Below are positions 1 through 64,000 of a stretch of 64,000 bases of DNA, one piece after another. Below the pieces are notes generated by a model. The model did not search any database, was not told where the DNA came from, and saw only the letters and a program-made list of their open reading frames with translations. Origin of the DNA: Sipunculus nudus (lineage: Eukaryota > Annelida > Sipuncula > Golfingiida > Sipunculidae); contig CM049309.1 in NCBI GenBank assembly GCA_026874595.1, positions 71,902,926-71,966,925 on the forward strand. The letters are read 5' to 3'. Made by a program: the position numbers and the translations under genes. Within the stretch, counting starts at the first letter, position 1; each line of letters begins with the position of its first letter.

Positions 1-1105
1 TGGTTATTTTTCAATGATTGAGTTTATAATGCGGAATTTCAGATCTTTGTCCATTCCTTTCATGCGGTTGTGGAATGAACATGTATTGCCGGATAAGTCG
101 CCCAACGTGGTCCGACTGAAATGTTGTTACAATAGAAGAATTAGGATCCGTATTGCGAACGCATATAATTACTTTGTCCTTTCAATATCATATATTTGAT
201 TTTATTCCTAACCACGTGCATCAACGTATAGGCATCTTAGCAGAACTGCGAGCAGAGACTTGTCGTTGGATTTTCCCAGACAAAGTCTTTACCAAGATCA
301 CATCTGCACATGTGATTAAGATATCATTATTGTCAAAACCCCCTATATCCAAAATCACTCCAAAACTTGCTTACATTCAAATTAGACCCCATTCAGTATA
401 TTCAGTACATTTTTTAAAACATGGTACAAGGACCTTTCTGGTGATGTGCACATTTTTTAAAAACTTTTCATTTATTTACCTGATTTTGTAACATCTAAAA
501 TAAAAAAAAATTAACGTAAGCTGTTTTAAGCACCTTGTAAAAGTAAGAAACTTTTTTTGTGAATTAATACTTATCTACCTGACAATATCTCAAAAGATAT
601 TTCCCCATAGCGAGTCTTTCCTGATTAAAAATGAAATTTAAAATTTCTTATCGTATAAAAATTTAAAATTTCAGTTTTTAAGGCAGACAGAGTCATGATA
701 GCAGGATAAAACACCTTTGAGTTTGAAACAAGATTTGAATTGATTATAGATATAGGGTTTTTTGACAATCCCTTAAGTCGACAGTGGTAATTATAAACCA
801 GGTTTACATATAATATTTCATATAGTAAACTCATAAAAGGAATCAAAGCCTATCATTTTGTTAATTTCTATATTTCATTTGCGGGGGGGGGGGGGGTTTG
901 ATTACATTGACATTTCCCCCAGCCAACAAAAAAAAATGTGTGTGTGTGTGTGTGTGTGGGAATATATACCCCCCCCCTTATATTGACGCCTCTGTAAATC
1001 GAGGATTACTGCATATCCCAGTTGAAGGAAACTTGCCCCACGCGGCCCAACTGAAGGGACTTCTTTAATATAACATGGATATTCTGCTTTCATTTTTTTT
1101 GACAG
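1..1105. other. Non-coding flank, upstream exons of lectin gene not found
   Basis: AT-rich sequence without a convincing exon. It holds a poly-G run near 882-897 and a GT microsatellite near 938-957. The 5' exons and signal peptide of the lectin gene that follows should lie here or further upstream, but I could not identify them. Confidence 0.5.
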
Positions 1106-3396
1106 GGTGGTACAGCATGTACGATAACTCTGGGGTCAGTGGCCGAATTCCACCAGTGATGGTCACAGGGTCTTGTGATGGTATCTGCCAGAGGGACAGG
1201 GAAGGGGATACCAATGTGAATGTCCTAGTGGACCTAATACTTCAGGTTAAATGCGGTATGTCTGGATCTTTTCCATGGATTAAAACTGATTAACTATACA
1301 CACCAGAAGTAATAACCAAATGGAAATGTACTAAATCGCATAAGTAAACAATAGCTTAGATAATTACAGGAACTTACATTAGTAATGCACGGTTATAATT
1401 TAAGCAACCAACAGAATATTTGAAAAAATGGTCCATCGTTGAATCTTGAAAAAAAATTTGTTACCTCTTTACACTCATAACGACTACTGTGGTTCTAGAT
1501 CAAGTCCAAATATCAGAACAACGAGAGCGAGGTGTCGCGGCTGTTAATTTGTGGCTGGATGCAAAATGCAATTGTGTGCTCTGTGGCAGCTCTGGTGGTT
1601 AAACCCGGAGAACCTTGCCATACAAAGCAGCGGTTAAAACGGAGATTTAGACCGAGTACAGTGTACAACCGCTTCGTGAAGGGTGCACGATTTAAAATGA
1701 AGGGGATCTAGAACGAGTGGATGCAGTGTATAACTGCTACGTGAGGAGTGTATTAATTTAGAACTTCTGTACATTCTTCATTATTTGAAATACCAGTGCT
1801 GATTTAGAAACTTGAAAAAATAATATTAATTGGGACACCGGTCGGTCATTAATGAGGACAAATTAACTGTTCTCATACCTTAGGTCAATGCGAAGACGGT
1901 TTCAAGGACTACTTTGGTGGGGGAAACGAGAAGACAGGATCCTGCTACAAGTTTCTCCATCCAACAAGCAAGTTTATCGTCCACAGAAAGATTTGCCAGC
2001 AGTGTCATGGGGATTTTGTGAGAATCAAGAGCCAGGAAGTGCAAGACCATCTCAGACTGGCCGCCAGTAAATCAGGTATTCTCATTTTCATACTACAAAG
2101 TCTGTCACATGACCACGCATTTACAGACCTTGATTCTTCTTCATACTACCAAGTCTGTGACATGACTATGTGACCGCCACCCTCTCTGGCATTTATTTCA
2201 TGAACAATGAATAAGGCAATTTGCCAAATCAAATTGTTTGATTCGGGAGTCCAACCAATCAAGTAAGCTTGTCCCGTTTCTGATTCTTGTGTTCTTGTTC
2301 AGACTGGGTGTGAACAATGTATTGCTTACTTTCTGTTGGTTGTGTTTGATTGACAGTTGTGATTTCAACCCTTGCGGTCTTGTTCATTATTAATTAAATA
2401 TATGCGGCCAGAGATTGTCGCGGAATCAAGGTCTGTGAATGCGTGTTCCTGTCACAGACTTGGTAGTATGGCGATTGGTAATGGGTATTCTACTTGAATT
2501 ATGTTTTCTTTGTTATTGGCTTTCATTATTTCTTCCATTCATTCTTTTTGTATCTATTTTGTCCGTTATCTTTCCTCCTTGCTCTCAATTCTGCCCGTTG
2601 TCGGTTTATTCTTCTTCCTTATCATATTTATTACCTTCTTGCTTTCACATTCTCCTGATTCTCCGTTATTTTGTCCTTCCTTGTTTGCTTGATGTCATAC
2701 TAGTCACCTTTCGTTTATTTTATGCCTTCTTGCTTTCTTCTTCATATTTTGCCTTCTTTCTTTCCTTCTTGTGTTATTTCCTTAATAATCCTGTACTTTG
2801 TCGTTTCTTACCCTGTTTGCCTTCTTTTTAATGTGTTATTTCTTTGTTTCCTTTGGTCATGCTTGGATACTAATTGGGTTTCTTTTTCCTGTCATTTCTT
2901 GATTTTCTGATGTTCATTCCCTTTTAAATAAATTTTCTTTCTTTCTTTCTTTGTTGCTTCCTTGTCTCTTATTTTTTCTGCCTTGCTTACTTTCTCCCAT
3001 GCTGATGTTATATAATTATTTCGAACGGTTTTCCCTTACCATAAAAATCCCTTGATCTGCATACAAAAAATCATAAACGTAAGTAATAAACATTAATTAA
3101 ACAAGATATCCTCGTCGCAGCTATCACGTTTAAACTTATTTGAACATCTTTCAGGTTCTGCGAAAGGAATCGGCTTTTGGACAAGCGCGCTCTTTAACAG
3201 AAGAACCGAACAGTGGTCCTGGAATGCTACAGGTCAGAAGATAGAATTCACTCAGTGGGCCTTTGGGCAGCCAGAACCGACTAATCTTTTTTATAGAGAC
3301 TGGATCATGCTGGATCACCACACCCTTAAGTGGCTTCGGGCGTGGAACAATACACCAAATACAGGAATCTGCGAGAAGCCGGCTACATGTAAATAA
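1106..3396 (+). CDS. C-type lectin domain protein, 3' exons (partial gene)
   Basis: Three exons join in phase: 1106-1255, 1884-2075 and 3155-3396, all with AG/GT borders and all introns in phase 1. Exon 1 starts GWYSMYDNSG and ends in LQVKCG; its own fold is not recognised. Exon 2 (QCEDGF..GSCYKFLHP..CQQCHGDFVRIKSQEVQDHL) is the first half of a C-type lectin domain. Exon 3 (GIGFWTSALFNRRTEQWSWN..WAFGQPEPTN..ICEKPATCK, stop at 3394-3396) is the second half, with the WSW core, a QPE tripeptide where EPN or QPD sugar-binding motifs sit, and the terminal ICEK. The Cys pair that normally forms the second disulfide is not visible in exon 3, and Ca-dependent sugar binding is uncertain. An AATAAA overlaps the stop region. 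Probably a secreted or surface recognition protein. The 5' end is missing from this model. A decayed relative lies on the minus strand at 51-55 kb. Confidence 0.8.
2480..3000 (+). repeat. Pyrimidine-rich tract in lectin intron 2
   Basis: About 500 bases dominated by T and C (TTCTTT-type runs) between lectin exons 2 and 3. Open frames here are hydrophobic artefacts of composition. The minus-strand lectin relative has a matching tract (purine-rich on +) at about 52.1-53.5 kb, which suggests shared intron ancestry. Confidence 0.6.
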
Positions 3397-6300
3397 AATG
3401 TTATGGCATGCATTATATTTCATTTTCAAATGAATTTTCTGGGCGAACTCCACTGTCCACAGGAAATAACATTTGAAGACAAACCAGTCTTAATACAGAC
3501 AAAAATACAATATATGGTGCTACTCTATTAGGCGTTTCTTCCAAGTTCCTGCGTTAAGTTACTAATATGTAAACCAAATGACCAAGGGTTAAACATGATA
3601 CCCGTCGCATCAGGCTAGGGTATACAACAGGTGTGAAGTACAGCTATAATTGATTACCTGCGAGTCAGAACAAAACTAACAAAACATTATACCTTATTCT
3701 TGCACGTTTAAATATTCTTCTGTGATATAACAAAGGCCCATACCGAATTATAGAAGTGTGTGTGTGTGTGGGGGGGGCCTCAACACCCTGTCCAGGTAAA
3801 TTAGTATGTAGGGAGGGCTTGTAGACTTTATAAAAATCTCCCGTTTGTATCCCTATAGGGAAGAAAAATACTTCGCTGCTTATCGGTTTTCAAAGTACAC
3901 TTTTCTAACACATAAATAACACCACGTTTTACTCTTTCGCCATATTTTGTTGCCATTTAACTGATACCACTGATCACATTTTTATTATTACATGGAATCG
4001 TATTCAAAGAAAACCCACAGCTGCACGCATTGCAATTTGAAATTCTAAATACTTGGGGGTGTATTAGAAAAACGTACCCGTGTAAAAATATGAAATTAAA
4101 AAATTAATTTTTTTCAATTAACCCGTTTTGGTAGATGTAAAAAGAAATTTAAACAGGTTTCTGGAAAAGTGAAGAAGATAAAACAGCAGCATTTGCAATA
4201 GTAAAAAAACCACAATCTCTTGTTGACAGTATGAATTGTCTCTGGTATACGGGAAAAGGGAAACAATATTTCCTTCCATTAATTAAGATTCTATGTGTAT
4301 TTCTTTTTTCTATACCCAGTCGCATTTGCTGGCTACATTTGAGAATATATATACCATCAAGCTATTAAACGCCTTCAGTCATGAATGTGACCAGAATAAA
4401 ATCCTATCACTTTCAATAATTAATTCTTTCAGTCAATACATTATTTACTTATACTGTTCCAGGAATTTTTTCTAATGAAGTTTCCTGTGCATTTTCCAAA
4501 ACGTAAATATTTTTCAGTAAATTTATAAAATAAATGTTAAGGGTCATTAAGAGAGAAATTACATTATGTAAATTAGACAGGTTTACATACACGTCCTTGT
4601 AGATGATAGCTTTTGCAGAATAGACTGTTAAAACTTTCTCTCATAATGACGATAAGAACCGGTGAACCGATAATCAGTGTTAAGTATGTTTTATACTCTT
4701 ATAATCTCGAGCTAGGAATGCATATTAATATTATTAATATTCTTCACACGTCTTTTCTCCTGTTGTTTTCCACCAACAAACACCAACCAACGCAAGGGAA
4801 TCACACCTTCAAACTGAAATTAGGTGCATTAATCGGACATATATTTCTGTGCTCCAACAAAGATTTAACTAGAATGGCCCAAAGAGATCATGACTACCGG
4901 TTATGAAATTTCACCACAATCAATCCAGTAAAAATATTACCAGAGTAAAAAAATATTGTTAACAAAATATTATTGTACTTGTACATTATACAAAATTACC
5001 AAAAGGAGTTGATAGAGGAAAATTACCTCATTATTCACAAAGTCTACGCCCCATATTGAGTTATTACGGGGAAAAAATCAGCACAAGTACCCAACCTAAA
5101 TAGGTTCGTTAAAGCGGGTCCTTAAATATTACAGTTTGCTGAGAGGATCTCTAAATCAAGGTCTGCGTGTGCGTGGCCATGGTTGTATGAAGACAAAGGC
5201 AACTATCAGTTTGAATCACAGTAAAGCGAACCTTTTTATGACTGTTTGGGCTTGGATGTCTTTGGGAAGCCTGACTGAGGATGATGCAAGAGAGTAAGAA
5301 AAAAATAAGATTCTTATTTACAATTTGTCTTTCTTACTTTCTTTTTTGTTAGATATGTTATAGAAAACCAGGAAGCTAGGAAGAAGGAAAATCAATGAAA
5401 AAAATGAAAGACAAATGGAAAAAAAATTAATTAAAGCAAAGAAACATATTAAGAAAGCGATTAAAACGATTCAAGATATAGGGACAATAAAGAATAAAGG
5501 AAGAAAATACAAATGGTTAAAGAGACGAAAGCAATGAGAAAATTAAGAAAAGAAGAGAGTAAGGAACAAGGGATTAAAGAAGATATGTATACAAGAAAGA
5601 AATAAATAAAAAGGGTTTCTTGGACCAGAGCTTTTGCATTGAACGATAACCAAATTTCCGTTATCAGCGTAAAATAATGAAGGATACTTGATTTGGAGAA
5701 TTAAGGTATACTTTTGAGATGATCCCCCCCGGGCTGCCTGTGGCAGGAGGTTGGAGAAGCTGGCCTGTCGGTCTGTCTAAATGAGTTAAGAGGTACCTGA
5801 GCTGAAATGTTAAACAAGTGTATCATATAAAATTAGATAATAATTAATAACAAAAAGTATATCACTGGGGACTGATATTCATAATTCATTTTAGAATATT
5901 TTTTTTTGTTTGCATACAATAATAACACAATTAATATAAGAGAAATATTGATTATTAAAATTAATCCTCGCATAAACATGAACAAGAAGAATGGTTTATC
6001 TCAGCTCTCTGTATCATGAATATTTCGCTGTAAAGAATATTAGTTATTAGAGTAATATACAGGGCAGGTTAAGTTCCGTAAAATTTTAAAGACTAGGCAA
6101 ATGTTCGTAAAATGTGCATAAGTCTTGTTAGGCAAATTAATTATGTTATCTTTCCAGAGACACATTAAACACATACATGCAAAATTAACTCCAAAAATAC
6201 ACACGACAAATACAGCTTACATTTGATATCATATCTTTGCTTCGTGAAAGCTTTCGTGTGCAGAATGTATAAAGTAGAACCAGTTTTCATTTGCCCCACG

Positions 6301-7539
6301 CCCTTGTCTATTAAGTGTTGAAGTACCAGCAGGTGTACTTTAACTGGCACGCTAGTATGAACCAATTTATAAATAATAGAGATATAGATATTACAACAAA
6401 TACCTGTCCATCACGGGATTCAGAGCTTATAGCTAAAAATAATATGCATTAAAATGCTAAGGAAAATACTTAATCCATGTAACATCAAGGTCCAACCCTG
6501 TAACTAATCCTATACCAATTAGTCATAAAATAGATTGAAAATTACATTTATCATGCTATGATATTATTATCTTGCCTTACCTTGCTTAGGCCACACGTAT
6601 GACATCAATCTTTGTGGGGTTTCCCTTCCGTTTCAATTTGATATCCAGAGAGAGATGTATATATATAGAGAGAGAAGGGGAGGAACAGACTGACAGGCAT
6701 TTAATGAAAATATGATATCCATATGAGACCGTATCTTCAATGGTGGTTGTAATCGGACGACAGTCTTACACACTGGTGTTTTTATATCCGTGCAACAGTC
6801 ATGGGAATAGCACTTTCTCCAAAGCATAGTCTCTATCTTAAATAACAATTAATGTGCGACAGCAGAAACAATAAATCAATCAAATTCGGGTATTATGGGA
6901 CGCTTCAGTCCATAAACAGTGGATTGCATGGAACGATATAGAAGATTTCCCACGGGCAAAAAAGAAAGGAAGATTGGAAGATGAAGGTACCCATCAATAG
7001 GCGCGTTGATCAAATATCACAAAGCCGTCAACCATACTGGTCCAGACTGCTGCATATATCAGATCCAGACACATGGATATTGAGTGACCTTCCGTCAAGC
7101 ACCGATGTTAAAAAAAAATGTGTTGAGGAGGTGCTACCGTGGAGGTTGGGCATTGGGATTATACACTAATTAGATTATCATACCGGACAAATTTTTTTTT
7201 TACAGATGAAAGGCAATTTGCGTCAATCCGCCAGTCTCATCGATCGGATAATGGTAACTGGTTAGGTAATATGGCGTGTAGCTGTCGACGCTCATTTATT
7301 GGTCACATTTGGTATTTAGTTGCAAATTAACATTTCTGGTGGTATAATATTAACATTGGGCTAGATATTTTGTCTTTTAGGAGCTACGTTGTCATGGACT
7401 CTTCATCATTTCGCTTTGCCGACATCTCCCCTGCAAAACACCTTTACCTATTCTTTTTTTTTAAATTCAACACAGCCACGTTTTGAATTGTTGTTATGAA
7501 AACAAGTTATAAACTGCAGCTGGGCCTATATTTATATTA
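3397..7539. other. Intergenic, no supported gene
   Basis: AT-rich DNA between the lectin gene and the CACTA element. It contains a short GT/G run near 3757-3778 and a purine-rich low-complexity tract near 5340-5600. Open frames are short, without recognisable motifs or splice support. Confidence 0.5.
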
Positions 7540-7560
7540 CACTGTAAAAATGGTGTTTAG
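7540..7560 (+). repeat. Left terminal inverted repeat of CACTA element
   Basis: Begins CACTGTAAAAATGG. It pairs with 27105-27125 on the other strand with three mismatches and is directly followed by the 137-bp repeats. Confidence 0.8.
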
Positions 7561-8337
7561 GGCCTAAACACATTTCTAAACGCCTGATTTGTCTCCACTT
7601 ATACCACACGTTTAGCTGCTACACATGTTTAGATTGCATGTGCTTAGCCCTGAAAGTGTTTACGGATGAGACACGTTTAGCTGTTTATCATGTTCAGGGC
7701 CTAAACACATTCCTAAACGCCTGATTTGTCTCCACTTTTACCACACGTTTAGCTGTTTCACATGTTTAAATTGCATGTGCTTAGCCCTGAAAGTGTTTAC
7801 GGATGAGACACGTTTAGCTGTTTATCATGTTCAAGGCCTAAACACATTCCTAAACGCCTGATTTGTCCCCACTTTTACCACACGTTTAGCTGTTTCACAT
7901 GTTTAAATTGCATGTGCTTAGCCCTGAAAGTGTTTACGGATGAGACACGTTTAGCTGTTTATCATGTTCAGGGCCTAAACACATTCCTAAACGCCTGATT
8001 TGTCTCCACTTTTACCACACGTTTAGCTGTTTCACATGTTTAAATTGCATGTGCTTAGCCCTGAAAGTGTTTACGGATGAGACACGTTTAGCTGTTTATC
8101 ATGTTCAAGGCCTAAACACATTCCTAAACGCCTGATTTGTCTCCACTTTTACCACACGTTTAGCTGTTTCACATGTTTAAATTGCATGTGCTTAGCCCTG
8201 AAAGTGTTTACGGTTGAGACACGTTTAGCTGTTTATCATGTTCAGGGCCTAAACACATTCCTAAACGCCTGATTTGTCCCCACTTTTACCACACGTTTAG
8301 CTGCTAGGCATGTTTAAAACGCACGTGTTTAGCCCTT
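7560..8337 (+). repeat. 137-bp sub-terminal tandem repeat, about 5.7 copies
   Basis: Copies begin with (G/A)GGCCTAAACACATT at 7560, 7697, 7834, 7971, 8108 and 8245, an exact 137-base period, and are over 90% alike. Each copy has several CTAAAC/GTTTAG words in both orientations, such as CACACGTTTAGCTG and GACACGTTTAGCTG. In CACTA elements such sub-terminal motifs are binding sites for the accessory DNA-binding protein. Confidence 0.9.
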
Positions 8338-9891
8338 AATTCATATACACCAGGGATGTATATTATCAAGACTGCCACAGATAAATTACAAAAATCTATA
8401 TTGCCTGCTATTCTACTTTACAGTTTGTTAACAACAGCTAATTTTTAAAATGTTAAAATAATTGAGCAAAAATCATTTTTAGCATACCAAAGAAAAAAAA
8501 TATAAATTGTGCCCAAACTCTTCCACACATCACACCTATCCCCTTCTAGTGCCCACCATTAGCCACTAGCCTTGCTCATTTGTTAAATACACTGGGTATC
8601 TGAATGTTTACATAACAAATGATTTTACTTTCAAAATAAACATTTATTCAAACAAAAGGTATTTATTAACAAAGGATATGTGAGGTTCCAAGCAGCTTAC
8701 ACAAAATACGGCCTGTAGGCCCAATGCAAACCTGTGTAATGAAATAGTAAGTACACTGCTATTCACTTGTTTCCCCCTACAATATATATTTTTCAAGTTA
8801 ATGTATTTATTTTAACTAGATAAATATCATGAGCACTAAATCTCCTGCCAAATAGGAATGCAAGAAATGTGAACTTTGACTGGTATAATACTAGAGAAAT
8901 TTATCAAAGTTAATAAGAATGCAATGGAAACCCAATAAAGTGAGAATACCCATACACATGCCTTAAACACTAGGTATAGAGGTTGATCAAATGACACTTA
9001 TTGACATACAAGATCACATATGAATTACATAAGTCAAAGTTAAAAGACAATCATTCAATAGTTACTAAAACCTCATCAGCTCAGGAGACCCATACAATAC
9101 ACATGACATTATTATTAGAAGTAGGTATGAGTAAAATGTTTTGAGATAACACCTCACATATGAATTATATTAAAACTGTTAAAAAATAAATCAATTAAAA
9201 AATATGAAAATCATTCAAGTGTAACCAAAACATAACCAGGTAAGAAGATCCATAGACCCTCTTACAATTTTATTTAAAAGTGGACATGAGTTGCACTTTT
9301 TGAGTAATCCCATACATGTCATGTTTGATTTAAATCTTTTTTTAAATCATAAAAAAATAAAAAATCTTTCAAGAATGACCAAAACGTAATTATCATTTCC
9401 ATACAGAGAGCTTCAAAAATATTACTACTAACATATACTAACCTAATACATCTCTTGGCATGTTGCAATAAATGTTGATAAATGTATGCCATGGCACATG
9501 TTACAGCTTCTCAAAGTCAACATAAAAGATAAACTAAGTAATAAGTCCAATAACTAAAACTAAGTCCAATAATTCAACCAAAACACTGCAAGCAGAACCA
9601 TTAAAAAAAATTTTAAAAGAATTATTCTAGAGACAACTCCTGTGTCACGCTAACCAATACAGACCTTATTCTTAACTGGAAAAACATTTTGCAGAACGAC
9701 TCTAGCATGTTTACAGAATATAATCAAGTTTTAGTTTCCTGTGACTGGCCAAAGGTACTGAACCAAATGCATATGAACAAAATTACAGAATCAGTTATAT
9801 GACTTTTTTTAACTGCAGTCATATCCTTGAATACAGATTTACAACATTTACCATGTTTATGCACTGGTGTCCATATGTCATCTAGTGATAC
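8338..9891. other. Non-coding spacer inside CACTA element
   Basis: AT-rich, no exon seen between the sub-terminal repeats and the last exon of the SAM-domain gene. It would hold the 3' UTR and poly(A) site of that gene. Confidence 0.5.
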
Positions 9892-12800
9892 TTAAATTTC
9901 ATTAAATTTCTTTTCAAATTTTATGTACACAGATGACTTGAAGAAAGGATTTTTGGTGTCACAGATCATGTATCTCTGAAGAAAACCCAAAAGTTGATAC
10001 TCCTTTGGGTATGAAAGGTCCCAGGCATAATATGCCCCTATCAAGCAGTAGAGCACCTGAAATAGACACGAGGTGTCTAGTGTAATTTCCATTGTGTCTG
10101 CCACAAGCCAAGCCTGATCAATCCTTGTTCCATCTTTGGTGATGATAACCCTTGGAGGAGACTTTGCAGCACATCCTGTGTCCAAGTCCACTGCCTGCAA
10201 ATTGGTTAAACTTGCATCAGAGCATCGGAAGTAATCTTGAATAAAGGGCTAAACTGTAATATGTGATATACTTGTTTAACAGGGGGTTGATTCTTTTAAG
10301 ATTCTTATGTTATATGACACAAGTTACTTGACTAATTTTTCAAAACACCATGAATTTGGTCTTTGCGTAAGTAAACTTTTATCCATGTTAGTCAAGCCAG
10401 TTTTGTAATCCTAGCATTCATAGCTAAAACTTTCTCATCTGGCCCAGGCATTCCATTTGGTCAAAATGAATTTCATAGTCAGTGTACTAGTAACTGTCCA
10501 TTTACACAGTTTCAACTTGTTGATTTAAAAGTTTTCACCTTTTACATCTTAAGTTGGCATACCACTGGTAAATGTGAAAGATCATTCCTATGGCAATTTT
10601 GTTTGATGGATCTGTCCGTTGCACAATTTGTTTTGCTTAAAAGTAGTTTTATACACTTGTATACAAGGATCAACAGTCACCATTATTGATTTTGATACAA
10701 AATCTGACCATACATCATTTGTTTAAATATGTCCCTTAGTTGAGTTTTGTTGTGCTCTCAAGGATAAATGTGGCAGTGCATGCCAAGGCACCAGCCATGG
10801 TATCCCTTGACTTTTCTCAGGGGACGAAAAACATTACATATTATTTCCACTTGATCTGCTCATAACTGAATATAAAAAAAGGTCAGCTTTTGCAGTTATT
10901 CCATTCTTACAACAATCTTCCATACTGCTGAAGATATGATGACATATTTTACCCATCCATGGCCATCATATGCTTTTATCATTTCGGGTAGAATCAGTAA
11001 GCTTAGTATGAGCAGAATCATGAAGAATAAAGTTTTACAGCAAAATAGCCTATTTTCAAATGTTTTATTAAGAACATGGGCAATCAGCTGAAAATATTTT
11101 TGTGGTTTTAGAATTAATCAAGGATATTAAGTTTTCAGGTTTTCCTGGTGATCATAATACTCGACTTCCACACACCAAATATATCTGAAATGCCAGCATA
11201 TGAGGCAACCAGAGACAGTAAATTATATAACTTCTGAACATAAATATCCCACTTAAAGTTCACATCAAGTGTTCATCAAATATTTAAACTTTTAAAAACA
11301 TATTTTGTCTCCATGACAATACTGATAAACAATAAATAATCAAGGTTGTTCTGTAGATAATGACACCTAACTCCAAGAGGCGAACTTGTTCAAGCAATAA
11401 GTAGCAGTGAGCCAGTACTTACATCAACCACTTCGATTGCTGGCTTCATCTTGTTCTTGAAGCTCAATCTTTTTTGGAGGGCAAGAATTACTTCAAGCTC
11501 TTCCTGTTCCTCATTATACATGTCATCCTGAAAAAAAGACAATTGCGATTAGCCCAACATTTCACAATAATGAAAAATAAAACCATCTTTTTTATGTGTT
11601 AGATCCAACCAAAACTGAAAATACAAGATAAATGATGTAATTTTACAAAAATATAACCCTAAAATAAGGTATAGGAAAGGATACCAAAAACACCATTTAA
11701 TAAACTCTGGGCCCTAAACTTTATTACCACAGATGTATAAGCTTTTTCCATTTATTGTACACAGGTTCTATAAATACACTGATGATGATAGAGTCAAGAA
11801 TTTCTATAAAAACTGTTCTTTTTTAGAATATTAAATTCCCTTTCTAGTGTTTTCTCCCTTTAAACACTGGAATTTCAAAAATGGGTTTTACCTCTTTCTC
11901 CAATTCAGTCATTGAAATGGTCACATCCAGGATGTTGGTTAGTTTGTCCATCATTTCGTTGTATGATGCTTTTGTATCTTCCATTTGAAAGAGGCTTTCA
12001 AACTCCAGTACAATCTGAGAAAGGATTGAAGCTTTTTATAGAATGTTTGCACCTTCTTTTAAAGGCATTTAAAGGGAGTGACTGTTATTACATTAGCAAA
12101 AGTAGTCATAGATGCTTTAATTCAACATATCACACTAAGTTTAACACAAACATACTACTACATCAGGGTAAAGGAAAGCAGGCAATCTCATAGACAAGTT
12201 TCAGTATTGACATGACTTAAATATAAAATAAAAGACCCATAGTTTAGTGTGCTCAGTTGAATTGAATATTTGTATAAAATCCAAGCATATGGTAAAGGAT
12301 CAACAGTTATTATATATTTTCTATATCCAGGTCACTGAAATATTTAAGTACAACTATTTCATATACAAGAATTACCTTATCTCACTTCTCATTTGACCAC
12401 ATAAAGACAACACATTTGGTGTTGAATGGTGTTACTTTGGAGCCCCATAGCTAAAAGAATATGAGTAACAGAGACCTAATTTCAGGTTTCCAAGAAGACA
12501 TATCATGGGTCTCCCAGTATGTCAGAAGATAATAGGTCCAGTCATTACCTTTGTATCCTGTTAACAGATGACCACTTTTCAAGGTCTCGAAAAAATACAG
12601 GTAAAAAACTGTAAATAGTCAAAAAAATAAAGGTGGTGCCACCAGTCTGCAGAACCTGATGAAACATCCCATGACCAATTTCCATGCTAAAAATCATAAT
12701 GATCCATGCAATACATGTTGAGATATTTAAGGTTTGTATTTAATTTTCCATTATCCTGGGGGTTACTTTGGAACACCATAGGTAAAAGAATATGAGTAAC

Positions 12801-15800
12801 AGAGACCTAATTTCAGGTTTCCAAGAAGACATATCATGGGCCTCCCAGTAGGATTAGTCGTAAACTGTGTGTCCTGTTAACAGATGACTGCATTTTTCAA
12901 AGTCTCAAAAATACAGAAAAAAAATGGTAAAAAATTGAAAAAAATAGATGGTGCCACCAGTCTGCAGAAACTGATGATACATCCCATGACCAGTATCCTT
13001 GCTAAAAATCATGATGATCCATGCATTAGTTGTTGAGATATTTGAGGTTTTGTGTTAAATTTTCCATTATTCTGGGGGGTACTTCAGAGCCCACTAGCTT
13101 GGAGGATATAGATCAAAGTGACCGAATTTCAGGTTTGCAAGGGGAATTTTCATGGTCCTCTCAGAATGTCAAATTACAGGATTCTAGTTCCAGCATTTGT
13201 GGTTTGTGCCCTGTTAATGGACAGAGGCCCATTGCCAGACAGACAACTGACAAAGAGGGTTTGCTATAGCTCAGATGACTTACAGTCAGCTAAGCTAAAA
13301 ATTGCTTAGGCCCACAAAAGGTTATTTTTCACCTACCTTTTTTCAGAAACAAGTGCAGGGAGCCAATTTTTTACCTTTTTATTACTTCTTTTTTTTAAAT
13401 TCAATAACCAACCTAATTTTTTAGCTTTAATTTTTAATTTTAAGATGTTAACTGATTAAATACTTACATTTACATACTGTTAAATCAACAATACGTACAG
13501 GTAAATAATAAGTCACAGTACAAAATTAGCAAAATTTTTTGTGCTGATTTTAAATAACTTAAAAAATTTACAAAATTAATCTTATTATTTATACAGAATT
13601 GAATTTTGAATAAATAAAATTATATCCCTGAACAAAAATCTATAGCTATAGCTATTCATAGGTTAGGTGACTAAATATCTTCTGGATTTTTTACACATTG
13701 CATTATGTTCAGGCCCATAACCTCTAGAAATTACATAATACTGACCTGGTTCCTGGTATTTTCAAAGGAAAAATATAGAGGAGTATGTATATACAATTTG
13801 ATAAAAAAACGGATCAGTGGTTTTGACAACAGGCAGTTTTTAGTGTAACAATGAGTTTTTAATGGAAAAATTCAGGTTTCTAATTTATATCTCAAAGGAA
13901 TAACGTCGTAACGAAAACGCAGTTTTCAGTATGGAAGAAGATTCTGGGGACATTTATGCCAAATTTTTTATCTGTAGGTCCAATGGTTTCAAAACTTGCC
14001 AGTGTAACAGACGCAGACCAAGACTAAGGCTGAGATGACTTATAGTCAGCTGAGCTAAGAAAATGTCTTACTGGGTTGAGATCAAAATTGGTAAAATTCT
14101 ACTGCAAATCAAAATATAAATTTCTGTTACAGGGGGTCAAAACTGACATGTGCCATGACTGAGAAGACAACCCTTATAATTTGACTTTACTTACAAAATC
14201 TGGCATTTTCAGAAGTGGAAACTGGTTCACAATTTTTTGTACTGCCCCATCTTCCAGGTTTCTTATAACAAGCCTCCTCTCACTGAAAGAGCTGCGCATA
14301 AGCTTCTTTAGCTGGGGCTTGTCTTTTCTTGGAAGAGCTTTCTTAATGCCCTCTTGACACTCCTCAAAAGTCATAGATGTTCCTGATAAAGATACACCGC
14401 ATTACAAATTGGTGCTATTCAACCCATCTATTCTGTTACAGAAGTGATTGAGATCATATAATAGCTCCTCATTGGTACAGTATATGATTTGGTGATGGAT
14501 AAACAAGGTTGGATCATTCCAGTGCAGTGAAATAAAATTGATGATTAAAAATAGTGAATATCAAACACATTTGCTGCTCTTTTCTATCTAATATAGTGCT
14601 AAGCATTGCTTAAAGATTCATCAAATCCATCTGATGAAATAAAATGCAAGTTTTGTTCCAGAAATTATATTTAGCTAAGCCTGACCTGTTGCCTGGATGT
14701 TCAACCTTGTGACCCCACAATCTAAAAGCTTATATCTTGAGCTGAGTAATAGTTAAACTACACATGAGGTCTGGCCAAATTTATAGCTCCCATATAAATG
14801 AAGTTTTGACCTAAACAATTAGTTCTAAAAGAAATTATGAAAAATAAATTAAGAGATTGAAAAAGAAATAATTAAATGAAATACCTTATCAAATTAATTA
14901 TTTTAATATTTTCAAATTACATGTTACATACCTGGTGCAACTGTTGCCAATTCAGTACATCGTCTACTCTTCTTACTGGTACGAGATTGGCTGGGGTTTT
15001 CCCTTCCCTTGTTCAGACGCCGTTTCCGTCGCCATCTGATGTTTCTTAGTTTTTGGGAGAGTTTTGCAGTGATGAATGACTGCGATATTAAAAAACTTCT
15101 ATTTTAAACATCAGTTAGTTTTTATAAAAGCAAAATGATTCCATTTCTCTGTCTCTGCATGATCATGTGTATACATGTTTTGAACAGCAAAGCAGTTAAT
15201 TTGCAGCACTGTTGCATGTAATTGATGGAAAATAGCATGGGATTTTGCACCAGCATGAATTCTTGTGGAGTGCATGTAACACCACAAAAAGGAAATATTA
15301 TAGTGTGTTTGGTTGTAAAAATAATAAATAAAAATATAAATATATTGTAAAAAATAGAAATAATAGTTTTGTAGCTATGCTTTATAATACTGAAACATAC
15401 CTTAAATGGTGTCAAGTTGTCTTTAAGTCATTAAGTTTGTGAGCATTATTTTGTGTGCAACTGACTTGTCAGTAACTGTCATCAAATACAAAAAAGTAAA
15501 ACATGGCTCACCCATGGATTTCGACCACTTGTGAAGGTAATCCCTGGATATTCTGACACTAAGGCACGCCCATAATTCTCATACTCCAACTTTGTTGAGA
15601 TGTCACATGTGGCAATGATATGGTATGCTGTCTCCTCAATAAATGCGTCAAACTCTTCCAGGATTTTGCCTTGGTCAAGGAGAGTTTTAATCCTGGTGCT
15701 GTATTGAGGCAGGTTAGGTTTACCCACAGGATTATTTTCAGTAAGAAGCTGGGTTGTTTCTTTGTTTGGAATTACATCCTCCATCTCAGATGCACCTTCT

Positions 15801-18800
15801 GACAGGACTTGCTCCTCTGTTGTAACACTGCTGCCAGCCACTGATTCTTGGGTGTTGCTGCCACCTTTGGGACTAATGTGCTAAACAAGGACAAATTTAA
15901 AAGATTTATAACAGTAGGTTTCTAATTTTTTCTCAAATTGTAATTTAACTTCATACTTAATATGAATAATATTTATAGTATTAATAATAATAATTATTAT
16001 TAATAATAATATATAAAATTTACAGGGCCTTATTCATAATTCCTCACAGTAATTTTAAAAGATTTTTAAGAGGATGTTAGCAAACTGATCACACTGTTAT
16101 CATATCTTAAGGCATATATATCATTTGTTTCTTTCACACAATTATGATATAGCTTGTTAAAGGCATTTCCTCTAAAAATGTGCTATGAAAAACTAGTGAA
16201 ATCATACATCACATACCTAATTGACTAACTTTTATACACAATATTTTTCAACTAAAACAACCATTAAAAATCAACTTACATCTTTTAGGCTCAGCAGTAC
16301 CATGATTTTCCTCACATTACCTATTTTCCCAGGTAACATTGCCTTCAGATCATTCTCTTTTATATGCCTTAAGGTGAAGCCATCCACAAAATTATCTGTA
16401 AATCAAAATTAATGGCAGTTAAAGCTGTTTATGTATAATTTAATTTAGGTCTATAACTGCAGCTGTGATCTAGCTTTTTCTACTTTCTCCACTCAATCTT
16501 TGTTATGAAACTCCTCAATGTCAACCCTTCGGATGTGCATGTTTGCTCTGGAATTTTCAGGAATGATGGCAAGTGTGTCCTTAAAGGTGTCATTTTCCAT
16601 CTCTTCCCAGATGTCCTAAGAAATCTGACATTAATTAGTGAAGGAGCTGCATATTAGGAAATGCATATTTATGCATATAATTACCCTGCTGGCTTTACCG
16701 ATGGATTGAAAAGGGACACAACATGTCATTTAGAAATATATGTAGGCTGAAAAACCTGTAGCTCTTACACTACTGAGTTTTGATGTAGCTCTTACACTGC
16801 AAGTTTTGATATTATATTTCAACATATTGTCAAACACTGTGGATATAGCATGTTTGCCAAGTGAATAAATTCTACAGCTTTCTTCAAAATAACAAGAAAA
16901 ACTCGGTGCCCTGACCAGAAATAAATCACCTGTCCAAATCATTCACTTGGATAATTATAACAATATATTTTTTTAAAAGTCTGGAAACTCTGACAGTTCA
17001 AGTAAGAAATATCATATTCAATGTTTAACCATATGTACTAACCATAATTTGATGGCACAGCTCTCTATGGAAACCACACTTCATCCAAATTCTGCAACAT
17101 GACATAATGCTGTTCCTTGCATTTGTGGTAAATCTGTGGCCAAACATATTTCAGCTCTTCATATTTTGTGACTTTGATATCATTTGTGCAAACAATCTCA
17201 AAGGCATTCAGCTTGGGATTAAAGTCGACAATGTTCAACATTTTGCATACAAAATATTTTTCTTCACCAAAAATGACTATGGTATCAATCCTGAGCAGCC
17301 CTGGCTCAAGTTCAAATGTATCCACAATAACTGATCCTGACTTATAGATTAAGCCATTGATTTTGACACATGGTGTCAACATGACTTCACAGTTTAGATA
17401 TATATGCAGGTTTTCACAGTTAATTTGACTGAGGAATTTTTCCTTGAATTCAAGTGATTCAACAGACACAATATGCCCTTCTGCCACTTCATCACCCTGA
17501 CTTAGGTACACTTCAGACCTTGAACCTTTAGGACCAAGCATTTGTAAACACATCCATCTCTGATGGTACTCTGAGAGACTTTTTGGAATGTTTTTAAACT
17601 GAACCATCTTTGTAGCTTGAAGAATCCATTTTTTGCTTCGAATCTCATGCACCAGTGCATTCGAAGAGGTCCAAAATGTAGGAGCTGTGTTGGAAAATGG
17701 ACCAAGTAATGCAATTTTGGTTTGTAACTTTCCTCTGGGTACAGCTTTATGAATGTACTGGAATATGCTGCTATGAGGTATTCCAATGATGAAATAGTGC
17801 GTTCTGATGCCACAGGGGATAATGAAAGGAGCGTTATTTGTAGGCAACGCAGGAAGTTTATCCAGTTTTCGTCTTCATCTGGAATTTTGTCTGCTAAAAT
17901 GAAGGGTAATGTTGTCACCAAATTTTTCATTGAAGCAGCTGACTGGGCAAATGTTTTGCCATTAATGAGCCACTTTCTGTCAATGATTTGTGGTTTGTCT
18001 TTAGCTTCATTTTCTGAGTAAGAAAAGTTCAGTATCCGAGCATTTAACTCATCTAGTGAAATATACTGTTTTTGTATAATCACAACACTAAACAAACACC
18101 GAAGTTCATCCCGGAGTACACCCTCAAGCAGAATATGCATGGGGTCATGCAGCAAACACTTTGTTATGGAAAAACCAGGCACGTCATGTAAAATGCTTTT
18201 CCCGTTTATTCCCCATTGTTTTGACCAATGTGTATATACATGTCTTCTTACTGACTTCTTTCAAATGATCTACTCGATCCCTGTGTTCAAATTCATCCCT
18301 CACTGTGCACTCCCTTGCAAACTTAATATCACTCATATTCTCTCGCCTCACTTCACATGACCTGCAAGGTAAATGTGCACCACCTACACCTTCTTTAAAA
18401 CCACCTATCATCTGAGAGGCAAGTGTATCTGCCAGCACAAAGAATAATAGTCCATGCCATTTCTTTTTTCCTGTTCCCGGAACATCAATATCAGCACCAT
18501 CATATAGAATTTGAAGATCTTGTGTGAATGATTCTAGTAACCTGTCAACTCCAAATTCTTTCAAATCCTTTGTTTTGGCTATTGCAAGCAATTGCACTGA
18601 AGACAGCTTACTGCGGTACTCTGCGGGCACATTGAGTAGAAGCCAATAAAATGCAGTTAGCTTATGTTTTTTGCGATGGCTCCCAATAGGATTTACAAGT
18701 TCAAAATCGTCTGTATACAGTGCAAACAGCAGTGCATCACTGTGTTCTGTTAAATATGGGTGGGTTTTGAAATAATATCCGTCATATATATCCTCCATTA

Positions 18801-19693
18801 GGCCTGAAGCATTATGATGATCTTTTCCCAAGCATACCTGGACTTCAGGCATACCCAAAAGAGCTTTCAACTGTTCTAAAAATGGTACACAGTAACCAAA
18901 AACACTTTTCTTTTTCCAAATATACCGGCCCTTTCTTTTGATACGGATCATCCTCTCCCCTAAAGTAATTTCTTCAGGCTGCACATAACCAAAGCCTGTT
19001 TTAAACATCTTTTCTTGTTTGTACTTTGTCTCTAGTCCTTCAAACAGGGGAGCATCAAAGTAATGTGAAAAATCAATTGCTAAACCAGAATTTTCTGCTA
19101 CAATTTTCTGTTTGATAGATTCAAGCTTTTCTTGAAACAACAACTGTGTAGACTGTAATACATCATCCACTGCCTTTTGGCTCATCCTGTGACCAGCCCT
19201 TAGTTTAAGTATATAAGCTGCATCATTTAACTTAGACAAGTCATTTTTATGTACAGGCTGATCCTCTTCTTCATGAAATTGTACATCACAATCACTGTCA
19301 CCCTGATCTGAGGCACAATTTGTAAGTACAGGTTCACTGAAATGCTTCCTTTGACAGTGCATCTTGAACGATGTGTAATTCTTGAAAGAAGCCCCACAAC
19401 CACTATATGAGCAATGAACAATAAACTGAGGTGCATTTCGATGTCTTTTTAGAAGATGATGCAAAAATTTCTTGTGGGATTCAGCAAAATATGGACACAT
19501 ACTGCAACAAATGTCCATTTTCATGGATAATCTGTAAAAAAAAAAAGAAAAAACTAAACAAAACAAGGACTGAAAGAGTATATTTACCTGAAAAGACCTC
19601 TGCAACATCAGATGGTATGCCGCATTTTACTAAAACATCTTTCACATCATCAGGAGTGCTCGTGTCTTCAATATTTGCAAACAGAGTTTCCAT
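9892..19693 (-). CDS. SAM-domain companion protein of CACTA element, 8 exons, intact
   Basis: Exons in transcription order: 19693-19588, 16395-16280, 15880-15512, 15079-14932, 14382-14195, 12014-11892, 11527-11423, 10194-9892. Every border is AG/GT, all phases agree and no stop interrupts, giving about 485 residues. Exons 1 and 2 together form a sterile alpha motif (SAM) domain: DDVKDVLVKCGIPSDVAEVF continues across the splice into DNFVDGFTLRHIKENDLKAM and ends GKIGNVRKIMVLL. Exon 3 has EYENYGRALVSEYPGI and ends at NPW; exon 4 is highly basic (RWRRKRRLNKGR); exon 5 ends near VNQFPLLKMPDF; the last exon holds a globular tail (KSPPRVIITKDG..AYYAWDLSYPKEYQLLGFLQ). The same layout is known in animal proteins labelled SAMD3-like. 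Role inferred: the element's accessory, possibly DNA-binding, protein. The transposase lies in intron 1. Confidence 0.8.
12440..13310 (+). repeat. Degenerate dispersed repeat, about 2.5 tandem units in an intron
   Basis: Units share CAGAGACCTAATTTCAGG, GTTAACAGATGA, CACCAGTCTGCAGAA and CATAGCTAAAAGAATATGAG, with a period near 330 bases, and end in the phrase AGCTCAGATGACTTACAGTC. The same family forms the array at 42.5-43.9 kb and shorter pieces at 13.98-14.06, 24.3-24.5 and 24.8-25.0 kb. Confidence 0.75.
17065..19524 (-). pseudogene. tnp2-type CACTA transposase with N-terminal zinc fingers, two frameshifts
   Basis: The reading begins at ATG 19524-19522 just inside a splice acceptor (exon start 19531) and ends at TAG 17067-17065, about 820 residues if the shifts are bridged. 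The N-terminus has C2H2-like fingers (CCSMCPYF..H..KRH, then CSYSGCGASF..H..KH). The core shows the tnp2 signature: YTDDFELVNPIGSHRKKHK, LADTLASQMIGGF, CRSC, HDPMHILLEGV and HWCMRFEAKNGFF. Likely catalytic acids are in the YTDDFE, LADT and LLEGV blocks (inferred from the CACTA DDE family). The frame changes near 18240-18260 (+1) and near 17620-17630 (-1), so the copy is broken, unless these are assembly errors. It would cut and paste the element in the nucleus. It lies wholly within intron 1 of the SAM-domain gene. Confidence 0.8.
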
Positions 19694-20749
19694 GTTTGTT
19701 TATGATCTGTGAATAAAATAAAAAGTATACCAGATTTAAAGATTCAAAGACAAGGCTTGAAACACTTCTGAAATATTTGGTTCATAAGTTATAGGTTTTC
19801 CATAACAGCACAAACTTGTACAGGTGACCCTGGGTAACAATGCCATATATGCTGTCCTTAGGGTTCATACACATAAAGCCATACACAAGTTATCTGACCT
19901 ACCCTACATCAGGCAGTGACCCTGAAACTTTTCTTGATAGTTTATAAATTTCATTTGATAAATTTCAACTAGAAAACTGACGTATCAGGAAGGGCCCTGC
20001 AAATACATTCACTTTGAGTAAGAGTTTTTTGGTATATGGGAAGAATATTTTGAATATAGGAAGAACAATAGATAGCATATTCAGATGAAGCACAAAATGA
20101 TACATGTAAAGCTGTGAAAATAGGAATAAATGACCAATCATGTTGAAAGGCAGCAACAGAAATATATTAAGAAATTGTATATATATATTATTTTTTTATG
20201 AATATCCCTGAGTATCAGCTTTACCTGTGCAAGTGGAGCCAGAGTTGCTTGTAGCTGAGCCTATAGATGCACTGTGTTGTGTAAATTGACTACATATTTA
20301 TATCAATGTATATTTGCTGATGGTCACTGTAATAGGCCCAGATTCTATAATGCAGGACGTGGAGACAGATATGTCCAAACATGGTTTAAATGAGATGAAT
20401 TTTGTCAACACCAAAGTGTGAGTAAAGTTGACATGTGACCCTGACCCTGACATAAGACCATAAACCCCAAAACTGAAAAAAACCTTATTCCTTGTGTCAT
20501 AGGTATTTTATATTTAAAGTTTGAATCCAATTAATCAGTTGAAACAGGAGCTACTGTCTGAAATTGAATTTGTGGACAGACAGACCTTATCAAGTGATAA
20601 AACTATGTTTTACTATGTAACTTGGAAAAAAAATAGAACCTAAGACCTCATTTCAGGTTTCCTTGCAGATAACATGTTGACCAGATCTGTCCTGATGTGA
20701 AGCTGGAGAAAACAATTATCATGTTTCCCTTTGCTAAAGGTGGATCAAC
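19694..20749. other. Upstream region of CACTA genes
   Basis: No exon seen. The promoter of the two minus-strand element genes should lie here or across the nested insertion, but I cannot point to a start site. Confidence 0.3.
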
Positions 20750-22343
20750 CAGGGTTTCCGCGACCCTAAAATTTAGGCCGGTAAACGGACTCTTTCCCCC
20801 GCGAGGGTCATTAAAAATTCCCCCAGCCAAAGAGGCTGAGAGAGCTTAATAATAACTCAAGCACGAGTGTCGTGCTGTCTTCATCATCTTCAAACTATGT
20901 ATCAGATTTGCGCGCCCCTGTCGCCTGTTCGGTGCCACTCAGTCACTGTCCTGACAATGTCTGAAAAACTTTGAAAAGAATAGATCAGTAAAAAGATTCC
21001 TTATACATGTACAACATCTGCGCAAATAGTTTTTATGCTGTCTCGCCATTTAATTTTCTGGAGAAGGTAATCAGTTGTGTAACCATAGGTTGTGGACGTA
21101 CGATGTCGGCCCTGAACATGCGCTACCGGCCAAAGGTGTGATATTATAATTAATCGTTCGACAACCGTACATTCAGTCTCTGTAGTCAGTAAAAATGATA
21201 AACCTATCGATAATGGAAATTAAATTTGTGTTTTATTTGGTTGTGATGATATATTTTTCAAAATTTGAAGAAGGTGAATCATTTTCATCATGCAGTCGCT
21301 GTGGACATCGCTGCTTTGACATATTAACATACCGCGGGCCTTGCAGCGAGGTCACAATGCAAAGGGCTTTTGTCTTGACCTTACCGAACAAATTTCAAAA
21401 GGCCGGAGCGTAGTGAATGCGCTGTTCTATGTGCGAATATTCATGAGGGAATTCCCTATTGAAATAAAAACTTGTGGCAAATGCAGCCAATAGCGTCCGA
21501 GGAAGTTCTGAATAATTCAACTGAATGTCACACGTGCAGAAACAGGTCGTGCACGTCTCGGACACGATCGCAATCAGGGATTTCGCAGAATCAAATGTTG
21601 GGCCTATAACAAGTAGGCCTAACACACTAAATTTCAAGGATATTGCACGAATTTTAAGTAAAAGCATGCGACAGCAATATATATTTTTTGTCATTTAACT
21701 TTGAGAAAAGCAGCCGGCCGTTGAATGCGTTGCAGCAGCCGACAAAACGCCGGCTGTAGTGCGGGCCCATCGTGAACACCCGGTCAGCGGAGATCACGCG
21801 GTAAGCACCAGGCGCGGGTAATCTGGGAGCGCGGGAAACCGTTAGTCCCTGGAGGGGTATGTTGAATTGGTCAATAGCTTGGGGATACACAGGAAGCGTG
21901 CACGATATAATAAAAACAAACAATGTGGACATCGCTTGGGCAGAACAGGCCCTATATTTATTATATTTATCTTCGTCAATTCGGTTTGCGCAAGTTTCCA
22001 AAACAGATGTTTAGGCGAATCCTTTCCAATGAATAGTTAAGTAAAAGGCCAGTTTCTGGGCCCACATATGTCAGGGAGACACGACTTGTACGTGCATGCT
22101 GCATCACATGAAGGCCTAACGAATATTTTACTGTTTTACTGGTATATTTTTACGCCTTCCATGGGCGTGATACTAAGCTGAAAAAGAACATCAGAAACGT
22201 TGTTTTCAACCTTGATTTTGTAAAATTTCCACACCGTGGGAGGGGGGAACCCACACCCTCCCCTCGCTTCGCCCCCACGCTAGGTTCACTCCCTGTCACA
22301 AAGTAAAAACGGACACACTTTTTCAACCCTGGCGGAAACCCTG
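20750..22343. mobile_element. Nested non-autonomous TIR element, 1.6 kb
   Basis: Ends are CAGGGTTTCCGC at 20750 and its exact reverse complement GCGGAAACCCTG ending at 22343, a 12-base perfect inverted repeat. Directly outside each end is TCAAC (20745-20749 and 22344-22348), a 5-base direct repeat that looks like a target duplication. The interior is more GC-rich than the surroundings and shows no transposase. The CAGGG start recalls hAT-like ends, but those make 8-base duplications, so I leave the superfamily open. Confidence 0.55.
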
Positions 22344-23554
22344 TCAACATCAGAAAAGAATGATTTACACTGACCAATGACCTTGACCCCAAAATCAAAA
22401 GGTATCTTCAGTGCTTAAGTTTCCTGTTGTGTATACTCTAAATGTAGCTGTTCAATTTAGAGATAATCATTCCTTCCAAGCAGCAATCTCAAAACCTTTC
22501 CATAATATTTCTAAAGCTAAATATTTACTTAGAGTTGATCACAATATAAGGGGATACCCCCCCCCCCCCACACACACACACAAGGGAAGCACACAGTGGT
22601 ATACCCCCAATATATGGAATATCTGGGGGATCCACATTCCATAAATGCCTAATATACCCTTCCCAACTCTCCTCCACCTTTTTCTGCAAAATCACATTTC
22701 CTCAGTAATTAACACAGTAGCTGATCCCTCAATTTTGTAAAGAACACTAGGAAAATTTGATTTTATTTTCCCATGCACACCCTGCCATGATTACAGCATT
22801 ACATGATAACAATCGGTTTTACATAATTATTTGAATAAGGGTAGTAATAGATGAACAGACCAGTAGTCGGAAGCACAGATCAGGTCTTGGGGTACATTCA
22901 GTATTTATCTGTGATTCCAGCATGGTGTCTTCTGTAGTTGGTGTAAGTAAGTAGCCAATTCCAAATGACATATTTCTAAATGACAAATGTATGTCTCAGT
23001 CAGCCAGTTACACTGACTCCAATTAGTGTTTCAGTTAAAGACTTCATTTAAGTGCCATATGGTTATAGTCATGTGTGCACACTTTGTTTCCTTTTTTTTA
23101 TAGCTCATTTTCACATACAAACTTTTACTTGTTTTTAGTTTCTACCATTTCTACCCATGTAGAAAGTATATCTACCATATTGATAGTAACTACCTTGTTG
23201 TTACCTGGTGTAAAAGGTCAGATTTTACCCCCTGCCTAATTTACACCCAGGTATAATTTAGCTTAGGTCAATTTATTTAAACCACCTCAGGACAGTTTAT
23301 ACCCCTCAGCATATAGTACCATTGTTAATTATATAAAAAAAATGTGTGCAATTACATTTAATTCATTTAATGTTTCAATCATCTTTTGGTTTTTTTTTTG
23401 GTGGCCTTAACCGCCCCCATTTTTTAATGCTAACTTATCTATTTCTTAATCTAAGTATTTAAATCTTCATTTAAAAGAATTTAAAAGTTCCATTTTGGTT
23501 TGGGACTACTTGTCAGAGTGCCAGCACTTGCTTCCTTTCAGTTTATTCTTATAT
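22344..23554. other. Non-coding, inside CACTA element
   Basis: AT-rich sequence with a C-run plus CA microsatellite near 22558-22582. No gene seen. Confidence 0.4.
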
Positions 23555-23800
23555 CCTGGTGTCACCTATGCAAGATGTCTACCGCACCTGCAGGTCCTGG
23601 GTGTAATCATCCCCATTGCAGGGTCATCACACCGAGGAACCTCCCAAAGACGCACTCGTATGTGAGTAAAACCTGGCTGTGAGGCACAGCCTTCCCATTG
23701 AGCCTGCAGAAAGCTTACCCTGGGTTGGGGTCGACCATGAAGAATCTGACCGCCTCGGCCGAGATTTGAACACACGACCTCCCAGCTTTGACATTCATCT
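23555..23800 (-). mobile_element. SINE copy, minus strand, 5'-truncated
   Basis: Read on the minus strand it has a B-box-like GTGTTCAAATCTC, then GTCGACCCCAACCC, ACTCACATACGAGTGCG, TTTGGGAGGTTCCTCGGTG and GACCTGCAGGTGCGG. The order and wording match the + strand SINE at 60.7-61.0 kb, which shows a fuller tRNA-like head. Confidence 0.7.
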
Positions 23801-24213
23801 TTTGATGTTTCTACACACCATTCATGAGAAAAACTTATAATATCAGTACTGAGGTACAGCAAGTGTAGAAATAACCATTTTGGTTATTTATTTAACTTGA
23901 CCAATATGTATACAGATTTATAGTAGCATTACTTACAATTAATTTTTAATTTATAAACTGTCTTGTTCTTGATAGCTAGCATTTATTTAAAAAGTGGGTA
24001 TTATTTTTGTAGGTCTACATTAATTGGGAGTCTCAAATCAATTTTATAATGTGATTTATGAGATTCAGAAGACAATAAATACTTATATGTATAGTAATTC
24101 AATGAGTCTATACACATATATACATTTTGCAGAGCGATATCATCCACATGAGACTCATTAGTTACATTATTTTTTTTAAACTGACAGAAGATGAACCATT
24201 ATGTACAATTACT

Positions 24214-24234
24214 CCCCCCCCCCCCCCCCCCCCG
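24214..24234. repeat. Poly-C run
   Basis: About 20 consecutive C. Length may be affected by sequencing. Confidence 0.8.
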
Positions 24235-25014
24235 GACTTCATCTATAGTGCTCCTCCAATATATTTTACTAAAAATGTTGTATGTTTTAATTTAATTTAA
24301 TTTTTCAAAGGAACAAAGCCACAGTGACCTAGTTTTGGGTTTGGTAGGAGAACTTAGGAACATATAACTGTATGTCAAGTTTTGTATTTGTAATTTTAAA
24401 ATGTGCTTGTCTAACAGATGGACAGATGGATAATGGTAGAGGACCAAAACTGTAGCTCAGATGACTTTTAGTCAGCTGACCTATCAAGAAAAGCTACCCA
24501 AGATCAAAGGGCATGGTAATGTTCACTCATGGCAATCAAAGCCTAGTTTATTGAGATATTGGAGCTTTTGTATAAAATTTTAATTTTTACTCAAAATGGA
24601 ATAATCACCACAATTTTTATCTTTCTTTAAAAGAGGTGGATGGCTAAACTCTGCTAAACTTTGCATGATGGCAGTCTGTCTTAAACATCAACTTGAGCAA
24701 CATTATTATATTTGATGAACAAACAGATATTTGTTCAATAGCCTTGATCACTGGCAAGCATTTGTGTGAGTGCTACAAAATGTTTTTTGCCCATACTAGG
24801 TCACAATGACCTAAATTGGGCATCTAGGTCTGAGATTTCCCGGGAACCCTGGATGTGGAGTAAGAAATTACTAGATCAGACAGTCGATATGTTACCTGTT
24901 AAATGAGTTGGCCACCAAGATGACAGACAAAGAGAATCACTTTAGCTCAGGTAACTTGAAGTCAGCCGAGTTGATAATGATACAATATAATAAAAACATA
25001 ATATATGAATAATA

Positions 25015-25016
<2 letters not shown>

Positions 25017-25055
<39 letters not shown>
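25017..25055. repeat. AT dinucleotide microsatellite
   Basis: About 19 TA units; a second tract lies at about 25385-25422. Confidence 0.9.
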
Positions 25056-25058
<3 letters not shown>

Positions 25059-25059
25059 C

Positions 25060-25210
25060 AGTGAAACCCCGGGCTATGGACACCCCTCTGGGATGGACAC
25101 CCCACCTAACGGGCATTTTTGGGACAATCGAGCATTTTTACTCTTTTAAGAACAACTCTGGGGGAGACACCCCGCTATTCAGGACAACAGACACTTTTTG
25201 TCAGCCTGAT
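25060..25210. mobile_element. Possible pogo/Tigger-like MITE fragment
   Basis: Starts CAGTGAAACCCCGGGCTATG next to a TA-rich flank, like ends of pogo-type elements, with phrases GGACACCCC and GGGGGAGACACCCC repeated inside. The opposite end was not identified, so this is tentative. Confidence 0.3.
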
Positions 25211-25375
25211 GCCTAAAATCATCCCGGCTAACCATATAAAACCGTAGTGTTTTGATGCCGTTCCTGGGTCACAGTGTTCAATACATCATTGTGGAGCTGT
25301 CATAAGTTGATGGAAAAAATTAATGCATTATTCACTACCAACCAATTTTGTGCACACTATATGAATGCCATAAAG

Positions 25376-25417
<42 letters not shown>

Positions 25418-25499
25418 TATATTTTAAAAGAAAATCCACACCGTGCACACCCTCCCCTCCCCCTCGGGAGTAATTAATATTACAGAAGCGGTTCCAAGT

Positions 25500-25640
25500 T
25501 TATTTAGGGGCTTCAGACAAAATTTTCCCGCCTGGACCCCCCTTTTTTAGACCTGAGGCTGAGGACCTTTTTTTTTTAGGATTTTCATTTGTCCTCCTGG
25601 GTTGGACCCCCCTTTTCCTAAATCCTGGATCCGCCCCTGA
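25500..25640 (-). mobile_element. hAT-like element terminus
   Basis: On the minus strand from about 25639 the sequence reads CAGGGGCGGATCCAGGATTT, the wording typical of hAT terminal repeats. A second similar end (CAGTGGCGGATCCAGG) is read from about 26582. Partner ends were not found, so only fragments are claimed. Confidence 0.4.
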
Positions 25641-26214
25641 AATATGTAGGCAGAATTGGCCAAGCAGACCAAATGACCAGTTCAGCAGTTGAAATGATCG
25701 TATCGGGTCAGAACAAGGGTGACTGAATGACTAGTCAAGTACAGTATCAAGGTAGAAAAATGACCTGAATCCATCTGGTGAACAATGCACCCAGTTCTGG
25801 AGTTGAGAACAACTTAATAAAATCCTCGCTTCCCTCTGTCAGTGCGATTAGTCTCAATATTCTGCACAAACAATTTGTAACAGCAAATGACAGGAAGAAC
25901 AATATACTTACCAATACATGAAGAAAGAAATTTAGAATGCACCGAGTAGAAATGGTAGGCCTACTTCCGCTCTGATCAACAACTGATGCCGACTTCTCAC
26001 ACTGAATCCGAAAGGCGCGGGGTCGTCAGCAGCAACAACCAATCAGCACTGCCCACGGTGACGACACCAGCCTGACTGTTATTTATAACCGCCCGTCTGC
26101 CCGCGTGCACTTGTACTTAAAAGGTTCTAAATGCGAAACAATTGTAAAACATAAAAGTAGATACATTATGATAGGCCTACGTAACATGCCACGCTGTTGG
26201 CACTAAGGTTTTAA

Positions 26215-26300
26215 TTTTACCCCCCCCCTCCCTTCCGCCACCGGGCCTATTAAATTAATACCCACGGTGGCGGAAGGGGGGGGGGGGGGGGGGGGGTTAA
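26215..26300. repeat. Short hairpin with poly-C/poly-G arms
   Basis: TTTTACCCCCCC..CTTCCGCCACCG is followed 20 bases later by CGGTGGCGGAAGGG..GGTTAAAA. The arms are near-perfect reverse complements of about 30 bases, ending in G/C homopolymers. Confidence 0.7.
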
Positions 26301-26639
26301 AATTGATAATTAATTTTATTTTTTATTTTTTTTTCGTTTATTTTTTTTTGCCGGACAAAACTCTCATATATTATTTGCTTAACAAATAAAAACCGATTCT
26401 ACTACCAGAAGCAACAGGATTTTGAAAAGAGAGGTGTGGGGGTGTCAAACTCAGGTCCTCTATATAGCTCGTCCGGGGAAAGGGGGGGGGGGGGGGGGGA
26501 GTTAGGAGTCTAGGTGGCAAATTTGGTATTAAACATTAAAAAAATATATATATTTGGGCTCGATCCCCTGGATCCGCCACTGCACACACATACTCATACA
26601 CAATTATTTTTACACACACATAAATCTATAATAGCCTAT

Positions 26640-27125
26640 ACTTGTTATGCTAAACACATTGCTATATGGATGTATGAATACCGATGTGTTTAAACGCTAA
26701 ACACGTTTAACCTTCAAACGAGCCGCACCATGGTGTTTAGCATTGGAGGTGTTAACTTAACCATGTGCCTTTAATTAACATTAGGCTAAACATTTTGTCA
26801 GACATGTAACGCTGCTAAATGTGTTTTACAAAATGTGTTTATACGCTAAACACGTTTAACCTTAGAACGGGTCGCACCATTGTGTTTAGCAATCGAGGTG
26901 TTTAGCATTTGTGTTTAGCATAACCATTTGCTTTATATAACCCTATATAATTGTTAGGCTAAACATTTTGTCAGACAGGTAACGCTGCTAAACGTGTTTT
27001 GCAATATGACACATTTCGTTTCTAGTGGACCTATATATGTTTTGCTTTAAAACACATTCCTAAACGTTTATAGGATTAAAACATGTTCCAGATGTGCTTA
27101 AATGCTAAACACTGTTTTTAGAGTG
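26640..27125 (-). repeat. Right sub-terminal repeats and right TIR of CACTA element
   Basis: Two clear units with a period of about 149 bases begin GTGTTTAAACGCTAAACACG (26686) and GTGTTTATACGCTAAACACG (26835). Further CTAAACA/TGTTTAG words continue to the inverted terminus ending at 27125. The motif vocabulary is the same as in the left 137-bp array although the units differ. Confidence 0.75.
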
Positions 27126-27550
27126 TAGCTCAGGAGGAAAACAGCAAATCGATACGATTGGGAGAGTAAACAACGATATCTTACGTGAACACACAAGAAA
27201 CAGACACTATGTGTTACAGCAACATATATATTTTTTCAATTTTTCCCGTTTTACCCCATTAAATTAAATAATAATATTAACTTGAATGTTTGTGAAGGAA
27301 AAGCTGAGGAAGACCTACGGTTACCAATCAGATCTTTATTCTCGTTTTATATAAATTTAGTTTATGTCATAAAGGGACGAATGAAGATGTAATGCATATT
27401 TTACCATATGATTCACATTAACTTTAAGAGAAAAACGTAAGAGAATTAATCAGCAAAATAGGCAGTGCTTACATATTATAAATATTTAGATATGGTTATT
27501 TAAAGAGCACTGTATAATAAATAAAGCTGCCAATAACATAAGTCCTTTAG

Positions 27551-27552
<2 letters not shown>

Positions 27553-27614
<62 letters not shown>
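27553..27614. repeat. Long AT microsatellite
   Basis: About 31 AT units, located in ordinary AT-rich DNA just outside the CACTA element. Confidence 0.9.
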
Positions 27615-27617
<3 letters not shown>

Positions 27618-28083
27618 CTGATCCAAAATGTTGGCGGATGAACATATGCAGTCTTTTTTTGCTTTCTAGTCTTTCTAACATTTCGTTCTATATTGTAAAT
27701 CTGTAAACTTATGGTCGTGAAGGGATGCTAATTCGTAGCGCTGTAATTCTAATTCCCCAGAGGAGAAAATTTTAAAAACATTGAACTATGAATACTGGGA
27801 ACAAAAAATAAATTTATTAATTTTTTACCGGTCGAAACAAAATAGGTAGAATTTTGCCAGCTTGCATATAGAAAAGTTCTGGAAATGGTGTTTATAATCA
27901 TTACAAAATCTTGTCCGTTTTCATGTCTTTAAGAATTCTTTTACGGAATTTATGCCAAATCACAAATTAACAACATTACCAAGGACCTGGTCTCATTAAA
28001 GAAAATAATCCACGAACAATGGGAGTGGCGAATCCGTAGAACTATTTATTTTGTCTTTGCAATAACGTCCATGCACAAACCGC

Positions 28084-28330
28084 TGTATGTTTTTGTACAC
28101 CTGCCTGACTCACAAGATAGTAGAGATAAGCCACCAAGGCTGAAAGCAATACAGCTCATATTGACCAGGCCGCAACGTGAAGCAGGCTTCTCTGTACTCC
28201 CGACATCAGCAGCTTTCCTGAGCCATGCCCTGGTTTTTTTTTACAATTACTTAAGAAAGCAGTTGGTATAGATAATACACCTGTTTAGCGTCAGCTTACC
28301 TGGAGTCAACGTAGCCGTCAGACAAGTATC
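28084..28330 (-). repeat. Duplicated segment, copy A, upstream of DEG/ENaC pseudogene
   Basis: Matches 38035-38245 base for base over long stretches (for example GCCACCAAGGCTGAAAGCAA and GACCAGGCCGCAACGTGAAG). The functional copy lies 0.6 kb before the intact channel gene; this copy lies 6 kb before the broken one. On the minus strand both contain a possible splice donor (CAGGTAAGC here), so it may once have been an exon; no protein is recognised. Confidence 0.65.
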
Positions 28331-28433
28331 TGTCTGTAAGGGTAGATGTATTTTTATACATACCTCAGGAAATAAAGAAATGGTAGCACAGGTCGGTACA
28401 GTTTTGTATTCAATGCTGTGTCACCGGTGTAAA

Positions 28434-28570
28434 GACTTCAGATTAACCCCCCCCCTTTCAGGTTACCCCCCGGTAATCTGAAATCGATTTCAGATTACCC
28501 CCGGGGGTAGCCTGAACCTGATTTCAGGTTACCCTCCTACATTTCAGATTGTCCCCCTCACCGATCAAGC
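28434..28570. repeat. Nested palindrome block, GGTAATCTGAAAT family
   Basis: Contains the palindrome GTAATCTGAAAT..ATTTCAGATTAC centred on ATCGAT near 28490, flanked by variants (TTTCAGGTTACC, CAGATTAACC) and C-runs. It can fold on itself at several levels. Confidence 0.8.
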
Positions 28571-28689
28571 TAATATGATTACTTTTTGTGTAAGTAGGAG
28601 CTCACCGCTCCAGATATATTTATTTACAACATCCTCAGCTGGCTGGTGATATAGTGGTCGGCCGTAAATGGGTCTTTCTGTCCGTAACC

Positions 28690-30590
28690 TCTTTATAACA
28701 CGTATTATCTCAAAAACGTTAGTCACATCCAATTTAAATAAACTTGGCAGATGTATCTTATGTATCTCCTCACTTGATTAGGTTTTGGTCACACTTACTT
28801 GATTTTTATACTTTTTAAGATTTTTTAACGCCCGTCTTATAGACGGATCGTATTTTAGTACTATAGCATAAATGTAGGTCCGTACAATAACCATTGGTAT
28901 CGCAACGATAACTTTCCAGTATTTTGATTGATTTTCAGGAAACTCACCAATAGTATGGACCAATAAAGTATCTCGCTTGAGCTCGATTCTCTGCAATATC
29001 CGAGCATATTTAATGAGGTCAGAGGTCATCACGAGACTACTCGGTGGTGTTTGCCGTGATTACTGACCAGGAATTTGATGGATTTTGATGACACTCACAA
29101 TAAAATAAAAGTTCAAGTTAAAATATTTATATGAGAAGCGATATCTCAAATGCCATTACTGTGATCAACTACTAATGAAAATGACAGGTGTATCTTATGA
29201 GTCTCTTTACCTGTTTAGATTTTCGTTATGCTTGATATTAAAATATTTAACTTTATCCAATTTTGACCAGCATTTCATATAAACGGGATTTCTTAAAACA
29301 ATACTCGGATCAAGATTTAATTCATGTAACATGTATCTTATAGATTTTCCGACTTTATTATTTTTTTAATACTTTTTATTTTATTATGGATTTTTCTATT
29401 TGAACTTTAATATTTTATTCGTGGCGTTATTCTAAAAAAAACTGTAACTCAGATAAACTTCTATAGAGATAAATCACGCTTGTATATTCGGTACGTGCTT
29501 TTCAAATTGTCTATCTAAATATATTTTAATTTTTATATGATTTCACATTTTCCATATTCAAAAAGGAAATCATGATGCATGTATGTCACAGCGTGTTGAC
29601 ATTGTTCTGCAGGTATGATATAAATCATTATATTGTCATCAGTAAGTGCACTGCAATTTGAATATTTGGATTTTTAACCTAAACATTAAATACACGAAAA
29701 TTTTTTCAGGTGTTCTGCACATTGTAATCGGAAAACTATATAACATAAAAAGTTATGTTTTTTTTATATTCCGAGTGTATCCTTGACAGTTTTCATTTAA
29801 ATATTTTACGATATCCATTTCAAGTTTTGTTTGAAAAGTTTTAATATTCACCTTAAACCATATCCCGACTTATTTTCAAACTTTAAGCCAAAATATGTTA
29901 TTACCAAATATGATAAGATAAGCGTTTTTGACATATAATGGCAAACGTAAACACACGCACACACATGAGGTACATCTTTATTGTCAGGCAAAACCAAAAC
30001 TTCATATGATTTCCCTTTAAATCAGGTGACAGTAATAATTCACCGCTATATTTCTTTGATACATTTTCAAATTCATGTTTTCAAAATACTTGCAGATTTT
30101 TTTTTTATTAATTGTAAGGTATCTTGAACCAGATCAATCTTAAATCACTCGAACTTTGTCTGGTAGAAATACGATGACTACCAAAACATTTTAAATTAAC
30201 CTAATTTGCATTATTATTTATTCAACCCGATTCTTCATGTAATAGTAAATGATTATTGACCGCGCAAATATTAAACTTATTTTATAAGGTCCCTTGCTTG
30301 GTTCTTATGTATGCTTGCACTTTCTCATATTTTGCATATTTAATGAGATAATTTGCATATTGTGCATAATTATGAGGTAATTTAATTAATAAGATTATTT
30401 TTCATTAACTGTAAGGTTTATTAAAGTAGATTATTCTTTAACCACTCAAACTTTGTCCTGGTAGAAATGTGAATACTACTAAAACATTTTTTTATTAACT
30501 TAAGTTGCATATTTATGCAAACTTATTCTGTATGAAATAGTTCAATACTTCACAAATTCACAATAAACGCCTTAATATTAATAAAAAATA
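28690..30590. repeat. AT-rich degenerate paragraph repeats
   Basis: Several passages recur imperfectly: TCTCAAA..GGTGTATCTTATG-type wording near 28705 and 29145, and TAAGGT..CTCGAACTTTGTC / CTCAAACTTTGTCCTGGTAG near 30110 and 30410, with a period near 300 bases. No coding sequence is supported. Confidence 0.5.
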
Positions 30591-31292
30591 ATGAATAAAA
30601 TAAATGGGTTATTTAGCAAAATATGCTATCTGATTAAATATAGGAGATACGAAATAACCCGTATTGCTTGTTGGATTTTACGTTAAAAATTGCTTAAGTA
30701 CCAACCAACTGACCTTTGACACCCCATCATCAATACTTTTAGGATTGCCCCGTTCTATACAGTCAGTGTTTACAGTCACATAGCCTATGTTTAAGACAAT
30801 ATGACGAAGTTGCAGTTGTATGAAACCTTTTTTTTGTATTTAAAACAATGAATACAGTCAATCACGAATGCAGGTATAATGAACGATTTCAGGATTTTAA
30901 AGAATTTTGATAGATTTCTTGATATCAAATATATATTATATAACTCTTATTGGAATATTTGTGGATTATAACATTTAACAAGTAAATTTAAATATTTAAA
31001 CATCAATATACTTAACGATTACAGTGTAAATGATTATAATTAATTCAGGAAACGCAGAATACTAATAACGTGTCAAAACCAGTGTAATTCGTTTTAATAT
31101 ACAAACAACTTGGAAATATAAATCACAGAAATACATTTTGGCGGCATAAAAAATTATTAGGGAAGAGTATATACTGCGTTTAACAAATGCTGTTTATAAA
31201 GAATATGCACATATTTTGGTATAGTTTATTTCAATTCAGACTTTCAAATGTATTAGGGACTGAAATTTTGTATGTAATGTTCATGACACATA
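30591..31292. other. AT-rich non-coding stretch
   Basis: No gene or repeat recognised. Confidence 0.4.
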
Positions 31293-34052
31293 ACATCTAT
31301 CTAATACTTATAAAAGGAATTCGGTTCACGTTTGTTCGCAATGTTCTCTAAAACCGCGTTGTGTACAATACTGTGCCATACATAATTTTAATGGTTATTA
31401 TCCCCTCATTGACATAGGCGATATGAAAATAAAACATTTTTAATGTACATATAATTTTGAGTGAATTTACCGTTTTTTCTTACCGAGCACAGCCGAACTG
31501 CCTTCGGCAATCACCGGAATGCGTGCATCGTGGTCACTCAACCTCTAACACTAAGGACTGTTGTTCATATGAATAACGCTTGCTTTCAATGAGGGATTTG
31601 ACCCACGTGCGTGGTCAGTAAAAGAGAAAAACACATGTTTCTCGCTTTATGAAAGGGAGAGTTCAACCCAGGAGGATTAATGACAAAACCAACTTCAAGG
31701 TCCCAATTTCAGAAAAAAAAGGGCTGGGGTTAGGTGGGGTGGGGTGGTTGCGGGGGTTTCAGGCCTCAAATTTTGTCTGATACGATGAAAAAAAGGTGAC
31801 GGTGGCTGAAAATTGGATACGGACCCACTGCATGGAGTCCGTTTGGGTCCGCTTCTGCTACTTACGATGTATACATATTCCCGTTTCCTTCTTCAGGAAC
31901 AGTTTCAATGCAACGTACATTTAGGCCTAATTAATCTTTCATGTGTTCCTCACATCAACCTATTCTTTATACGTCTAACGATAGAAACCAGTCAAATATC
32001 AACGAAACACTCTATGCCTCCGCGTCTCATCCCGGTTCGCAATGTAAACCATCACTGACCAGGTCTTCAAGGTAAACATCCTATGATTTTTGCCACGAGC
32101 ACAGCGCCACAAAATAACAGTAAAAAATATTTGTACATATCGTATTCAGAGAGTATCCCACTAAAAATCTATATTTTCTTTTAACTTTATAATAAAAAAT
32201 GAGCCAACATTCAACATATATATATATATCTCCCAAACCCCGGTAAAAAGCCCGGTTTACCGGGTTTATCGGCTAGTTTACATATAAATATAGAAATAAC
32301 GCCTTATCACAAATATGGGAATTTTGTGTTATACAGGCGTAAACGCAAACACTGTACAACAATAATTTATTAATAATTTCAATAATAATTATATCACATT
32401 GTAAATTTAAAATTTTGAAATGTAATGGTAAAACGAAGAAATTCAACTGAGTGAACAATGTAAATAATATTGGTATACCAAAGAGGCAAAAATTATTTGC
32501 AGTATGCTTGCCAGTTGCCGTATTTCGTGATCACGAAAGATAGCATTTAAATTATGGATGTGATTATCATACCCAGTTAATGTGCAAGACTGCATGTTTC
32601 ATTTATAGTTGGTATATTTATAATTTAAATGGAGAGAGAATGTTTTGTACCTTTTGTACTACAGGGATAATGACAATTTGATGTAATAATCATCATCGTT
32701 AATTTTACTATTGTTATTATTATAAAAAGTAGTAGTAGTAGTAGAAGTAGTTGTTGTTTTTTTGTTGTTTTCAGGTTACTTAAAGTAATGTATAAGATAA
32801 GTATCTAAATAATCATAAGTAATCATTTGGGGGGGGGGGGGGGGTAATCTGAAATTGGAGGGGGTAATCTGAAATCGATTTCAAGTTACCGGGAGGAAAT
32901 TTGAAATCGATTTCAGATTACTCCCCGGTAATCTGAAAGGGGGGGGGGGGGGGGTAATCTGAAATCGGTACACCGGGAGGAGGACTGGGACTTAACGCAG
33001 GCCGACATATCCCAAGGGACCGCGACAACACGGTCGAAACAGAGTGGTCAGTACCGCAGGAGAAGACGCATGCCTTCCTAACAAATTATTCATTTATACA
33101 ACACTAGCTTATAAACCCGGTATACCGGGCTTTTTACCGCGGTTTCGGAGATATATTTACTGAGATATTGAATGTTGGCTCATTTTTTATTATAAAAGTT
33201 AAAAGAAAATATAGATTTTTAGTTAGATACTCTCTTAATACGATATGTACAAATAATTTTTAATGTTATTTTGTGGCGCTGTGCTCGCGGAAAAAATCAT
33301 ATCACGGTATGTTTACTTCAAAGACCTGGTCAGTCATTGTTTACTTTGCGAACCGGAATGAGACGCGGAGACATACTGTGTTTCGTTGATATTTGACTGG
33401 TTTCTATCGTTGGACGTATAAAGGATAGGTTGATGTGAGGAACACATTAAAGATTAATTAAATGTACGTTGCAAGGAAACTGTTCCTGAAGGAGGAAACA
33501 GAAATATGCATACATCCTAAAGTAGAAGCGGACCCAGCGGGACTCCATGCAGTAGGTCCGTATCCCATTTTCAGCCACCACAACCTTTTTTCATCGTATC
33601 AGACAAAATTTGAGGCCTGAAACCCCCGACACCACCCCAGCCCTGTTCCTGAAATTGGGTTTTGTCATTTATCCTCCTGGGTTGAACTCTCCTTTCATAA
33701 AGCGAGAAACCTGTGTTTTTCTCTTTTACTGACCACGCACGTGGGTCAAATCCCTCACTGAAAGCAAGCGTTATTCATATGAACAATAGTCCTTAGTGTT
33801 AGAGGTTAAGTGACCACGATGCACGCATTCCGGTGATTGCCGAAGGCAGTTCGGCTGTGCTCGGTAAAAATGCGGAAAAATCCATCAAAATTATATGTAT
33901 ATTAAAAGTAATTTATTTTCATATCGCCTATGTCACTGCGGGGATAATAACCTTTAAAATGATGTATGGCACAATATTGTACACAACGCGGTTTTAGAGA
34001 ACACTGCGAACAAACATGAACCGAACTCCTTTTATAAGTATTAGATGTGTAG
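31293..34052. repeat. Long inverted repeat, arms about 0.95 kb, loop 0.8 kb
   Basis: The left arm (about 31293-32280) and right arm (about 33105-34052) are reverse complements at high identity. Matching blocks include TAATACTTATAAAAGGAATT versus AACTCCTTTTATAAGTATTA, the CACGTGCGTGGTCAGTAAAA block, TGACCAGGTCTT, and AAAAATCTATATTTTCTTTT next to the loop. The loop (32281-33104) holds the second palindrome block and poly-G runs. This is fold-back-like; no transposase is present. A perfect-enough hairpin of this size could also yield double-stranded RNA if transcribed. Confidence 0.85.
32826..32985. repeat. Nested palindrome block, second copy, with poly-G runs
   Basis: Repeats of GGTAATCTGAAAT and ATCGATTTCAGATTAC in alternating orientation, with two G-runs of 16-19 bases. 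Inverted copy of the block at 28434-28570. Confidence 0.8.
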
Positions 34053-34470
34053 GACCTTCAATGTATATTTGACATAAAGGAAATAAAACCTTGTTTTCCA
34101 TGAAAAGCGATAATAACGGTCGCTATTTGCACTGTTGTACGGTGATAGCTGTTGTTTGTACAAACCAACATTCAATCGATAGACCACGGATGCATTTTAA
34201 CATGAAAAATTAGTGTCTGTTGTGGATAGTTGATAATATGGTCACAGATTTGGAAAAACGAGCCGCGGGTTAACATATGAGAAGAAGCCAATATACTACG
34301 AGAAAAAACAACAAACAAACAAAGAAGAGTTGCGTGAACATTAGCCAATCTGCCAGATATCTGAAATGACGCAAGTGCGGACACAAGGGTTAGAAAAACA
34401 ATATTAAAAATTTCACACAAAAAATCACATAATAACATTAAAAAGAAGGCTTAGCCTAGCAAAAATAGAA

Positions 34471-36006
34471 AATGGCGTTGCGGAAACAGTTACGAGTTTT
34501 TTTTTTGTGAGAAGACATCTATGAAAGGAGTACCAAGGGTTGTGCGGACTGGGAGTAGAGTCCTCCGGACCATGTGCCTTGTCCTGGTGATTATATTCTT
34601 GTTGTTTACTTGATACAGTGTAGCAAAATGGAATATTTCAGCTTTGGAGTCAATATCAGCATTATGGAACAACGGATTGTGTTTCCCTAAATGGCAATAG
34701 AATTCCCGACGTGACATTTTGTAACCTTAATCGTTTTAATAATTACAGTTAACAGATCTTTAATTTAGAAGAGAAAAATATATGCAATGATTTTCATGAA
34801 AGAGTACAAGAACTTTTACAAGAACATGAGCATACATAAGACCCGTATACCAAACAGGAGTTAAAAAATCACTTGCTTTCCTATCGTACCTATTTTGAAA
34901 CACTTGGTGATTTACTTGCGGAAAAAGTCGGACATTCCAAGGAAATCATGTTCCAAAAATGTGAAGTTGTTCGCACCGACGGAATACATACACATAATGT
35001 ACCATGTGAAGTCGTTGGGGAATCGAAAAAAATCCGGACGCCCGATTTCTTTAACTGTTATACGCATCGCCCAAAACCAGATTCCCTTCAACTCTTGAAG
35101 CCCTTGTCTTGGAAAGGATTATCGGTAGTTCTTTCCTTGATGATCTGCCGCATGATCAGGATCAACATCAGTCATCTGTTAAAGGATATGACGTCATAGG
35201 TGGAGGTTGTGCGGTCATGCTGCACCCTCCGAAGACTCACCCATCGTCAGTGCAACGTAAGTTCATAGCATCTGCTGGTACTTTCACAAGAATACATCTA
35301 GAAGCTTGGGCAAAATCCTACCTGCATGAGCCGCACGGCAACTGTTACAAAATGGAAGCACGTCAGAAATTTTAGGACCTGATGGTCAACCGGTTGGGTA
35401 CGCGTACACCCAGCAAACATGTGTACAAGCCTGCACGCAGCGAAAAATCAAAGACTCGTGTGGATGTACCGATTCTGCGATATTCCGATGCAGAGGATCC
35501 TTCCCTTTTTTTTTGGGAACGTTGAATCTAATGTTCAAGCGAACTTTTCCTCGAACAGTACCCTGCGATGCATGATTGATGTTCTAGGGGATACGAGCAT
35601 CGTCAATGGGTGTTATGATTCGTGTTTGGATGCGTGCGTTACCCACGGCGTGGATGTTACCATGACAATTATTTCGTGGCCTGGGACAAATCAGAGGATG
35701 TTTTTCACCAATATAATCTGTTCAGAACTCGGAGGTAAAATTAATAAACAAAATGTCAACTGCATCAGAGTCGCGAGACGAATATTATAATCCAAAGAAA
35801 TTTTGTTAAGGTTTACGTAGAAATTCCCGAATTGGTTGAGAAGATACAAAACGAGGTGTCACATATAACGCCGGCATCTCTGCTTGCTAAGGTAGGGGGA
35901 GCCATGAATCTGTACCCTGGTAATTCTCTGGTTTAGTGTTTGAAGTCGTTGAGTTGATATACCGGTTGCTTACATCTGGATTGTCTGGTCCTTCGTCTAC
36001 GTCTTA
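34471..36006 (+). pseudogene. DEG/ENaC channel pseudogene
   Basis: Runs collinear with the intact gene at 38.8-40.5 kb at high DNA identity, from the GTGAGAAGACATCTATGAAA block to the last transmembrane segment. It is disabled: a poly-T expansion near 34498-34507, a TCA-to-TAA change near 34749, another in-frame TAA near 34836, a one-base loss near 35130 and further shifts near 35370 and 35790. The pore-filter region reads GNS in place of GIS. Similarity continues about 300 bases upstream (ATTCAATCGATAGACCA versus ATTCAATCGATAAACCA), and both copies lack introns, so the pair arose by DNA duplication and not by retroposition of one from the other. Confidence 0.88.
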
Positions 36007-37890
36007 AGATTGTATACATTTATACTGGAAGGGAAAGAAATGTATACTGAATCCACTGTGAAATATAACATTTATCAATATTTTTGAAAATAAAATAATA
36101 AAAAAAAAACCGATAAATTCTCTTAATTCCCGGATGTGTAAATATGTATCTACATAAGAAATTTAGACTTGCTGTTGAAGCAGACGCTACTAAAAGTTGA
36201 TTCTGTTATAAAATGTCTTTAGTAGCGATTGTATTTTTCGGTTGGTCTACCTGTCAGACACTTTAATGAATTATATTGTTTTTGAAGGATTATGTTCCGC
36301 TTGTGCTGAAAAGGAATTATACTGAATGAGCGTATTGTTTACATGCTGCTTTGTCTTGCCACGGGCATTAAAGTACTTACCCGCAGTTTACGTTTCCTCA
36401 TCATAATTTAATTACGCATGTCGTTTATAATAGGTGTTTATTATTGCACTTATTGCTATTCTTTATTATATTGGTGTTAGTATAACCAGTTTACCGTCTA
36501 TCACTATAAATATTATTATTGCTGTAATTATCATTTGACTTTCCATTAGTAACATAATTAATTTTCTGTTGTCATTAATTTTCCTTTTTTATAATTATTT
36601 ATTTTTATTATTATCACTATTATAACTATTATCACTATTTTTTTTAATAATTATTATTTCAAATAATTATCATTAATATTAATAGTAGTAGTAGTAATAG
36701 TAGTAGTATGAATTTGTCAGTTCGGAAATACCCGTGATCGGACTCTTCTTACGAAAATGTAAAATAAAATAAAATAAATCTTTGTATTTATGTGCATGAA
36801 ATATAAAAGTATGTGTATATAAGGTTTAATCGCGCCATCAGTGATCGGCAGATGCTCAGATTTTACCTATTTATCTTTAAATAAAATCAACAACAAAAAC
36901 AAGATCCGATTCAAATACTTTCAACTGATCATTCAGACAAGTAGATTTATTTAAAAGTTTAAAATATTTCACATTGACCTCCGCTGCACAGTATTTCTTA
37001 CATAAAATTCAAAACCACTGAGTATGTACGATCAAAGGTAAACGAAGATTAAAGTGTCTTGTTTATTTGGGAAAAAGTGATCTTAGGATTTTTAAACCGA
37101 GAAAAAAAGAACAGACTCAGTTCATTGTGTCCGCTTCGCAATTACAAATGCAATAGAGTTTTGCTTATCCATGTTTATAGTTCAATGTAAATCACACTGT
37201 TCATTGAACCGCTAATTAAAAAAAATAAAATAAAGTGTGAAATAGCTGAATGTCGCTCGTAGATAATTATTTCCCTGTGTTAGTTAATTAAATGCCCTGC
37301 ACCTGACGCTCTTGGCACTAGCACCCTAACTTAATTATTTAATTAAGTAATTAATCAATCGATCGATTAGTTGATTGATCCATCAAACAAATATTATCTA
37401 CCCTAGGGATTATTTAGAAATGTTTAACTTTTTTTTTGGTTTAGGTTATCATTTGAAACAGTTTTTGACAATCGGATCTAGAATTTTAGGCTCCATTGGA
37501 TAGGTTTGGCTCTTATTAATTTGACTCGAAAAGTGTTCACGAGATTTTGATGAATCCTTGTAAATGGTTTAGGTTTCACGTAAGGAACAATTTACTACAG
37601 TCTAGAGGTGATCTGAATCGATCACCATATTATCTTTGTCTATAGGAGTCTTAATTTGCGTCTAACGGTGCAATTCATTGGTCCAGGCGTTACTTTTTAA
37701 CTTTAATTTTAAGGGTGTTAACGCCCCTACGCCTGCATGGCTTGTGCAGCTGGCATCAAGGTTTAATCATGATTCTTGTCGGACCTGTTGGCCGATTAAA
37801 TTATATACATATTCTGTCTCCGACTGCTCTAACACATAATGCCTGTCAACAAATGGTCTGACAGATGACGCTGATCCATAACGCTTTAAA
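36007..37890. other. Intergenic, no supported gene
   Basis: AT-rich DNA with imperfect ATT/TTA triplet stretches near 36590-36700. The open frames are short and carry no motif. Confidence 0.5.
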
Positions 37891-38274
37891 TTATATAGAA
37901 AATAAAATTAAATTAACCTTAGTAAAATAAAAAAAAAACAAACGGTCAACAGGTCGCCGTTTCTTCAGTCGACGTTTTCTCATACGGTACACCAGCACTT
38001 TCTTTGCGACTGAGTAGACGATCAATAAATTTGACTGCACAAGTGAGCCACCAAGGCTGAAAGCAATACAGTTCATATTGACCAGGCCGCAACGTGAAGC
38101 AGGATTCCCTACTCCTGACAACAGCAGTATTTCTGGAAGTAACCTGCCTTTTCCAAGCAAGAACTGGTGATGATTAATCAACCTGATTAACGACAGCATA
38201 CCTTGAGTAAAATTAGAAGCCATCATACAAGTGTCTATCTGCAAGTACATGTGAAATCGTTTTAAACATGCCAC
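37891..38274 (-). other. Duplicated segment, copy B, with a minus-strand open frame
   Basis: A minus-strand frame of 127 codons covers the segment shared with 28084-28330. Homology between the two copies includes the piece GGCTGAAAGCAATACAG(T/C)TC. The frame is not kept in copy A and no family is recognised, so it is more likely duplicated non-coding or UTR sequence than a protein gene. A possible exon ends at CAAGGTATGC on the minus strand. Confidence 0.4.
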
Positions 38275-38819
38275 ATGAAATCATGTGATATATCCAGACG
38301 TCTAGCGCGGTGTTGTATTTTAACGATTTTTAGCGATCTTTGATGAGGAACATGGCAGACATACTACAGGCTGCGCGAAACAGTGGCCAGAACAGTCGAA
38401 AATTGACCAGCGAATCATTTATTTATTGTACGCGTACAGGGACTACTTTAATCATTTTTACACACAGAAGATTCGATTTGGTCTTTCAGGAAAAATGGTC
38501 ATGACGACCATGACGGTATTCATTTGCATTGCCACACGCCGATGTTGGTTGCTGGTGAAAAGCAGAGCAATATTCAATCGATAAACCATGGAAACATTTC
38601 TGTACATAGCCTTTTTAAGAGTAGTTGCAGGGTCTATAGGATGATGGATAATATGTCATAGAGAATGACAATATAACGAACAAAAGAAACAGACCACTGG
38701 AAACAGTGCACACAAAGAGTAACAAGGTTGACACATATTTCAAGTAAAAACATACATAAAATGTAAGCCGGTCCATTCTAAATAGCTTCAAACGCTGTGA
38801 GTGTACATCTAGGCGTCTG

Positions 38820-40460
38820 TTGGAAACAAAACTTGCATGGATTTTACAGAAAACGTTAAAAGGAGTAGAAAAGAAAATGCCGTTGCGAAAACATATTCGA
38901 GATTTTTGTGAGAAGACATCTATGAAAGGAGTACCAAGGATTGTGCGGACCGAGAGTAGAGTCCTTCGGGCCATGTGGCTTCTCTGGGTGATTATCTTCT
39001 TATCGCTCACTCTATATAGTGTGACAAAGATGCTACTTGAATATTTCAGCTTTGGAGTCAATATCAGCATAATTGAACAACGGATCGTGTTTCCCGAAAT
39101 GGCAAACAGAATTCCTGACGTGACATTTTGTAACCTTAACCGTTTTAATAGTTACAGTTCACAGATCTTAAATCAAGAAAACAAAAACATTTTTAGCAAT
39201 TTTCGTGAAAAAGTAGAAGACCTTATAAAGGAACATGAACGTAATTTGGACAAACATACCATACAGGAGTTGAAGAGTCACTTGCTTTCCTATCGAACAT
39301 ATTTTGAAATGCTTGGTGATGATGTTGCGGAAAAGATTGGACACTCTTCGGATATCATGTTCCAGGAATGTGATATTGCTTGTACCGACGGACTACATAC
39401 ACATCATGTACCATGTGACGCCGTCGGAGAATTAATAAAAACCCAGTCGCCTGATTTTTTTAACTGTTATACGCTGCGCCCAAATGCTAATGCCCTTCAA
39501 CTTCTCAAGCGCTGGGCTTGGAAAGGTTTATCGGTTGTGCTTTTCCTGGACGATCTGCCACAGGATCAGAATCAACACCAGCCATCAATTAAAGGATATG
39601 ATGTCATAGGAGGGGGTTGTGATGTCATACTGCACCCTCCTCACTCGCACCCATCGTCAGTACAACGTAAGTATAAAGCATCGGCGGGTACTTTCACAAC
39701 AATACAAGTAGACGCTTGGGCAAAATCGTACCTTCCAGACCCCCACGGCAATTGCTACCAGACTGCAAACACTCCTGACATTTTAGGACCTGATGGTCAA
39801 CCGGTCGGGTACGTGTACACCAGGCAAACATGTGTACAAGCGTGCATGCAGAGAAAAATCAAAGACACGTGTGGATGTACCGATTCTGCAATATTCCGGT
39901 GCAGAGAATCCTTTCCGTTTTGTGGCGACGTGGAACTTAATCATAAAGCAAAGTTTTCTTCCAACAGTACTGTTCGATGCATGCTTCGTGTTCTAACGGA
40001 ACCAAGCATCGTAAATGGGTGCTATAATTCGTGTTTAGATCCGTGTGAGTCGTACGGTGTGGATAGTACCATCACAAGTATACCATGGCCTGGGACAAGT
40101 CAAAGAGCATTTTTTACTGATAAAATCTGTTCAGACATGGGAGGTCAGATTAATAAGCAAAATTTAAATTGCAACAGCATCGCAGAGATGGATAACATAA
40201 TAAAGAGAAACTTCGTTAAAATTCATGCAGAAATTCCCGAACTTGTTATAAAGTTTCAAAAAGAGGTACCACGAATAACGCCGCCATGTTTGTTGTCTCA
40301 GATAGGGGGAGCCATGAATCTGTACGCAGGAATATCTCTCGTGGTAGTTTTTGAAATTTTTGAGTTAGTCTATTGGCTGTTTTCATCTTGCTCATGTTCC
40401 AAATATTCAGAGTCTGGTGATGTCAAAGAAGAAAAAGGAGCAGCATCAACGACAGTATAA
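38820..40460 (+). CDS. Degenerin/ENaC family sodium channel subunit, intronless
   Basis: A single open frame of 546 residues. Topology is that of DEG/ENaC/FaNaC channels: short N-terminus, first membrane helix about 52-72 (MWLLWVIIFLSLTLYSVTKM), the post-helix signature FPEMANRIPDVTFCN (91-105), a large Cys-rich extracellular loop with RQTCVQACMQ..DTCGCTD and CYNSCLDPC, and a second helix preceded by GGAMNLYAGIS (496-506), where GIS is the GxS selectivity filter. These trimeric channels pass Na+ across the plasma membrane; gating ligands vary (peptides, protons, force) and cannot be read here. The conserved cytoplasmic His-Gly motif is Lys-Gly (TSMKG, 33-37). Met20 (38877) is an alternative start. 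No intron is evident, unlike many animal relatives. Confidence 0.93.
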   Translation: METKLAWILQKTLKGVEKKMPLRKHIRDFCEKTSMKGVPRIVRTESRVLRAMWLLWVIIFLSLTLYSVTKMLLEYFSFGVNISIIEQRIVFPEMANRIPDVTFCNLNRFNSYSSQILNQENKNIFSNFREKVEDLIKEHERNLDKHTIQELKSHLLSYRTYFEMLGDDVAEKIGHSSDIMFQECDIACTDGLHTHHVPCDAVGELIKTQSPDFFNCYTLRPNANALQLLKRWAWKGLSVVLFLDDLPQDQNQHQPSIKGYDVIGGGCDVILHPPHSHPSSVQRKYKASAGTFTTIQVDAWAKSYLPDPHGNCYQTANTPDILGPDGQPVGYVYTRQTCVQACMQRKIKDTCGCTDSAIFRCRESFPFCGDVELNHKAKFSSNSTVRCMLRVLTEPSIVNGCYNSCLDPCESYGVDSTITSIPWPGTSQRAFFTDKICSDMGGQINKQNLNCNSIAEMDNIIKRNFVKIHAEIPELVIKFQKEVPRITPPCLLSQIGGAMNLYAGISLVVVFEIFELVYWLFSSCSCSKYSESGDVKEEKGAASTTV

Positions 40461-42440
40461 CGTCTTGTATTCAACATAGTTGTTAAACACGCTGCCCTGG
40501 CAATGGAGACTCAATTCATGCTTGCAGTTCCTTGTTCTTCATGTTGGCAAAGTTGCCTTCAATTTTGATTTGTTTTGGAAAAGCAATGAAATCTCCATGA
40601 AGGGGAGATGCTATATAAAAATTTCTAATTGAACCTTGTCCCTGGCGGTATTGTGCCTCATGAAATTACGGTTGGTAGAAATGAACATCCCATACCCAAA
40701 TAGGAGGATATTACTATTGACTTAATATTCTAAAGGGGAATGTTCTTTCTTAATTGACTTAAATTTTTTTCGAATTTTCCAACTGGTGGGGGGGGGGGGG
40801 GGGGGGGGTACCTGTGGTGACTAGTATTTCTGATATTGAGCTACAACAGATCCATATCGAGGGAAACTTTTGCCTACCACATACAGCATATGCCTTATAA
40901 AGGGGAGTGCTTCTGCTTACAAATAACACTCTTTTATTGCTACAACGGCACCAAAATGACAAAATATTATTATTATTTGTGTTAGTAATATTTGTATTGC
41001 AATTACTATTTTCATTACTCTTATTATTACTGGAAATTAACAAGAAAGCAAAACTAAGTGAAGCAACGCCAAAAAAATGAAAATGCAAAAACAAGCATGG
41101 CGATTCGTCTGACCTCAGTGGGCTCAGGGACTCCCCCCCCCCCCCCCCCCCCCCATCCCCCTTTCCGGACAAGCATCTGTTTCTCTGTGACGCATCGCCC
41201 GGGAATGAAACTGACAACGAAATGCTTTTTATTAATATACAGTGAATTACATAAAAATGTTTACTTAACTGGCAACGGGCTCTTCCCTTTTATATACATA
41301 TGGCCGGGACGTATAACCTGTTTGTCACCAGTTTAAGACAATACCTCATCGAAATTTAGTAAGGCATTAGGTTTATAAAAAAAACTGTTCATTGAGGTGC
41401 CTTTCTATTTTCTATATTCAAGCTTTCACTCTTACTATATCTGCAGTTTGCTGTAAATATTATTATCATTAATTTTTGCTATTGGTAGTGCATTTTTGCC
41501 ATGCCTCTAACTATTGCTGTAAATTGACAAGAAAACAATGCTTAGTATTAATTAGCTTGAAATAATGTATGTGATAAGAATTTAGTTAAAAGACTTAATC
41601 AGCATTCAATCGATATTCATAGCATCCCAATATATCTATTTTTATTGATACCTTTATTATATGGTTGTCTTTGAGCTGTTTAAAAAGTTTTTTAATATGG
41701 TTTTTAAACTATGGTATTTATTGTATAGATGTGCTCAGTAACAATTATACATGGATTTTTATATGCATTTGCACTTTTTATAATTAATCATATATTCACT
41801 TATGTATGTATATTTACAGTCATGCATGTATTTAATGCATAAAGTTTTGAAATTCTTTTAATAATTAATCGAGAGCGAAACTTGGCACCGTGCAACATGT
41901 TGCATGAAAATAGACCTGGTTCTGTTTCTTGAAACACATGTTGCAGAGCACTGGGAACATAAAACATTTTGCCATTCACTCATGCAACATGTTGTGCAAC
42001 AAATTCCCTAGTGTATGGCCGGCTTAAGAATAAATATATCCATATATTGTGGCACTTAGGGTACTCAGTGAGGCAACGTCCCAGAATGAAATTGACAAGC
42101 ATCACGATTCCTATGATTTTACCGGGCTCAGGGACTTTGGAGCATCTTTGGAGCACCTGCACGGGTGTGCGCGTTTGTAGTTTTACCCGAGTTCTGTAAA
42201 AATACAGTGAGGGTACACAGTTGGTTTTGTTAATAATATGCGTTGCCGTTTACTAAAACAAGTGACCCGTGGGTCATGACGCTCAGCCGACTGACATTGA
42301 CAATATGTCCTTGCACAGACAACTAATTAAGTTTATGTAGGTGGCATCATTGTTCATGCATATTAGCTTAAGTTCATCAAGACCCATAAGCACAACAAAT
42401 CTGATGACAAACCAACCGGCCTTTCATGAGGAATCTGGCA
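40461..42440. other. Intergenic, poly-G/C runs
   Basis: Contains a G-run near 40787-40808 and a C-run near 41132-41154. No supported gene. Frames of poly-Pro/poly-Gly type come from these runs. Confidence 0.5.
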
Positions 42441-43870
42441 ATTTGTGTGTATTTTGCATTATTTCTAGGGTGCTCAAACATACACCAAAACTCTGAGAAT
42501 ATAGGTCACTGTGACCCAATTTCAGGTTTCTGGGGAGAACTTTTGAGGAACTCTCAGGATGTCAAGTTAGAAGATTCTTGGCCCAAAGGTTATGATTCGT
42601 GCCCTACTTTGGTATCAATTTTCAAATATTCTGAGGGGTGCTTTTAAGCCCCATAGCTCAGAAAATATGGGTTACAGAGACCTAAATTCACGTTTCCAAG
42701 GAGACTTTTCATAGACTTCCCTGTATTTGAGGTTAGAAGATTCCAGGTCCAATGTTTTTGATTTGTGCCCTGCTTTGGTATCAAATTTTTAATTATGATG
42801 GGGGTACTTATAAGCCCAATAGCTCAGAGAATATGGGTAACACAGACCTAATTTCAGGTTTCTATGGAGACTTTTCATGTACCTCTCTGGATGTAAAGTG
42901 AGAAGATTCTAGGTCTAGTTGTTACGATTTGAGCCCTGTTAACAGATGAACAATTCTTTTAAGGTCTCAAAAATAGATAAAAAAAATAGTAAAATATCGA
43001 AAAAACACAGGTGGCGCCACCAGTCCGCAGAAACTGATGAAACACTCCATGATGAATATCCATGCAAAGAATCATGGTGATCAATGCATTTGTTAAGCTT
43101 TTGTATCAAATTTTTTATTATCTGGGGGTACTTTGGAGCCCCATAGCTTGAAGAATATGGGTAACAGAGACCTAATTCCAGGTTTCCAAGGAGATTTTTC
43201 ATGGACCTCTCTGTATGTAAAGTAGGAAGATTCCAGGTCCAGCGGTTACGATTTGTCCCCATAGCTTAAAGAATATGAGTAACAGAGATCTAATTCCAGG
43301 TTTTCAATTAGACTTTTCATGGGCCTCCCTGCATGTTGAGACAGAAGATTCTAAGTCCAGTGGTTACGATTTGTGCCCTGTTAACAGATGACCACATCTT
43401 TTAAGGTTTCAAAATAGAAAAAAAATCGTAAGAATCGAAATATACAGGTGACGCCACCATTCTGCATAAACTGATGTAACACCCCATGATCAATACCCAT
43501 GCAAAGAATAATGGTGATCAATGCATTAGTTGATCAGATACTTGAGCTTTTGTATCAAATTTTCTATTATTCGGGGGGGGGGGGGGGGTACTTGGAAGCC
43601 CCATAGCTCTCAGGTTTTGGGTAACAGAGACCTAATTCTGGGGGTACTTTGGAGCCCCATAGCTTGAAGAATATGGGTAACAGAGACCTAATTTCAGGTT
43701 TCCAAGGAGATTTTTCATGGACCTCTCTGGATGTAAAGTAAGAAGATTCCAGGTCCAGCGGTTACGATTTGTGCCTTGTTAACGGACAGACGGCCGGATG
43801 GCCGGACGGCCAGACGGCCGGACGGACGACGGACAAAGCTATAGCTCAGATGACTAACAGTCAACTGAGC
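42441..43870 (+). repeat. Array of dispersed repeat with AGCTCAGATGAC tail
   Basis: Imperfect units share AGCCCCATAGCT(C/T)..GAATATGGG, CAGAGACCTAATT(T/C)CAGG, GGAGA(C/T)TTTTCATGGACCTC, GTTAACAGATGA and CACCAGT(C)CGCAGAAACTGATG. Units start near 42645, 42812, 43135, 43250, 43600 and 43650; spacing is irregular through internal deletion. The array ends with GGACGG/CCGGACGG short repeats and AGCTCAGATGACTAACAGTC. The family also sits inside the CACTA element. Confidence 0.8.
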
Positions 43871-44001
43871 TAAAAATTATGAACGGCCTGTTAGATGTTG
43901 CTTTTGTATTGGCCCTCGGGCAGACATAACGGCCCGAGGCTCTACGGACCGATACGCTACACTCATTCCAATACGAAGGCAGTAAGGAACAATCGGTTAA
44001 T

Positions 44002-44005
<4 letters not shown>

Positions 44006-44054
<49 letters not shown>
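44006..44054. repeat. AT microsatellite
   Basis: About 24 AT units. A second tract of similar length is at 44664-44710. Confidence 0.9.
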
Positions 44055-44058
<4 letters not shown>

Positions 44059-44274
44059 AACTCTCATCCTGATACCTCCGTTACTAGAGCTACATTTACG
44101 CATTGCACACCTTAGCCATAAATTATACAGTTCACTTTCTGTCACTGGGGCATTATTGATCGTATTGATCCAAACGGAGCCATAATTATGGAGTCTACCT
44201 GTCCAGTCTCCGCTCAGCCCCGGCCGGGTTTATCGACATATATGCATAATTTATATTTCTGTGTTTTTTTTACA

Positions 44275-44581
44275 GAAAGGCCTTGGTGGTATACTGGAAA
44301 CTGTCATTAGAATTAGATATCATTTGATCTTATATTCCATTGACAAATACATGTACACAGGTCACATTGTCATTGTAAATTCTGATACTGCAAGGTACCC
44401 AAATTGGCAAATTGTTCCTTTCACATTGTGCAAAATATTGGACAAAGTTTTAGGTCCTCTTCCGACTGATATGATCAACAAATATGACCTTAAAGATGAA
44501 TGTCAATGTTTTTTTTATCGAACTTGTCCATGTACTTTGGTTGAAACGACTCGACCGCGTATGAAATGTCAGGAAGAATAA
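44275..44581 (+). CDS. Possible terminal exon, unrecognised
   Basis: Follows a strong acceptor (TTTTTTTTACAG, ending about 44274) and stays open to TAA at 44579-44581, which overlaps an AATAAA. It reads about 100 residues, ending in a Cys-rich piece (DECQCFFYRTCPC). I do not recognise the family, upstream exons were not found, and it may be spurious. Confidence 0.25.
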
Positions 44582-44660
44582 AAAGTTCCCGTGTTCACAA
44601 TAAACAAGTCGCCCAAAGGATTACGGAAGACCACTCTTTTCAAGGGGGAATATTGCACTG

Positions 44661-44710
<50 letters not shown>

Positions 44711-44715
<5 letters not shown>

Positions 44716-46103
44716 ACTTTCGAAATTGTACTTACAGCTATCGCCAGGACTGACGCTTAGGAACCTGCTTTGAAATAAATCTCGAATGTAAAAATAGTAA
44801 TTTGAAGTAATTTGAAGAATGGATTGCCGAGTGCAACATGAGATTGCGCATGATAACAAATAAAGAAAAGATTTTAACATAGTTAAAGTATCATGTAACG
44901 TACAATAATTTTACTTTATGGACACACGAAAAATACACACAACTAAGTTCGATAAGATTCAGGTCCCAGCGAATACAAGAATGCAATTTTTTAATTTTCC
45001 TGCAGGGAAAGGTGATTAGGCGGGGCGATTTTATTTCCATGTTTTAAGTAGTTGCCGTCAGTAGATTAAAGAATATCTGAATGATGCTGTCAGTCCATGA
45101 GATTTGTCATGGTATAAAACTTATGATTAAGGTGACTGTCAGCTATGAGGTTTGTTATGGTAAAAAAAGGATGTCATTTACATGAATGCAACATGGAATT
45201 TTTCCATCGCTGGACAGGATGAATGAATTATTGATTGTTCTGTTTGGACCTCGTGTGTCACTTCTGCAAAAGCTGATGTTTCTGCCTTTTGGAAGATGAC
45301 ACGTAATCACTTTAAGTGTCTAAATATTCACAAAATAGCACCCTACGGCAGCTGTGGCCTCCCATGTGTTCCCTACAATCATGCCATAACCCCTTGGTGT
45401 CAACCAATGTTTTTGATTGCTCAGAGGAAATTTTTTTTTTCTTCCGGACAACAAATTTTAAAAGAGATTCAAATTATTTCGGGTGTGTGGTTACTCGTGA
45501 AGATTAATTAAGGATGAATCCATCAACAAAATAAATATCTGTATACAATCGCTAAGCAATCAATGGAAGCCTCCATATATCCCCCCCTCCGCCCCACCGG
45601 GCCCGGAACTTGATAATGGGAAATCGCCTGCATGTGGGGTGTACGACTTTTGGAACAAGATCAACCTCAAAAATAAATATCAGGCGCAAATGTGTGACCA
45701 AGTTTCAGCTTTTGAAAATCAGCAATATCGAAAATCAAGAAAACAGAAAATGACAGAAAAAAACCCAGAAAAAAAATTGAAATCGATGGTTTTGCACCCT
45801 GGGAGACCTTAGTAGGCCCATCCACAAATAGGTTTTACTAAAATATGATTAAAAAATTACACACATCAGCCCCATAAGCCTCCCCTTCTAATCTACCGTT
45901 TTCTAGGTTTCGGAACAAGACATGCATTGTATTATCATGCTTACAACTTGCATCAAATACAAATAAAAACACATAGAAATGTTATGAATTTCGGTTGGAA
46001 TCAAGTAAGATGCTATCTCGATTTTCATCTGGCGATTGATCTTGAAATTATACTTTTTTGTTGATATAACGCTGGTGATGAAATCGGTTTTACCTTTATG
46101 TCT
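44711..46103. other. Intergenic, no supported gene
   Basis: Nothing recognised beyond short low-complexity runs. Confidence 0.4.
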
Positions 46104-46912
46104 TGTTACATGTATCTGTTTTATTATGCGCAGGATTTTGCGTGACATTCTGATTCGTGTTAGACTCAAGCCCTGGTGGGAACCGTACTGGTTGAACCCT
46201 GGCTTGTAGAGACATAGTGCTAGTTGTAGTCTAGAATTTTGGGTTCTGTTCATGCGCTATTGGCGCGCGTGAATTGTTGTTTTTTGAATGTTCGTGAAAA
46301 TGGAAGTTTCTGGGCTTCGGGTGAAAAAGCTATAAATAGAGGCTGCGTTTTGAGCCGGCAGAGAGAAAAATACCAGCGGACACGGAAGAGTGTGACTCTC
46401 TCGTCAGTGTTTTTTAACCTATTCCGATAATTGCAGAACTTACAGATATTCTACGGACTTATACAGACTAAATACGGATTGTCTTCAGTTTGTCTTTGGG
46501 ATTATTACCAGAACTTCATTTTTGGATTACAACAGATTGTTTTCGAGATTAAATCGGAGTATTTTCTGGGAAGATTTATTTAAACTGTTTACGTGGATTA
46601 TTTGTGTCAAAGGACTCTGGTTGAGCTGTGACAGGGGTGGTATCCAGAAATCAAATCCTAGGATCCGGACTCTGGTGATGTACATTTTTTGTTATTGTTT
46701 TACTGTGTAATTGTATTGATTTAGTGTATTGTAATGTTGGGACTGTTCTAAGAATAAATTTTAATTATTTGTTTAAAAAAACACTGACTTCATTATTCAT
46801 TCTCCTAGACATTTCAAGCTGCCTGGTGTTGCGGAATCTGATTTTCTTGTCTCCGTTACAAAATTTATGCTCGACACGATTATGTGATCTGTTGTTATTA
46901 GGTTCCGTAACA
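46104..46912 (+). mobile_element. Solo LTR, copy 1
   Basis: Starts TGTTACATGTATCTG and ends GGTTCCGTAACA, the TG..CA form with a TGTTAC/GTAACA inverted end. It has a TATAAATA box at 46331-46338 and AATAAA at 46753-46758, in the order expected for an LTR promoter and poly(A) signal. Copies 2 and 3 (50.4 and 55.1 kb) share its body. No internal retroelement genes adjoin it and no clear target duplication is left (GTCT/ATTT). Confidence 0.72.
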
Positions 46913-49900
46913 ATTTGTATACACAGACATTTGTCGTCACAACCGGAGAATTGAAGACAAACTGAAGCCAACGCCATTTATGGATACATTTAAAAGTACA
47001 CATTTTACTATTAGGGGCTACGGTTAAGTACAACCATGGTTTTGTCTTCTTCATCTTTTCCTCCGTCAAATCCATGGGAAACAGGATAGAGGTTAACGTT
47101 TTTTGCTCACCTGATAAAACTTCGATGCATAATCAAACCGTATAACTGTTCTAAATGAGAATGAACTGAATGAAATAAATTTGTAAACATTTTGCAAGTG
47201 TCGGGGTTCACTCAACGAAACATTTCAATACCATGATACAGGGTTCATGACAATGGCCATTTTCCAGCTACACAATGTCGAAAGGAACAAACCAAAATGG
47301 TTTTAAGCTTCAGTCCCACTAACACTCGCGACGACTGGGGAAAATTGGCGATAGAAAATTGAATGTTCGAAAGACCTCTCCAAAAAGGTCGCCGTTTGTC
47401 GAAACGACGAAGTCCGCCGTGCATCAAAAGGTATTAAGAGCGTGTACAATACCTTGCGAAAGCTTAGGTAGATTGTCAGAAATTTCAATGCTTTTAATGA
47501 AAGTTGGTCGCAAAGTTTTGTCGCAAGAAAATAGCGGCGATATATCAGTAAACCTCACAGAAGCTAGGGAATTAACCCAAGCCCCCCCCCCCCCCCCAAC
47601 ACACACACATAAGACAAATTTTATGTCTCAAAGCATATGTTGTGTTTCTTCGATAGGACGCCTAGGTATCTCTCTCACAAGTAGCCGGTTATCAGCAGGA
47701 GTTCACCGAAACATCGGTGTCCTTTCGCCGATCGGTAGAATTTGCATTTGTGCATTCGCCGATTGGTGGAATTTCCTGTTCTTCTATTTGTTCCAAATAA
47801 CTGCAAGTGCATGTTCTTTTTTATTGATAGGGTAGATGTGCAACCTGCAACTGCCAGAGAGAATGAGGCTGGGTCTAGAAAGGTTCATATATTTATTCCT
47901 TACCCATTAGGCATCCCCGATATATCTGTGATTGTTCGGCAATGTTCGGCTATGCATCTGCAACAGTTCTGGGATGATTGGCGGATCCCTGATTTATGTC
48001 TTCCGTTGCCACTCGGGCCTCGAGAACTGTCATGGAGAGGAAGACCGCTATACAGTGACCGCTAAGCCTGATTAAACAGCTAGTTATACGCGGCTAGGAA
48101 CCGTAACGCGAGTTAGTTTTGTGTCAGACGGAACCATTTGGTTCAGTTTTAAGTGCATGCAAGAGATTCGTGCCATGCCGTCGGTAGGTTGGAAATGGAT
48201 AGTTTATACAGCAGGTCGCTCGGGGTTCTCCGTCAGTCGTTTTATACCTTGTGTCTTTATATTATTGCTATATATAGGGGCCATTTAGTAATGTTTTAAA
48301 GTGATTTCATGGACCTGTGCAATTACGTAGTGGTAAGATTTAGACTTGAAACCGAATATATTTTAAAGTTTGAACCCTATTTGTGCAGTTGTTCAGGGAA
48401 AATGTGCAGTTGTATTATGGATTTGTGTTGTTCAAACATTTAGAATTTTGTTCCCGTCACAGACTTAAACAAGTTATGTCCATGAGAAATATTTCAATTT
48501 CATCGATCACTTATATCAAGGCTAAACACCATATAAACACCATAAAATTTGGTCTGATATGAGTTTGCAAACGTTCTGTTTAATAAAAGTATTGATTAAA
48601 TATATTTTGTCATACTTAAGTTCACTCATATTCTTCATATTACATAAATAAGTGAGATGAACTGGAAACGGTTCAACAGTACCATTTAGAAGGATCGGTC
48701 CATGGCTTTCAACTGCATAATGGATGGCTCTATAATAGGCCGTGAACTACAGTTATCAGCTAATTCTATAGTCAGACTGATGTTTCAACATGCAGTGTAT
48801 CTCTGTGTACAAATTCGATTTGTGTAACAAGTGAGTTAAATCTTGTACTTTCCATTTTTATACGTGACTTTTCTGTGCTTTTATTAGTCGACATAATGTA
48901 AAGCTGCTTTCCTAGCTCATATCGCTCCTTAGTCCATTTTGTGATTCTCTAAAACAATATTAGTCACTATATTTTGACTGAACGCCCCAATAGTTCACAG
49001 TAAGGGACAAGGTACATATATACAATACATTTCTTCAACAATGTTCTGGTTCTCTCTCCAACAGTGCAGGTATCAGGTAATTATAATTCTGACCTTATAG
49101 TCATATTTCCTTCAAGTTATCTGTTAAATAAGTTAAGTACACAATACATCATAGGCGCTCTGAATTATGCGAAAAATCGCCTTAATTCTTTTTTATTTTC
49201 AGTTGTACTCGATCTTTCCTGTTACAGTAATGCCTACTGTCTGTAAAGGTTGTTTTCTCTCGCGACCACTGTTTGTAAAGGTTGTTTACTCTCGCAAAAA
49301 AAGTTTGTAAAGGTTGTTTGCTCCGGCGACCTTCATTATATTTTGGCCCTGTTCCCGGATTCAAAGATGAAAAAAATCCACTAAAGCTTTATCATGCACT
49401 CAGGGATTCTGAAACGGTTACATGATTTCCCATGGTATCTATAATTAAGCTAGAAATAGCAATGATATGTGACTTCAGTTAAGCAATCTTTCATCAGGTT
49501 TATTTTTTAGGCTTTAAATCAGCCAGGTTCCGTCTGCATACATAATACGGATGAAAATAGACATCGCTGCTTATATGAATATCAGCGAATCGACTTTGCT
49601 ATTAACCTCGGTACAGTCAGCCTTAAGCAGTCACAATTACTGATCATCTGACGAACTGCCCAACAGGTCTCGGGTCCCGAGTATTATATGCAAAAAAAGT
49701 CATATTGAACTAGATATCTGCATTCTAAGGAATGCAAGCCCCCGCAATGCTCCCAAATTATGTTTGCATTAACTTATTCTGTTCATATGCCTAGTGTCAA
49801 TCGTGAATAAGTGACTTTAAATTTGCGAATATTTCTTAGTGACGTACCTAAAACCGGATCATGTGCCGGATCCACATCAAAATATAATCGATTTTACCAT

Positions 49901-50358
49901 GGCCCATTCCCGAAATGCCCTGAAACGTTAATGAGATTTCTTTCATGATTGCGTGAGTTATTTTGTAAAAGCATACCCTCCTGGTGGAGGCAACCGAGAG
50001 TGAACGAACTGTGCTCATAATATTTTGCATCGAGGACTAATTCCAACAAAGTTACAATTTTTACATTCGAAGGTAGCATACTTCTGTGGGTACTATGGAT
50101 TGTGCAATAGCTTATATAAATAAATTTGCATGTGCAATAACTCAAAACTAATTGTCAAAACAACATTAAGATTTATCGCCACCAAGATGTAGGTTCCTCA
50201 ATGTAGTTTATTTTATGGTGTCTATTATTTTTACCAAAAAAAAAAAAGAATCCAACCTTTTTTTCTGGCCATAGCAAACCTTTCAAAAAAAATTTACGCA
50301 AAGTGCGCATGTTCGCGCAAGGTCTATTGATATATAAACATGCAAGCTGATAGCACAT
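46913..50358. other. Intergenic between LTR copies
   Basis: Contains a C-run near 47582-47597 and a GC-richer stretch at 47830-48130 of unknown nature. No reverse transcriptase, integrase or host gene is seen. Confidence 0.45.
49241..49335 (+). repeat. Three-copy tandem repeat, about 33-37 bp
   Basis: Three units of TGT(C/T)TGTAAAGGTTGTTT followed by (T/A/G)CTC and CGCGACC variants. Confidence 0.75.
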
Positions 50359-51170
50359 TGTTACAGATGTCTCTTTTATTGTGTGCAGCAAACTTACATG
50401 TGTCTGTGTAGCGCTAGCATTGTCCGTTGCCATGGGAGACGCGCGAGCTGGGCCGGCCCACGTGTAACCCTGGCGTGTATAGTCACAGTGCTAATCTGGA
50501 ACTTTCTCGGCTGATCGCGCTCTATGAGCGCGTGTCTTGTAATGTTCTTTGGGCGTGTGTATTATGTATTGTTAGGTTCTTTTGGATTGTTCGTGAAATA
50601 GAATTTTCGGATGAAAAGTTATAAATAGGGGGCTGTGTTTTGGAGCGGGGGGGGGGGGGGAGGGGGGGGGGGAGAAATATTCCAGTTGACACGGAAGAGT
50701 GGGAGTCAGTTTTGGACCTATCCGATAAATGCAGTAGTGCCAGAGATTCTACGAACACTATGAAAATTTAGTGCCTGTCTCCAGTTTGATTTCGGGTTTA
50801 TAACGAGAGCTTTACATCTGACTATTTGAACAGTTTACGTGGATTATTAGTTTTAAAGGACTTGTTGTCGCTCTGACAGTGGTAGTGTCCAGGTACTGTA
50901 CACTTTGTTTATTATACTGAGTGGTTGTATTGATTTGCTGTTGTACTGTTGTGATACTGTGTAATTGTATTGATTAAGTGTATTGTAATGTTAGGGTTAT
51001 TTTAAGAATAAATCATAATTATTTGTTAACAAAAAACCACTGACTTCTTTATTTATTCCCCTAGACATTTCACGCTGCCTAGTGTAACAGAATCTGATTT
51101 TTATTTATCTCCGTAACAAAATTTATGCTCGTCACGACTACGTCTTCTGTTAATATTAGGTTCCGTAACA
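50359..51170 (+). mobile_element. Solo LTR, copy 2, with 4-bp target duplication
   Basis: Starts TGTTACAGATGTC and ends GGTTCCGTAACA. ACAT lies directly on both sides (50355-50358 and 51171-51174), an intact 4-base target duplication showing that this LTR stands alone. TATAAATA at 50620-50627, AATAAA at 51007-51012. A G-rich run (about 50647-50672) has expanded inside it. Confidence 0.85.
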
Positions 51171-51749
51171 ACATCTTTTATAAAGTTAGTTAACCTGATA
51201 AAATAAGGTTGACATATAGCCGGCTTCTCACATATTGCCGTACATTGTGTGCTGTTCCACGCCCGCAGCCACACCAAGTTGTGATGATCCAGTCTCGATA
51301 TAATTCATTAGTCGGCTCTGGCTGCCCAAAGGCCCACTCAGTTAATTCTATCTTCTGACCAGTAGCATTCCAGGACCACTGATCTGTTTTTCTGTTCAGG
51401 ACAGCGCTTGTCCAAAATCCGATTCCTTTTTGCGCATCTGAAAGGATCACCAAGTCGTTACATGTATATTATCATCTGGCCTCTGCGCTTCCAAAAAGCT
51501 CCTCTTTTTGATATTTCATGAATTATGCAGTAAGTCCGCACGTGAATGGGACCGAAATTTTAATTGACGATTACCAATGACGGATTGAAAACCAGTGTAA
51601 CAAAAGCAAAGACAGGAGTCATAACTTTGCAAATGCCTCATGGACACATGCAACGAAACTGGAAAGGTTTTAAAGCCTTCATTCAATTGTCAAATTCTCG
51701 CTTTGGTTCTACCACAAAGAACCCATTTATCTAGTAACAGCAATTGATA

Positions 51750-52118
51750 TCATTTACCGGTGCGTATATACAGGCAGCGTAGACAAGCCATTTCATAAGT
51801 CCAGCGTACTTGTTTATAATTCATGAAATTGCATGCAGTGCGATTGGATGAAGAAAGATCTCTGGGAGTGTAGCTGACATAGTCTGGATTATTTGAGGAT
51901 AAATCAGCTTCTACGTGTTTACCCCTGCCGAAGTTTATTGGTGTCAATTTTTTTCGATTCCTCCACAAACTTTTGAATTTTGTTTTCTGATCATCAATGG
52001 TCTCATGGAAATTTGTGCTAACCACAGAATAATTCTTACATGTTAATATATCAGTAATGAAACAAGATTCTGTTCGGTTTCCTTTGAAGCAGCGTATCCT
52101 TTGAAGGTTTTCGGACAT
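51750..52118 (-). other. Unrecognised 122-codon open frame in lectin pseudogene intron
   Basis: Begins MSENLQRIRCF and ends before a GTAAATG donor-like site (CGCACCGGTAAATG on the minus strand). The composition is ordinary, with several Cys and Asn, but no domain is recognised. It may be an exon of another gene or chance. Confidence 0.2.
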
Positions 52119-52129
52119 GATAGGAATTT

Positions 52130-53540
52130 AAAGGAAAAAAGATAAAAGTGAAGCAAGATAAACTTAAAGCATGATAGTAAGGAGCATGTTAAATGTAAAT
52201 AAACAACAGATTTAGTTGGAGCAAAGGTAAGGGAAAGAAGAATCAAATGAACGAGAACGGAAGAAAAAAAGGGAAGCCACTAAAAAATGGTTAATAATAA
52301 GAAAGCAAAAGAAAAAGCGGGAAAGGAATAAAGAAAATAAGAAAGCATGACTTAAATAAAATAGTAACTATAAAGTAACTAAACTTCTTGTAAATGTCAT
52401 GCGGCAACTTAAATAAAACAAATATGAAAATTGATTATTTCTTCTGAGTATTCACAGATGAGCTGAATATGGTGACGTCACATTTTTGTAATTTGCATAT
52501 TATTACGAAAAGTAACAAGGGCCTAGAGTCACAAAATGCCCCCAGCCATGTGTGTAACTAAGGAAGTATGTATCAGTGATACCCAAATATCCCCAGACCT
52601 TGGCAAACCCCCTTTTAAATTAAGAATACTAGCAAAATACAATACAAATTGGATTTAAATAAATGAAATGCATGATTAGCTAAAAAGTTATCGTGGTGGC
52701 CCTGGTTTAACTTGGAGCAACCAGGGATGTAATTTGTAAACTAGACAGGTTTCAGCAAGAGATATCAAGAGACGATTATCAAAAATAGATAGCTGTAATG
52801 TTTGTAGTCAAGAAATAATCCTGCGATTTTATTCTGACAAGCCCTGCTCGTGCTGGTATATTTGGAACTAGATTTAACATTATGTATGCAAACACCTGAA
52901 ATTGTAACATTAAGTGATTGGTACATTAAGATTTGCATGTGTCAGTGTGTGAAGCGGAAATGACCGATACCTTCATGATGATAATATTAATATTTAAAAA
53001 AAAATATATTTTGTTAAATATTTCAAAGTTACTAAAATGTTTCAAAGTAAATGAACCCTGGTACAATATTTCCTGTAAGAGAATAAATTACATAAGATAA
53101 AAAGAAAAGACAGAATAATAATTAAAAGAATGAGTAAAATAAAAGATTAGAAGATAATTTTAAAATTTTAAAAATATTTTGTTTAATCTGTCAAGATTAC
53201 TGAAAATGTTTCAAAGTAAATGAACCCTGGTACAGCATATCCTGTGAGAGAATAAATCAAATAGGATAAAAAGAAGTGACAAATAATAATAAAAAGACTG
53301 TGTAGAATAATAAAAGGGAAAAAATTTCCTCTTATGGATAGGTTGAGATAAATAGAAATAAAACAAAAAGAAAGTAAGAAAGATAGAAAGACATGAAGAA
53401 AGAATTTTTAAAAATATTATAAATAGCAAACAGACCAAAGAAAGGACAAGAAAAAAGCACGATAAAAAAAAAACAACGGATGAAAAGAATAAAAACAAGA
53501 AAGCGTGATTGATGAAAGGAAACAAGGAATATACCTAAAA
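52130..53540 (-). repeat. Purine-rich intron tract and short duplicated paragraph
   Basis: GAAAGAAAA-rich on +, the counterpart of the pyrimidine tract in the + strand lectin intron. A paragraph containing GTTTCAAAGTAAATGAACCC occurs twice (about 53030 and 53205). Confidence 0.6.
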
Positions 53541-54242
53541 CTATCAACCAGACCTAACATAAACAGGAAAAATGTAACGCAATAATAATACCTGTAAAAG
53601 CATGTTTTAATGGTCCTGCTCCGCCTTGCTCTCAATGCTTACAAGTTCCCCGTTCTGCGCCTGAAAGCCCTTTCTCGCGAAGGTCCAGGCTAATGGCGGA
53701 TGGACAAGCCTGTAGCATGAACCATTCCTGGGTCGGTTTCCGAGAAAGTAATGCCCGTAGCCATTTGTACAGGGATCTTAACAATGCAAAATAAAGTTTA
53801 AATGAGTAAACACCGTTTGTCAGATCGTGCATTCCTTAAATATCAGAATATTAATGTTTCAATAGCAAAAATAATATTACAACATTAGTAAGGTTTTAAA
53901 TTATATATTTTTTTAAATATGCCAAGAGGATGCGCAACCTATTTCTTTTATCTTTTGGTGTATTTGATTATGCTCCGTAGCCACTATCAGTATATTTTCA
54001 TAAGATAAACTTAATGATAAACTAAAATAACCAGAGACCACATTTACCTGTCATTTATTATTGCTATCCTCGTGTTTCAACAAATGGCTTTTAGTCTTTG
54101 ATGCCAAACAAGGAATGCGAAATATAAAATTACAACAAAGTGCAGAATTGATAAACCCTAGTCTGGTGGGAAATTTTCAAATTATTCCCGCGCTTATACA
54201 TGGTCCTCATTTACCAATATATATTGTCAGTGTTGCCATTAT

Positions 54243-54249
<7 letters not shown>

Positions 54250-54290
<41 letters not shown>
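54250..54290. repeat. CT microsatellite
   Basis: About 20 CT units. Confidence 0.95.
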
Positions 54291-54295
<5 letters not shown>

Positions 54296-55070
54296 CATGT
54301 GTTCATGTACGCTTTTCATAGATCTTGATTCAGCGAGCCGCTCTGGTGTCTATTGCATGAATAATTGACAAGCCTGCAAGTGTTTGGGCTGTTTTGCAAA
54401 TCAAATCCCAACGAACAAATGTAGAAAATTCACCGTTTACACGCAGTCTGAACAAGACCACCTGCAAATATGGCTCGACAGGTCAAATTCTCGATGCCCT
54501 TAAGGCAATGCTTAACGTTTGATCTAACACAAGCACCAGGCGTGCTCCAGCAGTCGCGTAAAACTAGTGTGCGCGTGTAGTTGACTGATTCAACAGCTTT
54601 TTCAGTATCCATTAAATAGGGCGGCCCGTTGATTCAAGGTGTGTGAAAGCGTAGCTGGCAGAGACATGGTAGTATAGAGACGTGTTTGAACACAATCACC
54701 GTAAAGAGTTTTACCATCTTGTACTTTAGTAACAACATGCACTCACCGCATTTTTTATTTGCTCCTCCCTTTTCCAGCTCGATTGAAGGATCTGCCTGTG
54801 GATCTTCATGGAGCTGTGTTTGTGAAACTTTCCTCATGGTCAAACTGAACCCACGGCCCCTGCAACCTTGCTTGTCTAATCCATTTAATGTAGTTAACTA
54901 ACACGACACGACTAAACTTGTGCTCTGATTTGCACGTGATATTTTCCTAGATTCTCCCGTTATTTACAAGGATGACAACGCTGCAAAAGGAAACACCTTA
55001 AATATTTGGACGACAGAACCATGTCATATATTCAGATACATTTCAATAGTCAGTAGATAACCTGTTATCC

Positions 55071-55073
<3 letters not shown>

Positions 55074-55113
<40 letters not shown>
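55074..55113. repeat. Compound AT/GT microsatellite
   Basis: AT units followed by GT units, ending exactly at the border of LTR copy 3. Confidence 0.85.
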
Positions 55114-55970
55114 TGTTACGGAACCTAATATCAACAGATCACGTATGCGTGATGAACATAAATTTTGTCAAGGAGATAAAAAAAAATCAGATTCTGTAAC
55201 ACTAGGCAGCGTTGAAATGTCTAGAGTAATGAATAAAGAAGTCAGTGGTTTTTAGTTAACAAATAACTATTTTATTCTTAAAACAACCCTAACATTACAA
55301 TACACTAAATCAATACAATTACACAGTATAACAGCAGTATAACAACAAATCAATACAATCACACAGTAAAATAGACAAAGTGCACAGTACCTGGATACCA
55401 CCACTGTCACAGCGATAAGTCCTTTAAAATGTATAAGCCGGACGAACAGTTCACACAAATTCTCTCAGAGAATAACCAATGTAAAGCTCTTGTAACAATC
55501 CCGAAAGTAAACTGAAGACCAAATAAGATTCGTCAAAAATCCAAAAGAAAATCTGAAGAAAATCTATAATTGCCTCACTTATCGGAATAGATCCGACAAA
55601 CTGACATACACGCTTCTGTGTCCGCTTGAATATTCTCTCACTTATCTCTCGGCTTTAAAACACAGCCCCTATTAATAGCTTTTCATCTCAAGCCGAGAAC
55701 TTTCTATTTCTCGAACAATCTAAAGAATCTAACATTATACACAGTACACACGCGTTAAAGGAAACATTCAGAACAACGAATGCCGTGTCTCTAAATATCA
55801 GGGTTCACATTTGAGCTCGACCCGGCTCGGCCAGGCGAGAAGGCCCCAAGCTAGCATGACAACGCGAGTTCAAGCAGTACGGATTAAATTGAGAGTGCAA
55901 CGCGCGGCCAGGCGAGGCCGCTACAACACGAGTTACGCCCGTGTCACACAATAAAAGGGCACCTGTAACA
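55114..55970 (-). mobile_element. Solo LTR, copy 3, inverted
   Basis: On + it runs from TGTTACGGAACC to ACCTGTAACA, the inverse of copies 1 and 2. It carries the AATAAA complement at 55271-55276; the TATA box is altered to TATTAATA. It inserted at the edge of a GT microsatellite. The flanks (GTGT/ATGT) agree at 3 of 4 bases. Confidence 0.78.
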
Positions 55971-57170
55971 ATGTGGCCTTTGTTTTTAAATACAGAACCG
56001 AATAATATATGAATGATCCTTGTAATATGCATGGCCCTTGCACGTACGGCGTCTCCAAACGTCAAAATTCAACCATTGGTGACAAAACTGACACATCAGA
56101 CAATACGTCTGTAACCTTAATATTATTGCAACCTATTCTAATAAGTCAGCAGTTGAGTAAAGAAGAAATGACCCCTGTTGTGCATTATTTAACATAACTA
56201 TTGCTAAAATGACAGAAATAGGTTCATAAATACATAAAAACATAATACTTTGCCTTGAAAATTATTATTACTTATTATTATTATTATTATTATTATCATT
56301 ATTATATGACCTCCCGACAGAACGACGTAATTCACAACTTTTTTCATCTTTCTCTTCTTATCGTTGTCCCTTTCTGTACTAAAATATACAAAATTGTTTA
56401 AATACCTATTCATTAGAGCAATAATTGAAAGCCTATTCATGTAAATTAAGAAGAATGTTAAGTTTCAATTGTGATGCCAGATAGGTATAATGCCCCTACA
56501 CTACAAGCAAAGAAAACCAGCTAGTTGCATTTTGATTCCCCTTTGGAATATGACATAAACTGGAAAACATGATCATCAAATAGTCTAATACACGCTATAT
56601 AAAAGCTTGCGTTAAAAGAAAGAATTGCTTTTCAAGTGGAAATGCAGACGCAGTCCTGAAGAGCTATACGAAAATAGAAATAGGAAGAAAACTTCAATAA
56701 GAAATGTGTTATAATTAAAAAAAACAACATAATCTACCATGATTTGTTGCACCAACACAATTCTATTCCTAACTTATTACATTACAAGAAACACTTGGTA
56801 TCATATGACGAAAAAGTGACGGTAAACCTATGATACATTTGTACGTGCATTTGCATAAAACAATTATTTTATCGCATTTGATTTTGAAAATATTTTACCG
56901 CATATGTCGATGCATTTTTATTTTATATATTTGATGTAACGTTTCCCTTTAAATACATTTTTATCACAATTATATTTGATATTATGAAGACATTTAATTT
57001 ATTTGAAACATTTGTAATTAATAGCATTGGGTCGCATTTGCATCCAAGCCTAATTATTTACCTTATTGTTTCTGACGTAAGGACGTTAATGCTACGCGGC
57101 TAAGTGGACCTGTTCGTGTGTGGGACTTTCGCGTAAGTGCGCTAATGTGGTTTTAGAATTCATGAGCCAG
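55971..57170. other. Intergenic with ATT microsatellite
   Basis: ATT repeats at about 56270-56304. No supported gene. Confidence 0.45.
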
Positions 57171-57310
57171 GAAGCTTGTACCATGGCCACATCCACCGAG
57201 AACAACGACAACGCAACGAGTTCCTGTCAATAACTAATGGATTCAGGTTTTCATGACACATTGATTGTACATTGTGTGCAATAAATTTGTCATTTCTTCA
57301 ATAACCTCGG
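57158..57310 (+). other. Possible 3' terminal exon with poly(A) signal
   Basis: A TTTTAG acceptor near 57152-57157 is followed by a frame reading FMSQEACTMATSTENNDNA..SCQ to TAA near 57230, and AATAAA near 57281. It is too short for a family call and upstream exons are not seen. Confidence 0.2.
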
Positions 57311-57750
57311 TGTCTTGAATGAGTTCATTTATTCATTGAAAAAATACGGCAGAAATGTTAAAGGATAACATTATAAAGACACAAATGGAATTCAATCTGT
57401 AGACACCTTTTACGTGACGGAAGAGAAAAACAAACGGGTCTTCTTCAAGCCGATAATCAAGAATAATGCAAAGAGTACAATACATGTGGCTTTAGTGTAG
57501 TTGTGGGAATACCTGGTTACCATAATCTTATTTCTATCGTCTTGAATTCCTGTTATTAGGAATACAGGTGTAAACAGTTTTCAATCAACTTTATAAACAC
57601 CCCCTGTTCTTTACTGAGCGTTAAACCTTAACATAAACCTTTGCTCCTCAGTTATTTGTTTATATATATACACAAGGCCAGTGACGTCAATTTATCTTCA
57701 AGGGTGGGCCGGGGAGGGGGATTACTCGCATTCGTTGGAGGGTAATCAGT

Positions 57751-57753
<3 letters not shown>

Positions 57754-57804
<51 letters not shown>
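57754..57804. repeat. AT microsatellite
   Basis: About 25 AT units. Confidence 0.9.
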
Positions 57805-57807
<3 letters not shown>

Positions 57808-60700
57808 ATGTATGACACATTTCAAATATTTCACAGTTAAGTATAATGTTTTGAGAAATAAGGTATTTTGTTTCCAGTATATGTAAAATCTTACCCAGGT
57901 TTAGAACTACAATATTTCATAGTAAACCAAGGTCTAGAATTCAAATTATTAATATATTTAATTCCAAATCTTAAATATTATTCGCTGGGTATCAGGGATA
58001 CCCCCCCCCCCCCTGTATTTACGCACCTGCACAAGGCTGTAGTTTTCATGTGCAATTGCATTATACAGATTAAGAGTACCCGCACAAACTTAATTGCAGT
58101 CTAACGATTAGGCTGCAGTGCAATAGCAGACGAAGATTCGGGCCTTAAACCTATCTTTATAAAAGGTAACTGGTAAATATTATTTAGAATTTCATGCCCT
58201 TTTTCATTAAACACATTAGGTGACATGGCTGTCGGTCTAAACGATGGGCCTTCTTGTCTGCCCATCCCGAATATTAAGTAAATAATAAAGAAATGGAATA
58301 TATAGATTGAAAAACACTAGGAAATGTCAGTAATATTTACAAGAAAATGAGACAGAAAAGTAACACATTTAACCGAAATCTACACTAACAGCAATTCAAG
58401 CGCCTGTGCTGAGACAATGACCGACAGAGATAGGTGATATCTTAACCTCCGTGTCCGTTTGTATCTTAACCGTTAACGGCAGATAAAGCAAAGAATGGCA
58501 ATGCGTTCAGACAGTGTGTCAGTGTGATGCGTAGATCGATAAAGCCTTTTCCCACTAGCTGAAAAGCTGGCCTCCCAGACAGCGGGAATTCTCTTAGTGT
58601 TGAATAACACATGTTACAACTCCCATGCGGAAGTATTTCCGGGTCGTTTTGGAAGCGAGCAATGTCCGCTTCCTTTGGCGTTTACACCTCCCTTATATGA
58701 ATGACTCAACGAAGCAGTATCTTGGCTGACTGGTGACATGTAGCCCATAGAGGGCTCACGTGCTGGCATACTACCAGAAGATATATATATTTATTCATGT
58801 CATATTTTTTCTCAGTGGACCAGCGGCAAAGATCGAGTAAATAAACACCTGGAGGTTGTTCGGTTATTTCTAGTTTAGACACTTATATGTCGTAAAACTA
58901 ACTATTTACGTGAGAAGTTATTATTTCGAAAGAACCGATCTGGTGTAGAAAAGCAAGGCGTAGGGAAAAAGAAGTAGGGGTCTATAACTCATCAGGGGAT
59001 TGTTTATTTTACATTGAAATTTAACATTTTCACGGGGAAGCAGATGCCGGAGCCGTATACTTCTCTAAAATAATGTACTCCAGGTTTAGCAAAATCAAAA
59101 AATTGGAGAGCTTAGTAATGAAACTACAGTTCTGTTTTTTTTTATTTATTTATATTTTTGCCATTCGCGGTTGTTCTGTTTCAAAGACTACATGATCTTT
59201 TGCAAGGGTTGTGCACAATCTGCAACATAGCGCACTCACAAGAGTCTGATCCTGCTAATAAGTGTTTGTGGGCTTTGAAATCTACGGCCAAAAATGCACC
59301 AGGGCTTCTTCATGCACACGTAGGTATCAATATAGTGAAGAGATTAATGAAGTCCGTTCAAATAAGTTAGATAAAAATTGCTTCAAGGCAAAGTACATAA
59401 CACAAGTGTTTTTGGTAAGAACTTCATGGATTAAGAAATATTTTGTTAGCATGCGCATGTTAAATGAGAAACGTGTTTCACTAAAATTTAACAAATTTGG
59501 ATATTAAAGTTGAGACAAGTAGTCCCGGCAGTCCCACATTGCCTATTGTTCGATTTGAGTAGAAACAACCTATTGCGGGAGGGGGAAGGGCCGGGTTAGG
59601 AAGGACGCTTCCATGTATTATGCCATCAGGGGCAACCCTATAAGTACACTCATGTATCAAATACTGGCGGTTTATAACTTTCTTCCAGAATAAATATATA
59701 ATATATAATATATATATATAATAAATACTATCAATATATATGACACATAAATGACTATTAATTTTGGAAATTTCGCTGGGCTTTCATTTGCTGTTGCTGA
59801 TGTTGCCCTCTGTTGTGTCACGAGTAACCTGTACTAAGTAACATTCTTTTCCAGATTTATGACAAATGTGTATGTTGCTTCGCAAGGTTTCGAATTAGCA
59901 CAGACAAAGCTAATATAGATCTGCCAGACCTGTGATATATATCAGTAATGACAGAGGTACATACACTTTCTTTTCCGATTAATAATGCGTGGTGCTGAGT
60001 CATAAAATCGATAATTATATATCGGTTAAGCATGTCATTGCCCCACACAGCGGCACACGCCGATGCAACATGAGGAGAAGCTCGTATTGGCAGAATGGAA
60101 TTGGTGATATCGACAATGAAAGCGACAAGCACTGACAGGACGGGAACAAGACATATCAAGTTACCATGGTGACGCCAATAAAGCCCCACCTGGTTGTGAT
60201 ACTTAACTATTTTACTTTTTTGTGTACAATCATTGCTAATCAGAATTACATTGGCAAAGGTACGTGGGGAGGGGGAAGGGGAGGGGGTGTTACATGGCAA
60301 TAACATTCACGGTCTGTTAATAAATATTTTATGAACCATTTTAATTGGTATTGATTAAATATTTGCCGGAAGGCAGCCGAGCCCCGCATATTAATAACAT
60401 TAACGTAATGGGTCGAACGGCGGTGATACAGACATAGTGGACACAGCGTAGTCCCCGGCGGGTAGGTGATGCAAAATTCTCTGATGAAGCACTAAACATT
60501 GCCAATTCATTTTCCTCTGTCATTGTGGCGAGTACCACCGTTTAGGGACATATATGAACAGAAAAAAAATCAGTTTCGCGACCGGTAAACATTTCATTGA
60601 ATAGAAGTGTTGAATACCTGAAAGATGTTCTTTGCCGAGGGTGAATACAGAGTAAGTAAAATGACAAGACAATTTATAACAGATTAATATTGCGTACCCG
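57805..60700. other. Intergenic, no supported gene
   Basis: C-run near 58001-58013. A stretch near 58330-58420 (TTTAACCGAAATCTACACTA..GCAATTCAAGCGC) is a third copy of the inverted ends described at 61.6-62.8 kb. Confidence 0.45.
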
Positions 60701-60705
60701 CAATC

Positions 60706-61040
60706 GACCGGCTTCCCTGGTCCAGGAATAGAGCACAGGGCTTACGGCCGGGATATCGTGAATTTGAATCCCAGCCGGGGCTTGAGATTTTTCACAGTCG
60801 GCCCCTACTCATGGTGATCGCTCAGCAGATATGAAGACCGTGCCCAGACGGTCGTGGTTCACTCACAAACGAATGCGCCTTTCGGGGGTTTCTTGGTGTT
60901 ATGACTCGGCAATGCAGATGACACACAACCACGACCTGCAGGAGTGGTATACAAGGAGCCTGGTTGAAACTAGGATAATCCCGTGTAATCCTCCGTCATG
61001 TCGTCCGAAGACGGAATGGAATTCTGCAAATGTACATAGC
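60706..61040 (+). mobile_element. tRNA-derived SINE
   Basis: The head looks like a tRNA: an A-box region CCTGGTCCAGGAATAGAGCA and a B-box-like GTGAATTTGAATCCC at the usual spacing. A body follows with ACTCACAAACGAATGCGCC, TTTCGGGGGTTTCTTGGTG and GACCTGCAGGAGTGG, shared with the minus-strand copy at 23.6-23.8 kb. These are RNA polymerase III transcribed and rely on a LINE in trans. The 3' tail was not defined. Confidence 0.75.
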
Positions 61041-61584
61041 ACTTTTATTTTAAATAATTTTTTTTACAGTACTTTATTAAGCAAGCATAAAAATAGAGGC
61101 GGTTAAATCCACACACAAAAAAATCTTTAACAAGCGTACCCGCAAACGAAGGAAAGTGAAGATAACTAAACTGAAAGTGATTTCAAGATAATTAATTCGG
61201 ATAAGAATATAGCTAATCATGTTCACCTGATCATGATATATAGTAAACCTATAGAGCAAACAGGCCTACACCCGGGTAGTAAGTATCAAACATTTGCCTA
61301 AACCCCCACCCTTATACGCCAGAGGTAGTTTTTTACTCAAAACGAACCTCTTCCAGTTAAAGAGTCTGGGACGGCCTGGACTACTTGTTTCAACTGTCAA
61401 ACTTTTAAATCAAAATTTGTTACATTACAAGGAAACACCTTTTGTTTTCATTTCACATGCATATGCTTACAAAATATTACTGCTAGACTAAAAGCAAAGA
61501 TATTTTAATATTTTCTGTAATGTATGAAGTGTTCAGTATTACCCGGGTGGCCATTTGTGTCGAAAGGGAACCCGGGTAATATCG

Positions 61585-62775
61585 AACCACAGACGCTTGT
61601 ATTGCTATTAGTGAACATATTAAAAATTTGTTACTTTCTTGGTCATTAGCTTATAAATATTACTTATCTGACATTTTCCTGGCGTCTTTTGCACTATATG
61701 GTCTACGCTCTTTACACAGCGCTTTACCTATAGGGCTACTTCCTATATCGTAAGCCGCTGTTTGTTATGACCTCGTATCCTGCTTTGCAACACCAGAGGG
61801 GAGCACTGTATTTTTGTCCAATCAGATGAAACTTTGTGCTGGAAGACAAAGCCAAGCGAGGAATACACGGAGCCAATCATATTCATTTCTTTTGAGTGAC
61901 AGCTCATCCCCCAGTGTAACCGTCTAAATAGGCCAAAGGCTCAGATTGAATTGCCCCTGACGTGGTTTGCTTAGGGCCTTGGGCACATAGGATGCTCTGC
62001 CGGTGAGCTGTAATTCAAACGAAACGTAACAACAAAGGCTTCGTGCACACCTCGCTGGCTGGTTTCAGTTCTGCAGACAACAGATACATGGCTACGCTAA
62101 CACAGTCATAATGTCATAATCGAATCGGTCGCTGATGCGAGAATGCAGAGGGAGCAATTTAAATTCGACCGGAAACTCATCAAACGGCGCTTGAAGCGCG
62201 GCAATGGGCGGAGCCAGGATGCCTGTCGAGTGTTTGTTTATTGGCATCTGATTGGCTGCTTGTCACATCATACGCACGTTTATTTCAGTGGACAACAAAC
62301 CGCCATCTGGTGTCTAAATATATCATAAACGGTCAAAGCTGGCAGCGTGAAAAACAGTTGCTTCTTTAGAAGCGCAAGATTTCCGCTGCCTCGGGAGCGT
62401 ATATATGGTCCATCTCTTTATTATTTACTTAATATTTGAGATAGGCAGGCAAGGAACCTTCGTTGTTAGGCCCAACAGCCATGGCACATCGGTTTCAGGC
62501 TAAATTTGAAGTACATGAGTGATTGGCTGAACCATTGTCATCATCTGAAGACTTCAGGAGTAGACATATAAACCAATCAGAAAGCGCGTCAGAAACCAAT
62601 CAGAAAGTTGCTATGCCTTGGCTGTCGGACCTAACGAAGGGGGCTTCTTGCCCTTCTTGCTACTACGCTAAGAAAATGTCAGATAAGTAATCGTTATAAA
62701 CAAATGACCTAGAAAAAGTAACAAATTTAACCGACATCTACACTAATAGCAATTCAAGCGCTTGTGATCGAACAT
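61585..62775. mobile_element. Candidate inverted-repeat element, 1.2 kb
   Basis: Ends are inverted copies of about 100 bases: AGACGCTTGTATTGCTATTA near 61592 versus TAATAGCAATTCAAGCGCTT near 62745, continuing through GTTACTTTCTTGGTCATT / ATGACCTAGAAAAAGTAAC to TTATCTGACATTTTC / AAAATGTCAGATAA. A related end recurs at 58.35-58.42 kb. The interior is non-coding and includes several CCAAT words. No target duplication was recognised. Confidence 0.5.
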
Positions 62776-63200
62776 TAGTCACCATGAAAACTGTCAATCA
62801 TTCTAAGGGCTACAACAAGGAGAAACAACGACACTGCGTTTTAGCGCAGGTAATTAATTGTTATGATACTTGGAAATATTTTCAAAGTAAATAAGCTATA
62901 CAAAAGGTAATAGCACACGCGGTCATAGTGTAAGATGCAGCCTATATAGATCTGCCGTTTAAGTTGCTTCGGTGAGACTTTGAAGACTATTACAATTGAA
63001 CAAAAGCACATACAAATATTACAAGTTCACATATAAATGTTATTGTATTATAATTGTATATAATCATATATAGCTTGCAGTTTTGCTTTTAAATAATTAT
63101 TTTTTATTCATATATTCGAAAATTATGTATGACTTATCACAGAAATACTTTCGTGGACAATTAGTTTAATTGGATGATAATTTCGAAGGCAGGGCACCAG
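62776..63200. other. AT-rich non-coding
   Basis: No gene or repeat recognised. Confidence 0.4.
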
Positions 63201-63207
63201 TCTGCGG

Positions 63208-63245
63208 CACGTGACTGGCGGACACACGTGACCGCCAATCACGTG
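63208..63245 (+). promoter_or_regulatory. Cluster of three CACGTG boxes with a CCAAT word
   Basis: CACGTG occurs at 63208-63213, 63225-63230 and 63240-63245, with GCCAAT directly before the third. CACGTG is the site of bHLH-zip factors such as USF/MYC/MITF and CCAAT that of NF-Y, so this looks like a promoter or enhancer core. No coding start is recognised downstream in the window. Confidence 0.4.
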
Positions 63246-64000
63246 ATTTGGTTGTGGCGGGTTGGGATATTTTCCTGGCAGAGTCATTCAGCAAATCTCA
63301 GCCCAGATGGAGAGACAGAATTTTCTACAACTGGCAATCCCCACCCACCCACACCTATTTCACTTAAGCTTTCATGGTATCTGAGGATTTATATGCCCCT
63401 GCAGGGGTTGCTTTGTACAGCAGGAGTTACTTTCCATGATTTTGCTGCTTTTACTAACCTATTGTCTTAGTTTAGTTATGTAGTTATAAATGGTAGTCTT
63501 CTCCAAGGTTTATTTATGCCTGATTTACATTATGCACTATGTCTAATTTATATGTTCTTTAAATTGTCTTGTATACTTAATGTGATATATGGAGGAAGGT
63601 TCACATATTGTAATTCGATTGTATGTGTCAAGCCCAGCGGGCACCAGCAAGATTAGCCTCTGCAGAGGAAATAAACCTTAAGCCCAAACCAGTGTACTGT
63701 GTTTATGCATGCTTGATCTGTCTGTAATATGAAATACACTAGAAGCGCATGGTCTTCAGCGTATATCAGAAATAAAGATATGGATTATATAATAAGAAAA
63801 TACACATTTGGCGACGGTAGTTGACACAAGCGACCATTGTTTATCCTTCATGGATATGATTATGATGTAATGTGTGATGTATCAGTAAAGCGCCTGTACG
63901 AGGAGAACACAAGCCTCGCTGTAAACAGAGGTCGGCAGCTCTTGGTCATTGGTCCCGAAGTTATGGGTTCCCCTTGTGCATTACATCTATTATGACGTCA
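63246..64000. other. Downstream of CACGTG cluster, unassigned
   Basis: The stretch 63620-63690 (CAAGCCCAGCGGGCACCAG..AGAGGAAATAAACC) resembles a transcript or LINE 3' end with an AATAAA, but I cannot name it. No coding exon is supported. Confidence 0.25.

Follow-up and report, generated by a model that had tools for sequence, protein, structure and literature searches.

The 64-kb stretch of Sipunculus nudus DNA analyzed here (the window) likely holds a 19.6-kb CACTA-related animal DNA transposon, probably defective, in which two genes share one transcription unit. One gene encodes a tnp2-like transposase and the other encodes an accessory protein with a SAM domain. As the preliminary description had proposed, the transposase lies inside intron 1 of the accessory gene, and the order of exon 1, transposase, and exon 2 was seen in the window. 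The proposal of a CACTA-like element in an animal genome was also borne out, and both genes lie within its paired ends.

Table 1 Features of the element, with positions counted from the first letter of the window.
Feature	Position	Strand	Remark
TA duplication beside 5' end	27126-27127		2 bp
5' terminal inverted repeat CACTCTAAAAACAGTGTTTAGC	27104..27125	-	17 exact genome matches, window included
5' subterminal region	26626..27125	-	8 copies of CTAAACAC/GTGTTTAG
Accessory exon 1, first half of SAM domain	19588..19693	-	donor GT
Acceptor-like TTTTTACAG before transposase ATG	ends at 19532	-	
tnp2-like transposase, two C2H2-type fingers and core	17065..19524	-	in three frames
Accessory exon 2, second half of SAM domain	16280..16395	-	
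Accessory exon 3, conserved core block	15512..15880	-	
Accessory exon 4, basic, KLSQKLRNIRWRRKRR	14932..15079	-	
Accessory exon 5	14195..14382	-	
Accessory exon 6	11892..12014	-	
Accessory exon 7	11423..11527	-	
Accessory exon 8, C-terminal domain	9892..10194	-	last exon, ends at 9892
3' subterminal array	7554..8336	-	137-bp tandem unit x 5.7
3' terminal inverted repeat CACTGTAAAAATGGTGTTTAGG	7540..7561	+	flanks of 8 places diverge up to base 7540
TA duplication beside 3' end	7538-7539		2 bp

Boundaries and copies

The span of 9892-19693 given for the element in the preliminary description is too short. The ends map to 7540-27125 (19,586 bp), about twice that length, with both genes inside. 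The terminal inverted repeats are imperfect, and 18 of the first 21 bases are identical between the 5' end (27125) and the 3' end (7540). The window and 7 other places carrying the 3' repeat have flanking DNA that is dissimilar right up to the repeat edge. Both flanks were retrieved for 7 copies, window included, and 6 of these have a 2-bp duplication (TA or CA), the exception being the copy on C7. The motif CTAAACAC was chosen by counting k-mers; it has 8 occurrences in each terminal region (500 bp at the 5' end, 820 bp at the 3' end) and none in the 18,266 bp between; for CTAAACAC/GTGTTTAG, 8 copies were counted in the terminal 820 bp of the 3' end. A sodium-channel gene also lies within the window and, like the spliceosomal introns, agrees with an animal source.

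The end patterns were searched in the 1.43-Gb assembly, and all genome match counts are lower bounds. The 3' pattern was found at 18 or more places with at most 2 mismatches (7 for the reversed control), and the 5' pattern at 46 or more places with at most 3 mismatches, 17 of them exact (control 9). For pairing, 22 5' ends with at most 1 mismatch were compared with 20 3' ends, namely 16 of the 18 pattern places and four three-mismatch rows of the 5' search that have the 3' form. A 3' partner within 30 kb was identified for 20 of the 22 5' ends, and the paired copies, window included, range from 5.5 to 19.7 kb. Because the paired ends enclose the SAM gene and 20 genomic places have both ends, the SAM gene is part of the transposon.

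Of the 20 paired copies, 16, that of the window among them, have an exon 8 match among the matches listed, whereas the four copies of 5.5-5.6 kb have no accessory match listed. Similarly, the own-family transposase and the own-family SAM exons 1 and 2 were each found in the window copy only, among the matches listed; the next best transposase match was 54% identical over a 142-aa piece. Since the other paired copies have the same ends and lack parts of the gene set, they look like internal deletion derivatives of the full element. The pN/pS of exon 8 was 0.39 over all pairs of 17 rows (the window and 16 copies, with L026 left out for gaps), which is weak evidence of selection since the pairs are non-independent.

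The accessory gene and its split SAM domain

Eight GT-AG exons were joined into an accessory coding sequence of 1458 nt (485 aa) without an internal stop. An acceptor, TTATTCACAG, lies upstream of exon 1 and sets the exon start at about 19706. Exon 1 upstream and exon 2 downstream of the transposase were recovered in minus-strand order where they had first been described, and the two SAM halves join in phase, with GT/AG borders at both sides and a phase 1 junction.

The joined halves matched Pfam SAM_2 with 18.8 bits (E=0.0019; gathering cut-off 20.5 bits), and neither half alone had a Pfam match. When the joined window SAM was compared with solved structures by phmmer, LRR kinases were the best matches (0.0028) and the first SAM domain followed at 0.38; by this structure search, the window SAM domain alone is not convincing. 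At E<=1, a spliced-SAM profile without L065 retrieved 19 solved chains, with 0.0031 as the best value; apart from two ancMT rows, we take these to be SAM-domain proteins. With L065 included, the best solved structure was Shank2 (8e-7).

The placement of exon 1 was evaluated by ranking. A profile built from the SAM domains of the other three families was used to score each candidate, defined as a stretch upstream of exon 2 that runs from an ATG over 15-80 codons to a GTA or GTG donor in phase 1. The window exon 1 ranked first of 106 candidates between 27125 and 16396, with 24.1 bits against 18.5 for the next. The proposed exon 1 came out on top in all four families, with 106 (window), 37 (L065), 35 (L039), and 9 (L040) candidates. 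The L039 and L040 totals include unscored candidates dropped for a stop at the joined codon, and these two families are close kin and mutually helpful in the ranking. A distinct first SAM exon within 17065-16395, named beforehand as the case that would speak against the nested gene, is unsupported and was rejected on the ranking of all 106. Among the 8 best rows, the candidates starting at 17147, 17105, and 16825 reached 17.3, 16.4, and 16.2 bits.

Spliced retrocopies were also looked for as proof of the junction. None was found, either with the junction pattern for the window SAM (0 matches) or with the spliced L039-family SAM as the query (0 of 26 matches span the junction).

The transposase of the window copy

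The transposase is split over three frames (18184-19626, 17502-18260, and 17065-17874). The pieces align end to end with relatives, the fingers are N-terminal, and two frame changes fall within the conserved core. Because of these frame changes, the transposase of the window copy is probably dead and the copy probably cannot make it. The accessory gene of the same copy, unlike the transposase, is open throughout. Searched against Pfam, the window pieces gave no Transposase_21 at E<=1 and matched DUF4218 only (0.051). Three of the seven relatives that align with the window over their full length matched Transposase_21 (PF02992) at E<=0.01; the best match had 1.3e-5 and 24.9 bits, and none reaches the gathering score of 28.6. 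An ORF at about 16616-16493 was considered as the transposase C-terminus and rejected, since the transposases of the relatives end where that of the window does.

Nesting in related families

Eleven transposase families were examined by sequence, and three layouts were distinguished. In layout A (window, L065, and C1:74.43M), the order is SAM exon 1, transposase, SAM exon 2. In layout B (L039 and L040), both SAM exons lie upstream and the transposase is in intron 2. In layout C (L041, L042, L043, L044, L066, and L067), the start of the accessory gene was identified downstream of the transposase; for L041, L044, and L066 this covers the exons seen so far, and upstream ones are possible. Intron 1 as the host of the transposase, as first claimed, therefore stands for three families; others use intron 2, and in six of the eleven no nesting was seen. 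By gene anatomy, nesting recurs in distant families of the same genome.

The L065 transposase is an open frame of 829 aa, 24% identical to that of the window, and exons 1 and 2 are placed like those of the window in three near-identical copies. Its joined SAM matched SAM_1 at 6.4e-9 with 36.5 bits, above the Pfam cut-off of 23. The L039 SAM scored 21.0 bits, at the SAM_Ste50p cut-off, and the L040 SAM 16.0 bits, below it. In C1:74.43M, 8 nt separate exon 1 from the ATG of the transposase, and exon 2 is a tblastn match only (E=0.0013). Decayed loci were also seen: L070 (C14) has a SAM-like stretch only, without an ATG, and at L071 (C3:51.92M) SAM exon 1 was not found and an exon-2 match lies downstream. 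At C12:17.57M, the SAM exons and the core are kept, without a transposase among the matches listed.

The position of the SAM exons was further compared over the genome. A layout-B SAM query gave at least 43 matches: 24 to exon 2, 18 to exon 1, and one weak border-spanning match excluded from the counts. Half of the exon-2 matches (12 of 24) precede a transposase piece by 27-82 nt, and 7 of these 12 belong to L039-family copies; none lies downstream, and the remaining 12 are near none. For exon 1, 7 of 18 lie upstream of a transposase and 11 near none. With the layout-A exon-2 query, 6 of 16 matches lie 1.6-2.1 kb downstream of a transposase, none upstream, and 10 near none; 16 of 18 matches were entered, as two were second pieces of the same places. 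The chance for a random place to be near a transposase is about 0.0008.

A tree of nine transposases has two sides with full support. One side holds the window, L039/L040, and L042/L043, and the other holds L041, L065, and L044/L066. SAM nesting is present on both sides, yet the long branches of L041 and L065 meet in the second side, where the inner forks are tentative. Judged from this tree, inheritance of the nesting with later change and its repeated origin are both possible.

Outside the animal, no relatives were confirmed in viral contigs. A prokaryotic bin, L074 (QNXQ01000188.1, an Aquifex MAG), contains a transposase that resembles L066 by eye, and no SAM exon was seen upstream of it. 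This transposase sequence is probably animal contamination.

N-terminal domains and the accessory core

The accessory gene starts with different domains in different families. CIDE-N was found at the accessory start of L043 (43.6 bits, 3.2e-11) and L067 (55.9 bits, 4.6e-15), above the cut-off of 23.5. In L042, the second half of CIDE-N was matched at 0.0061, below the cut-off, and a candidate first exon at 5516-5603, the best of 78 candidates, lies downstream of the transposase. A PB1-like stretch was read by eye, with no support from the domain models, at the accessory start of L044 and L066, and the PB1-like domain had no meaningful match among solved structures. The start of L041 is a stretch without domain assignment.

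The window accessory core had no Pfam match. When the cores of the SAM and CIDE-N families, with blocks cut by eye, were aligned by hhalign, the E-value was 1.1e-7. The C-termini of the window and L066 matched in a single BLASTP comparison (E=3e-4). These alignments indicate a shared accessory core. Domains of the SAM, CIDE-N, and PB1 types are able to polymerize head to tail. In the available text of the Hydra genome paper, CIDE-N is among the domains enriched with transposases (PMC7642931).

Proposed expression and function of the two genes

We infer alternative splicing of two products from one pre-mRNA, which would start at a single promoter at the 5' end (the 27 kb side). Splicing of SAM exon 1 to exon 2 would remove the transposase as an intron and yield the accessory protein. 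The transposase may be made from a transcript retained past the SAM donor or, alternatively, by splicing to an acceptor a short way ahead of its ATG. This ATG lies 8-63 nt past the SAM donor in 5 of 5 families, and an acceptor-like AG lies between the two in the window, L065, and L039. No acceptor is present there in C1:74.43M, so the alternative-acceptor route cannot be general.

The strongest competing explanation, though an improbable one, is a single transcript without acceptor choice, in which the spliced form is the default and the transposase is translated by reinitiation on unspliced RNA after the SAM frame stops. In C1:74.43M, the SAM frame ends in a TGA directly before the transposase ATG, and in L040, L039, and L065 it stops 1, 20, and 42 bases before it. 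However, the unspliced SAM frame of the window overlaps the transposase start by 44 nt, and A+T-rich DNA will by chance often have stops soon past a donor. With an AG in three families, and in C1:74.43M no AG and a SAM frame that stops before the ATG, alternative acceptors and reinitiation are both possible as routes to the transposase.

Another reading is that of two transposons, a transposase-only CACTA element inside an accessory-only element, or else of a one-off chance nesting that is no expression strategy. We consider this very unlikely. Most paired copies do have accessory exons without a transposase among the matches listed, but their ends are the same and they look internally deleted; no independent ends or duplications around the transposase were noticed, and in several families the SAM exon and the transposase are closely spaced (by 27-82 nt to the piece, and by 8-63 nt between donor and ATG). 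SAM domains are common in host genes, and the window copy was the only one of its family with SAM exons 1 and 2 among the matches listed, yet a host SAM gene whose first intron received a CACTA element is still less credible and was rejected, because the ends enclose both genes with the terminal repeats outside the whole SAM gene, a search of the window for the 3' repeat with at most 3 mismatches gave one match in all and none flanking the transposase, the accessory 3' exons move with the copies, and the same order is found in other families.

With one transposon and two products of one transcript as the preferred reading, a TNPA-like function of the accessory protein can be proposed. By this analogy, the basic core would bind the GTGTTTAG subterminal repeats, and the N-terminal SAM domain (CIDE-N or PB1-like in relatives) would oligomerize and so pair the two ends for the transposase, so that the protein would both bind DNA and polymerize. 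As a tentative generalization, which we hold with less than even confidence, the animal CACTA-like accessory protein may combine an exchangeable polymerizing N-terminus with a repeat-binding, end-bridging core, and the SAM families may nest the transposase so that splicing sets the protein ratio, whether this arrangement is ancestral to both clades or repeated. The domains found suggest recruitment of polymerizing domains for the assembly of transposon ends.

Comparison with known systems

The target duplication is 3 bp in En/Spm and in plant CACTA elements, and 2 bp (TA or CA) here. The termini read CACTC (5') and CACTG (3'), in agreement with a CACTA start over four bases but not at the fifth. 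Subterminal repeats at both ends agree with CACTA elements, and by gene anatomy the En/Spm layout, with the transposase in intron 1 of the accessory gene, is found in the window, L065, and C1:74.43M.

Animal TRC elements, described from Schistosoma, Aedes, and Tribolium, have a 2-bp target duplication (PMC1636069), as does the window element. A CCC terminal core was suggested for them by the authors (PMC1636069), in contrast to the CACTC/CACTG ends seen here. In SmTRC1, a schistosome CACTA-like element reported in 2006, transcripts are alternatively spliced, most ESTs skip the transposase ORF, spliced forms encode second proteins, and one clone has both ORFs in tandem (PMC1636069). SmTRC1 and the window element have in common an animal tnp2-type transposase and the 2-bp duplication, and an animal CACTA-like element with transposase-skipping splicing is already known from that work (PMC1636069). 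The other protein parts of TRC elements were not detectably conserved, and the available text mentions no SAM or CIDE-N domain and no 5' coding SAM exon (PMC1636069).

The SAM gene, the nested layouts, and the exchangeable N-terminal domains are new. Among the titles and abstract openings surveyed, Repbase and subscription journals aside, none described a CACTA accessory gene encoding a SAM or CIDE-N domain; PMC13155389 (citation only) and the available part of PMC4158355 added nothing on accessory genes.

Soybean Tgmt* is a CACTA element of 20.5 kb; its complex gene produces transposase as well as mosaic transcripts, its duplication is 3 bp (ATA), and accessory proteins diverge between families, according to the available text (PMC2613891). 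It differs from the window element in its plant host, its accessory protein, and its 3-bp rather than 2-bp duplication (PMC2613891). In maize En/Spm, the genes are tnpA and tnpD, an ORF lies in intron 1, and TNPA binds the subterminal repeats (PMC2613891). The window element resembles it in having a multi-exon accessory gene whose intron-1 region holds the transposase ORF, in its subterminal repeats, and in its deletion derivatives (PMC2613891, as far as available). The accessory proteins are not recognizably related, as judged for the window core by Pfam, and the first exon of the window gene, unlike that of En/Spm, codes half a SAM domain. The En/Spm gene layout does exist in animals, in families with open transposase frames and a recognizable accessory domain, and the balance of transposase and end-binding protein in CACTA elements becomes testable in an animal.

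N-terminal domains and copies of related elements

The accessory gene of three CACTA-like relatives (L043, L067 and L042) begins with a CIDE-N domain, which is split over two exons, both downstream of the transposase; in L042 only its second half matched Pfam, below the cut-off (0.0061). The PB1-like stretches in the accessory genes of L044 and L066 were confirmed by no domain library.

Elsewhere in the source genome, a copy of the L039 family, in which both SAM exons lie upstream of the transposase, keeps SAM exons 1 and 2 and the accessory core (G000:C12:17570787-17578155). No transposase was found there among the matches listed, and this copy is a natural accessory-only derivative of the family. 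A transposase match (G000:C16:45625801-45626346) lies within an open frame of 2249 aa, possibly a fusion protein. Outside this genome, the related transposase in the contig L074, binned as an Aquifex MAG, is probably contamination of animal origin.

Sequences within and beside the element

The AGAGACCTAATTTCAGGTTTCC repeats occur within accessory intron 5 of the window element, and sequence similar to them is present in tandem arrays beyond the element ends. Two pieces at window 34840-35196 and 35383-35787 resemble the neighboring sodium-channel gene by eye; neither matched in the Pfam search at E<=0.1. These pieces are likely a broken paralogue of this gene.

Features of the window and of related loci
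Feature	Locus	Position	Strand	Remark
CIDE-N-coding exons, accessory gene	L043	4756-5270	reverse complement	
CIDE-N-coding exons, accessory gene	L067	4788-5260		
CIDE-N-coding exons, accessory gene	L042	5516-5990		
PB1-like N-terminal stretch, accessory gene	L044	about 6014-6250		
PB1-like N-terminal stretch, accessory gene	L066	4677-4930		
Related transposase	L074	2158-4465		4.5-kb contig binned as Aquifex MAG
Repeats containing AGAGACCTAATTTCAGGTTTCC	window	12395-13164 and 42557-43693		spaced about 320 bp
Amiloride-sensitive sodium channel (ASC/DEG-ENaC) gene	window	38760-40457	+	single open frame; Pfam E=1.3e-53
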